From positions 124,001 through 188,000 of the forward strand of contig WTXI01000020.1 of the NCBI GenBank assembly GCA_022376515.1: a stretch of 64,000 nucleotides of DNA, written 5' to 3'. Shown here one piece after another: positions 1 to 64,000 of the stretch; position 1 is the first letter of the stretch; each line of letters opens with the position of its first letter. Under the pieces are notes generated by a model, which was given only the letters and a program-made list of their open reading frames with translations, searched no databases and was not told where the DNA came from. A program made the position numbers and the translations under genes. The DNA comes from Lactifluus volemus. Lineage: Eukaryota; Basidiomycota; Agaricomycetes; Russulales; Russulaceae.

Positions 1-820
1 TACTCACTTTCTCTAGTTCAAAAGGGAGGGTCTCCCATGTGAGGCTGTCGAGGGTCGGCGAGTCATTCCAATTCGGGCACTTATTTCCATCAGGCGTTTC
101 GGCTGCAAAGTGCCATAGGTGATACGAGAAAGTTTCTTTGCGCTCCTTGTTGCCGCTCTGGAACGCATCTAACATCTAGATGCAACAAGGTCACGCAAGT
201 ACAAATAGGATCGCGAGTTATGAATACCTCGATTGCAGCCGCGTAGCCTTCGAGGACAGACATCCCAGAGGTGCACTCAGTCGTTGTGTCACCTATTCCA
301 AGGATGCTTGGATTACCCAGTAGTTCATGAGCGTCTTCAGCGAAGGGGTGCTTGAAAAAGACAGGGGAGCCGACGGAGCCAGGAGGACCATACGTGAGAA
401 AACCAACAAGGGGTTTCTGCGGCGATGGCGGTCAGAGGATAAAACCCAAAGCTGTGTGAAAATAGACAAATTTACAACAGTAGACAAGGGATCGACAAGC
501 AGACCGCGGCACAGGCTGTGAACTCTGTCCCATGCTAAAAAGAGCGGGAGAGCCGAGTCGAGAAGAATTGCGACGACTGGAACTTTTTGCGGGCCTTGAG
601 GAGGTAAACCGTTAGCCATGAGAATGGAAGATTTGTTAGCTGAAAGATGTGGACAAGTTTGCATTTGCAGTTGGGTAAGTTACGGTGCAATTCAGCTGGC
701 CTTTTAATCTTCGGGGACCATGCGCTACGATGAAGAAGAGCTCGGGCACATAGCCTGGCACTTGCACCCACACCCGTATGTAAATTTTACATTCTGTTGT
801 CGGTCGAGATTCCTTCAAGT
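1..820 (-). pseudogene. Decayed Med25 copy (N-terminal vWA part), cut by window start
   Basis: Minus-strand remnants of the Med25 von Willebrand A region. The start-like segment MANGLPPQGPQK near 620 is followed by VVAILLDSALPLFLAWDRV, which parallels VVIIFDSSRTLASEWHRV of the complete Med25 gene at 16581. Bases 1-130 match the part of the vWA exon that encodes the HLWHFAA and LTWETL region. The reading frame is interrupted between blocks and no long open frame spans the domain, so I call a pseudogene. The rest of the copy, if present, lies to the left of base 1. It is the distal member of the tandem Med25 series. Confidence 0.6.
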
Positions 821-1440
821 GAGGTGAAACAGCTCGCCATGGGTTGATTGTAAGAGTGTCAGTGCGTTTAACTCAAAAATAGATCACACATGATCCACAC
901 ATGATCGGCATTTGCCGAACTTATTTCACTTAGTCAGCCTTGAAATGAGCGTTTACTACACCGTCGCTCATCCATTTGATCCCCGTTCCATTCATATATG
1001 TGCCGGGATGGCACTGGTGTCATATGTATGTATAATTTTACGTCTGCATGAAGATGAATGAGAAAAAGTTGCCCCTTGCAAGCAAAGCTGCCCCTTTGTG
1101 TGTGGACAAGCAGGTTGTTGTACACCGGGAACTACCGATTTTTTCGCGTAATGAATCAACATTAATTAAACTATCCACTGGGTTACCTTGCCAAAGTACA
1201 AAGTAAGCCCCACGCTGCATATTGTGTGTAGTAACAACTGAAGCGCGAAAACACAATCTTTTGCAGGAACTAGCACAAAGGAAGAAATCTGCTCAACCTA
1301 ATTATTGAATTGCAAAATACGGTTAGTATCAGCGCGCGGCGCGGTGAACTCGGTGCAGCGAGACGTACCATGCAATTTTTGCTTTGCGGGGATACACAAA
1401 GAGACATCTCAAGAACTGGGCCCAGCACAGTGCACGCGGA
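821..1440. other. Spacer between Med25 copies, no gene seen
   Basis: The small open frames here have no recognisable domain and no convincing splice structure. From about 1440 onward the sequence becomes alignable with the 3' flank of the next Med25 copy, so this spacer is the part not visibly shared with the other units. Confidence 0.4.
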
Positions 1441-2589
1441 AGTGGCGCCTCTCCGCAGCACAGGTAATATAGGTAACTCCCACGGTACATCATCGAAATG
1501 GTTGATTAGACGTACCGCCCACCTACACAACTAGAGCGCTCTTCTCGTTATGGCAGAGCGTGACCCATAATAATTCATTTTCTGCCACCCCAAGACTAGA
1601 TGAAAATACGTTGAAAGCAGAGATAACTCCAACCGCGCTCGCCCTGCAACATATTGATAGCTCAGAGTTTCATCATCTCACTGTTTCATGGCACCTGGCA
1701 CATTGGGCACGGCAAGTTCTTGCCGTTTGGCTTACTACTCGGCAGTGCTGTAATGCTGTAAGACTTATCACGCTTTTAACCTAAAAGTTTTTAGACTTTT
1801 CAAGTTCGAATTACGAACCTTCGGTTGTTCATTCCACGCGGTAGGACTCGAAGTGCTACATGTTTACGACTTCAGAATCTGATTTACTCCCTCGGGCTGT
1901 GCCTTCTTCCGAGTCACACTTTCGATACATCGGATATCTCCTTCCTTAATGAACGAATTACACTGTATAGTAGATGAACAGCGTGTAATAGCAATCACAT
2001 TACGTGGTTCAGTGACGCAGACAATGTGAATAACATCATCTTTACGAGGGGGGAGAAAGGGATGAAAAAGACGTCCACTGGCCTGGTTGCGTTCCCCTTG
2101 GACGACTGTAAGGTATCCAGCGTCGCTTTGCCCGCAGAACCCGGCGGCAACCCGCCCATCCCGGCACTAGTCCCTTCTCCTACTAGGAGACGGGACGAAT
2201 GCGGGTGCGAGGGGTGGTAGTACCTCGAGTCGACACCACCCGCGACGCTGCCATCCAAGGCCCGGGCCAGACGTCAACCCATCAAAGCCGAGGCCGATAG
2301 TCGCGTCATCATTCCACCCTGTGTCGTCGGTGAACAAGCCGAAACCGCCATTCATCAGCCCACTGCCTAAGTCCCTCCGATGCCAGCGGCGAAACCGCCA
2401 CTGAGCGCAAGTTGCATTTCCATCACAGCGCGCTGATGATTCTGCTTGCTGTTGCTACTGCTGGTACGCGCCACGAAATCTTTGGTTGCCTTTGCATGCG
2501 CCTGGCTCCCAAGAAGGAATGGGTTCAATTTCCCCTGCCTGAGCGCCTCATTCCAGAACACAGATAAATCAGTTACGCTGTGGTTTAGA
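1440..2589 (-). pseudogene. Copy A: Med25 glutamine/glycine-rich C-terminal remnant plus 3' flank
   Basis: Minus-strand remnant of the Med25 C-terminus. The segment LRQGKLNPFLLGSQAHA (near 2560-2500) parallels LKQGELNPFLPGSQANA of the complete gene, followed by MEMQLALSGG and glycine-rich remnants down to about 1995. Downstream, 1440-2040 matches the 3' flanks of copy B (6100-6700) and of the complete gene (about 12240-12740), for example around the shared cagcgtgt..agc and gcttcagtgacgca stretches. Stops and gaps break the frame, and the long polyglutamine tracts are gone. Confidence 0.65.
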
Positions 2590-3945
2590 TTTTAATTTAC
2601 ATACCCGGGAAGACACCAGACGCACAGGGTGGTCTACCAATGAGTCCTCCAAAGGTGGGGGTGAGTTAGCCCACCAAGTGTCTCCACACTGCTGAATGGC
2701 AGAGCACGAGCTCGTCATAAAGTGTATGGGCGAAAGCGTAGCCAGGATCTGTACCCCAGGCCAATCAAAGTGTCATAATCCTTAGGCGCAAGGGGTATCT
2801 GCCAACTCTGATCAGGATCTGCCAAAAAATCAAGGAAATCCCTATTGAACGTGGGCTTGACAGCACTAAAGCTGAGGATCTCTGATGTCTGTGACTGTAA
2901 AAGTGAGCTGATTAGAAAAACTGGACATCGAGGATGCGGAGAGAAGAGGCTCTGATCCTAGCAAGGCATTCCAAGCAAGCGCTGACACCGCGAAACAAAA
3001 ATACGTGAAGGTTAGGAAGCGCCCCGTGGATCAAGGTCTGGTCGACGTCACGGTTTGGGTGAGGGGAATAAAACTGAACCATGAGAGTCTCCAGCTGGGG
3101 CATGAGTAAACGCCGTGAGTAGATAGTTCGGGGGGGGGGGGGGGGGGGACCAGGAGGATGGCGGGATACCATAAGCTCAAGGGAGATCCAATTAGATGAA
3201 AAGTTGTCCACACATGACGTAAATTGGGTGCTTGAGATCTTCCGGGAAAGAGTAGATTTGCAAAATCTCCGGGCGGAGACCCAATACAGATGCGTTCTAG
3301 ATTGGGAATTCCTCGTCCATAGCAGTGCCCAGATTTGGAGCAGGCATCCAAAGGGCAATACGATGCACACGGTCTCGCAGAGAGAGCGCATGCAATGCAC
3401 CTTCTTCATCTTCTGCTGTCATTTCACGGTTGCGATGTGTGTACCAGATGGTGAGTGGAAAGGTGGTGAGTATAGAGAAGGTGGATATCTGGTCGAATTG
3501 GAGACGCAAGAATGAAGTACCGCCACTTTCGAGAAACCTGAACTAGCTTGTACCACCAACGATCGGCGGTCCCACTGAATCGGATAACCTCACCACAACC
3601 TTCGATATCGAGTCAATAGAGATGGAATATATTGAAAAGGACGTCATTGTTGAAGATTTTATAAGCGCAGTTTGAATGTGGGCCCGAGCTCGGAAGGGAT
3701 AGCGAGCTTTGGGACTCGGACTCACGACATCTTGCACCTCGGCAGGGCTTCATAATAGGGGGCAGACGTGCTGTGGTGGACAAGTGGCTGGACGTGACAG
3801 TGAAGGGGTGAGTAACGACGGGGATGAGGTTGAAGATCAGTCAGTCGAGTGCCAGAGCTGTCACACTTCAGTCACTTTCCTATTGATTCTCTATCATGTC
3901 TATTCCATCAACGGGCAGCACCAGCTGCCCAAAAAAGATTAAATA
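2590..3945 (-). pseudogene. Copy A: decayed F-box/LRR module inside Med25
   Basis: Minus-strand remnant of the same F-box/LRR family as the open gene at 29211. The start MTSFSIYSISIDSI (near 3650) aligns with the hinge after the F-box, and blocks for MTAEDEEGALHALSLRDRVHR, PNLRHVWTTF and LPNLHVFLFRGVSA follow in order. The 5' flank also aligns with the 5' region of the gene at 29211. The 3' part is internally deleted, but the end, HPVRLV near 2650, is retained. Directly after it the sequence returns to Med25 (LRQGKLNPF), so the module lies inside a Med25 copy. Frame breaks and a 19-base G run make it a pseudogene. Confidence 0.7.
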
Positions 3946-4049
3946 ATGTCCACGCATCGCACAGCTTACGTGTACGTAACTTATTTGAAGTCGAAATTCT
4001 GAGTCGCAAATAGAATATGCTAAGCCAATAAGGCTCATGACCCCACGCT

Positions 4050-5560
4050 ATCTCAAGCAGGCTGCTGTTGGACGTTGGGCACAGGTAATCTCGGCATTTC
4101 AGAGTCAGGGAATGCAACACCGAGTAGGTGTCGTCTTAACGGCCTGATGAGAAGGTTCCTCGTAGGATGGCCCTTTCCTGGGATTTCCCAACTCGCAACC
4201 GCGTACTGAAAAGGCCTCAGCGAACAGTAGTTGATCGAGAACACCAGCAACTTACGCAGTTGTACAGTCTAAGCTCCTGGATCAGTCGACTATAGTCATC
4301 GTCGTTCTCAAGCGCGGGCCGGAAACGCATCGCCACGGACCCCACGGATTCCTTGTCCCTCATCCACTCCTGGAGCCTGATTATCGATACTGCGGGCCCA
4401 ATTAGTTCAAGTGACAAAACAAATGGCCACGATTTTGCCCGTCTATGGGGGATGAGTAGGAAGCAATGTAATGAGCAGAACAAACGTACGGATTGCCAAT
4501 TGAGTCAATTGCATACACGGGCACCGACAATGCCGTGACTGTGTTCCTGAAATGTAGGATTCCCGACCACCGATCATCGCTCCGTTGGCTGAGTGACAGA
4601 TCTAGTGGAATCGTGTCAAACCATGGTGTCGCAGGTCCACCTGAGTTCTACCAGACATGTCAATAATTATGGGACGCAAACGTCGAAGGAATTGGCGCAC
4701 TGCGTCAAACACCTCGAATGCGGGAGAAGGCTGAACGACTCTCATCAAATAATTGATGTTGCGCTGTCAGCGAGATATAAGTGTGGGACGTTCTGCATCG
4801 CCGAGTTGGCGTACTCACCTTCTCCACTTCATCAAGGAGGGTCTCCCATGTGAGGCTGTCGAGGGCTGGCGTGTTATTCCAAATCGGGTGCATATTACCA
4901 TCAGGCTTCTCTGCCGCAACGTGCCACAGGTGATAAGAGAACAGTTCCTTATGCTCCGCATTAGTCTGGAACGTGTCAATCATCTAGTGGGACCAAGGTT
5001 GTGTGAATGCAGATGAGTTGTGAGCTATCAGTACCTCAATGGCAGCCGCGTAGCCCTCGAGGATAGACATCCCTGAAGTAGTCTCGGTGGTCGAGCCCCC
5101 TATTCCAAGGGCGCTTGGGTGGCCCAGTAGTTCGTGCCCGTCCTCAGCGAAGGGCTTAATGAGGACAGGGGAGCTGTTGGTGCCGGAGGGTCCACACACG
5201 ACGTATCCGACGAGGGGTTTCTGCGACGATGACGGTCAGAGCGCATAAAGCCCGAGGAAGTGGACAAATTTACAGGAGTCGAGCCTGAGGGATCGACGAA
5301 CAATTCACGGCACAGGCCGGGAATTTGATCCCATACCATGAAGAGCAAGCAACTCTTATCGAGAAGAATCACGATAACTTTTCGCGGGTCTTGGAGAGGA
5401 AAACAGTTGACCATGGAAATGGAAGATTCGTTAGCTAAAGGAGGTAGAGGAGTTTGCATTTTGTAGCTCGGTACGTACGGTACTTCAGTAGACCTTTTTA
5501 TCTTCGAGACCCATGTCTGCGTGCGGGGCACGAAGGGGCTACGGCACTTGGCACTGGCAC
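4050..5560 (-). pseudogene. Copy A: Med25 vWA and PTOV-like part, decayed
   Basis: Minus-strand blocks in Med25 order. The vWA start is near 5415 (MVNCFPLQDPRKVIVILLD). The second vWA exon follows, ending GYAAAIE next to a donor-like gt at about 5035. The third vWA exon ends near 4980-4820 with LFSYHLWHVAAEKPDGN. A PTOV-like block covers 4483-4230, and QYAVASWEIPGKGHPTRNLL lies at 4210-4140, corresponding to YAIAGWEIQGTGRPTMNFLI in the complete gene. Exon order and some intron positions are kept, which argues for DNA duplication rather than retroposition. Stops and shifts interrupt it. Confidence 0.7.
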
Positions 5561-6099
5561 CGAAAGATGAAACGTAAGCACTATATTTGGCCGTCGCTGA
5601 AAATTTCTGACATGGAGCTGCAACGGCTTGCGTCAGGGTTGGGATAGTAGGCGAAATGAAATGAGCTCAACCTCGGGGACGGAAAGTAAGGTTAGGTGCC
5701 CGAGCAGTGATTATGTCAGCATATGCTTCATTAGGCATGTACCCACTTCAAAAAACTGGCTCCATTTTGTTCGCTTATTTTTTCGCCCTGCCTGGGCATC
5801 AGCAAAAAGGGAAACTGTTATCAAGTTTCCAGCCTGCGGTTTCAGGTTTCTATGGGTTTCAACCTCGTTGTGCCCTAAACTTACATTGCGAATAACTTAT
5901 AACATTCAAGACGTGAAAACAAACGACATAACTGATATGTCATCAACTTCCATTAGGAACAACGTTCCTGGTTCGATAGATTGTGATCATGCTTGAGCCG
6001 GGCGCCTGTTGCGAAATCAATCGACTGGGGTTTTTCACTGATACGACATACAATTTTGCTTTATGGAGACGTGCTAGCTCGGTACACGTGTGGGTGTAC
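5561..6099. other. Spacer between Med25 copies A and B, no gene seen
   Basis: A 122-codon plus-strand open frame is present (5628-5996) but shows no domain, no codon pattern I trust and no counterpart between the other copies. I treat it as chance. Confidence 0.4.
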
Positions 6100-7245
6100 T
6101 CTGAGAGTCTCCTCGCAGCACGGCTAATAGATAATCATCATCAAGGCAGATTAGGTTATACTGTACCGCCCACCAACACAACTAGAGCGATCTTCTCATA
6201 TGGCAACCAACGGCTTCTCCTGCTGAGGAAACTATCTACGAATTACATGACAGTAACAGCTTAGGGTCTCATCATCACTTGAAAATTTCAAGGCACCCGG
6301 CACAAAGGACATGGCACCGCTTGACAGCTTGACCCCATGACCTGACCCGGCCGCGCTGGCGGCAGTGTTAGTTGTTCTAGGCTTTTAACGGTTTTCCAAT
6401 CTTATATGTCTGCTAATCAGAACGTCAGGAGAACGAACGTTCATCCGCGCCACGCGGCCAGACGTATTGTATACTGCATTCATTTCTACATGTATAGTAG
6501 TAGTACAGCTTCAGCATAATATACTCCACTTAAGCTGTGCCGGCCTTCTTCACACCACCCGATGTTTCCCTCCACGCATTACATTCCACAACAGAAGGAA
6601 AGCGTGTGACAGCATTAACTTATGTGCTTCAGTGACGCAAACAAGGTATAACACCAACTTTACAAAAGGGGAGAGGGTGTGGGGGAAAAGGGGAAATGGT
6701 AAAGATGGTCCGAGTCATTGGCCGTGGCTGCCTTCCCCACTATACTGCAACATTTCCAACGCAACTCTCCCACAGCACCGCATTCAACCCTCCTCATCTA
6801 GGCCCCTCACACCCAGCCACTCCGGACGTCAACCTCCAAAGCTGAGGCCTATGGACGCGCCGTTCATCCCGCCCTGCGCCCACACCGCGACGCCACCATG
6901 ACCAAATCCAAGCACGCCGAGGCCGGTGCTCCGGCTCACCGACGCCCCTCCTCGACAGCTACTCTGCTCATGATGCTCGCGGGAGCGATGTCTCCGCCAA
7001 TTCTGAAGGGACCCGAGCCGCCGGTGGGCAAGGCGATTTCCGCTAAGCCCACTCCGACACCCGTGTGCCGAGGCCACCACTGAGCGAAAGTTGCATGTCC
7101 ATCGCTGTCCGCTGATGATTCTGTCGCGCTTGTTGCTGCTGGCGCTGGCGTTAAGTATGAGTTTATTTCTGTTGTTGTACTTGCTGCAATGACGTTTTGG
7201 TTGGCCTAGCAGCCCGCTCGCCATAGCGTTTGTCCCTGACTCCAC
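6100..7245 (-). pseudogene. Copy B: Med25 C-terminal remnant plus 3' flank
   Basis: Minus-strand remnant of the Med25 glutamine/glycine-rich tail. NAMASGLLGQP near 7230-7195 is identical to the complete gene, followed by a degraded glutamine tract and glycine-rich remnants (GLGVLGFGHGGVA, GGMNGASIGL near 6840-6900). The 3' flank 6100-6700 aligns with 1440-2040 and 12240-12740. The junction with the preceding F-box module falls at about 7250, at a different Med25 position from that in copy A. Confidence 0.65.
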
Positions 7246-7254
7246 TTGTCAATC

Positions 7255-7990
7255 AAAATCTCTGCACACGATCCGCGAGCGCAAGGGGTGTTGACCCCAA
7301 ATCGGATCAGAGCCCACCTTTAAACCAAGGAAACCCCTCTTCACGGCGAGCTCAACAGAACTAAGGCTGAGGCTGATGCCTGCATCAGCTGCAAGTATAC
7401 AACGGCGAAGGCGGGTTGATAGAAAATTTGGACATCGAAGATGCTTACAGAAGGGGTGTCTGCCAGTGGCCGAGTACAAACAGGTCCTTCAATCAAAGTA
7501 AAACACTTGAAGCTTGCGTTTTTTTTTTGTCACATGCCAATCCGACATCACATTTCGACTGAGGGAGATGAAAATGTATCATGAGGCTCTAGCCCGGGCA
7601 TGAGTGAAGGCTGTGTGAGTATATAATTTTGAGGGAACCAGTGGATGGCAGGATATTGACAATTCGGAAGCCTGCGGTAGATATAAGGAAGATGCAAGTC
7701 GTGCACACATGGTGTAGATTGGGTGCTTGAACTGTTCCGGGATATATCGTCCTCTTTTATCGAGTCGACGGAATATGTTGAGAAGGATGTCATTGTTGGG
7801 TATATGGATAAGTGAGTGCAGTGTAGTGTGGTGGGTTGTGACAGTTGATGCATGGGACAAGGATAGTAAGTGTTTTTGGCTCACGAATTGGTGCACCTCA
7901 GCGGTGCTTCTTGATAGGTGCGGGCGCGCAGTGGTACCAGCGGACATTCGGAGGGGGGGGACAATGGCAAGGGGTGTGAACAATGTATTT
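7255..7990 (-). pseudogene. Copy B: truncated F-box/LRR module inside Med25
   Basis: Minus-strand remnant of the F-box family. IPNNDILLNIF near 7800 corresponds to the F-box start ILNNDVLLNIF of the gene at 29211, followed by remnants through the leucine-rich part. The last recognisable homology corresponds to the RVLCRHLDWQV region near 7260, after which the sequence passes straight into Med25 SQANAMASGLLGQP. The central part is largely deleted, so this copy cannot encode the full repeat domain. Confidence 0.6.
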
Positions 7991-8490
7991 GGCCATGGCA
8001 GTACGGGGGCGTTAAGAGTGACGTTAGATTCCCACCCGAAATGTCAATAGTTGGCTGTACACACATGGACACCAAAAGAAAGCTTCGACGCTGGGTGAGA
8101 AAATAGGGTGGAGCAGCACGAACAAACAAGACAATAGGGGTGGCTCGGTGACACAGTATAAAAAAGAGGACTGCAAGCACAGCTCACAGACATGACATAC
8201 AAGTCTGTGTAAAATGGAGTGAACTCTCCGCCAGGCGAGGAATTCCATTCTTTTGCCCTCAACACCCTGCAGCAGCGACCGTCGAAAGTTTGACTCCCAC
8301 ATCACCCCAAATGGACAATGTGGACATGTGAAAGGAAATGATGAAAATGGGTACGGGGAAAGGCACAGGAGGGGTGAAGCAATGCCTAAGAACATGACGC
8401 ATGCCGATTAGCCACCAGTGGACACATTTAAAGTCGATAAAATGATCTTCGACAAGCCATTTCTTGGAGAATAGGCTAGGTCAATGGGCG
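7991..8490. other. Intervening segment within copy B
   Basis: Lies between the PTOV-like block and the F-box module of copy B. Its right edge (about 8450-8510) resembles the matching edge of copy A (about 4000-4060), showing that the two copies share the Med25-to-F-box junction. The remainder has no recognisable coding content; the overlapping open frames seen here are unsupported. Confidence 0.4.
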
Positions 8491-9990
8491 AGACCGCACG
8501 CTATGTCACACCCACTGCTGCGGGGATGGAGGAAATGCCGGTATTCCAGAGACCGGGAATACAGCACCAAGCAGGTGCCGCCCTGCCGGCCTCATGAGAA
8601 GGTTTCTCGTAGCATGGACGTTTCCCGGGAGCACCCAACTCGCAACCGCATACTGTAAAAGCCTCAGTGGACGATTCATCGAGCATACAGGCAACCTACG
8701 CAGTTGCGCACTCTAAGAAACTCAACCAGTTGCCCAAAGTCATTGTCGTTCTTGAGCACAGGTCGGAATCGCATCATCGCGGGTCTGACCGTGACGCCTT
8801 TCGTCCACCGGTGGAAGTCGGTTATTGATACGGCAGACCCAATACATTCAAGAGACAAAACATCAGGCCACGTGGCCGCCAATGGCTGTCTATGAGATCA
8901 ATGTTTCAAATGGAAACAAATTAACAAAAGGAACACACGCACGAACCGCCGATCGAGTCAGATGCAAACACGATCGCCGTGGCTGTGTCCCCCCATCGTA
9001 GGATTCCCAGCCACCGATCATCGCTCCGTTGACCAAGTGACGGATCTAGTGGGATCGTGTAAAATATAGATTTCACAGTGCATCTGCGTGCATCTGGATT
9101 CTACCAGACCTGTTAATAGGCGAGAGGTTTGGGACATATGGTTAAGGGAATTGGCCCACTGTAGTAAACAGCTCGAATATGGGAGAGCCCTGGACAACAA
9201 AAATCGAATAATTGATGTTGCGCTGTTAGCGGAATATGAGCGTGGAACGTTCTGGTCGCCGAGTTGTTATAATTACCGTTTTGAGCTCTTCAGGTAGGGT
9301 CTTCCACGTGAGGTTGGCGAGGGCTGGCGAGTCATTCCAAATCGGGCGCATATTCCTGTCGGGTTTCTCGGCCGCAAAGTGCCATAGGTGATACGAGAAC
9401 ACTTCCTGATGCACCTTGTTGCGACTCTGGAACTCGTCAAACATCTAGTGGTACTTAGGTCATGTAGGTAAAGATAGTTGCGAGGCGTAAGTACCTCGAT
9501 GGCAGCCGCACAGCCCTCGAGGACAGCCATCCCTGAGGAGTACACGGTGTGACCTATCCCAAGTGCATTGGGGCTACCCAGTAGTTCATGCGCGTCTTCA
9601 ACGAAGAAGCGCTTGAGGAAGACGGGGGAATGGACGGAGCCAGAGGGGCCATACGTGATGTATCCGACAAGGGGCTTCTGCGGCGACGACGTTCAGGGCA
9701 TACGCAGCAAACCCCACAAACAGTGGAAACGTTTTACGGGAGACAGGCCCGAGGAGTCGACCAACAACTCACGGCATAAACTGGGGACTTGATCCCACAC
9801 CATGAAGAAAAAGAAGCTTGAGTCGAGAAGAATAAGAACGACTGGAATTTTTTGTGCGCCAGGAGGAGGCAAACAGTTAGCCATGGGAATGGAAGAGCTG
9901 CTAGCTGAAGAAGGTGGGGGCTTGCATTTCGCAGTTTGGCCTTTTATTGGTCGATAGTGGGTGCAAGTGGCCCGAAAAGCCTTTGGCACT
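8491..9990 (-). pseudogene. Copy B: Med25 vWA and PTOV-like part, decayed
   Basis: Minus-strand Med25 blocks in order. The vWA start is near 9882 (MANCLPPPGAQKIPVVLILL). The second vWA exon ends with GCAAAIE before a gt at about 9495. The third vWA exon has VFSYHLWHFAAEKPDRN (near 9400-9350), a PTOV-like block lies at 8880-8690, and YAVASWVLPGNVHATRNLL with LLGAVFPVSGIPAFP follow near 8655-8530. Stops and shifts break the reading frame. Similarity to copy A is closer than to the complete gene in the junction regions, implying that A and B arose from one another or from a shared chimeric parent. Confidence 0.7.
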
Positions 9991-10163
9991 TGGCTGGCTA
10001 AAACATAAACGTAAGCCCTAGATTGGTTTCGCCCGGAATTCCTGTGACATCAATCAGCTTGCCATGGCTGGAGTCTGGCCGCGTGTTGTGAGCCCTGCCC
10101 CCTATTTCATGGGAAAAAGTGCCAAGTTTGCTTAGTCATCATTTTTTGAAATTCTCCGGAGGT

Positions 10164-10930
10164 TCAAATCCACCGGTGCTTGTCGTCACGGTGGCCCCGA
10201 CCAACGTCAATCACTTCTGTTGCAATTGAACATATTCTACGCTTAGTGCAAGAACTGCACGAGTGCAAAGAATTCTGAATATTCAAACGTTCAAGTTGAT
10301 CGTCTGTAATTGAATACAGAATTTCCAGCAAAGTTTTGCTGTTGTGTCGTGGGCAGCCCCGGCCGAGAACTCGAGGGCACGTCCCATGGCAAATACTCAA
10401 TTACTCACAGGAACTGGTAAGCGCCACCTCGCGCCATTTTTCTACTACCCCCCGAAAGCGCCATTAAATGCTCCTTAATATGAGACGATTCTCCCTCACC
10501 CAGCCAACGTGTTGATGGGAGTAAAATGGATCAAGGTTCAGGCGGGTTCAAGTAGTATCATGTGAGTGGCTTGAAAATTGCTAACCCAAGATCAGAAGGG
10601 GAATGTCAGGATTGACATTCCCCTTCTGAGATCATCCAAGGTATATGCCCATAGCTGCTTGCTGGGGTTACACAAGATACGCGCCTTACATGGACATCAC
10701 AAGGCCGATGCCCTTGTCAGAACCGTTTCAAGATCTGAACGGCGATACGCGAGGCACCCTATATAGCCTGGGCACCAACGCCGCCACATTCAGTAGGAGA
10801 TGCTAGCCCATGCAACTCATCTGGCGAATGTCCGCCCCCTAATTCTTCAAGTTCCGAGCTAGACCCTCCACATTGTAACAATCAAAACCCCAGAAACGTT
10901 GAACGGATAACTAACGGCCCATCACGATGT
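10164..10930 (-). repeat. Duplicated 3' flank of Med25, inverted partner of 32590-32870
   Basis: Read on the minus strand, 10930-10830 matches 32590-32710 nearly base for base (shared landmarks: the end of the cgttgaacggataac stretch and the gaccctccacattg stretch). 10345-10230 matches 32725-32830, where both encode the fragment LLEILYSI and QLERLN. The copy here carries about 400 extra bases (10400-10830) between the two blocks. It lies 3' of the complete Med25 gene just as its partner lies 3' of the chimeric copy, so the duplicated unit reached past the gene. Confidence 0.6.
10592..10629. repeat. Perfect 17-bp inverted repeat with 4-base loop
   Basis: The arm at 10592-10608 is the exact reverse complement of 10613-10629, with loop ggat between. 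The arms contain aaggggaatgtca and its complement. It falls inside the extra segment that separates the two halves of the duplicated Med25 3' flank. No coding region covers it. Confidence 0.85.
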
Positions 10931-12735
10931 CACCAACTCCGAGGTCGATTTTTCAAGTTCGGAACGGTCCAAAAGAAGAAATTTTCCCAGCCAGATCTTC
11001 CTCCGACTGACGTACACACCCACACCCGCACCCACACACCCACACGATCGATCGAGTGATCACGCGCCCCTGCCCCCGGCGCAACCGCAACCAAAGGCTC
11101 CAAGGCAACTCCAGTAGCTCATGATATGGCAGCCCAGAAGACGTGCCACTTTCCTGGGTTTACCGCTCCGACCTGGTCGAGTCTGCCGTCACACTTGTAC
11201 CTCACCCTGTCCTCAAGGTGAAAACTTGAAAGTGATGTTTGCATATATTTTGGAGCTTCTCGACGCAGATGGCAACCTTGCCTTCTTCACTCTCTAGTCT
11301 CCAACTTGAAGGCCAACAATGCCCAAAGCTACCAAACCCTGTCAGTGGCAATGCTGAGGATGTGGGCACAAATTCAACTCCCGCAAAACTGCCAAGAAGC
11401 ACAAGTGTGCCAGAGCCAAAGTGGAACGCGTGAAGAGGGATGCTGCTTAGGAACAGGCTTCACGACTCGGAGCCACGCCCGGAAAGGTAGTTACACAACT
11501 CTGGTGCGATACGTTCGGACGGAACCATCTGCCTATTGGATCTTTCGTCGAAGAGGGGAGGGGGAACTTTCCACCCTCGTCGGAATGATAGTATTTTGAT
11601 TCGCGATCCGCCTCTCATATACTTACGCCTCAGCGCCCTCTCAGAAGAAGTTCGACCCTATCAAGGATCCGTCTGTAGTCCTTTTTGCGGCTCCACCTTT
11701 TTTCGCTCTCTCCTGTGACCAATTATCTCTTTCAAATTCGGATGCTTTTGATTTCAGTTTCCATTAAACATAATTTAGGCACTGGGGATTCTCGGGCGCT
11801 CCGTCGCTCACGAAACCCGGTGCTTCTCCTTAGTCCACTCACCTCCAACGCACCCACTGCCCCATATACAGTGTCATCTCCCCCCCGGTAACTGGAGACT
11901 CGGGGGTCGTACAACCAGCAGAAGGTTACCTTGTGGAACCCTCTGTCAGGCCAACGCCTGTAAACTCCGCAAGATCATTACTCAAGCAGAGATGAAACTG
12001 TACTTGGTTGCTGCATGGAAATTCCCACCAGATCCAGCGGTAGTGATGGACACCTCACCTGATACAACAACCATCATGTCTCTTATTGTTAAATGGTCTG
12101 TTAAAATATAGTTTCACAGGCCGCTCTTCACGCCGACTCGGACCGGTGGCAGTAGAGAGTACACAATACATACCTCCCCAGTCACGAAAAAATGTAACGC
12201 CGCTACTCCGAGTCCCTCTGACTTCAAATGCAGATTAAAAAAATATGTACCACTGCGCTAACACTAAGAACATGTCATCATCTATCTCTTCTGCTGCAGA
12301 AGTGTACGAAAATAAACGATAGCGAATGCTAGCTCCAACCGCGCCCGCCTCGATAGCTTTGGTTTCACTTATCATAATCATATCTTTTTTGCAAGGCACC
12401 CGGCACAACAGGCACGGCATTCGCACTCATACAGCTCTGGGCGGCTGATCCACATGAGACTTGCCCCTCTTGTAACCGTTTTCGACCGTTTTCAGGACGG
12501 GGGGACATACTACAGCTCCGGAATCGATTTACCCCACTCTTTGGGCGGTGCCTTCTCCACAATTCTCCCATGACAAGCAGATTACATTACATTACACGAC
12601 AGAAAGAACAGCGTGTGACAGCAATAACTTACGTGCTTCAGTAACGCAAGACAAAGGGTATAACAACATCCTCACTAACGGGGAAAAAAGGAAAGGGGGG
12701 GGAGGGGGGAAGAGGGGAAAATGGTAAAAAGACGG

Positions 12736-13240
12736 TCATTGGCCCTGGCTGCCTTCCCCACTACGATGCATGAATGATTGAAGCATATCAAATGTCACTC
12801 TGCCCGCAGCACCAGGTGCCAATCCGCCCATCCCAGCACCCCCATTCAACCCACCACCTCCAGGCCCTTCACCTGCACCGCTACCATCCAAAGCCGCACC
12901 AGACGTCAACCCACCAAAGCCGAGGCCAATGGACGCGCCGTTCATCCCACCCTGTGTCGCCACACCACCAGCACCAGCGACGCCGCCATTACCGAACCCG
13001 AGGCCAGTGCTGCCCCCCATGATGCCCCCCGCGGGAGCCATGCCTCCACCGATTCCGAGGGGACCCAAGCCACTGGTGGACAAACCGAGTCCACCATTCA
13101 TCAGTCCGCTGCCTAGGCCCCCTCCGACGCCAGCGCCGAGGCCACCACTGAGTGCAAGTTGCATGTCCATCGCAGCACGCTGATGATTCTGTCGTGCTTG
13201 CTGCTGCTGCTGTTGTTGTTGTTGCTGTTGTTGTTGTTGC

Positions 13241-13271
<31 letters not shown>

Positions 13272-16200
13272 GCTGTTGCTGGTGTTGAGCGTGAGCCTGT
13301 TGTTGTTGCTGCTGCTGCTGTTGTTGTTGTTGCTGACGCTGTTGTACTTGTTGCAAAGATGTTGGCTGGCCTAGCAGCCCGCTCGCCATGGCATTCGCCT
13401 GACTCCCAGGAAGGAATGGGTTCAATTCTCCTTGCTTGAGCGACATATTCCCAAACATAGAGCCAGCAGACGGCGCATTAGTACCCGTATTTTGAGGGAA
13501 TCTATCCGCCTGCGACGCCAGTTGTTGTTGCTGTTGTGGTTGCTGCTGAGGCTGGTGTTGTGGCTGCTGCGGCACGACGGCAGAGTTTGGCATCTGTGCG
13601 CCTTGCTGTGCCTGTAAACGTTTCTGCTGCTGACGAGCAAGCATTTGCATGATCACAAAGTTGAGCTGTGGCTCTGGCAGCGACCGTACTTGCGGCGGCA
13701 ACGTGTTCACTAGCGCCTGCCGTGTCACCGGGTCCAGTTGCGGTAATCGCGGCTTCGGGATCTCTGGTATCCCCGATATTGGGAACGCGGCACCGAGCAA
13801 ACCCTGCGCAAATGACGCGATGAGAAAATTCATCGTGGGCCGGCCCGTGCCCTGGATCTCCCATCCCGCAATGGCGTACTGTCCAAAAAAAGCAGGTCAG
13901 AGGACAGTTTCTGATAGGAAAACACCAACGACGTACGTAGCCTTTATCCCTGAGCAATTTGACCAGCTGTCCATAGTTGTGCTCGTCCGTCCTAGGTGCG
14001 GGCAAGACCCGCATGATAACAGGTTTGGTCTTCTTGATCCACTCTTGGAACTCTTCCATTGCCACCGCGGGTCCAGCAGGAGCAAGCGACAAAAGCTTTG
14101 GCCACGTCGATGTCCGTCTGTAACGAATGTTGAAGCCTTTTCATTGATTGATGTATGCATAAGAAAATGTACGCACGCATTGCCGCTCGGTGCGGTTGCC
14201 ATGACTTGTGCGCGCACCTCCTTCTTCTCATTCCGCGTCGTGTCGGTTCCCTGCCACATCAGCGTTCCTAACCACTGATTGTCCCTCGGTTCGACAAACC
14301 CTCCCGTCATCGCAGGCCCGGGGCCCGAAGACGGGCTTGAGCCCGAGCCGGCGGCGCCAACGTTTGTTCCCGCGCCATTCCCACCTGTACCGAATGCCTG
14401 CGTGTTTTGCACGAACCCGCGCTGCTCGACAAGTTTCTTCATCTGGGCTGCGACGCCGGCTGGCATCTGCGAATGCTGCCCGAGGCTATTGCTCTGGGAA
14501 TGTCCGGGCTGTGGCATAGCACCGAGCGGATGTGCGTCAGGCGCGGACACGCCACCAAGACCGACCTGTGCGGGAATCTGCGTCGTAGTGGGGTTGAATG
14601 TCTGCAGTAGTGCAGGATTGGCAGCCGAGCCAGGGCCCACGTTTGCGGGCCATGTGGGGTTGATATTTGAAGGCGGTGGATTGATTGCCGACATTGGGTT
14701 TAGGTTTTGATTCGCAGGTATGTGTGATGTTGCTAGTCGCGGTGTTGACTGTGAGCTTGCATTCGGTGGCGCCGGCTGTGGGGTAGAAGACATTGTAGGT
14801 GTCTGGTGTTGGCTAGTACTGGTATTCGGCGCCGGCTCTTGCATAGGCTGCGATGACCCCTGCGCCTGGTCTAGCTTCTTCTTTTCGAGGGCTTTCAACA
14901 GGCGCCACCCATGGCTCATAGCAGCCCGTTGCCTAGTTAACAAAGCGTACTTGTTCCCATCTTCGGTACGGCCAGCTTGTGTCGCCTCCATATGCATGGC
15001 ATTCAACTCCATGAGACGCTTCTCTACTTGCTTGAGTTTAGCCTGAATGTCTGCAAGACTAGCACTTGCAAATTGATCTAGGTTCAGGGCGAACTGCGGA
15101 GTGTGAGCTTGGGGTTGAGGTTGAGGTTGCATCGGTGGTGGCTGAGATGTGGCAAACGATTGGTTTTGGGCGGGAGGCTGTGTAACCTGCGACGGCTGCG
15201 CTGGATTAGGCATGACAGGAGGCGCCTGGGGTGGGTTTACTTTGGAGGGTTGGTTCCGGTTTTGCGTCACTGCGGGGGCAATCTCTGGAGTACGTTGGGT
15301 AAGGTCGATGACGCCTGAATCCACTGGTTCGCGGGTAGGTGGCTTCGGTGGAGAGAAACTAACAGCAGCTGTTAGAGGGACAGCCGGGGAAGCAGAGGAT
15401 AAAGACGGTGGTGCAGGGACGGTGGCGGGGGGGACCAGGGGACTGGACTGAGGGACTGCCTTTTTGGCAGCTGCCAAGGCAGGCGAAGCGGTCTGCGACG
15501 AAGGCCTTGAAAATTTCGGACCCGGTGAGCGCTGCTCGGTAGGAGTCTCTGCGGGACGCTTGGCGGGAATTGTGGATGGCACGGTAGCTGAGTTAAGAAC
15601 TATGAGACTTTTTATAGGCGGAAATTAATGCATTGAGGTACTACCTCTAGGTTTAGGTGAGGAGAAACCGGATAGCAGGACGGTGTGATGCGCGCGTGTA
15701 GGGAACCATGGTGTTATTGATGTACCTGAGATCTATGAGACGCTGTCTAGTGAGAGGGAGGTGACGTGACGTTGACAAGAAGTGACGCACAGCGGAGAAA
15801 AGGCCAGAAAGTTTGGGACAAGGGCAAACGAGAAGCATGGAACAGTTGATGTCTCGCTGTAGGTGAAATTGGGTCATCAACGCTCCGCGTGATTATGGGC
15901 AGGAGGCCCACCTTCCTTATTTCATCGGGGATAGTGTTCCATGTGAGGCCGTCAAGGGCCTGGGAGGAATTCCAACGTGGGTGCTTGGCATTATCAGGTT
16001 GCCCAGCCGCGAAGTGCCACAGGTGATAAGAAAACTCCTCTTTGGACTTGTCGCGGGATTCAGCCAAGAGAGGACGCAGAGGCTTCTGATTGACACCGCT
16101 TCTGAGGAGATCAAACATCTAGTGGTACTGAGGATGTTGTATGAGGGCGAGTAGAACGCGAGTCAGAAGTACCTCGATTGCAGCCGCATAACCTTCTAAA

Positions 16201-16581
16201 GCAGCCATCCCTATGGATCCCCCGGCTAGTGTACGACCTATTTCCAGTCTCGCTGGATCTTCCTTTAGTTCACTAACCGCGTCTGGTGAGAAGAAGCGGT
16301 TAACGAAGACTGGGGATTCATGGCAGTCGGAGGGGCCATAAGTGACGTATCCTAGACGGAGTTGCTAGAAGATGGAGAGATCTGTGGGTGAATTTGGAGG
16401 TAAAGAGGATATTCAAGCCTACCTTGAAAGAGGGATTACCCTCGGAAAGACGCTTGAAAAGGTGGGCACAATAATCACGAAGGACGCGGTGCCACTCGGA
16501 AGCGAGGGTACGGCTAGAGTCGAAAATGATGACGACGGCTGGTATCGCTGATGGGTTTTGAAGGGGTGACGTACTTGCCAT
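12736..16581 (-). CDS. MED25: Mediator complex subunit 25 (complete copy)
   Basis: Encodes a Med25-type Mediator subunit that contacts transcription activators and RNA polymerase II machinery in the nucleus. Exons read on the minus strand: 16581-about 16425, 16364-16173, 16118-15912 and a fourth from 15856 form the von Willebrand A domain (start VVIIFDSSRTLASEW, later GYAAAIE and FSYHLWHFAAG). 15587-14177 is a proline/glutamine-rich linker ending in a tryptophan-rich block (NQWLGTLMWQGTDTTRNEKK). 14117-13937 and 13878-12736 carry the PTOV-like activator-binding region (TSTWPKLLSLAPAGPAV, RDKGY, then YAIAGWEIQGTGRP) and a C-terminal tail rich in Q and G with long polyglutamine. The intron after exon 4 is not certain. 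Splice sites of the other exons are good GT-AG pairs. It is the only copy with both a vWA and a PTOV part in open frame. Confidence 0.82.
13196..13345 (-). repeat. CAG/CAA repeat encoding polyglutamine in Med25
   Basis: On the coding (minus) strand this is an almost uninterrupted series of CAG and CAA codons giving two polyglutamine tracts split by a short A/H-containing linker. CAA interruptions are frequent. Glutamine-rich tails are usual for fungal Med25. The tract accounts for the long leucine- and valine-rich antisense frames here. The partial copy at 31917-32010 has a much shorter and interrupted version. Confidence 0.9.
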
Positions 16582-16762
16582 GAGAGATCAAATGGTGAGA
16601 GGAGAGGTACAAAGGTCTTTCATGGAGATCAAGTCAAGTCGAGATTGTGGCACTCGTGGCGTGTGAAGAAAGAGACAACAAACAGCGCACTTTTTATCAA
16701 GTCAAGTCGTAACTGCTACATGATATAGTCCAAAGAAAAGTGTAACGAAAGTAGGTATATCT

Positions 16763-17504
16763 CTATATTAGGCTAACAACCAACGGACTGAGAAGGGACA
16801 TGAGGGCGATTGACATAGTACCTAATAGTAAGGGGATATTAACATCTGCGCGCGAGGCCGGGTTAGCACCCTGAGATGCAACAGGATTGCCGATGGCTCC
16901 TGTATTACTGCCGATCATGCTGAGCCAGGCACTGTACTGGAGGACAGTACCGGAACCCGTCGGGGTATATGGGGTCGTTTGTGGGAAGGAGGGTGTGAAG
17001 GTAGCCTGGACGGTTACGTAATTTCCATTCGCATCCGTCGTGGTGTATATGAATGGTGTTGGGTCGCCTGCTTCAGCTGGTGTTGCACCCGGCTGGCCAA
17101 CAGGTCCTTGAACCTGTGTGGTAGCGGCAGCTGCAGTAGCAGTAGCCTTGGCCGTCGTAGCTGCCGCCGTGGCTGCTGCTGTGGTGGAGGTAGCGGTAAC
17201 GGCGGCGGATGCAGAGGTGGTGCTCGCTACAGCTCCTGGTGCTAATGTTTGTCTAGAGGGCACAGGGTGAGATGCAGATTAGGAAATGATTTAATGCACC
17301 TACAAAACCTGCGTTAAAGTTTGACCAAATGCGTTAGTAGTAATCTGTACAACGATCGTATTACCTGCCCTGTGGGGTGTTGAACGAGAATGAGAATGGA
17401 TGAAAAAGGTGAAAGACGTACTGATTTGTGGTGGTGAGGACCTGTTGGCCTAAGACAGAGCTTAGGAACAAGAAGAGAAAATAAAATGTAGAGACGGTCT
17501 TCAT
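16763..17504 (-). CDS. Small secreted, probably GPI-anchored Ser/Thr/Ala-rich protein
   Basis: Starts with a signal peptide (MKTVSTFYFLFLFLSSVLG, cleavage likely just after). After a short intron (donor after ATTAATCAG-like TTTNQ) the chain continues AGNTIVVQITTNAFGQTLTQ. A second intron then joins the last exon, which holds a long Ala/Thr/Ser-rich stretch (STTSASAAVTATSTTAAA), a compact middle (PFIYTTTDANGNYVTVQATF) and a C-terminal hydrophobic segment (LLLGTMSIALMSLLSPLVV) ending two residues later. Signal peptide plus hydrophobic tail without basic residues is the layout of GPI-anchored cell-wall proteins. No family is recognised; the exact phase of the second intron was not settled by eye. 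It lies tail-to-head upstream of MED25 and divergent from OLA1. Confidence 0.62.
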
Positions 17505-17671
17505 CGTCAAGGAGAAACGAGAGGAGACCGTAATTTGTTGGTGACTGCGTGCGACTAAGCAGCGGTGGTTTGCGTTGCTTGTCAAACATTCTATTTTGGG
17601 ATATGAGCCATCGATGGTTTATTCGACTCTTTTCCACATCTTCTCCAACATTCGCCTCTGTCAAGAAAAGG

Positions 17672-19503
17672 ATGCCACCTAAGAAAGCTCCCACTCAAGA
17701 GAAGAAAGTTCTCCTCGGTCGTCCCAGCAATAACCTTAAAATCGGTATCGTCGGTGCGTCTCACTCTTTTTTTTTTTTGTTCGTCTAACATTCTCCCTAT
17801 CCTCCAGGTCTTCCAAATGTTGGAAAATCCTCCTTCTTCAACGCACTATCCCAGACTGGTAGGCCCCTTCTGTTCTGCTGCGGTTTCACCTCATCTCGCT
17901 CTCTCAGATCTCGGGAAATCTGCCAACTTTCCTTACGCGACGATTGATCCAGAGGCAAGTCGTCTTTTCACGTCATTACTTCGTTCAATAGCCAACGACC
18001 ATACGATAGGAAGCTCGGGTACCCGTCCCAGATCCACGGTTCGGTTGGTTATGCGAGCTCTACAAACCCGTTTCCCGCGTCCCTGCCCACTTGACATGTA
18101 TTGATATTGCCGGCCTCACCGCTGTGAGCAGTCTCCTTGTTCAAAATCGCCGCAACAGGCGACCTCACATCGTCTAGGGCGCCTCAACCGGTGCTGGGCT
18201 TGGAAACGCGTTCCTCTCTCACGTACGGGCCGTCGATGGCATCTTTCAAGTCGTACGCGCCTTTGACGACGCGGAGGTAATTCATGTCGAGGGTGACGTC
18301 GATCCCTTGCGCGACATGGAAATCATTCAAAACGAGCTGCGCCTTAAAGACATTGAATGGGTGCAGAAGCAATTAGAAAGCCTCAAGAAGACTGGTCGGA
18401 GTCTCGGGAGCACCTCACTTGCGGACAAAGCCAGGAAGGAAGAAATCGTGAGTGCAGTATCGCTTCAATCGCGCGCATAGTATGACACATTCTACTCAGG
18501 CAACAGTCGAAAAGGTTCTCAAGTGTCTCAACGAGGATAAGAAAGATGTCCGGAAAGGCGATTGGAACAATAAGGAGGCAAGTCTTTTCATTTTCCCTCT
18601 TAGCCCGCACATTCATTGCCCGTGACGACAAAGAGCGCCAAGCTCGAATCAAACCCAGCTCATCGAGGCGGGAGTAACGCCCCAATATGCCCTTGAGATA
18701 ACATTTCTTCTGAACATGATCCGACCTATCTATCTCTCAATTTCCCTGAATGCTGACAGCGTCGCCACCACATTTAGATCGACGTCGTGAATGGGCTTTC
18801 CCTTCTCACGGCCAAACCTGTTACATATCTTGTCAATCTCTCCGAGAAGGATTATATCCGTAAAAAGAATAAATGGTCTATCCGATCGTTACGCATGTAC
18901 GCACCATCCTAACTCAAACCCCTTCAGGCTACCCCGGATCAAGGCTTGGATCGACACCAACAACCCAGGTGACCCGCTCATTCCTTTTTCTGTTGCCCTC
19001 GAGGAGCGACTCGCACCTTTATCCGCTGAAGAAAAGGCCGAAGAGGAAAAGAGTCTCGGTGCGACCAGCGCTCTGGGCAAAATTACGCAGGCCGGATACA
19101 CATCTCTAGATGTAAGTCCTCAGTGCTTTTGATATAGTATTCCATACTTCCTGACACGATCAAATAATAATCCAGCTGATTCGGTATTTCACCTGCGGAC
19201 CCGATGAAGTGCGCGCTTGGACCATCCGCAAGGGAACAAAGGCGCCACAGGCGGCCGGCGTCATCCACTCTGATTTCGAGAACAAGTTCATCTGCGGCGA
19301 GATTATGAGCTACACGGATTTGCACGAGCATGGGAGCGAAGCGGCTGTCAAGGCCGCCGGTAAGCTCAGGCAACAAGGCAAACCATACGAAAGTAGGTTG
19401 CTGGTTCTCTTTTCCTCTTCCCCTTTTGTATTAGGACATAATTTATACCAATCTTGCTTTAGTGGTCGACGGAGATATCGCCTATTGGAAGGCCGGTGGT
19501 TGA
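17672..19503 (+). CDS. OLA1: Obg-like ATPase (YchF/OLA1 family)
   Basis: Cytosolic P-loop ATPase of the TRAFAC class that binds ribosomes. Start [19 protein letters not shown] at 17672, then the G1 loop [14 protein letters not shown] across an intron, [26 protein letters not shown], the [17 protein letters not shown] switch region, a coiled-coil block ([14 protein letters not shown]), the NLSEKDY nucleotide-specificity motif (NxxE, giving ATP rather than GTP preference), [13 protein letters not shown] and the C-terminal TGS part ending [10 protein letters not shown]. Reading it requires two introns that begin with GC instead of GT (17955 and 18578); both give perfect family sequence across the joint. 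The full length, near 400 residues, matches the family. Confidence 0.93.
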
Positions 19504-21980
19504 AGTGTTGCCGATCGAAGAATTGAAAGAAGTATTTCTACAAATCGAGGAAATGTATGCCTCCGGAGTGGGACCTAGTTTTTTTAAGCTGCGGTCCGTC
19601 ACACTGATGCCTATAGAAGCACCCTCCCAACCTCACGTGTGATGATGTTCAATTGTATGCGTTGAGGGCAGACCCCTGAGACAGACCCGTCTCCTCACGC
19701 TGACAGGCCCTCAGAGGCCAAACCCTTTCCAATCATCCTCTGGGCTCTGTGCTTCTGATGAGTCACCCCGCCCGATTACGCGGCTTGACCTCCCTGCCTT
19801 CTTCTAATCGTGAAGTGTTGGGTGATCCAAAGCCCTGTGAGGGGGGGAGGAAAGATGACCCCATCGTCTCTGTATCTTTTTCTCGTTCTACACCCCCCAC
19901 GCGTTCACGCCCGAACTCCGAACTTTTTCCTTTCCTTTCCTTTTTTTTTTTTTTTTTGAAACGGCGGCCAGGTCAGCTCGGCATGAAAATGCGCTCTGTA
20001 TTCGAGAGACGGCGCCTCTCTCAGCCCTCTGGTTAGGGACCCTGGCCCAGGGGTCGGCGCAAAAACATTCATAAAGAATGAGGGCAGGGGGAGAAGCATC
20101 AGGCTACGACGCAGTCAATCGACGACACACCACCCAATAGTCTTTACTGCAGCCCTGTATGCTGAGTTGTGAAGTCAAAGTGGGTGGGTCTAGTATGGGG
20201 AGAGCGTGTATACCACCAATACATGTGTCTGAGACTGCAACGGAGGCGCAGATCATTCTGATTCCCCTGAATCAGGTCACCTCATTCAATACTAGTACTT
20301 CTCAATTTCTTCAGTTCTCGCACAGATATGCATAGGTCACACGATGGCGCAACATTGCGTTTTTCAGAGCGACATTTCCATCACAAGGAATGAAGTGACA
20401 TCAATTGAGGTTGCACGTCCGATTACGACTCTTAACGTTCTCGGGGCTTCAAATAGCAAACAAATTACGCACATATCATTCATTGACAAGACTGCACGTA
20501 GCGTAACAAGTCGTATCGAGCTAAGCTACAGTTACAACATGCACGCAAGGGGGGCCTGGGGTACTTGATTTGAAAAATTTGCTCAATGAGCAAATACCAA
20601 CTTGCCATGGTTGCCCAGAGGGGTTCTGAGGCAGACATCGCTCAGACGGATAACACCTCGCGAAATCTGTTGGGATAATGGGATATAATTGAATACATCC
20701 CCGACACCATCTGCCACGCGTTTTCCCAACCAGACGCGCTCGGATTCCCGTGCGACGAGGTTCCACAACGCGTCTCCCGGAAGAGTGGCGGCAGTGCAGT
20801 GCCCAAATACCAAGCGCAACTGGAGACCAGAGCTCTCAGGTACATCCGACGGATAACGGGAGGTGAAATGCATCTAGACTCGGATGAGGGATATAACCGT
20901 AAAAACGGATGGGGATCCCAGCACTATATACCCATCTCGGAAGAGTGGTCCGGTGGGGATTGAAAAGGGAGATAATGAATTTGGGGCATAATCGACGTGG
21001 GCCTTGCTTTGATAAGGGGGATTTGTCGAGTGAGGATGACCTGGGGTAATTGATTTGAATCAAATTCACGCAATTCACGATCTTTTGGCGGCCTCAAATC
21101 TCTTCGATTAGGCCTGCCGCGACCCTGAACACGTATCCGGTTGAAACGCTCCGCGGCCGAAACCGGCCATCAGACAAGCGGTACACCACGTAGGAGATGT
21201 AAGTTGGAGGTTGGAGGTTGGAAGGTTAGGGGTTAAATTTTCGTGGCCGCGGAGGCAGACCTCGCAGCAGCATCGGCAAATCTATTGACAGTGCGGAAAT
21301 CCAGCTACTTGAAGCCGATGCCGTGATGACCTGGGGTAATTGATTTTGAATGCAGACCATTTCAACCTCTCCGCGCTGTGCAAGAGGTAAGGCAAACACT
21401 TGAGCGTTGAGTAAGATACGTACTCACACTCGCTCTCTCACCACCCATAGAGCGGTTCACCGACAGGTTGAAGGCGATCGTTAGAGATGTCAGTCCGATT
21501 GCGCGACAACATTGTCTGGACATGATAATTCAAGAACGAGTCAACACTTTGCTTGAATAACTCACCCAGCCATACACCAGCAGATGCATGCAAGACAGGT
21601 AGTTATTAGTCATTGCACATCTGCAGGCGTTAGCTTGGAAAATGGCGCGTCAGGACCCCATCTAAACTAATCGCCCAGGCGGGGGTGGGTTGGCCCATCA
21701 AGGACCACCGGAGCTTAAAAGACCGCCAGGTCACATATATATATTCTCCCGCTCTCCCCCGAAGCGCCGACTGAAAAACATTTTGAGATCCGAAAACCAA
21801 ATACAGTAAAGGTCACAGTTTGTCATTCATCTCCGGGCATAACGGACATTAAAGTGACTGCTGCTACTGAGTACTACAACGCAAGGTATAGAAACCCAGC
21901 TAGTTGATGAAATAAAAAGTCGTCGACTGCTGGGATACATGGCCATAAAACCAAAAGCGAAAAAATCGTCTCGAGCAAAG
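19504..21980. other. Intergenic region with short direct repeats, no supported gene
   Basis: Several short open frames occur (for example 20873-20583 minus, 20344-20568 plus) but none has a domain or good exon structure. The region carries a poly-T run at about 19942-19957, three copies of a CCTGGGGTAATTGATTTG-like element, and a GGAGGTTGGAGGTTGG tract near 21205-21225. A TATATATATATT stretch lies at about 21735. Confidence 0.4.
20553..21351 (+). repeat. Three dispersed copies of a ~20-bp element
   Basis: Copies at 20553-20575, 21035-21060 and 21325-21351 share ccTGGGGTAnTTGATTTgAA. The second and third also share the preceding gatga. Spacing is about 480 and 290 bases. Function unknown; the flanking sequence is not repeated. 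Confidence 0.6.
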
Positions 21981-24672
21981 TCATCGTTTGGGTGTGCCGA
22001 GGCTTACAGCGCTACGATTTGCTTCGCCGAGCGAGCCTAACGCCGCAGAGTTAACGCCCTTCCCACCCATGAGGCCTAGCTTCTTCGCTTCTGAGGAGAA
22101 AGCGTTGCCGACCGGCATGCTCAACCGGCGCATCCATCCACCTTTGGACTTCTCCCGTTCTTGCGGGCGTGGCCGGTTAGCGAGCGGCTTTTCTTCGTAC
22201 CGCGCGATAGTACATGCCGGACATTGGCAGTCGGGAAGGTGTACATCCTGGATCGCCCGCTGCACAACGGGACTCGCAGGGGCAGAGGCGCCGGGTGGTA
22301 GCAGACTTGTTGTACTGTACGAATAGCCTGACGTGAGCATAGGCCTGTGGAGTTTCTTCTCCGGCGACACTTGTGTTTTGTATGGAAGAAGAACGCGGTT
22401 TGAGCGTGGGGTGTCGGTCGCGTAGTCGTCCAACGCCCTACTCCGCAGAGTCTCGATATCACGCTGCCGGGCTTCAAACTCGCGTTCGCGGGCTCGCAAC
22501 TCCTGTTCCCGTCGCTCAAGGTCTTCAAGCTCGTCGATGCGCTGTCGTCTTCGTGCTAGCTCGTCTGTGGGTGATTCGATACGACCAGAGGCGATTGATG
22601 GAAATTTCTGTTGCGGATGAGACGAACTCGGCCCCGGATCACGGGAAATTTGTGATAATTCATTCGTAGGTGACCTTGTTTGCTGCCACGCTACTTCATT
22701 GCTACTTTCAGGCTGGTACTTTGTCGCAATGGTGGCAACGCTGAGTGGAAGGCGAGGAATATCTCGAGGTGGTGGTGAAGCTGGCCCGGTCTAACAAACG
22801 TTTATGGAACAGCACTGACGTTAAAGATAATAACTCACAGCACGGGTGTACTTGTCACGAATCGCAGCAACGAAGCCACCATTGCTCTTCGAGGTGTCGT
22901 TTCTTTCAACGTCAGCCCGTGTGGAATCCAGAGTCTTCACCTTTAACTGTGCAGCTTCCGCAGAACTGTCCACACCAAACTCTCGGTTGTCCAGGTAATC
23001 TCCTCTCCTAAAAGTGCTGCTGAGTCCAGTGGACGAACTGGAGCGCGACGTAGCGGAGGGAGCTGAATCTAGCTGTTGGCGCGGCAGAGTTCCGGAGACG
23101 GGAAAAAGCTGCGGCTGTGACCGGGGTTCGGCATTAGGGGATGGAGAGGATGACGCGGTCTTGGCCCAGCGGTCCATCGAATTCGGTTCCAGACGCACCG
23201 CGGTCGCAGAGTTCAAGACAGGTATCCCCGGTGATCTGGGACAATTCTGACGATAAAGGTCCGTTTGTCAAGAAAGGAGTTGTTGCGCGTTCCTCTAGGG
23301 GAGACTCCGTAACTCTGGACAAGACAACGGGAGAACTTGAACTAGATCCGGGCTTGTCCAAAGATATGCGAGATTGCATCAGCCCATCACCTTGTGGAGT
23401 AAGTGAAGAGCGCTGAACGATTGAGAAGCTGTTCTCCAAGTTGGACGGGGAGTCCCCGGTTATGGGGGGTATTGGGAAGTGGTTTGGGGGCTCTGGGAAA
23501 GCCCCGAGGGATGCCACTGAACGCACACTACCGTCGTCATAAACAGCGGGAGGTGGCTTCAAGGACATAGCCCTTAAAGAACTCCGATCTGGTGAGGGCC
23601 GCGGAGTAGGAGAAGAAAAGCCTAGATATCCAACATCTTGAGCGACAACAATAACTTAGATAGAGTGCCCCGAGCACCTACCAAGCTCCCTGGCGTTGGT
23701 TACAGCATCGTGGGTTGTCTCTTGGGCTGCTTGTGGAGGATCCGGCGTCTGGGCTACGTCCGGTAAATCCCCAGGAACAGGGCCTGTCCATTCCCCTCAC
23801 AAAAAGCCTTCCATTCGACGAGTTGCCCAATGAGCGGAGAGAACCGCCGAATACCTTCAACGGTACGCAGCCATTCCGCTTCTGCAACCCGAGAGAGCGT
23901 TGCAGCGACCTGGAACGTAATGGCATTATTCCTCTGGCTGACAAACAGCGCGTGGTTGCTACACGATATATAAGTTACCGGAGACAGAAGGAAACGGACT
24001 CCGTGCTTACTACTTGGTTTGGGATATCTCAGGGCCCAGGGTATTCAACAAGTTTATGTAACGATTGTGTTCTTCATTGACGTCGATGGCGCCCCTCTTT
24101 GCTTTCTTTTCATACACTTGACCTGAGGAAACCATAGCATTGGAGCGCGGGATAGTGATTTGTAGGAGTGAGACATACCTGCCTGCTTGATTTTTGCGTT
24201 TGCACTTGCTATTCGTTCATCGTGAGCCTTCTCCTCTTTCTAAAAGGGAATATCGGAGAAAACAGATATCAGCGACGCACAGCCTCATATCCCCATTTAC
24301 AACTGACCGCGAGTTTCTTAAACCATTTCTTCACTTCTCCATTGATAACGTCACACTCCTTATCGACAAACTTGGAAAACCTTGAGTCTACATCGCTAAG
24401 TACTTCAAAGACTCCGGCACTACTGGTGAGTGCGTTACCTGGACCCCAAATTAGGCAGGGTTGCCGAGACGGAATGACGACATACCCGGAATTTCTCCCA
24501 TAGGTTTCACAGTGGCAGCATCTTTCAATGCCTTGGCAAGCTTCTTGTGTAAGGTTACAATGGCGCGGGCGGCTTCGCTGTAGTCGTCCAGAAGATTGAC
24601 GATGACTTCAAGAGCTCGGCATGACTTGTGAATGTCGGCGCGTTCGGCAACAACCTGGACGGATGTTGCCAT
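21981..24672 (-). CDS. I-BAR / Ivy1-like phospholipid-binding protein
   Basis: Multi-exon minus-strand gene. From ATG at 24672 (MATSVQVVAERADIHKSC) the N-terminal 250 residues form a helical BAR-like domain: ALEVIVNLLDDYSEAARAI, the SKFVDKECDVINGEVKKWF block, KEEKAHDERIASANAKIKQA, INLLNTLGPEISQTKY and AEAEWLRTVEGIRRFSPLIG. This order is that of the fungal Ivy1-type proteins that bind phosphoinositides on the vacuole. The rest is a Ser/Pro-rich linker, a conserved FVAAIRDKYTRA element, a coiled coil (about 22540-22460, ELEDLERREQELRAREREF) and a cysteine cluster (CQCPAC). One base seems missing at 23793-23796, where the frame passes from EWKAFCEG to EWTGPVPGDLPDV. Function is inferred from fold only. 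Confidence 0.68.
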
Positions 24673-24850
24673 AAGTGATGCGTCGTCCCCCTCTTCAGCA
24701 GCGTAAACGTGGGTATTAAGTCGTATCAAGTAAAAAGAGCGGATGCAACTGGAAGGTCGTCATCTAATTGAGCAAAGTCTGTTGCGGTGCTACCACGGAA
24801 ATTGCCGATGACTAGGTACATTGAATAGACATTTACGGTTCCCTTTAATT

Positions 24851-25235
24851 TTACGCATCATCGCCTTGACTAGCGAGGTCTACAGCGCGGTCGACCTCAC
24901 GTTCCTGCCTGTAAAAATCCACCTTGATCCCTCTGGTACCCCCGCCAATATTTTTCTCATCATCACGAAGATCACTCGTCAAGGTATCGACTTCAACTGT
25001 GGGGTATTGTTAGTCAAAACCTATCTGAGTTTTCTTGAATCTCACTTACATTTCGAAGGTCGTTCATGTGAATCAGTCTGGGCAGCATCACGGTCTTCCC
25101 GAGCATTGTCTCGAGGGAGGTGTCTGTACCATCAACATCGGAGGCGTGATGCTCGGCGTTGTCGTCGCCAGTGAAAGCAGCGTTGTCAAAAGCAGGGTCT
25201 GCGTTGGGGTTGTAATTTGCGTCGTAGTTGGCCAT
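24851..25235 (-). CDS. Small acidic conserved-type protein, 111 residues
   Basis: Two exons: 25235-25046 and 24996-24851. Start MANYDANYNPNADPAFDNAA, then a long Asp/Asn/His-rich stretch, LGKTVMLPRLIHMNDLRN, and after the intron VIEVDTLTSDLRDDEKN and QEREVDRAVDLASQGDDA before a TAA. The donor gtgag at 25045 gives a continuous frame with the acceptor cag at 24997; the nearby gtaag does not. No domain is recognised and no signal peptide is present. The strongly charged, asparagine-rich character suggests a soluble, partly disordered protein. It lies 179 bases upstream of, and in the same orientation as, the I-BAR gene. Confidence 0.5.
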
Positions 25236-25482
25236 GTTCGATCGATGGAGACTGACTGAAAATGAGTAGCCAAGCGATACTTTTATACCTCAGCACCCCA
25301 CTGCCGTTAGAATGCAGGTTGCCACTCATACGTCATTGGCATCATTACATTCCAATAGAATTGCTGACTCCGTCAGGTTTGTTCCCGAATGTCGTCAGAA
25401 TGGAATTAAATTGAACAGCCTGAGATCGGGCAGCAAGTATGCATAAGGGATGAGGCGTATATCTAAGTGTGCAGAACAGATT

Positions 25483-26441
25483 CTATCCCCGGGGTATATG
25501 GTCAATGGGCTCAAAGTCGGCTGCTTGGCTGGCCTCATAGAGGTAGATGAGACCAAAACAGAGGAATAACGCTGCTCCACCTAGCGTGACTGAGTAAAGA
25601 GGGGTTAAGCAATGCCGCAGCAGGAGCGGGAGGAATGCATACCATGCTTTGCCGATAGTTTCGTGGAAATATACCGGCCTGCAATGACAGCCAGTGCAGT
25701 GCAAAGGCTATGCCCAACAACCGTCCCAATTGCGACAACGTATACATTCTGCAGGTGGAACCCGCTCAGCATAGATGGAGGATGGATGAAATGAATGCGA
25801 CCTCAACTCACATGGGCGGCGGCTAGCATAATTGTGGCGATTTGGCTTCTGTCACCCCACTCCCCTAAGAAGGTGAGCACAAATGCCTGAACAAAAACTG
25901 GTCCAAAGACCAAACTAGACAGGTTCCGCGCCCCATCTAGTAAATCCTTCAGAACAGGACGTGATTTTGGCTTCTCTCGCGCATGATCGTCCCGAATAGG
26001 GCCACCTGCTTCAATTTCTTCGAGAGGTATTACCTCACCGTTGGCCGCTATTCGCCCGGTTCCATCATGCTCGGCGACGTCTTCGTTGATTTCTTCTTCT
26101 GCTTCGCGCATCTCCTCGAGAACTTTCTCGTTCCCACTGCGCATGTTTTTTCCCTCGAGGAATAACTTGGCCCCAAAGACGATGAAGAGAACGCCAGCTG
26201 CGAGTTGGGTCCAGTGCTTTGGGATCAACGTTGGGAGTATGTGACCCATAGCAGCTGAGAGAATGGACATGACCACGAGCGAGCCAAATGCGCCTGCGAA
26301 GACGACGAGACGTGGGTGCCGCATTGCAAGAATGGCTGCGATGAGAAAGGTCTTGTCACCGATCTCAGAGAACATGATCATAGCAAATGCCTGTACAAAG
26401 CCATGTACACTTCCGTCTATTTCAGGAGGTGAAGAGTCCAT
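25483..26441 (-). CDS. GDT1: GDT1-type Ca2+/Mn2+ : H+ antiporter (UPF0016)
   Basis: Golgi-type cation/proton exchanger that supplies Mn2+ for glycosylation and removes Ca2+ from the cytosol. The first exon has the two hallmark motifs, MFSEIGDKTFLIAAILAM and TFLGEWGDRSQIATIMLAA (E-x-G-D-K/R-T/S), each opening a three-helix half. The halves are separated by a charged cytosolic loop of about 80 residues (EKVLEEMREAEEEI). Two short introns follow; the tail exons encode NVYVVAIGTVVGHSLCTALAV and GGAALFLCFGLIYLYEA before the stop at 25483. The start MDSSPPEIDGSVHGF has no clear signal peptide, so an upstream leader exon may be missing. Confidence 0.9.
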
Positions 26442-28300
26442 CGTTGATATGGGGAACGCGTGAAGGATTCCGGCAATTCTGTGGATTGTGGAGGGAAAGG
26501 GTTATTAAGGTGGAGGCCGGGAAATAAGGTGGGAAAGATTTGCGGTAGCACGACGTGCCTGTAATATTTCGAAAGTCAGAGAAGGTGTAATATGATTAGA
26601 TAGAAGAGATAGAAAAGTGGATGAAATGTAGGTTCATGGGACAAATGTGCTGTACTTGAGAGAAACGAATGCTGAGCGCATAAACGGCAAACCCGAGCGC
26701 CTACCGAGCACAGCCGAGCGGTGGCCTCGGGAAGCTTTGGTGTTATCGGATTCTCCTCATGCTCTGTCCTTCTCTGCTAGTCTCACGTAGCTTGTGCCAC
26801 TATGATAGCCGTTGTCATCGTCTTCGTATTTCGAGCTTCGGAGGCGACAGTCAATGGGCTCGCAACCCCGAGGCCTTTCTACAACATTTGAGAATCTAAC
26901 AGACTGAGAGATACACCTTGTATGAGCCAATGGTTCCCACATACATCTCTGGCAACTTACTCGAATGGCCGCCTCCAACCAGACATTCAGATCATCCCAG
27001 AGCCTCCTCCTGAGCTTCTTTCATTCGTTCCTCCTTTTCTCCATGCGCTTCTCGTTGATCTCCCCCTACAAATTATCCACAGACCATCAACAGATCGTCT
27101 ATTCGCTATGCATACAATCTTGGCCGTATGCATCAGCTCCATCCACGGGCACACGATTTGTATTTCCGGACCCACAGCTCCGCACCTTCGTCATATCTAC
27201 GTCTGACCCCTACGTGGGACAAGTAATGTTGGTCGCACGACAGTCTACCCGAACGTGGCGGGCATCAATAGCAGCAGTTCGTACCCCGCGCGCTTCAACG
27301 CGGAGACTATGCGAACGCGAACCGTATGGCCGACCCCGTCAATCGATATTAATTTTCAACGCAAGCAAGTGAACGAATGGAAACAAGAATGAACACGAAG
27401 ACGTGGCTCGAAATCGTGGGTTAGGGACTTTCACGGCGTTGCTGACTGACTAATGTGTATGCTTCGCTCAATTCATTAATTTGCCTTCGGGATGTGCGCG
27501 CACCTGCCACAGCGCCAGTGCTTCTTCCCCTTTCCCTCCCCGAGCATGCCTGCAGCGTCGATCGGTGCGCAGCCTACCTTTGTCTCCGGCGATCTTAATG
27601 ACGAACGACTCGGGATCCCAGGATGTGGCCGCTACGCCAACGGCACCTAGTGAGGGGGACACCCGCTCCGTTTCACCATCAGTTCCCGTGCCGTCGCCGT
27701 CGTTTGTGCTCCGCTTGTCTCCTTGGCCTTGCGCTCTGGATGACGTGTCTACCTCCGCATTCTCTTCTTTTCTGTACAGATCCCGACTCTGACGACGGGC
27801 CCTTGGCGGAGATGGTGGCCGCGATGATAATGATAATGAATGCTCTCTCGACCCTTTCGTGACCTGTCAAATCCCGGTAGCTGACGCGCACACACGCCGC
27901 AAAACAACGCCTCCTCGTTTTCGTTCCCTTTTACATTTTATTCTGTCTCTGCTATTGCGCTGCTGGTGCCCGCTGCGAATGCGATTTGGTATCGTCAGAC
28001 GAATCGGCTGCTTTGGCTACCTGTACTGTCGACACAGCCGACAGTTCGTGACTCCTCACTTATCGATGTAGAGAAAAAAGAGTGATTCCATTTCACCTGC
28101 TGGATGGCGTGACACCTCCACATAGGCGCACTTAGGTTCATGAATCCCTTTTGCATATGTGGTGGGGGATGAACTTTACATGGACGGTCCCTAAACAGGT
28201 CGCGGGAAGACAGGAACGAATATAATTTACATAAGTGAATTGTGTGCCTGTACTGTACCAAGCACGTGGAACCTGCAAGCAATCTATCACCGTTGTTATT
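26442..28300. other. Region without a supported gene
   Basis: Short open frames on both strands lack domains. A candidate start at 27600 (MTNDSGSQDVAATPTAPSEG) is followed by a plausible small intron ending at 27779 and a short acidic exon (DPDSDDGPLAEMVAAMI), but the phase does not join cleanly and I leave it unassigned. Pyrimidine-rich stretches near 26990-27060 and 27500-27545 could be promoter DNA. Confidence 0.35.
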
Positions 28301-29110
28301 ACTTCTCCTTAGCACTTTCTGCTCCTTTTTACGAGGCTCCCCCGAGGTGCGCCAACTTTCGATTCAATAGGGCTCACTACTGCGTTCGTGTTCACCTATC
28401 CATGTACTCATGATGATATCCTTCTCAACATATCCTATCTCTATCAACTCGACATCTGGGACGAAGAAGATAGCGAGACTATCCGATTAGATGGGATCGC
28501 TAACGTCGGTGGTACGAGCTAGCTCAGTTCTCTCGAACAAGGCGGTACTTATTCAATTCGACTGGATATCCATCTTCTTTGCACTGTCGGCTATGACATG
28601 ACAAGTGTCGTCCCAAGTGAGAAGTAGTGGAGTGGTAGGAAGGAAGTAGAATCGAACGTGAGGCTACCGACTGTGGCGCTGATGCTGGGATGCTGAGACG
28701 AGACTTTAGCACATGAGAGGACATCTGAGAGAAGAGAGAACAAGAACAAGATAATGATTCAGAAGTGGAAAAAACATTGGGTGCAGGTGGAGGAAAGGCC
28801 AGGCATGTGGACGTGGCGTTTTGCGTCCAAGTGGCAACAGCACACATGTTGTGCCTGTCCTTCCACTCACCATTTGGTACACAAAAATAGCAACCGAAGT
28901 GACATCAAAAGATGGAGAAGGTACGCAACTCGCGCTCTCGCACCGCGACTCGGACCGTGTGCACCGCATTGCCCTTTGGATTCTGGGCAGAAGAATTTTC
29001 AATGCTGGAATATTGGGTCTCCGCCCGGAGGTTCTACGACTACAAGCCCAGTGTTTCCTAGGACGTTCTATCTACGCAACTGGAAGCAGGAAGCAGTGCA
29101 GTGCAGCTGA
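28301..29110 (+). pseudogene. Decayed F-box/LRR gene copy
   Basis: Plus-strand remnant directly upstream of the open F-box gene. 28340-28560 repeats the 5' end of that gene (gggctcac, YLYQLDIWDEEDSETIRL-like sequence, then LAQFSRTRRYLF), and 28850-29090 repeats the PLTIWYTKIATEVTS and DGEGTQLALSHRD region. Between them are about 290 bases with no match, so it has been interrupted. Stops and shifts prevent translation. Tandem to its intact relative with the same orientation. Confidence 0.6.
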
Positions 29111-29210
29111 CTGACGTGGACAGCGTGAGGGACCCAAACCCATCGGCCATAACCCTGCGTTGCCCATACCCAAGCTGATCCCTACCTGTGGTGCTCACCC
29201 CTTCCCTGGC

Positions 29211-32200
29211 ATGTCCAATTACTTGTCCACCACTGCTCGGCGCCCTATTAAGAAGCTTCGCCGAGGTGCACCGAGTCGTGAGTTCCAAAGCTCACTTTCC
29301 CTTCCGTACACTAACTCTCGATTCTATAGGGCTCACAAGCAACACATTGCGCTCACCCCTCTATATCCTCAACAATGACGTCCTTCTCAACATATTCTAT
29401 CTCTATCGACTCGATATCAGAGATGAAGAAGATAGCGAGAATATCCGATTCAGGTGGGACCGCCAACGCTGGTGGTACAAGCTAGCTCAGGTTTCTCGAA
29501 AGTGGCGGAACCTCATTCTTGAGTTTCCGATTCTACTGGATATTCATCTTCTATGCACATATGATGTGCCTGTAGCGGACATGCTAGCACATTCACCACC
29601 CCTTCCACTCGCCATCTGGTACACAAATGGCAACCGCGAGATGACAGCAGAAGATGAAGAAGGTGCATTGCATGCGCTCTCTCAGCGTGACCGTGTACAT
29701 CGTGTTGCCCTTTGGATGCCACCTCCAAACCTGGGCAAGTTCATCATGACCATGGATGAGGAGTTCCCAATTCTGGAACGCATCTTTATTGGGTCTCCTC
29801 GAGCAGATTTCGTAAGCCCAGTCTTTCCCAGAGGATTTCAAGCACCCAACCTACGCCATGTGTGGACAACTTGGCGTCCGATTGGATCTCCCTTAGTGAC
29901 AACTACCACAGGGCTCGTCAATCTCGAGCTTATAGATATCCCGCCGTCCCCCTGGTTCTCCCCAAGCCGTCTTCTCACACACCTCTTGCTCATGCCTCAG
30001 CTGGAGACTCTCAAGGTTCATTTTTACTCCCCTCATCCAAACAATGACGTCGACCGGACCTTTACGCACGGGACGCTTCCTAACCTTCACGTCCTTTCGT
30101 TTCGTGGTGTCAGCGCTTACTTGGAAGGCCTCGCTCGGATCAGAGCCCCTTCTCTCCGCATCCTCTATGTCCAGTATTTCAATCAGCTGACTTTCACCGT
30201 CCCATACCTATTGGACTTGATACAGGCATCAGAGAGCCTCAGCTTCAGTGCTGTCCAGCTCACTTTCAATAGGGATTTCCTTGATTTATTTGTGGGGCCT
30301 GCTCAGATTCAAGTTGGGAAGCAATGCCCCTTGCGCCTGCGGGTTTTGTGCAGACACCTTGATTGGCAGGTAGCATCTGCGGTCCAGATCCTGGGCACTT
30401 TTTCGCCCATGCTCTCCGTTGTGGAGGAGCTCAAGCTCATCCACCTGGCGCACGATGGGTCGTCAGAGCCCTACAATGAGGTCGAAAGATCACAATGGCG
30501 TGAGCTTTTGAGACCGTTCAGCAATGTGAAGACACTTCTAGTGAAGAGCACAAACCCACTAGTTGGGGGATTTCTTAAGTCTCTGGGTTCAGAGGATGGA
30601 GAAATAACTCTGGAACTCTTGCCCAATCTGCTGGAGCTTCGACACTTTGGTGACTGCGGTGTTGATGATATACTTATGCCATTCATAACTGAACGACAGG
30701 CAGCGGGCCACCCTGTGCATCTGGTATGTGAATCAAATCCAACTCAAAATGCTTGCTTCAAGCTGATTTATCTTTGGCATACATGATCACTGGCGACATT
30801 AAATAAATCTCCATCACCTCCACGCAAAAATAGTCTTCCTCCGGAAACCAGTGGGTTGGAGCGCTAATGTGGCAGGGAACCTCGACGCGGAATGAGAAGA
30901 AGGAGGTGCGCGCACAAGTCATGGCAATCGCACCGAGTGGCAATGCGTGCGTACATTTTCTTATGCATACATTAATCAATCGAAAAAGCTTCAACATTCG
31001 TTACAGACGGACATCGACGTGGCCAAAAATTTTGTCGCTTGCTCCTGCTGGACCCGCAGTGGCAATAGAAGAGTTCCAAGAGTGGATCAAGAAGACCAAA
31101 CCGGTTATCATGCGGATCTTGCCCGCACCTGGGACGGACGAGCACAACTATGGGCAGCTGGTCACGTTGCTCAGGGATAAAGGCTACGTATGTCGTTGGT
31201 GTTTTCCCACCAAAAGCCGTCCTCTGACAGGCTTTTTTTTTTTGGACAGTACGCCATTGCGGGATGGGAAATACAAGGCACGGGCCGGCCCACGATGAAT
31301 TTTCTCATCGCGTCATTTGCGCAGGGTTTGCTCGGTGCCGCGTTCCCAATATCGGGGATACCAGAGATCCCGAAGCCGCGATTACCGCAACTGGACCCGG
31401 TGACACGGCAGGCGCTAGTGAACACGTTGCCGCCGCAAGTACGGTCGCTGCCAGAGCCACAGCTCAACTTTGTGATCATGCAAATGCTTGCTCGTCAGCA
31501 GCAGAAACGTTTACAGGCACAGCAAGGCGCACAGATGCCAAGTGGTGGCGTCGGCGCCGGCGTCGGAGGGGACCTAGGCAGCGGACTGATGAATGGCGGA
31601 CTCGGCTTCGCCACCGGTGGCTTGGGTCCCCTCGGAATCGGTGGAGGCATAGCTCCCGCGGGGAGCATCATGGGGGGCAGCACTGGCCTCGGATTCGGTA
31701 ATGGCGGCGTCGCTGCCGTCGTGCCGCGGCAGCCACAACACCAGCCTCAGCAGCAACCACAACAGGCGGACAGATTCCCTCAAAATACGGGTACTAATGT
31801 GCCCTCTGCTGGCTCTATGCCGCTCAAGCAGGGAGAATTGAACCCGTTCCTTCCTGGGAGTCAGGCGAATGTCATGGCGAGCAGGCTACTACTAGGCCAA
31901 CCAACATCTTTGCAACAAGTACGACAGCGCCAGCAACAACAACGACACCAACAACAGGCTCACACTCAACACCAGCAACAGCAATCGCAGCAGCAGCAAG
32001 CACGACAGAATCTTCAGCGTGCTGCGATGGACATGCAACTTGCACTTAGTGGTGCTAGTGGTGTGGCGATGCAGGGCGGGATGAACGGCGCGTCCATTGG
32101 CCTCGGCTTTGGTGGGTTGACGTCTGGAGCGGCTTTAGATGGTAGCAGTGCTGGTGAAGGGCCTGGAGGTGGTGGGCTGAGTGCGGGCGCTGGGATGGGC

Positions 32201-32290
32201 GGGTTGGCGCCTGGTGCTGCGGGCAGAGTGACGTTGGACATGTTTCAGTCGTTCATGCATCATAGTGGGGAAGGCAGCCAGGGCCAATGA
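29211..32290 (+). CDS. Candidate F-box/LRR - Med25 C-terminal chimeric gene
   Basis: Exon 1 (29211-29277, MSNYLSTTARRPIKKLRR) joins exon 2 at 29330 and continues with a fungal F-box (LNNDVLLNIFYLYRLD, WYKLAQVSRKWRNLIL) and leucine-rich repeats such as LPNLHVLSFRGVSAYLEGL. Exon 2 can end at a stop at 30786, giving a free F-box protein. A gtatgt donor at 30724 and a tag acceptor at 30831-30833 instead join GHPVHL in phase to SSSGNQWVGALMWQGT. The frame then runs through the Med25 PTOV region (TSTWPKILSLAPAGPAVAI; RDKGY; YAIAGWEIQGTG) over two introns shared in position with MED25 to the stop at 32290. Every junction and frame is intact. The vWA domain is absent. What is seen is the layout; transcription as one mRNA is inference. 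The F-box part would offer SCF ubiquitin-ligase recruitment. Confidence 0.55.
31541..31714 (+). repeat. Relocated glycine-rich block within the partial Med25
   Basis: This 174-base, frame-preserving block (GVGAGVGGDLGSGLMNGGLG to GFGNGGVA) lies after RLQAQQGAQMP here. In MED25 the corresponding block sits after MDMQLALSG (about 12975-13149 on the minus strand). At 32047-32060, where it would be expected in the copy, it is missing. Short homology (agtggtg, gctg) marks both edges. Confidence 0.8.
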
Positions 32291-33054
32291 CCTTCTTTTC
32301 CTTCTCCGTTCGTGTTGTGTGCTTGTCATGGCCAGGTGCATTGAGATTATGAAAAATGAAACACCAAGCTATCAAGATACAACGGTTGGAGCTAGCATTG
32401 TTAACATTTAATTTTGTATAACTTATGCAGCAGAGAACGGGTTGTCCATAACGAGATGAGCGCTGTAGTTCTTACTGGTATATCTTCTACTCGGTTGCAA
32501 TATCACGGGCTACTGGAGTTGCCTTTGTAGCCTTTGGTCGATCAATCATGTGGGTTGTCGGACGAAGGGAATTTCCTTCCTTTGCGCCGTTCCGAAGCAT
32601 TGATGATGGGCCGCTAGTTATCCGTTCAACATTTCTCTTTGGGGTTTTGATTGTTACAATGTGGAGGGTGTAGCTCGGAACTTGAAGAATTGCTGCATAG
32701 GGGGCGAACACCTCTGCCCATGACACTGCGGCAAAATTTGCTGGAAATTCTGTATTCAATTGCGGGCAAGATTGCGGGCGGACAACTCGAACGTTTGAAC
32801 CTTCAGATTTCTCTCCACTCTGCGGTTCTTGCACTACGTCAGGAGAGGGACATCTCAGCTTGACAGCAAACTTCCCAATGCATGAGGACCCATGTTGTTT
32901 AGTATGGCCATTAAGGAGAGGTGGCACTTTGTACTAAAAGCGGGAAATCACGGGGAAATTGTCCAATCTAAAAATGAGACCATTTTTGACCGAGCGTTTG
33001 AGGACCTTCAGTTCACCTTTCCCTATCCACCTACCTACAGGTTCTGTGTACCAA
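32291..33054. other. Spacer between the chimeric gene and ERG1
   Basis: The first 300 bases follow the Med25 stop. 32590-32870 is the inverted partner of 10164-10930. The remaining 180 bases before the ATG at 33055 hold the probable ERG1 promoter; a pyrimidine-rich stretch (ttcacctttccctatccacc) lies at 33011-33032. No gene is supported. Confidence 0.45.
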
Positions 33055-34762
33055 ATGTCTTCCACCAAAAGCTTATCGTACGACATTATCATTGTCGGCG
33101 CTGGTATTGCTGGCTCCGCTCTTGCACATGCGCTCTCCACCTCGGCCTCTACATCCCGCGATACGCCCCTTCGTATCGCCGTCATCGAACGCTCACTCGC
33201 AGAACCCGACCGCATCGTAGGCGAGCTCCTCCAACCTGGCGGCGTCACAGCTCTGCGTTCTCTCGGCCTAGGTGACTGTCTCGAAGGCATCGACGCCGTT
33301 CGCGTGCATGGCTACGCCGTCTTGGATGGGGACCAGACCGTACACATACCGTACCCTTCCCGTGCCGAGGGTCGCTCTTTCCACCACGGCCGGTTCGTGC
33401 AGAAGCTCCGCGCGTGTGCCAAAGCTGCACCTGGAGTCGACGTTTTTGAAGCGACGGTGACCGACTTGATCGACTGCCCGCTCACCCATCGGGTAGTTGG
33501 TGTGCTGGTGCGCCGGGGCGGCGAGACAGATATCAACGAAGCTTTCTACGCAGACTTGGTCGTCATCGCTGACGGCTGCTTCTCCAACTTTCGCAGCGCT
33601 GTGATGGGAAATAAAAACGCGCTGGTGAACAAGCCCGCCTCGCGTGGTCATTTCGTCGGGGCCATCCTCGAGGACGTTACGCTTCCGATCCCGGCATGGC
33701 ACAGTTGCGCTGATAAAGGGTCACGGTCCCGTGTTGTTGTACCAGATTGGGGAACACGAAACCCGGATCCTCATTGACATCAAAAACCCAGTTCCGTCAG
33801 ATCTCAAGGTCAGAGGTTTAGGGGGGGCGGAGGGTGCAAAAGTACGCTTTTAACTCAAACTCGATTCTCTCTTCTAGAACTATATCCTCACCAACATCGT
33901 CCCGCAACTCCCCGAACCGCTCCACGCAGCCATTCACCGCGCGTTTACCAAAGACCGTCTCCGGCGCATGCCCAACTCGTTCCTCCCGTCCGTAGAACAA
34001 GGCGGGCCGCACAACAGGGAGGGCGTTATCCTCCTCGGCGATGCATGGAACATGCGCCATCCGCTCACTGGTGGCGGCATGACCGTCGCACTTTCGGACG
34101 TCGTCCTCCTCGCGCCGATGATCGTAGCCGAGCCTGATCTGGCCGACTGGCACGCAATCACGAACTTGCTCCACCGGTGGCACTGGGCACGCAAACCCTT
34201 AGCGGCGACAATCAACATCTTGAGCGTCGCGCTGTACGACCTCTTCAGTGCCGAGGGTGAGCACACACACAGAATCGGACGCTAATGATTTATAATCCCG
34301 CTACCACAGATGAATCCTTAGCTGTTCTGCGAAAAGGATGCTTCAAGTACTTTGAGCGCGGCGGCGAGTGTATCCGAGGTCCAATTTCGTTATTGGCCGG
34401 GTGAGTGTCCAATTTAACAAAATATTTTTGGATGGCCAAGTCCTCATGCGATGTCATAATCCAGTATCGCATCAGACCCTGTCTTACTCTTCATCCACTT
34501 TTTTTCCGTGGCAATATACTCCATCTGGGTGTTGTTCACACATCCACGAGATATGTATAACGGAGGCCCAGAAAAGCGCAAACTGGTCAGACCCACGCTC
34601 GTAGAATACCCGCACTATGCATCGCCGGTGTGAGGGCTGTGAGTGGGCTTATTATCTCGATCTGTCTGCTCTGGTTCCTTACATTTTTTTTCATATGGCC
34701 AGTTCTGGACGGCAATTGTGGTGTTTGCACCCTTACTATGGACAGAGATTCGTTGGTGGTAG
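33055..34762 (+). CDS. ERG1: Squalene epoxidase (frame broken by an indel)
   Basis: FAD-dependent squalene monooxygenase, forming 2,3-oxidosqualene in the ER for ergosterol synthesis. The start [20 protein letters not shown] has the FAD-binding GxGxxG fold; [14 protein letters not shown] and the [19 protein letters not shown] motif near 34041-34095 are family signatures. Introns at 33809-33877, 34257-34309 and two later ones lead to a C-terminal membrane anchor ending [10 protein letters not shown] at 34762. Near 33690 the frame leaves VTLPI and resumes as [20 protein letters not shown] one base over, with no splice site available. Either one extra base or two lost bases is present. Apart from that the protein is complete. 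Confidence 0.9.
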
Positions 34763-35020
34763 TTGAACTGGTTTTACCTTTTTTCGTTACCTTCATTCAC
34801 TCCCTAGATAGACTGCCATCGCAAATGGATTGTAGCGGACCCACTTTTGATTCGCGTGTGCTCTCACGAAGTCCAGGGAAAAACTCCCGATGGTTCGTAC
34901 AGCCAGTTCCTTAAGGAACTTGTACGGGTTTGGAAGGGTGTGATGAAAAAAAAATGATGCTACAATTTGACTGTTGCTAGAGAAGCTTGGACATGAAAGA
35001 TCACCCCCCCCGGAATGAAA

Positions 35021-37216
35021 TCATTCTTGCACCGGCTCTTCTGGAGGCGGTGCTTGCTCCTGTCGGCGCTCCTTCCTTGTAGCCTGAACGACGTCATCCA
35101 CACGCAACAAGACACGCGCGGCCTGTGGCAGAAAAAAAAGGAAAGGCAAGTCAGCAAAAAGGTAAACCAAAAAAAAAGAATTTGTCACCTCGATGGCGGT
35201 TTTGAAAGTTTGGACCTGTGGTGGATGCGCGCGTGCCATGTTAGGTTGTGTTGTGTGTGTGTGGTGAGAGGAGGATAACGAACCTTGACACTAGCAGACT
35301 CGTAGAGCTTGTACGTCTTCATATCCACAATCTCACCCGTCTCGCCATCAATGCCCCACGAATGTTCTCCACCAGCATGTTTTGCCTAAAAACAAACAAA
35401 TCAGAGGGAAGTAAGGAATGAGCAAGCGAAGCGGAGAAAGGGACGGAGACGCACGCGAAGTGCCGTGAGGGCCCGAATAGCGTTCCCGCCCGCATTCTGT
35501 ACGAGCGTGCGCGGGATGACCTCGAGCGCGTCTGCGACAGCGCGGAACGGGCCCGCCTCGACGCCCGTTACCGCCCGAGCGCGCGCGTGCAGGCCTACAG
35601 AGACGGCCATCTCGACCGCTCCGCCACCAGGAACGAGAGTCGGGTTGAATACGACGTTTCGCGCGACGGACATCGCATCGGCAAGGTTACGGTCGATCTC
35701 GTTCAGGATGTCTTTGGATGGTCCGCGAAGGAGGATGGTACACGCTTTTGGGGTTGTGCATTCGGTCAGGAAGGTGAAGTATCTGGAAGAAGGCGTTGAG
35801 TGGTGGTGCGCTGAACTTTTTACAGAGAGAGAAAATAAATAAATAGAGGTATTCACTCGTCACCGATCTTCTCAATGTTGAATAGGCCACAACAAGTTCC
35901 AATGTCTGACTCTCGTAGATCTTCTACACGATTGACGATCGTTGCGCCCACTGCGCGCGCGATGCGGTTGTTGTCTGACTTGCGAACTCGCCGGAGCGCC
36001 GAAACGTTCGCCTTGGCGAAGAAGTACTGAGCATAATCTGGAGATAAAGAGGTTATGCACGATCGATTCTAAGGGCACGGACAGCGGACCTGAAATGCCC
36101 TTTTCTGTGATGACGAGGTCAGGGTTGAACTCGAGGATGCGATCGACCATCGCCTTGACTTGCTCCTCCTCGATTTGATTGATGCGCGCAAAGTCGGCCT
36201 CCTTCGAGATCTCGATATTCGTCTGGCTCTCCCCTTTTTTATATTCGAGAGGACAGTCGAGGAGCACTATGCGTGGTTTGTGTATGCGACGACGCATTTG
36301 CGGGTGCACGATATCCTTGTTGAGCATGACGCCAGACAGAACTCGACTGTCCTCGATCTCTCCTCCCGGGACTTTCTCTACACGAGCATAGCGCTTAATG
36401 TCGACCGTGCGCACACCTGCATCATCGGCCGAGACGGTGCGAACGGCCTGAAGCGCGAGGCGGCACATAAGGTCAGCCCAGCGGATGACAAACTTTGTGC
36501 CAATAGAACTCTTGATAAGTGCAAGCATCTGCACGTCGTCGGTCGTGTCGATCGGAACGGAGACCCGGGAAACGATATCGAGCGCGGTCTGGAGCGCTTT
36601 GTTGTAGGCTGAGATGATGACTACTGGATGGATGTCACGTTCGAGTTGCGAGAGAGACTGTGCGAGGATCTCGCCGGCTACACGGAGGAAGACCAACGTC
36701 ATCTCAAGAGCGATACAGAATCTGGCAGACGACGTACCCAGTACAATCACGCTAGTCGTCCCGTCCCCACACTCTTCGTCCTGTGTCCGGCTGAGCTCAT
36801 CATATTCTTTGCTGCAGGATGAGCGACATCAATCTCGCGAAGGATGGCATTCCCATCGTTTGTGAGGCTGAAGAACAGTGATATCAGAAAGTCTCGGGAC
36901 GATGGTCGAATGGCTTTGAACTGACATAATCCCTCCCATAGGATCGAGGATCATTTTTAACATTGATTTGGGGCCGAGACACGTCCGAATGACATCCGCA
37001 ACCGTCTGATTACGGTGTTCAGCAGATCCTGGCCAAGATCATTTAACACAAAAAAACGTACTTTTGCAGCCGTAATGTTCGATACCTGAGCCTTCAAACC
37101 AGAATGCCGCTCCGGTGCGGCATCTGGTGATTACAGATTGAGCACTGCTGAAAAATTTCCCAGATGCTATTGACCTTACTCATCACAAATACAGGAGTCT
37201 GCCCTCCGAGCGACAT
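35021..37216 (-). CDS. CCT3: T-complex protein 1 subunit gamma (CCT3; frame broken by an indel)
   Basis: Subunit of the cytosolic TRiC chaperonin that folds actin and tubulin using ATP. Minus-strand exons begin MSLGGQTPVFVM, then NAAPERHSGLKAQVSNITAA, TVADVIRTCLGPKSMLKMIL and LTNDGNAILREIDVAHPAA. The apical part holds EYKKGESQTNIEI, a mark of the gamma subunit, and VVFNPTLVPGGGAVEMAVS belongs to the C-terminal equatorial part. The end is AARVLLRVDDVVQATRKERR with a proline-rich tail. At about 36799 one base is missing between KNM and ELSRTQDEECGDGTTSVIVL, so the frame closes in the raw sequence. The GDGTTS ATP loop lies just beyond. Other introns are GT-AG and intact. Confidence 0.9.
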
Positions 37217-39068
37217 TTTTTGCTTGCGTTGACAAGATCGAAGGATGAAGATGCGTCGCCGTGCCCTCAAGTCGACGCGCCTCGGGACAGGGCACGGACC
37301 GCAATCTCCGGTTCACGGACCGTTATCACCGGTCCACCTGGGCACCAACACTTGCTTGACTCTTCGAGGTTCATTGAGATTATGTCGTATGATATCCACC
37401 TACGACTACGACTTAATCTCCAAGCTCAAGCTCACTGCGCTCACCAGTGAGGTTTATGCCGCCCTCTGCCAGTGGCATGAAAACTTGGCTTGCACACCCA
37501 TGTTGTGTTCACCAAAAAGCTCTCCGAGACGCCATCCCCTTCACTCAGACACTGACAATTATCAAGGCACTCCAATCCATCTTTAACCTCGGACCTTATG
37601 ACACCCATTGTATGCTGTATGTATATATTTACTATTATTCACTACTCCTTAGGACTTGAGTTCTGTGAACTTCAATCCATGATTTGTACCATAACACAAG
37701 ACCCAAATTGCACCTCGGCCACAATCATTCAATGCCTTGAATCTGAACGAGAACTAAATCAACACCGCACTGACCCATGAAGAGGCTCCATCGACAAAAG
37801 AAAAGAAAAACGTTGTAACGAGCCGCGTTCAACGTAATATTGCATGAAAATTTTTTCATGATCACCAAGCTTCATTTATGTGTTGACAGCTCCCGGTGAT
37901 TTGTACATGCCCATGAATGTTCGCACGCACTTTGAGTAACATTGAACATTCCCCATCATCCCCTTGGATCCAAATGTCACACAGCCTCCACGTGGTTCAA
38001 AAGGCGCGCGTGTACCCAGTTCCCGCACCATCTCCTTGGGGGGGAGGGGATAAAGGACGGCTCGGGACAGGATGGAGAGATAAACACCACACATGTGTGC
38101 CACGGCGGTACGGTGAGGAACGGAGTGGGGTGAGCGTGGACTTCAGGATCTCATCTGACACTTCGTGCGCCGACCCGAGAGTTTGGACCCACTCTCACCC
38201 GTTCGCCAACTAAAATCCAACCAACCACCATGCGCCACCGTGTTGTGGGGACTGACAATTTCATCTCGGAGACACGACCCAGACCGGGGAACGTTAAAAA
38301 TAAGTTACAAGCTCACGGCGCCCCCTCGGGTTAGATGTCTCTGAGCCTTTTGTCCGAGAGTGAAACCCATATTAAAAGAAAAACTGTATAATTGATGGAG
38401 AGTAGAACATAAGGTACGCACGAAGCGTACGCGTCATACTCGTGCGTTTAAAGGAATGGATGATGTGTACGGGACGGGGAAGGTGATGAAGGTGGAGAGG
38501 GAAAGTGTGATGGGTCGTGTGGGCATGCGATTGACTACATGTAAGGCATATTCGACAGATAGTTCGTAAGGCGTGATGAAAGTATGGTTGTGCATTTGAA
38601 CGTGAGTAATATAACGTTGAGCGGGCAAGCAGATGACAGGAATCAGCTTAACCCCCCGAACGAACGACGCATGGCATGTCATCCATACACACAACAGAGT
38701 AGGCGCCGGAATCACATGGCCCTAACTTAGGATTAGGGGGATTGTAAATTTGTGTCGCGTAGCGACCGACGGATACTCCATGTCAGGCGGCGAATTAAAA
38801 GCGCCATTTCAAGAAGGGATAGAAAAAAGTCTGCGGTAGAATTACACACCCTGTGGAGTCGGCTGCTGCATTGGGGGGAGTGGGTGTATATCTCTCGCTT
38901 GACCTTGCACGTCCTGTCAGCAAAACCAGGGTCAGCAACACAGGGTCCGGACAATAAAGGGCCACAGGGGGATACGGGGGCACTGGGCGTAGACCATTGC
39001 TACTGGGAGCCACACACAGATATCCACCAGTTAGGGGATCACGCAACGCGAACTCTGGTGGTCGGCTA
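37217..39068. other. Region without a supported gene
   Basis: Open frames are short and mutually overlapping. A small palindrome (catgaaaa..ttttcatg) lies near 37844-37861. Nothing here shows domain, signal peptide or intron structure. It separates the divergent CCT3 start from the 3' end of the probable Med19. Confidence 0.4.
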
Positions 39069-40261
39069 TTAAGGTGAACCAAGAACTGAACTCACTACAC
39101 GCTGCTTTTTAACAGGCCGCGGCCGCGCACCGGGCACGCCCGCCTTAGCTGCCCCCGGTTTTTGACCCTGCGTCAAACTTGCCGCTAAGCTACCGACGCC
39201 ACTGACTTGGGGCGGGTCCGGGCCAGGGCCCTGCGTGTTGGGCTGTGTGACAGCGTTGTCATCAAATTCACGTTTGACGCCACGGGGAGCTGGTACGGGA
39301 GTACTCGTGCGTGGCGGTTGGGCAGGTGGGTGGGTGGGTGTCGGCGCAGCGGTAGGAGTTGGAGGTAATGGGGTGCTGGCCGAAAGTGGGGCAACACTGC
39401 CTTGTGCTTTTGCCAACTTTTTGAGTTCTTTCTGTAGTTTAGTGGGGGCGGATTAATTTGGCAAAGAGAACCACGAGAGCGGCACGTACCCGCTTCTTTC
39501 GGTCTTCGCGTGCTTGTGTAGACTCCGGGACAAGGGCATGAATATTCCACTAAAATGATTTGGGTTTGACTAGAGTATAATGAAGAAATTCGAAGATCAT
39601 ACGCCTTTGAGCCCTTCTAATGAGACAGCGAATGCATCAGTTTGAGTGCGAGGGTCGAATGGCGTTATTGGTATATGCTGCTTTGGAGGAACTTGGATAA
39701 TAGTGGTTAAGAAATCATCCTTCTTTATGGAGTGTTTGCCTGATGGAAAAAAAAAAATCAGCAAGATTAGGAGAAATGATAGGGATTTTTAAGTACCTGG
39801 AACGCCTTTGATGAGGTGTCTATACGTATTTTTCTTTTTCTTCCCATCCCTCCCCTCGTCATCATCCGGGTCATGGTGCGTTCCGGGCGTTGCGGCGGAC
39901 GCAATGGTAGGTGTTCCGGGGTCGCGTTCCCTGCCCTTGCCCTTGTCGGGCGAAGAAGCAACGGCGGGCGTTGTCGGTAGGTTGGAGTTGGGATCATGGT
40001 CTTGAGTGATAAAGGGTCGAACAAACTTGTCGTAGGCGGTGAGGAGATGAAATCTAGAGATGAGGTCTTGTGTACTCTCAAGAAGCTGTGGAGGGCGGGG
40101 AGAGGCTAAGGTGGGAAGAAGGAGAGATGGAGAAGGAATTAAGGTAAGGATAAATAATACGGACCTGGTGGAGGAAGAAATAGGGAAGAATTGATAGGTA
40201 TTGAGGAAGGACCAGCTACGGCGTTGTAATGAGAGTCCTCTTGAAGAGAGTTTTTGTCCAT
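39069..40261 (-). CDS. MED19: Probable Mediator subunit 19 (Rox3-like)
   Basis: Minus-strand gene. Exon 1 from 40261 encodes MDKNSLQEDSHYNAVAGPSS and ends PPP at a gtccgt donor; the next exon resumes after a ttag acceptor with ASPRPPQLLESTQDLI. The conserved core is FHLLTAYDKFVRPFI, then TYRHLIKGVPGKHSIKKDD, TTIIQVPPKQHIPITPFD, FAVSLEGLKGWNIHALV and EDRKKRKELKKLAKAQG. The pattern VPGK-H-xxKK followed by a phenylalanine/tryptophan block and a basic helix is that of fungal Med19 in the Mediator middle/head interface. The tail is proline-rich with a final basic cluster (RPRPVKKQRVV). Family name is from motif memory, not a search. Confidence 0.62.
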
Positions 40262-40593
40262 AATGAAGGGGAGTCGTAGAGGGAGAGTCGAGGACAAGAA
40301 CAAACATACTCTTGCACTTGCCTTCCGAAATCGACTCGGAATCGATCAATGGTCGTATTAGATAATTATTTCTTCTTTTCCCCCTCCTCTCATCACTTCC
40401 CACTAGACCAAGTCGGCTTTCATTTATTCCATCTAGAATTTCTGTAATCTATGTTAGAACACCCCACAATTTGCCTCCCGTTAACCACGTTGTTTCACCT
40501 GATCCCAACATGTATAAAAGCGCCTCTCATCATGACATTTTCCATCAATTCACCCCCACCTCCCCCTCGTGTCATTTCCCCCAACATAATACT

Positions 40594-42916
40594 ATGGACC
40601 CATATCCACAATTCTCAGAAACTGATCCACTCCTTCCTATCGATCGTCCCACCATCAAGAAGCCGTTCTATCGACCCAGACCGTTATGGCAAGTCCCTCC
40701 TCCGTTCATCGCTCTTTCCTTTCGTTAACGTTCTTTCTTTCCAGGATTGTCCCGTTCGCATTGACCGCTGCCGTTGTGGTGCGTTGTTACTGATTCTCGT
40801 TCGGTCTTGGTCTCACTTGATATGTCATGTTCAGCGCGGTATGACTATTGCTCCCCGTGTACAGGTTTACACCCAACTCACTTGCAATACATTGCACGGA
40901 CAGCAAAATGATGGTCCCTTTGGCGATATCCACCCCCCTCATGTTTCATCACCATCTACCTTTGGCTCGGAACACCCCGTTCCTATCCCCGTTCATTTTC
41001 TCCATTTCTCAAATCTCCGACAAGACGACGGTGCGCACGGCCCGCCGCAGCTCGTGTCTCAAGGTTGCCTCTCGGACCCAGCCGTACAGGCAGGTGCTGC
41101 ACGTCTGCAGGCCGTCATGATCACGGTTATGGGCGTACTGAGCGCGTGCACCACCAGTTGGTGGGGTCATTATGGTCAGAAACATGGGCGAAACAAAGTC
41201 CTTGCGGCTTCTACCATTGGTCTCCTCCTCACGTATAGTCACCTTTTCATACCCATTTCTCCCACACTCACGTCCTTTCACAGTGATCTCACCTTCGTGC
41301 TTGCATCGACTCCATCCTCACCATTTTCGCGTTATGGTGGCAAGTTTCTCTTCCTTGCACCTGTCATTGAGGGCATCCTTGGTGGTCATGTAACCCAGCA
41401 AGCCGCGGTCTCGGCATATATCTCCGACTGCACCTCCGACGGTTCACGCGCTCACATATTTTCGCGACTCGCAGGCGTGTCCCATGTAGGGATCGCGCTC
41501 GGACCAACTCTCGGCGCATTCCTTATTCGACACTCCCTCCTTCACGTCCAGTCTCTTGGTCTGCATCATCGTGAGGGACAGACAGTGACGGCAGTGTTCT
41601 GGGCTGCAATTCTATGCTGCGCGATAAACTTTCTACTGATCCTGCTCGTGATTCCCGAGTCATTGGAAAAAGCCAGGCTGCGCGCCGCGCAGAAGGAAGA
41701 TTCTCCTGTGGTGCTGAATAAACCTACTCTAAAGAAGCGACTTCTCGGCCCGCTGGCTATTTTTGTGCCAAGGAAACGCTTGATAAATGGCCATCTGCAG
41801 AAAGACTGGAGCATGTCGTGGCTCGCTACAGCGGTGTTTGCTCTCCTTCTCGCCAATGTACGTAATCTGAGCACTCTTTGATGCATTCCGGGCTAATCTT
41901 ACTTTTGTCTCCGGCAGGGTGTCTACCCGGTCAAATATCTCTATGCGGGTCATGTCTTTGGTTGGTCTGCAGAAGAGGCACGTTTGTCTCGTCAGTTTGT
42001 AAATAACGACAGCTGATTTTAGCCTAGTTGAGCTACTACATCACTTGTGTCTCCTGTGTGCGAGCCTTCCACACTCTTGTCTTGATGCCCTGTGCGTATC
42101 GCCAACACACTCATCCTGCGCAACTAAAATCTTCCTCCAGTCCTTATCTCGACTTTTAAACCATCTTCTGCACCGACAACGCCCGTTCCCGTGCCGCCAT
42201 CAGCTCCCACGGCTAATCATTTGGCACGTTCCATTACGTTCGATGTCTGCGTTGCACGGGTCTCGCTCCTCCTCGATATCACCTCGCACTCTCTCGTCGC
42301 ATTGCACTTGTCTTCGTCTCCTCTCATATTCACCGGTATCACCTCCATCTCCGCCCTCGCCAGCGGCACATTTCCCGCGCTGGAGAGTCTCGCGATTTGT
42401 ATACTCCAACGCTCGCGACAAGCCAACCCAGAACTTGGCGCGCTCTTCGGTGGCTTGGGCACCCTCACAGCACTTGGTCAGACCATCCTAGCGGTATGCT
42501 CCTGAAATTTCCCTCTCACCCATACTGTTCTGACTGCTCTATACTGTATCTTGACTATGCAGCCGGTCATTTTCGGCATCTTCTACTCAACTACCGTCGC
42601 ATATTTCCCCGAAGCGGTCTTTGTCCTCGCAGCCGCGCTCGTCTTTGTAGCCCTTAGTGCGACATTCCTGATACGCACTGAACCTCCGCGCCGGTGGAAG
42701 GGCAAAGCGCCCGCCGTCGCTGTCGCCACACGCCGGCGCGTTCGGGCGGCCGAACGGGATCGTGGGCGCTCACGCGTGGTCAAGCATATTGGGGATCGCA
42801 CCCGCAAACCTGCCCGCCCGCTCGTACCTACTCCAGACAGTGTCAGTGCGGCGGCCAGTCAGAGTACAGCCTCTTGCTCAAGCTCTTCCCTCGGATCAAG
42901 CGACGACCTGGTATAG
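40594..42916 (+). CDS. Major facilitator superfamily transporter
   Basis: Multi-exon plus-strand membrane transporter. Start MDPYPQFSETDPLLPIDRP, a cytosolic dileucine-like segment, then after two short introns RGMTIAPRVQVYTQLTCNTL. Predicted membrane segments include AVMITVMGVLSACTTSWWGH (with the GHYGQKHGRNKVL loop signature between helices 2 and 3), TIGLLLT, FLFLAPVIEGILGG, FSRLAGVSHVGIALGPTLGA and AILCCAINFLLILLVIPESL. A long cytosolic loop (ARLRAAQKEDSPVVLNKPT) splits the halves, and the second half continues through SLLLDITSHSLVALHL and PVIFGIFYSTTVAYFPEAV. The tail is basic and serine-rich. It resembles the Tet/HIAT-like group, but the substrate is unknown. Confidence 0.75.
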
Positions 42917-44046
42917 CCGCTTAGTCGCACACGTCGTCTCGTTGTAATATGGGATCGATGAACTGATCTGATAGACTCAGACTTTTAAGGAAAGGTTATT
43001 TATTTATCTATTGTCTCCCCTGCATCATGGATTCCTCTCATTTCACCCACGCATATCACATCCAAATTCTAGTCGGGCTTGGGCCAATGTGATGATGATC
43101 CCAAGTAGTTAATACTTTGCTGTACATTGTACAATAGAAATTCCACACATACATATAGACACAACCCATTCATTTTCCGGACTAGCCGTTCTCCTGCTAC
43201 CAAGACGTGTTCATTCATTAATATCCCTACATAGCAAATGTTAATTGGTCCCCAATATTCGGACTTTGCGGATTTCCGGTGCCGTATACTGTAGTACGCC
43301 CTAATGGGGCTTAACCCGGAAGCGTGAAACTTTAAGAAAATGCGCGCGCTATGTTACTGTACTGTATAGCGCCTGTTGAAACGTGCTGGTTGGCGCCGAG
43401 TTATTGCCACGGCGAGCCTGGGGGGTTTGGTCGGGAGATGAGACGAATCGATCCCACAAGTCGCGGAAATAAAAGGCTCACTGTACCGGCGTGGCGCTCA
43501 TCATGGAGAAATGAAATTTTTTTGTAAGAAACATCTATTGAAACGGTGCAAGTACCAGTGGGGCCCATCACTTCGAATGTTCTACAGTATATCCGAAAGC
43601 GAGCCAAATTCTTCCGAGAAAAAAGTTTTTCCTTTCGATCGAAAGTTAAAAAGGTCATGTTATCCAAAGGGTGTTGTGCAGGCATCGAATCATGCACACA
43701 TGGAGAAATCGGAAATGTTAACAGAGCTGATCTGTCCATATCTACGGATGGGAAACGATATGGAAGATGGTAGTGTGTATGGTATATTGATGGGGAGACT
43801 CGGATGGTTGGGGAGGGCCGGCGACGGTGCCGCTTGTCGTGAAGAGTGGACTGGCGATGGGGGGCACTTGCAATTATGTAGATAGTTGTGTGCGTTGATT
43901 CGGTTTTTGTGAATTGAAAAAAAAGAAAAAAAATCAAGGATTCTTGGCAAGATCAGGATTGCTAGCAAGATGGGCGGCCTTGATATGGGACGGTAAGGTC
44001 AGCAACAGCGCTGTTCTCAACAATGAAAAAGAGGACCGCACCAGTT
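42917..44046. other. Region without a supported gene
   Basis: A pair of overlapping frames on opposite strands (43401-43937 minus, 43511-43885 plus) exists, with neither showing a domain or splice pattern. A poly-A stretch lies at 43917-43932. I make no gene call. Confidence 0.4.
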
Positions 44047-44356
44047 CTATGATTTAATGGCCGCGCTCATAGCATCAAGCAACTTGGCCCGCTCCTCTGC
44101 CTCTCGGTCCTCCTGATCCAAGTATTCTATGAGTTCAGAGGCAAGCATGATACGTGGCATCTCCTTGGCTGTTCTATGACAATGTTTTTGTTCGCATTGT
44201 CCATATGCGTATCAGCACCTTTGTTCGTCCTTTTCCCCAGCGTACGTGAGAGGTACCACTTTGTTGCAAAGTAAGGGCTTCTAGCAACTCGGATTCTAGT
44301 TCACGAACTCGGCCTTGCATGTTCAGCAGATGGCTGATGAGCATTTCCTTTGACAT
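44047..44356 (-). CDS. 73-residue coiled-coil protein
   Basis: Two-exon minus-strand gene missed by single-frame reading. Exon 1 encodes MSKEMLISHLLNMQGRVREL and ESELLEALTLQQS; the gtacct donor after AGTG joins the acceptor ending at about 44172, continuing AKEMPRIMLASELIEYLDQE and REAEERAKLLDAMSAAIKS before TAG at 44047. Heptad-like spacing of leucines and alternating charge suggest a dimeric coiled coil. The short length and acidic/basic pattern recall small adaptor or ESCRT/GARP-type subunits, but I assign no function. Confidence 0.55.
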
Positions 44357-44499
44357 TCTTTAACTTGTCCAATGGTATTGTTGGAATTGACCGGATACAT
44401 AACGAGACATAGGGATGAATGTGGCAGAGTTAGAGTAACGTGTATTCATTCCACGTGATCTCCCTCCTCAGGCTTCGCGCTCATAGCACTCGTAGTCTG

Positions 44500-45660
44500 C
44501 GATCATCGTCATCGTCATCACACCCTACTCTCCGTGTCTGAATCTATGCTTCAAGAAGGATACTTCTCCAACTCACTTGGGCAATAACTATCACCCGAGA
44601 AGAAGGGTCTTCGTGGAAATGGCCCTTGCCTTGGATGGCCCAACGACCGAGTGCGTATTGTTCAACAGCGTCAGAGAACAATCTGAATTTGCACGAGTCT
44701 CCCCTGGATGCGGGAAGGAACCCATCGCCACTAGTTCTTTCCGCTTGGCTTTTCTCGTCCATCGCTAGCATTCAGTTGGTATTAATGCCTGACGTAAGTG
44801 TATGTTGCTGACGTTATGTTCTAGTCGTGCATTGCAGTAGTGAGTGATGACCATGGTTTGGAGCTGCTGTCGCCCCCACACTCCTCGTCTCCAGGTCTCT
44901 TGCCACAAACTCGCTCTCATGTACGAGCTATTGCTTGGCCTGATGGCAAGTGGAAGGCCGACCGCATCATGGATACTTCCCGGCCTGTGCCCATAGATTG
45001 CCTTTCAACCCTGTAAGATATGCTTCCGCAAAGCTGATATTTCCGTACATCGTAAGACCTCGCCCGCCTTCGGGTAAAAATAAGAAGAAAGTCTGGTTAT
45101 GGTGTAGACATGGCAAGAGAGAGGCTCCTCACTTGTAAGGTACAGCTGTTTGAAGTGTCCAGCCAGAAGGTGGTAACTTGAGTTATTGTCGCTGAAACAT
45201 GGAATAGCAGGGGGATTGAGAGATGGGTTGCCCCACGTTTGTGGAGATGTGGAGGTCACGCAAAGTCACGGCACCGGCGTGGCGTCCGTGTAAGATGTGA
45301 AATTGTCTATCGAAAGTTGTGAAAAAGAGCCTGAAGCGCTTCTGGTTATCGAAGCCTTGATGAGGCGAAACTGTTCTCTATCTTGTCGCCCATAAAGGAG
45401 GGTAAAGACTCGAGGGTCGGTGCATCCCGATTTGCGCCGGCAAACGCGTCCAAATATGACGCTTGACGGCCAGTATCTGCTCAGCTCGAGTTCAACCCCG
45501 GAATTGCTGGTCTCAAAGCCAATGTGGCCGGGACCCCACTGGATCTCACCTGGTTCCAAGAAACGGCGCAAAAAGGGGGTCCCAGCAAGTCTCAGTACTA
45601 GGCAGAAGCATGGGTTATGAGTGCCCAGATTCTCACTTTACCTAATTATTATAACCTGGC
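44500..45660 (-). CDS. Possible uncharacterised multi-exon gene
   Basis: Minus-strand open blocks with some sequence complexity: EIQWGPGHIGFETSNSGVEL and VFTLLYGRQDREQFRLIKAS (45560-45280), NSSYHLLAGHFKQLYLTS (45190-45130) and FSDAVEQYALGRWAIQGKGH (near 44680-44620), each next to donor- or acceptor-like signals. I do not recognise a family and could not build one continuous frame. It may be a real gene, a degenerate one, or two genes. Confidence 0.25.
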
Positions 45661-45670
45661 CGTCACCACG

Positions 45671-48600
45671 ATGCCAAAGAGGCGCAAAACAACCCCCACT
45701 ACTACTAACAAACATCATCCCGGTTGTTGAGACCCCTCCACTCTGCAGAACAACCCTTCATCTTTTCCTCTGCAAAACAAGCTCAGGCTGAGACTCGGGA
45801 CACAGTCGCATCGACATCGACTAAAAGGAAGGCTGGCATAGCTATCATGGATGAAGCTCTCGGCCAGAGCTCGCATACCACGAAGCAAAAAAAAAATTAT
45901 GCACCCCGTCCTAACATACACGATAACATCTCTTCCTCGGAAAGTTCTGACGCCATTCCCGACATTATCGAACTTAAATTTCCTACGAATAGGCCATTTA
46001 AGAAGCAGGGTGGCGTTGACAAGGCAGCAAGGGATGATGAAGATAGAAAGGAATTGGGTCAGTAATCAATATGATATCACGCAATAGGTTTTACTGACTT
46101 GAATCTCCAGAAAACTTGATGCGCGGCTGGAAATCTGCGGTCTATGCCTTCTACGAACCAATTCCTCTTATTGAATATGTCAAAGGCCGAAAGGCACACA
46201 CATTCGTATGCACACGTACCGGGTGTAACTACCGATGCCGTCGGTATCTTGATTCGGAAACGGTCGGGCATCCACTGGGAACCTCCGGCGCCATGCGTTA
46301 AGCTGCTGGAAGGAAGAGGTGTTCAACAGGGCGGTGAAATGCGGCAATGCAATGAGGCGAGAAAAAAGGTTTTAGAGCCGTTTAATGTGTCGGGAACAAT
46401 TCCTGCTTCGTTTGAGAGAAGGAAAAGGGGATCGCTGCCTACATGGCACGGAATGATCTCAAGGCGGAAATCAGGCAAGTGTTTGATATTCTTTAACGGA
46501 GAGGGGCTTACGCACAGTAATAAGGGCCCAAATTGTACGTTGGGTTTCGAAAGCCGCTTTGCCCTTCGATACTGTTGAGGGTCGTGGCTTCATGGCCTTG
46601 ATGAAGGCCCTTCGACCTGAACCATTTATCCCATCGCATCTACTGTTGAGCTTGATGTCAAGTCGGCGTTTGTACGCACACGGGAACGGATTGTAAAGCT
46701 ACTCAGGGTAAGCATGGTCCATTATGTTGTCCAATAATTGACCTACCTGTGCAGGAGTACAAAGGCCGTCTGAACTTCGCAACAGACACCTGGACGTCTC
46801 CTAGCCACCATACTTACATGGCTGTCACGGTCCACCTCGAGTTCAATGGAGACACAGTGGCACTTGTTCTTGACATTATTGAAGTTCCTGAGGCAAGCCA
46901 CTTTACATTGAGCCTGATCAAAGGGGGAAACATTACTGAACGCATGATAGTCACGTGTTAAGCTCGCTGTTGCGTTCCAAAAAATCCTGAAGGACTTTGG
47001 CATCGAACACAAAGTTAGTATCACATATTTACGAATGTCAGACGACTTATCTTGATCCTAGATCCTGTCAGTGACATGCGACGATGCATCAAATAATGAC
47101 ACAATGATCAATGAAATGCACGAGCGCATTCCCGCATACAACAAGGTCAATCGCGCTCGTTGTTTTCTCCACGTCTTGAACCTCGTTGCAAGGTCCCTAT
47201 TAAACAACTTGGCTGCCAGAAAATGAGGCTGAGGACCTAACTATTGAGGAGAAACACGCCCTTCGTGATATCTTGGAGCTGGCAAAGGGGATTCAGAATA
47301 AAGGCGATACAATCCAGATAGACTGGGAGGACGAAGACTCCGAAGGTGACGAAACATATGATGAATACCTTGTTGATCAGGTCAATGAAGTGGAACCGGA
47401 ATTGACACTGACACCAGAGGAGGAGCTGGAGTTGAAGGAAAGCATGGCACCGATTACTCGTACGCTCGTGAAGGTGAGTGATTGAGAACGTACCTCTAAC
47501 CCCGTAGCTAACACCCTTCAGCTTCGAAAGCTGGCCTTCATCACGACAGATTTGTTGGTAGTATGGAAGGCGCTGCTTAAGAGACTTGGGCTAAGGATTC
47601 AGATCATGCCTCAAGATGTGAAGACTTGCTGGAATTCCACCTATGACATGTTACAATTTGCTTTAAAACATAGGAAGGCACTGAAAGAATTCACCTCAGA
47701 TCTGAGCAACGAGCTCCAGAGGTTTGAGCTTGATGAAATAGAATGGGAAATCACAGAGGAGTTAACGAATGTGCTAAAGGTGAGTTGGATCATCTCGATA
47801 GGTCCAACTACGCCACGTTGACTTACGCATGATCATCGCTTCTCCCCCACTGTCTCACCATCCTTTTTCATCGTGACCGTTGTACTCTGCGTCTATGCAG
47901 TACCTCAAAGATGGTACCTTGTTCTTTTCACGCGACTCACCCAACCTCCAAACGGTTATCCCCGCAATGGACAAGATTGACAAGTATTTCACCAACCGTC
48001 TAGAAGACCCTTCTTTGAATGTTGCCATACGCGCTTTGATCGTCTCAGCTAAGGCTATGCTTGATAAATACTATGGATACGCAGACCATCCAGAGATATA
48101 TCGCATTGCAACGGGTGAGCGAATTGAAGCATTTATCCGAGCGATACTTTATGACAGTGCCATGTGTCTTTCAAACAGTCTTACATCCTCGCTACAAGCT
48201 CAGGTACTTCGAGCAAGCTGGCCGGGACGACAAATGGATTCGGACTTCAAGAGAGTTGGTACGGGACGAGCTCAATCGATCTTGCTCAGATGTACTGGTG
48301 AAGGTTGAGGAGGATGAGGCCCGGCTCGATAACGATCTCGATGTGGAGATTGTGGATCGGCCTAAAGGAAAGGCCACAGCGGTACGTCACATAAAGCTGC
48401 TCAAAAGCGTTGATTGAACGGGTCTTAAAGAAGAAAGGTAATATATTCGACAAGGGCGATGACTCCGCCTCCGACACGTCTGAGGAGTCGGCACTGGCTC
48501 CTGACGAGGAGCTAGAACTCTATCTCAGCACTAGGCCTGACAGGATGTAGCTGACCCGATTCGCTGGTGGAAGGAGAAGCAAACAGTATATCCTCGTTTG

Positions 48601-48838
48601 TCACAAATGGCAATCGATTTTCTGACCATACCGGGTGAGCATGGTACGCAAATCTCCAAGTTCAGCTGGTTGAATCCTTTACAGGCACCACTGTCGACGT
48701 CAAACGCATGTTCGGCCGTGCCAGCATTATCCACTCACAACCACGACGCCTCTTCACTGTCGTATCACCACGGGCCTTCCTCTGTGTTGGATCATGGGGC
48801 ATGCTTATACGGGCTGAGGATCTGGACGAGGTTAAATA
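45671..48838 (+). mobile_element. Decayed hAT-type DNA transposon (BED finger transposase)
   Basis: Transposase remnant. From ATG at 45671 a basic serine-rich leader is followed by a BED-type zinc finger region (FVCTRTGCNYRCRRYLDS, with His-containing continuation), then the RNase-H-like core: GRLNFATDTWTSPSHHTYMA with the first catalytic Asp, ILSVTCDDASNNDTMI, RCFLHVLNLVARSLL, DVKTCWNSTYDMLQFAL. The C-terminal hAT dimerisation block reads DPIRWWKEKQTVYPRLSQMA and VKRMFGRASIIHSQPRRLF, ending at 48838. Frame breaks occur at about 46960 (VTC then KLAVAF) and 48540, with several in-frame stops elsewhere, so it is unlikely to be active. Terminal inverted repeats and target duplications were not identified. 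Confidence 0.75.
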
Positions 48839-49450
48839 GTTACATCAAATACAAGTATATTGGGTCAGATTCATCGCACCCAGCTTGGCTAGCTCAGTTT
48901 CAGACAGTCGACTTTGTAAATTCGTTATATCAAATTTGGACCCGAGTCTCAAATAACGTGGCTTCTGACTGTGCGGTCGAGGTTCTGATTTCACAAGCGT
49001 GTATTAACGGATTGTCCAAGAAAACACTTTATCGATCCAGCGACGTTGTGATAAAACGCGTACGATCCAAGGAAAGGACCCAGATGTTTGGGTCTTTAAT
49101 TCCGCTCCATAGCCTCAACGACATGAACGACTGGAAAAAAGGCGTGATACGGCACCTCAGTACCTGATGTAATGCGATTATTAGTAAATCATACATGTCT
49201 TCCCACTGTTTTCCGATCAAGGGAGCGTTAGGTTTTGTGAGAATAGCATCGCGTCATGCGGCCACCAAGTCCGAAAAAGTCTCGTTGAAGTAGTATTAAG
49301 TAGTGGTTGCGGAGGGAGATCGACGCCTATAGATAGCATACACACGCTGAGGAATAAACATATAAGGATCGCAATTTGATGGGATGTCATGAGTGAGCTG
49401 GCTGCATCCCTACCAGTTCTACCAGGTTGCTAGCATCCATGCCGCAGTGA
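48839..49450. other. Region downstream of the hAT element
   Basis: Open frame 48598-49167 overlaps the element end in another frame and has no domain. 49170-49450 shows no coding signal. Probably includes the 3' end of the transposon and the end region of the SARAF-like gene. Confidence 0.35.
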
Positions 49451-50506
49451 TTATCTTACAGACGAGCCGCCATATCCGGTACTTGTCATCATAGGTCCGA
49501 GGCTCGAAGAACCCTCTCCTCTATTGTCTCTTTGACTACTCGAAGACTGGTGCTGCGAGGATGTGCTGCTGCTCGTTGCTCGATAGCTCTGGCGTTGCCG
49601 TGGAAAGTGACGCTCCCAATCGTAGGGTCGGGGTTGAGGGTCTGGGTTGCGCTGCCGAGTGAAGAGGTAAGTTCCAAGACTGCCGAGCGCTGCGCCGCTC
49701 CAAAAGCCTGGACCATCTCGCGTCCCGGATGACTCTGAGGGACCTGCAGTGTTATTTGTGCTAGGGGGATGTTTGGAATAGGGAGGTGGGGGCCCAGGGC
49801 GACGATCATCATGGCCTCCAGGAAACCAGCCGAAGCTGGATGAAGGGGGAGGGCGAGGTATTCGTGGTGGCGCAGACCTAGGCCGTTCATTGAAGCACGG
49901 GCCGAGGAACTTGTACAGTACGAAAGCTAGGATCCCGAAACAAAGCCACAGGGCTGCTGTCTCCACTTTCAGGTGGTAAGCATCATCTACCTTCTGGGCG
50001 TATCAACACGAAACGGCGTACAAGCAGACCACCCCGCTGGTGAGTTGATATGCGAGGCTGAAGGTCGCAAGGCGTCGGGTACCTTCTGAAGGCGATACTC
50101 TAAAGAGCAAGATCCTATATCGGGGTGTCAGGGATGAGGAGAAGTCTAGGCTGTCACTTTTGCGTACCCTTTAGGACGTAAGAGTCGCCGGGGCCAGACC
50201 ACCCCTCACAAGATACCTGGACACGTCCCAGTCTCAGGGCTTCAGGAAGGTCGGTGTCACACTTCGGCGCGCCACATAAGGATGCCGCAGAGGACCACGA
50301 CAGGATGTATGATGTGGACGTACCTTCCAATCCACCTCCGTTCCCTCGCCCCCAAGGTTGACACATCGGATCACGTCGGGAGTGAATAACTTGCAAGCGT
50401 CGCCCTTGCAAACGAGCTGGCGAATGGGCTGACCTCGCCGGGACAGTGTAGGTTCGCCACTGTACAACGTCAGGGCGGATATGTCTGTGAGTTTGACGCG
50501 AGACAT
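49451..50506 (-). CDS. SARAF-like store-operated Ca2+ entry regulator
   Basis: Single-pass membrane protein of the SARAF (TMEM66) family, which in animals restrains store-operated calcium entry at the ER. The first exon from 50506 reads MSRVKLTDISALTLYSGEPT, then RRGQPIRQLVCKGDACKLF, VIRCVNLGGEGTEVDWK; the next adds DLPEALRLGRVQVSCEGWSG and the cysteine-bearing GSCSLEYRLQKV. After a further intron comes one membrane helix (TAALWLCFGILAFVLYKFLG), a Pro-rich cytosolic tail (PPPPYSKHPP), GPGFWSGAALGSLGTYLF and the terminal GYGG motif. This order matches SARAF throughout. A signal-peptide exon is expected upstream but not found. Introns have GT-AG ends. Confidence 0.85.
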
Positions 50507-50862
50507 GATAGTAAGGGCCCCCAGATGTGTAGTACGAAATTGCTATCCAAGTGTTCAGGATTGATGGTCAGGATGAAAGGGCGACGCTGGTATGGGGGTA
50601 GACGAAAGTCTCACAGTTTCATATAATAGTGCCGTAGCGTACGTTATCGGCAGGACGGGACGAGCTATTAATTATAAGCTTCTGTCAAGGCCACGTTGAT
50701 ATCGCGAGGAGTGACGTGGATGGTGCAAAAAAGGAGACCGTTACACGAGGCCATCCCCATTCGAGTCAGAAACAGATTAACTTGCGCCGCCGAATCACAA
50801 GCATCTGATCGTATGCATACGATTAGGCAATTCTAGTGTAGCAAGTCTATTGTCAACTCAGA
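50507..50862. other. Short intergenic region
   Basis: No gene seen. It lies between the SARAF-like gene and the OPT gene; both run on the minus strand, so it should hold the SARAF promoter and the OPT 3' end. Confidence 0.4.
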
Positions 50863-53478
50863 TGGACACCCCCACACATCCCAGGGCTGCATCCCCAACA
50901 ACTCGCTATCCCGATGCCCAACGTCCGTAATACAAACAAACAATGCTCATCACACCTCACCCAACACAAAACCACTAGCAACTACAATAAGTCGTATGTC
51001 GCCGGATTTGCCCCTTGAAGCGAGGCTTCTGTGATAGAGATACTCAATGATACCTCCGACCAGACGCGCAATCGAGAAGGCTGGTGTGTTGAGAAACCCA
51101 ATAGCGAAAGCCACCCCCGACGGGATCCACTTGGCGTACCATAACCCACGCCTGGACGCATGAGTCTTGAACACAGAGATCAAAGCAAAGATGACCGCGG
51201 AGGAAAACATAAAGACCGCGCTCTTTTCGGGAAGGCTGCCGTTGCCTGTCCGTCAGGTCAGCAAAGGCGAAGCAGTCACAGCATGCAAGGAAGGGGACCC
51301 ACGAAGTAACCTGGCGAGATTGAGCCACACGTAGGCAGTTGGGGCGGGGAACGTGGGGCCGGGGATCGTATACGCTTTATTGTATAGTATGAAAGCCGTT
51401 ACTGTGACTGGGATAGAGAGTGTAGATCCAATGAGCTGGCCATAGAACTGTGCTCTCGGAGAAGCTTGTATTAGATGTCCAGTTTTCAGATCTTGCATGA
51501 GATCCCCGGCCTATGGTGGGTATCACTCAAACAATATACACGCAATGAAACATTGTCAACCCACTGTTGTGCCCCAGCTTCAGCCACTCCACCAGCGATG
51601 ATATTGGCAACGACGTTTCCGGGCTGAATGACTGCAAATAACAGTTGGCTGATCTTTCCTAGTCCACTGACGGGATTCAGATCCGTTTCTCCGAGTGCAC
51701 GAACCCTTTCAGGAGTCAAGGACAATTTTTAGGCAGGTGATGTAGGACATACCCTAAAATACTTAGCAGTGCTCCCAAAACGAAAGAAAGCAGTGTGGCC
51801 CAAGGCTTGATACCCTCCTTTCCAAAAATAAGCCAGACAATGAGGATTCCGGCAACTGTGCAACAAGCGATACCCCAAAGCACCCATCGGGCAGGTACTA
51901 GCCTATCATCCGTTTCCAACTCGGAATCGGGGCCTGTTTTGTAGTGATCAGCTTTGCGCTTTGTAACAAGCCTGCTTGCAGATTCCCAGGTAGCGGGGAT
52001 CAGGGCGACCAAGCTGTCGGATAACATTATTGCCAAAGAAGTCCATAGAATCCAGCCCCGAGCCCCACTCGTCATGTCCCCAACGGGTCCTGGAGCCCAG
52101 TTATAGTACACGGAAAGGGGTGACAGAAACCCCCATCCGACTAGCATACCCTCCAGGGATATCAATTTAAAAAAAATAGCTTCAAGTGGCCAACTTACAA
52201 GATTCATGCTCAGAGTGGTGGGAAATCCCATTATAATACCTGTATGCGTGACACTCAACGAGTTGCACCAGAATTCAAGCGTCAAACTTACCTTGTCCCA
52301 CGTATGACAAGCTCGGAGTAAAGGTCCAGAGCCAATGTCGAGCTAAGTAACTCCCAAATAAAGGAAGGGCGAATATTACAGGGAAAAAATAAGCCGTTAA
52401 CTACATAGAAGCCTCAAATTCAGTATTGGTTTACGGGAGAGTTGAACTCGGTTACAGTAAGCACGCCTGAGGCAAAGAAGCTCCACGTGAGTGTAAACAA
52501 GGCTGCCTTTTGAGGCACTTCGCTTGTTTCGGTTTCGGGGTCTTGTCTATCATCCGTAAGGTCTGATGGGGGTGACGGATCCTCTCCTGTAAGGTCAGAG
52601 GGCTGTATCCCCGCCTGTGTCCTAGTCCGGGGTTTGTTATAGGTATATTGTGAAGCACCGATATGACTTGTGCAGTTGCAGTTCCTGACGGGAACGCGAG
52701 CTGTTCATCAACAATCTGCCTTTATTGAGATTCTCCACTACTTCGAACAGATCACTGGTCAACTTACCACTCTCTTTCGTATTGGGGGTGATATGAAGAC
52801 GCTAAAAGATCGTCAGTTTTGTACGTTGCAGAAGGGAACCACCTGCCCGAAATAGGCGACGGCGCAAGACCAAGCAACAGCGGAGTCCAAGTCAAGCTGA
52901 GTGGATGAGACCCGTCTTCGTGTTCATTGAGCAAGCTCAATGCTGGGATAATGCCGACAAACCCTGCTGCCAGCGGCATCTAATGTGTGTCAGAAGATGT
53001 CACTCGCAACATTCATGAGTTGACAAACAGTCCCAGTTGCAACAGCTGTCGATTGGATTACCACTGTTTCTTGAGGAGTGATGGGTATAGCCAGAAGCTT
53101 GGATATCAAAAAGCCAATAATGCAGACTGAAGAGACATCCTAAAAACAGAGATATGTGAGCAGGAACCAGGATCAGAGGTGATGCTGTACATGCTGATCC
53201 ATCCTGTTTGTAGTCCGAAATATAGGTTTGTGAACAGAGCAGGCAGCCGATGAGCAAGCCAGAAGGACGGCACGAGGCTCCAGAAGGTTCAGAAACCTAC
53301 TTAAAGCTAACGCGTCGATACTCACCGTCAATCTGGACTCGCGGAAGATATTAGTCGGCTCCTGGAAGCGTGAGAGAAGCGCGTGAGCGACGCGAAGCCA
53401 ACAAGGTCCCCAAGCGACCAAGCGACTTACGCACCGAAAACGCGAAAGAACTGTATGAAGGGAGGAGATACGAGACAT
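50863..53478 (-). CDS. OPT-family oligopeptide/metal-siderophore transporter (frameshifted)
   Basis: Multi-pass transporter of the oligopeptide transporter superfamily, YSL-like group. Blocks in order on the minus strand: start near 53478, TNLYFGLQTGWISM (53230-53190), IPITPQETVVIQSTAVATGT (53090-53030), MPLAAGFVGIIPALSLLNEH (52979), DEQLAFPSGTATAQVISVLH (52700-52640), GFPTTLSMNLVSWPL, NWAPGPVGDMTSGARGWILW, FAVIQPGNVVANIIAGGVAE, then AGDLMQDLKTGHLIQASPRA and RGLWYAKWIPSGVAFAIGFL. Family frame is interrupted by at least four single-base gaps (about 53223, 53130, 50940-50960), and the last residues LRTLGIGIASCWG need two of them corrected. Either error-rich sequence or a recent pseudogene. The substrate is not inferable. 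Confidence 0.75.
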
Positions 53479-53708
53479 GTGTGTCGATTATCTAGTTGGA
53501 CGATATACTTTGCTTGCCTGAAGTTACTTAAGTCACGTCATTCATGGTTCTATTAGTGTGTTATGTTATGTTATGCCGCAAAATCGGACCTGTTGGGCTA
53601 TACTGTATTTGGTATAAATCAGATTAGATTAGATTATCACAATCCAGATTAGGATCGGCGTGACTCACCGATCCGTTTCTAGGCACTCCTCCATCTACTT
53701 CTTTCATC

Positions 53709-56434
53709 ATGGCTCAGAAAATTAGGTTCGCAGAGGGTTTGCTTAGGTCTGTCCCAGAGCCTGGCCAACTCGTGTGAGTTTCGTTCGTCTCCGCGCTTCA
53801 TTCATTCGCAAGCGTCATTTCTTCAGACTACCAAAGATGGAGAAAAAAACATCCTTATCACTTCCGCTCTCCCGTATTGCAATAATGTCCCACACCTCGG
53901 TATATTGCGCACCCATTTTTAAAGCCATTTACTCACGTGTTCACCTTGCACCAAGGAAACATTATCGGAAGCATTCTCAGTGCCGATGTCTACAGCCGGT
54001 GAGCCCTATCGTACCCATCACCACACCCTGCTGGACAACCCTACCATAGATATTCTCGTGAGTGAATACCTGCGTTTTATGAGACAAGATGAAGAGACTT
54101 TGCGTAGGCACCCGAAACCGAAGAACACTGTATGTATGCGGAACCGATGAATATGGCACAGCCACAGAGACTCGGGCTTTGAAGGAGGGTATTTCTCCAA
54201 AGGTGTTGTGCGACAAATATCACGAACTCCACCACGAAACTTACAAGTGGTTCGATATTGGGTACGCAACTATCCTTGGCTACTTTTCGGATGACCTCAA
54301 TGGCAGTAGGTTCGACTACTTTGGACGCACATCCACGCCCCTACATAAAGAGTACGCTAGGCTGTGCTGACATGGGTTGGCTTCCTAACTGAGGGACAGG
54401 ATATGCCAGGAGATCTACTTGAATCTGAAGAAACAAGACCACCTTTTGCGACAAGAAAAAGAACAGACTTATTGCGAAGATGATCAGAAGTAAGCAAACC
54501 ATACACTCGTCAACGTTCTAGTGTCCAATTGTAGGCAGGTTTCTCGCAGATCGCTTTGTAGAAGGCATCTGTCCACATTGCAATTCGGATGTAAAGTTCT
54601 GGTTCTCTTCAAGTACGACTGCCTTTCTGACTATTTATTAGGCCGCCCGTGGTGATCAGTGTGATACCTGTGGACGGACTCTCGATGCTGTGGAAATTAT
54701 CAACCCTCGTTGTATCCTCGACAAGGCACACAAGGTCATAACTCGCATTTCTGCCCATATGTACGTGCGCCTAGATGCAATCCAGCCTCGAACAGAAGAG
54801 TGGATCAAAGAGTCGTGGAGAAAGGGAAAGTGGTCTCCGAATTCCGTAATCAATAGTGACGGCACGCTTATCGACGCGCGGCTTAAGAGCGGTCTGCGTC
54901 CCAGCCCTGTCACCAGGGATCTCAAATGGGGTGTCCCCGTTCCCGTGACAGATGACGACCCCGATCAAGACATGAAGGGGAAGGTCCTCTGTGAGTGGTT
55001 TATGTCAACTCGTCTCCGCGCGCGGTTTAACGAATTTCCTCTAGATGTCTGGGTGAGAACGCTTCATCTCGTGATAACGCATCACCTAATCACCCATAGT
55101 TCGACGCTCCTATAGGTTATATTAGCATAACCGCGAATCTCACACCTGAGTGGAAACAATGGTGGCTGAACCCCAAGAACGTTCTTCTCTACCAATTCAT
55201 GGGCAAAGACAATGTGTATTTCCATACAATCTATTTCCCATCAATACAAATTGGTGATGGAAGGGATTGGACTTTACTTCACCATCTCTCTACTACGGGT
55301 CAGTGCAAAGGTTGATTGCTATTAGTCTGCCTGAACTCCTGTTTTCAGAGTATCTGACCTACGAAGGCGGAAAGTTTTCAAAAAGTCATAACCGCGGGGT
55401 ATTCGGTCCAGCTGCGAAGGAGACTGGCATTTCTGCATCTGTATGGAGGTACTATCTACTGTCGACCCGCCCCGAAACCCAAGATGCGTCGTTTTCCTGG
55501 GATGATTGTGTAAGCTGACTCCATCCGATGGGCAGGTTATGAACTCATCCATGTACTAGGTGGCGGCAAACAACAATGTCCTGTTGAATAAGTGCGCTGT
55601 CTTCGTTGTCCAGGTTACGATGTTGTTGATATCCTCAGCTTTGGAAACTTTGTCAACCGAGCTCTCAAATTTATTTCGACACAGTGCGGAGGTGTCATTC
55701 CAGAAGGTGACACTCCCGGCCCTCTCTCGCCTAACGATGAGAACGACGCCGAGTTTGTTACCGATGTCAACGGCCTTCTGAGGGTTTATACGGAAGCCAT
55801 GGACGCAGTTAAACTCCGGCTCGGCCTTCAAACGGTCATGCATCTCTCACAGCGTGGCAATCTATATTTGCAGTCCTCTGGCCTTAACAAAGCACTTATG
55901 AACGAGAACCCGACACGCTGTGCAAAGGTCGTCACGCGCGCCACGAACCTCATCTATGTGCTTTCCACACTTGTCTACCCCTTTATGCCCTCGATCTCCG
56001 CTTCCATCTTGGCGCAGCTCAACGCACCGGCCCGCGCGGTACCTGACACATTCTCAATCGACCTCTTGCCCGGCCACCATATCGGTAGGCCAGAACACCT
56101 GTTCAAGAAGATTGAAGAGAATATGGCAGATGTTTGGCGCGCTCAATTTGCGGGGGGAGGTGCTGCACCAGTGGTGCGCGCTGCGAATGAGAAGCCTGTG
56201 ACATCCAAGCGTAAGGCGGCAGCTGCAAAGAAATCGGCACAAGACGTGGACGGAGCGGATGGACCCAAGTCTGCTGAAGTACTGGCACTGGATGCAAAGG
56301 TCACTGAACAAGGTAACCTTGTGCGTGAACTCAAGGCTAGGACACCTAGGTCCAAAGAACTAGAGGAAGAGACTGCGGCTGCTATTGCAGACCTGAAGAA
56401 ATTGAAAGCCGAACGCGTAGCCCTGTCTAACTAG
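53709..56434 (+). CDS. MES1: Methionyl-tRNA synthetase, cytosolic, with C-terminal WHEP-like helix pair
   Basis: Class I aminoacyl-tRNA synthetase charging tRNA-Met. Start [20 protein letters not shown] at 53709. The HIGH-type motif is in [35 protein letters not shown], the zinc knuckle ([17 protein letters not shown]) and the KMSKS-type [12 protein letters not shown] follow. Intact introns join all of these; the acceptor after gaagag at about 54095 gives [17 protein letters not shown]. The C-terminal part has the anticodon-binding helices ([20 protein letters not shown]) and, after an Ala/Lys linker, a helix pair [22 protein letters not shown] resembling the WHEP domain of animal MetRS. No mitochondrial leader. 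Unlike ERG1 and CCT3, no indel was found. Confidence 0.93.
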
Positions 56435-58740
56435 ACCAGCGCACGAAGGAAGTCGTGTATGAAACGTTGATCGGATCAACCGTTGTACCCACGCATAATA
56501 CAAGTAGAGGATTCACGTCTGGGAATTAGTGTAGCCACGTAGTAGCATTTTTTCGCTGTAAAGGATACCGGTGTGAAGATCTTGTTGATGTACAGTAGTG
56601 TACATCGCCAGTACCACTTGCCCACAGGCCTTTATACTTAAGGAGAAGGTCGACTTCATCTCGGCCCACACTTAAGTCAGTCAGTCAGTTGTCCGTGTCG
56701 TCCGTGTCGTGCAAACGAAAACTACCTCCTTCCTATTTTGGTCCGGGTCATAAGCTACTTTCATTTCATCTTACAGCTCAACGATGACTTTTGAGTCCGC
56801 AACTCCTGAGCTCCACACCACAGAGGAGAACATCGTAGTGAGCCTTCCTGACCATTGCTTTGTAGCTTAGTGCTTGCTGGCGAATGCTCAGGCCCTTGCA
56901 GATCAAGCAGAGACGCAAACGACTGCTGGTTCCTGAGCCTCCCGTAGAGGAGTCTTGCATGAGAGCACTTCTAAATACTATTGTTCCCTTCCCTGACTTC
57001 CCGTCTGCCGACGCCGACACTGGAGAAGGCACCTCTCCTCGGGGATTGTTCACGTTCGAGGAAAAGGCTGGCGAAGGTGGCACGCTGGCTACTAGCCGGT
57101 CCCCTCTCTAGCTTGCTCTCACTCTGTCTGCAATTGCAACCCCAAGTGACGAAGGCCGACCCGTCACTGTCCACGAGTTTCTGCAGGACATGACAAGCAA
57201 GTCTGTTCGAAAATATGGCCGCCGAAATCGTCTTGGCACGGTCAAATTAGACGTCGGTCGCAGCGAGGATTCAAGCAGTCCAACAGACCTGCTCCGAGTC
57301 GTTTCCCTGCCGAAAATCCATGTGACAATCGTATCTCTGCTCTTCCCGCATACCACCCGAACATGCTTCCCGACTGATCGCACACCTTCGTCGGCGCAAA
57401 AAGCATCTTGCAAAGCCCCTTTCTCAACGACTGTTCGAAGCTGACATCTTCTCCAGCGGGACGTCTTCACGCCCCACTGGCACGCCCCAAGATCTCGCGC
57501 ATATACCCACTCGGCAGCCGTTGCAGTTCGTCACCTCATCGAACTTGACTCCGTCCTTGGAAAGTCGCCGGACCCGAGAGCGACGCCAGTAGATGGTGCT
57601 AGACGGGGCACCGTGACCCCTGCTGAGATGCTTGCGGTCTCCATTGCTCCCGTTACCTCGCCGAATGCCGCATCAGGTGAACCCCCGAGTCTAAACAGGG
57701 CAGTCACCACGCAGAGGGCACGACCACTTGCAGGTAGCTCTGGCGCCGTTTTGGCTTCTAGAAGAAAGGTATTCCGGGCACATGGCGGGAAGCAGAGTCT
57801 AGCGCGGTCGCCACCTGGTCCCTTCCAATACGCCCGGCTACCTCTCGTGCAAGTGAAAATTCATCAAGGAGCCATGCTACCCTAATATCCCGTTGCTTAT
57901 TCTGGTTCGGGACCGCATACTAGTGTCCAAAGCTGGTTCATTTAACGTCTACCACCACCCACTGGCATGGGTCTGGTGATATTGATAACCCCTTACTCGC
58001 GAACGTGATTCGTCATGTCTGTGCTATTGTGCAAGATACGCCCACTTTCTTCGTGAAACGTTTTTTTCTCGATCATCTACTATTCACGGCTGGTGCCCGT
58101 CACCGGTTGTTTTCCATCCAGCAGTCAGTTCCCAAATCTTCTATATACATACCTCCATCGTGGCCTTCGTAGTGCTTAATTTCTGTCTCGTGTCCTAATA
58201 CATATTGGCTGTGCGTCCGCCTCGAGGCTTCAATTCAGGCTCTTAGGGGTTGCTTGGATGTCCAGTACAGTACTATCTTGAAGGCGTAAACATAAAAATG
58301 AGAAGAAGGGCTTCTCGGTCCTGCTAACTGTACTTCTCGACATCTTGTCGCCGTTCTGGGTTCTTGGGCGTGTATCTAATCAGCTTCGAGAGCGTCCGTG
58401 CGACAGCTGGCGCCAAGTTTGCGCTCTCGAGTTTCCATAGATTATTCTTCCGGATCATCTCCACGTAATCATTACCTCTAAATCACACAATTCTTTTCAC
58501 ACGATCACCACTCGAGGCTCCGTCCAATGTGTTCCATTATCGCCTCGCTCGTGATATTACAATAAATACAAATGTGTTACATACAGATAGATACGCTTGA
58601 GTCAAAAGGTTAGCGTACACACACGTTAATGCAGACCACTCTACAGAAGCGACCTCCGATAAGGTAAGCTTAAGAAGGCGGGCAAGACAAACTACACCTT
58701 GCTCATGCGAGTAGGATGACAACTGCATCTCGATCAATGC
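56435..58740. other. Region with weak coding traces only
   Basis: A frame from 56784 (MTFESATPELHTTEENIV) is followed by a gtgagc donor and further blocks (SDEGRPVTVHEFLQDMTSKS, near 57150-57195; MLAVSIAPVTSPNAASGEPP near 57625), but they do not join into one frame. A pseudogene or a multi-exon gene of unknown type is possible. The remainder to 58740 shows no coding signal. Confidence 0.35.
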
Positions 58741-59741
58741 TCACCATGCGTCCAGCGTTTGTGACTCTGATCCACCATGCCGTGGTAAGCCGCGCCGCTG
58801 TGGTGTGGGAGTTCGCGACTTGGCTCGGGTGGCATGCATTTTTGGGTATGTGAGTTCAAGGCGACGGAGGAGCTTCGCTTCTATCTCGTCGAACTGAGAG
58901 GAGGCACGCTCTTCTCGTGAGAGAATGAAACAAAGATACACGGAAAAGAAAGCTCACTCTTGTCCCTTCGGGTAATGGGATGGTTCGACAGACCGTTCTT
59001 TCTTCGACATCCCGGACTGTCATGCCCTCGTCGATCTCTCGTTCCGTGACCTTGACGGACTTCCAGCTGACTTCAAGTCGGGCGGGAAAAGGATGATATG
59101 TGACGTTCATATCTTCTTTTGCGACTCCTGGAATGTCAAACTTGGCGGTGACCTGGAGCAAGCTCAAAATATGGTCGCGATAAGCGCGTCGATCGCTGCG
59201 ACTCTCACCCTGGTGCCATCAGGAGAATCCTTGAATTCGATGCTATGAAAAGGAAACGTGGGTCGTATCATTCACTCTCGCACACGTGTAATGTAAATGG
59301 CTCACATCGATTCTGCCTCCTTAACGGAGGTGCTGGAGAAGGCACGCGTCCGACCGGCGGCGTAGACGGTTCTAGTAGCAAGCCTCTCAAAGGTGAATGG
59401 ATAATCGGAGGAGATCGCTCCCTCTGCAGCGACTTGATCTTTGAAGGAGAGGCGGCCATTTCGCGTTCCTTGGCCTTGCGTACCGCGCTCCACACTCGGT
59501 TCAGCGACTCTGACTCGTCAGGAGTCACGGGGCCCGAGGAGCTCGTCGAGGCTTGAGAACAAAAGGGGGGAGTTGAAAAGGGCTCGGGTGCCATCGGTCG
59601 GTTTCGAGGGCGTTGGAGATCGAGCGAGTCGCTTTCTTCACCTGAGCTATGCGATGCCGGCTGCGCTGCGAATGTTCTGTCGAAAGCCTCCCAGGAACGT
59701 AGAAAATCGTCAGAGATTTTACGGCTGCCAGCGGGCATTAT
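58741..59741 (-). CDS. Hsp20/alpha-crystallin-like domain protein
   Basis: Minus-strand gene. From 59741 (MPAGSRKISDDFLRSWEAFD) comes a Ser/Pro-rich disordered half (SSSGPVTPDESESLNRVW, RERSPPIIHSPLRG). After short introns the beta-rich part is ARVTAKFDIPGVAKEDMNVT, YHPFPARLEVSWKSV, EERTVCRTIPLPEGT, and then EFDEIEAKLLRRLELTYPKM. The 'FDIPGVAKEDMNV' strand pattern and the following 'RTIPLPEGT' are those of Hsp20-type sandwiches, with a longer N-terminal half than in typical small heat-shock proteins. The C-terminus is basic (RAKSRTPTPQRRG). Stop at 58741. Likely a chaperone-like adaptor; no further role can be assigned. Confidence 0.65.
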
Positions 59742-60556
59742 GAGGGTGTGGCCGTTAGCAGCAGAGGCACCGGTTGGCGCGTAGTACTTTACGCACAAAG
59801 GGCGTCCGGATGAAAAGCGGAGAATTGAAGGTCCGAAGACCTAGGCTATTCTTACAGCGCCGATGAGTTTTTCACTTGAGACTCCACCTGTCTCCCTTGA
59901 GGCACGGTGACAGTGGAGATGAGAAAACCGCACTGGGAAAAGGAATGGGAAGAGAGACGATCGGGAAACGAGCTGGAAAACGTATATGAGCCGTTTATCG
60001 TTCGTAAGAAAAGATTGCGAGAATCGGATACACACCTCTGATAGTGTGCAGGTATAGGAAAAGATGATGCAGGATAGGCCAGCAAAAGGCAAACACATGG
60101 CCCTCCGGATTTTGTACCCGACCTCGCACAGACCATGAGGCAGGTGGCTGGTGGCACCTCACTCTCTCCGATGACCTCTAAGGACACGCAGACGGCACGC
60201 GCCGAATGAAATAGCGTAAGAGGCTGTTATTGTGGGATCATATGCACAACTGGCCTGGACAGTGGATAGTGAATGGTGTGACGGATCAAGACCAAGTTGG
60301 CTTACGGAGTGGAGTGGAGAGAAGCCTGAGAGCGGAGGAGGATAGCTCATCCTTCGATGGTGGGACTTTGAATCATTTCGATAAGAGAAATGGAACACCT
60401 TCCAATGAAAATGTAATGTGATTGAAGTAAAGAACTACCAGCGTGAATTGATTGTTCTCGAGGGCAATTGTTGCTACACTGTGGCTAGCATGACACACAC
60501 ACCCTCCTCGGCCATTTAAAAAGACATGGACCCGGGAAAGGGTTCTTATCGTCGTA
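59742..60556. other. Intergenic region, divergent promoter area
   Basis: Separates the minus-strand Hsp20-like gene from a plus-strand gene. Open frames on the minus strand (60187-59852, 60098-59841) have no domain. No gene is supported. Confidence 0.4.
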
Positions 60557-61566
60557 ATGGTTCACCTCACATCACCTCGGAACGTCTTCATCGCCACCTT
60601 TATCAGCATCTTCGCGTGGGCCATAGATGGCGCCGAACACACGGATACCCATGCAACTGCCTGCCTTGTCCCTGGACATGCCGACACCTGTTCTAGTTTC
60701 GGTAGATCTATTTCCCCTCCATACCAAGGCACCACTGTGGGTAGACTTTCGAGTTCTGGTTAACATCGAAGGAGAATGATTCCACAACTTGCTTGATGAG
60801 GTTTCGATGGGTCTACGTTTCCACTCGACATGAAGCAAGCCGTAGGAGACCTTCGTGCGTTAATGCTCTTCGGCGAACTCGACGATCGCGAGATTCTCGC
60901 GGATTCCTTGGCGGAGTTTTTGATATGCGCACGTAATTTAAGAAAAAGTTTGGTGCGGTTCTACTCCAGGGTCAGGGATACCCTTGATAGGTAAGTAAAG
61001 ACCTACCCGGAAGACGAGCTCTCACGACCCTCACCAGCGTGCTTCTTGCCCGCGGGCATGCTCTTCGTGTAATGGAAGGCACCAGCCCTGAGTTGCCCAG
61101 CGTCTGGTTTCAGCATTTTTTTCCCCATACAGTTGTCAGTAAGGAGAGGGTAGCAAATAACATTCGAGTATTTGCCAGCTTGATGGACTCAAGACAGATC
61201 GCCTTGCTCTCGGGGCAGAAACCCCCCTTGCGGACATCATAACATTAGAAGAGCTACTGGAGAATATACAAGTGGCTATCTCAAGCTATACCTCTCAAAA
61301 GAACTTTGACAAGGTTGACACCCATTCCACCTATGGGAGGCACTTGGAGAGAACCGAGTGACTCATGTGAGGGTGGATGGGAACCGGAGGTTGCTACAAG
61401 ACGGCTTTCAGAACAGCACCCTTTCCTACATGACTTCAGCGCTGAGAACCTTAAAGAGAGCGAAGAAGGAATTTGGAGAGCTTCAACAGCGTGTGGCCAC
61501 CCGAGAGGAAGGAGAGAGGATATCGACCTGAAGGAATGTCTAGAGCACTTGCAAGACAAGTGGTAA
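60557..61566 (+). CDS. Uncharacterised coiled-coil protein, frameshifted
   Basis: Plus-strand gene, probable start MVHLTSPRNVFIATFISIFA (60557), which has a signal-anchor-like hydrophobic stretch. Helical blocks follow: KQAVGDLRALMLFGELDDRE, ILADSLAEFLICARNLRKSL, SRVRDTLDR then after an intron at about 60992-61038 VLLARGHALRVMEGTSPELP. Further on come TLEELLENIQVAISSYTS and RTLKRAKKEFGELQQRVATR, REEGERIST then KECLEHLQDKW. The architecture (leader, long alpha-helical coiled coil, one intron) resembles an Agaricomycete-restricted family I recognise but cannot name. Frame shifts near 60830, 61200, 61345 and 61528 break it as written; at 61528 a single base is enough to restore the helix. Confidence 0.45.
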
Positions 61567-61686
61567 AGAGACAGGAGCGAGCTATGGAGGTAAAGACCGT
61601 GACGCGTGATGAGCTTGTTGTGACAAGATATTCCCTCCATTCCAACCGTGACCCGCGGTGTTGCGTGCTAGTACTGCTTACTCTCA

Positions 61687-63848
61687 ATGGATTGGATTCA
61701 GAGGAACAACCCTTACGGCCCACCTCCTGGTCCGCCACCGAGGTATGGTTGATAATATTAACCGATTTAGCTATCTCACTTTTAGCATCTGGCAGTCATC
61801 TTGGTCCTCCTCCTGGCCCGCCACCGAAGTATGGTTGATAATGCCAAGCGCTTTGTCTATCTCACTTGTAACACAACATAGTTATGGCCCTCCTCCTGGT
61901 CCTCCTGGTCCACCACCCATTCCGATGAACAGCCGCCCATGGCCCCCTCCGTATCCCGGACCTGGTGGAATGCCGCCCCCGGGCCCTCCACCTGGCCATC
62001 CATAGTAAGTTTATATCGACCATGTCAACGGCCAGACATCACGGTTCCGTATTTAACAGTATGGGTCACACTGGAAACTATGGTCCACCTCGTGTGTATC
62101 ATTTCATGACTTAATTGGAGATGACGTTAGAACCAGGGACGGGTAGATGGGCCTCCTGCCCCTCCCCCTCCGTCGGGGACACAGCACTACGGACCTCAAC
62201 TTCAAGGATCTCAGCAACAACAACTGTCTTACCAGTACTCGCAATGCACTGGAAGCAAGAAAGCCCTATGCGTATGTTCTATCCCAGGTTCTGAGGTCGG
62301 TGCGAGCGGGCTCACTTCAGGCCGACTAGATTGGGATCAACTATTTGAGACAGTCAAACGAGTTGGGAGGGTGCATCAATGACGCTCGTAACATGGAGCG
62401 GTTCCTATGCGGTATTTTCAGCTTTCGTGCCTCTCGCAAATTTGCAGCCTCATCTCCCACTTTAGAGAGATTTGGCTACAGGCGTGAAGATATTGTAGTA
62501 CTGACCGATGATCAACATGATCCACGTTCGGTACCGACGAAGGCTAATATTGTAAACCTTTTTCTATGAAGCTTCCTCGTTCTCACGATGTACTCGAAGA
62601 TAAGGGCGATGCAATGGTTAGTAAGTGATGCGAAACCACACGACTCCTTGTTTTTCCATTGTAGGTTATTTTCTTATAGAGTTGGCATTCTACCACTGAA
62701 CTGTTGTCTAGATTCTGGGCATGGCGGTCAAACGGAAGACTTGGACGGCGACGAAGACGATGGATATGATGAAGGTTTCTCATGGCCTCTTGACTCTGAC
62801 TTTGCACTAACAGATGTTTGTTAGTCATCTACCCTGTGGATTTCGAGAAGGCAGGGCACATCGTAGATGATGTAAGTAAATTTGCAGCGGCCTCGTTGTG
62901 CTTGCTAAATCTTTGTAGGATATGCACAATATCATGGTGAAACCTCTTCCTCCTGGCTGCAGACTCACTGCCATCTACGATGCAAGTTGGATTTGCATGT
63001 GCTGTTTGAGCTATACTGATTCGAGATGATAGTCCTGTCATTCTGGTACTGCATTGGGTGAGCTCTCCCTGTCCGATGAATATGATATTTTGTGACACTC
63101 CTACGAAGATCTGCCCTATATCGTACGTGATGCCCGACTCGGTCCACTCAACCGACTGTAAACTCTTTTCGTTGTCTCAGTATTCTACAGAAGGCAAATT
63201 GAAGGAACCCAATCTTGCTGCGGAGGCAGCTCAGGGCCTTTTCGGTGCCGTGACATCCTATGCACGTGGCGACCTTGGTGGTGTTTTCACATCTGTCAAC
63301 ACTTTATTCAAGTCCGCGACCACGGGAAGGAATGCAACACAGAGGGCCCGTGCAACTAAAACAAGCCCAGCTGATTGCGTGCGACGCTTTGTTTCCTTCT
63401 ATTCACGCTGCTCAGGTGATGTACAGATATCGTGGAGTGGATGCAAGGACTCGCAGACGAGTGCAGATGCCGTCGAGGCAGGTGCTGCTACGGGTGCCAT
63501 GAGCTATGTAGGCAGCTCTCCCGTTCTTCCGGTTGTAGTATTACTCTAACGTGATTAAATAGGCCTTTATTTTGGCGCTGAGTAAATATCGCCTTGGAAG
63601 AATTTCAGACGCCTCTAACTGACCCTATCAGCCCAGCAACCTCAACAGAGCTATCAGCAACTCCTCGTGTCTATTCGGTTATTGCCTTCTCTATCTATCC
63701 CCGTGCACAAAGTCTAACGTTGTCCAATCAGTTCTATCTTGGGTCCAAAATATGCCCAGAGGCCTCAGGTAAGCAAGGTGGAGGTTCTTGTGCTCAGTTC
63801 GATCTCACCTTTGGTTGCTCAGCTTTCTTGTTCTCACCCATTGGTATG
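61687..63848 (+). CDS. MCA1: Type I metacaspase
   Basis: Cysteine protease of the metacaspase family, cleaving after Arg/Lys. The N-terminal prodomain is Pro/Gly/Tyr-rich ([18 protein letters not shown], then repeated GPPPGPP units, [11 protein letters not shown]) and is joined over several small introns. The p20 part begins [19 protein letters not shown]; the catalytic His is in FFHYSGHGGQ (intron at the H/Y junction) and the catalytic Cys is in [11 protein letters not shown] long insert ([19 protein letters not shown]) is followed by p10 elements [18 protein letters not shown] and [15 protein letters not shown]. The end is [12 protein letters not shown] then QLSCSHPLV near 63848. The terminal exon boundaries are approximate. 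Confidence 0.85.
61717..61870 (+). repeat. Tandem exon-intron duplication in the metacaspase prodomain
   Basis: The unit 'cctcctggtccgccaccgag + gtatggttgataat..tatctcactt' at about 61720-61785 recurs at about 61808-61870 with only a few changes. Each repeat supplies a short proline-rich exon end plus its donor and most of the following intron. With acceptors at 61795 (gcag) and 61880 (atag) the exons join in phase, adding a second GPPPGPPP block. Confidence 0.7.
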
Positions 63849-64000
63849 AACGGTATATTTGCATTTCCGGGAAAGATTGCTCAAGGGTTCCTAGGACACA
63901 TCCCTGCTATTCATCGCTTAACCTCGCGGCCCATACTGATTCTGGTGGACGTTGTAAATATTTCGATTTGTTGTAAAGCTGGGAGAATCGAATCCATAGT
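63849..64000. other. Window end downstream of the metacaspase gene
   Basis: No coding signal beyond the probable metacaspase stop. A short open frame here is the same exon in another reading. Confidence 0.35.

Follow-up and report, generated by a model that had tools for sequence, protein, structure and literature searches.

Does the DNA at 29211-32290 (+) encode one chimeric protein, in which an F-box/LRR core runs on into part of a MED25-like protein, or are two genes placed end to end? The window analysed here is the whole stretch of 64,000 nucleotides, corresponding to C113:124001-188000 of a 62.4-Mb genome. Read from this sequence, the spliced frame consists of five exons and gives 931 residues, with a single stop at its end. 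Exon 1 (29211-29277) starts with the ATG at 29211 and carries the N-terminal leader MSNYLSTTARRPIKKLRRGAPS. It is separated by an intron of the GTGAGT..TAG type (29278-29329) from exon 2 (29330-30723), which contains the F-box and LRR core as characterized below by PF12937, AF2, Foldseek and dN/dS. The proposed junction intron (30724-30833, GTATGT..TAG, 110 nt) leads to exon 3 (30834-30946), which holds the start of the PTOV domain and in which the MED25-like homology begins at 30846. Exon 4 (31007-31187) continues this domain, and exon 5 (31250-32290) encodes its remainder and a Gly/Gln-rich tail, up to the TGA at 32288-32290. The first exon is of a type found throughout the family: in the upstream stretches of 17 loci, an ATG leader was present in 16, and a GTGAGT-type donor was visible in the seven whose upstream stretch reaches far enough.

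An earlier note on this DNA had proposed the donor at 30724, the acceptor ending at 30833 and later sites in frame to 32290, and every one of these coordinates was confirmed. The note had also placed the introns of the MED25 part as in MED25. Indeed, introns 30947-31006 (GTGCGT..CAG) and 31188-31249 (GTATGT..CAG) match in position those of a MED25-like gene lying at 16581-12736 (-). This gene, with vWA, PTOV and a Gln/Gly tail, is the source of the duplicate described below; its splicing was modelled except for 15726-15587. The vWA part, said to be missing from the chimera, is absent: no vWA match was found near 29211-32290, and the MED25 middle region is lacking as well. Two observations go beyond that note: the MED25 part arose from the MED25-like gene, 16 kb away, by inverted duplication, and the F-box belongs to a family with variable tails.

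The DNA at 30846-31541 is an inverted match, at 94% identity, to 14280-13587 (-), which is the PTOV part of the MED25-like gene. Three of the four coding blocks of the copy are 91-94% identical to the source, the fourth, gapped, reaches 79%, and together they extend to 32299. The downstream DNA at 32604-32836 (+) likewise goes back to the 3' flank of MED25, in blocks matching 10924-10841 and 10356-10244 (-). These flank blocks are weaker and reach 32836, and the duplicate as a whole corresponds to approximately 4 kb of the MED25 side (14280-10244). Divergence is uneven along the exons, with 8 mismatches in 101 positions and one 3-nt gap in exon 3, 10 in 181 in exon 4, and only 3 (1%) in the first 291 nt of exon 5. 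In the copy, a Gly-rich block (31541-31715) precedes the Gln-rich block; the order is opposite in the MED25-like gene, and the frame is kept. Judged by eye, P0002 of Russula earlei has the Gly/Gln order of the MED25-like gene.

Both PTOV introns are retained in the copy, which rules out a retrocopy of MED25. The copy was also ruled out as an allele, the MED25 alleles on C113 and on C255 being each 94% identical to it. The same comparison bears on an assembly artefact joining two unrelated pieces. The assembly does look only partly phased, but the copy matches neither allele, it has indels of its own as well as the moved Gly block, and the joint lies within a contig of 480,794 bases. Such an artefact is thus extremely improbable.

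The name MED25 is given on weak profile matches. PF11232 matched the fusion PTOV with an E-value of 0.0013 and 19.0 bits, below its cut-off of 25, and detected six of nine PTOV rows (best E 2.1e-4). The SPOC profile scored slightly better than the Med25 profile on the fusion PTOV (E 4.5e-4) and matched two of the nine rows. For the vWA of the MED25-like gene, PF11265 gave a weak match in one of five rows (E 0.18), and four Russulaceae proteins matched it at 67-73%. No MED25 was found in the PDB by profile search with PTOV, and the PDB profile search with vWA returned nothing useful. The MED25 relatives come from Russula and Lactarius.

The joint itself was then considered. A survey of nearby sites gave 9 donors and 19 acceptors, forming 49 GT/AG pairs within the length and position limits; 20 of these agree in frame and 12 leave an open frame. 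Because so many of the pairs examined are open, the in-frame joint alone is weak evidence for a fusion and was rejected as proof of one; the earlier note had given its in-phase joint too much weight. An alternative acceptor at 30851 is also in frame and would give 925 residues. The sequence of the intron points both ways. Between a branch-like CTGAT at 30762 and the AG at 30833 there is no other AG, and this favours the proposed splice. Against it count the AATAAA at 30802, the length of the intron (110 nt, versus 52, 60 and 62 nt in the other three) and the 71 nt that separate the branch-like site from the acceptor.

As the earlier note had remarked, the F-box frame has its own stop: unspliced, it ends at 30784-30786. 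This stop and the AATAAA at 30802 both lie inside the proposed junction intron, and with them two products are possible, either from two genes or as two isoforms. In the first case, an F-box/LRR gene ending at 30786 would be polyadenylated after the AATAAA, and a short MED25-PTOV paralogue would begin at about 30867. The stop at 30784-30786 and the signal at 30802 agree with this arrangement, as do PTOV duplicates that occur elsewhere in the genome without an intact F-box and a protein with two PTOV domains in Russula decolorans (P0133). However, the F-box stop is separated from the MED25-like homology by only 59 nt (30787-30845); therefore, a separate promoter would reach into the F-box coding sequence. 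Moreover, a start at 30867, the first in-frame ATG, would lose the first PTOV residues, including W3 and G5, whose columns are invariant in nine sequences, and two Lactarius proteins are deposited as fusions. Two separate genes are for these reasons unlikely. In the second case, alternative splicing or intron retention would yield a short F-box protein with the tail VCESNPTQNACFKLIYLWHT beside the long F-box-PTOV protein. Both frames are open and in order, with the stop and the AATAAA within the intron, but DNA similar to the short tail was found in only one of 17 family loci (L024), where its frame is interrupted. We hold the production of both isoforms to be possible, at rather less than even chances; it is a form of the chimeric gene, and the probabilities of the two overlap. 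We consider it likely that the two halves share a transcript, whether as the sole product or together with a short one.

The F-box/LRR core was characterized by profile, structure prediction and comparison within its family. PF12937 (F-box-like) matched it with an E-value of 0.018 and 15.2 bits, below the cut-off of 24.3, and reached E<=0.01 in 2 of 31 family members. Three of the 120 relatives listed, from 410 found, are named F-box-like by their source, and the nearest named relatives of the F-box part belong to Lactifluus. Taken with the MED25 relatives, this points to a Russulaceae mushroom, probably a Lactifluus, as the source of the DNA. Structure prediction of the core by AF2 (pLDDT 82.2) gave alternating strands and helices. 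Among 22 Foldseek matches with E <= 0.001, 14 are F-box/LRR chains by title (such as COI1, D3, TIR1 and SKP2) and the others are different LRR proteins or large complexes (NAIP/NLRC4, cytoplasmic-lattice); the TM-scores are low (0.19-0.37). On the AF2 model and by title, the nearest solved structures are SKP1-bound F-box/LRR proteins, and the predicted fold is FBXL-like, with an LRR solenoid behind the F-box. The last core helix of the model (residues 431-443) ends just ahead of the joint. Comparison with eight family loci gave dN/dS values of 0.28-0.43 for the core. The family is very large, with 1589 first-look candidates in the genome, 88 of which were scored and listed.

In this family the sequence changes at the place where the joint lies. 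Seventeen loci were taken with their flanks for comparison of the tails. In 16 of them the DNA resembles the window copy as far as 30710-30726, and in L024 as far as 30786; the conserved core ends at the HPVHL position, and the sequence that follows is specific to each copy. The same limit was seen in proteins, in a search that admitted lengths of about 512-1629 residues: among the 120 listed of 410 found, the core ends at query residues 485-488 in 113. After the core, 30 of these 120 have tails of at least 40 residues and 36 have 10 residues or fewer, showing that a tail is no rule in the family. At this position, the DNA of L024 contains an intron-like stretch that is homologous to window 30724-30786 and ends in CACAG. 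The window lacks the AG that ends this stretch.

The tails themselves are diverse. Ten loci have Gln/Glu/Arg-rich tails (L013, L016, L017, L019-L022 and L026-L028). Those of L014, L018 and L024 share a piece, the end of which recurs in L015; ARID-like tails were found in L023 and L025, and the tail of L012 has a long stretch 95% identical to L023. The tails of L012, L014, L015, L018 and L024 may come from an ARID (SWI1-type) gene. ARID on the L023 tail stayed below the cut-off (E 0.01), and an ARID above it was located at C110:41859-42188, by coordinates about 1.7 kb downstream of the L012 F-box. The 30 long-tailed proteins and P0001 were scanned with Pfam, and ten proteins were also scanned singly. 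Above the cut-off, RING was detected in P0098, P0105 and P0118, C2H2 in P0102 and ankyrin in P0083; C2H2 fell below it in P0031 and P0050. ARID was above the cut-off in P0112 of Russula earlei (E 1.4e-10, from residue 585), where the matched core ends early, at 459. Most of the scanned tails gave no Pfam domain.

Whether the MED25 copy has been kept as coding sequence was assessed from its differences with the MED25-like gene. In the coding sequence, five of five indels are multiples of three, versus none of 12 in non-coding DNA (introns and downstream DNA; Fisher p = 1.6e-4), a contrast limited by the natural slippage of Gln tracts in threes and by constraint on the MED25 branch itself. The compared PTOV-plus-tail coding sequence gave pS 0.142 and pN 0.041, a pN/pS of 0.29 to which the constraint on the MED25 branch also applies. 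In neutral simulations, with an indel rate derived from 461 non-coding positions, an open frame survived in 2 of 4000 runs (0.0005) when the coding divergence was applied and in 0 of 4000 at non-coding rates. The 3 differences in 291 nt at the start of exon 5 suggest gene conversion from the MED25-like gene. Conversion could have repaired exon 5, and the argument from selection would then be weaker. The pattern of changes makes it likely that the copy has been translated since the duplication. Maintenance of the frame means that PTOV is probably translated, and says nothing on translation jointly with the F-box.

Related fusions were found in Lactarius. A protein search with the PTOV part returned five proteins, one of them a fusion (P0001). 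The search with P0001 returned 25 proteins including itself, adding a second fusion that was absent from the first five (P0134), MED25-like proteins or fragments, and seven F-box/LRR-core proteins. Both fusions are deposited at NCBI as one fused gene model under the name 'hypothetical protein', P0134 as BJY52DRAFT_720687 of Lactarius psammicola and P0001 as EDB89DRAFT_845017 of Lactarius sanguifluus. P0134 consists of half a core, a core (model 50-516 of 517) and a PTOV part that starts at residue 710 and aligns over about 102 residues. Its AF2 model was poor (pLDDT 57.8) and was left out. P0001 begins with a core end (model 439-516, 32.5 bits), followed from about residue 92 by MED25 mid-region, PTOV and tail. 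Its gene model is without the F-box itself, and its MED25 piece is longer than in the window fusion. The core end of P0001 is 64-73% identical to the seven F-box/LRR-core proteins, which are from L. akahatsu and one of which is named F-box. Both Lactarius fusions are joined at the same core end as the window fusion.

In the PTOV tree, the window fusion groups with the window MED25 (99/96). P0134 and P0001 fall in a Lactarius clade (100/99) that has no resolution inside. Two changes of label are forced by the starred branches, and on the best tree there are three. In the core tree, a branch with 100/100 support lies between the window copy and P0134. From these trees, the window and Lactarius fusions seem to be separate captures. 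In L. akahatsu, P0126 (MED25) and P0145 (F-box) are both on contigs 753703 long, which we infer to be the same contig; F-box genes may lie near MED25 in this species too. Metagenome proteins were dropped as proof of spliced F-box fusions, as P0008 seems to read through the first intron.

Further copies surround the locus. A decayed tandem F-box copy lies just upstream (28354-28982, +), in blocks of 76% and 74% DNA identity. Unit A (2099-5235, -) is a decayed MED25 paralogue with vWA at 5235-4819, PTOV at 4441-4077 and an F-box relict at 3792-2756. Unit B (6714-9884, -) is a second decayed unit, with vWA at 9884-9181, PTOV at 8876-8530, an F-box relict at 7930-7216 and a tail. In both units the relict sits between PTOV and the Gly/Gln tail. 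With this different order of parts, a reading of the two units as older copies of the same fusion was unsupported. Several more diverged MED25 fragments, some with stops, lie near MED25 on C113 and on the second-haplotype contig C255, which ends at window position 25196, short of the fusion locus. A copy on C334 was rejected as a fusion, being a decayed vWA-PTOV unit with no F-box match at E 1e-3. By eye, a short F-box-like scrap follows that vWA-PTOV unit.

These copies raise the question of whether the open fusion is a neutral by-product, produced by chance through frequent duplication of F-box and MED25 sequences and bound to decay like units A and B. The decay of these two units, the stops in some MED25 fragments of both haplotypes, the size of the F-box family with its 1589 candidates and the ease with which joints keep the frame are all compatible with this, and gene conversion could mimic part of the evidence for frame preservation. 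However, indels in threes in the coding sequence beside 12 of other lengths in non-coding DNA, a simulated frame survival of 0.0005 and the recurrence of the fusion in Lactarius speak against it, and we consider a neutral origin and fate unlikely. Three results together lift the joint above chance: the frame of the copy is kept, the two Lactarius fusions are joined at the same core end, and the tails change at one point throughout the family.

Altogether, the more probable reading of this locus is a chimeric gene. A diverged F-box/LRR gene is followed directly by the 3' half of the MED25-like gene, duplicated in inverted orientation together with its introns, and the two parts lie in one spliceable frame. 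The gene model of the earlier note is supported by the preservation of the frame and by the two Lactarius fusions, which the trees place apart, and not by the weight it had given to the joint. The chimera would have been made by local duplication next to MED25. The ancestral F-box gene would have had an intron at the end of the core, apparently preserved in L024. The break would have occurred inside this old intron, with its acceptor lost together with the old 3' exon, and the next AG, at 30833, would have been recruited and would now open onto the PTOV exon.

In the available part of a published account, vWA docks MED25 in Mediator and ACID/PTOV binds activators (PMC5467580). A protein with F-box, LRR and PTOV and without vWA is therefore not expected to sit in Mediator. 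In such an SCF adaptor, the activator-binding PTOV and then the Gly/Gln tail would follow on from the LRR end. PTOV would capture transcription activators and the F-box would bring them to SKP1-CUL1, which we judge the most likely action. Given the fused protein, an activator-directed SCF adaptor is nevertheless a tentative proposal. Alternatively, the chimera might only compete with MED25 for activators.

Compared with known systems, the chimera is predicted to have in common with FBXL-type SCF adaptors (COI1, TIR1, D3, SKP2) a core fold of about 450 residues, and differs from them by the MED25-derived PTOV and Gly/Gln tail added after the LRR end. The first block of its MED25 part, PTOV with introns, is 94% identical in DNA to the MED25-like gene of the window, but the chimera has no vWA or middle region, and its PTOV stands behind an F-box/LRR core. 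P0134 and P0001 likewise have an F-box/LRR core end followed by MED25 PTOV, but the trees place them apart. In Arabidopsis, the MBR1/MBR2 RING-H2 ligases degrade MED25, according to the available part of the source (PMC5467580). As would be the case for the chimera, a ubiquitin ligase and MED25 meet in one pathway; however, MBR1/MBR2 are described there as separate proteins binding vWA, whereas the chimera has PTOV built into the F-box protein itself.

No description of an F-box/MED25 fusion or of this Russulaceae family was found among the best matches in the open PMC literature. The nearest kind in print, as far as the available text of the article goes, are nematode F-box genes that captured a transposase HTH (PMC12062965). 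In these Caenorhabditis fusions, too, a multicopy F-box family has captured a foreign domain, but the domain is transposon-derived and tends to lie N-terminally (PMC12062965, same portion), whereas the chimera has a host domain at its C-terminus, in Basidiomycota. The word 'fungi', taken alone, has 0 occurrences in that portion.

Plant NLRs carry integrated decoys. By analogy, tails might be exchanged at a fixed point behind the last LRR helix in the Russulaceae F-box/LRR family, with host domains (PTOV, ARID, RING, C2H2 or ankyrin) inserted there to serve as bait or effector modules. Its members would be integrated-bait SCF adaptors, with the MED25 module captured at least twice and probably three times, marking activators for destruction or sequestering them. 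We put this forward as a speculative reading, less likely than not. Two unrelated genes lying side by side would here give a concrete example of intron-side exon swapping. If the product is one protein, an SCF adaptor and the activator-binding surface of Mediator would have been joined more than once in evolution, and nature would have produced its own targeted degrader of transcription activators. The large size of this family would then also have a testable explanation, in an LRR core that stays stable while its tails are exchanged at one point.

Diverged MED25 vWA/PTOV paralogues form an array in the L. volemus assembly, at C113:108467-138280 on the contig that carries the window and at C255:773-27813 on the matching second-haplotype contig. 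Open frames are present among these paralogues in both haplotypes (for example, frames of 306 aa at C113:114954-114589 and 309 aa at C255:4692-4327), and others are interrupted by stops. The array is a hot spot of MED25 duplication. One vWA-bearing paralogue piece lies at the left edge of the window (8-548, minus strand) and another on a different contig, at C334:751049-751419. Two decayed paralogues, units A (window 2099-5235) and B (6714-9884), both on the minus strand, contain an F-box relict between PTOV and the Gly/Gln tail.

In the MED25-derived part of the chimeric gene, the Gly-rich block (window 31541-31715) precedes the Gln-rich block, the reverse of the order in the MED25-like gene. 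The reading frame of this copy is intact.

The second-haplotype contig ends at window 25196, and beyond this point the second haplotype was not found in the three stretches tested (27000-29200, 33050-36500 and 39000-46000). Pfam identified ordinary neighbours: GDT1 (25806-26501, minus), an FAD oxidoreductase weakly matching squalene epoxidase (32938-33774, plus), a TCP-1 chaperonin (35875-36828, minus), an MFS transporter (40448-41878, plus) and a methionyl-tRNA-ligase-like gene (55592-56431, plus).

Repeated ARID-like fragments were observed in F-box clusters of the assembly (C110, C113:18371-31160 and C601). By coordinates, the fragment at C113:20356-20514 sits within a 615-aa open frame that also spans an F-box core. 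A tandem pair of PTOV-like domains was noted in the Russula decolorans protein P0133 (V8E52_004162). Among relatives' F-box/LRR proteins with variable tails, domain scanning detected, after the core, a C2H2 domain in P0102, an ankyrin domain in P0083 and a RING domain in three proteins (P0098, P0105 and P0118). A RING of its own would be odd for an F-box protein acting as an SCF adaptor.
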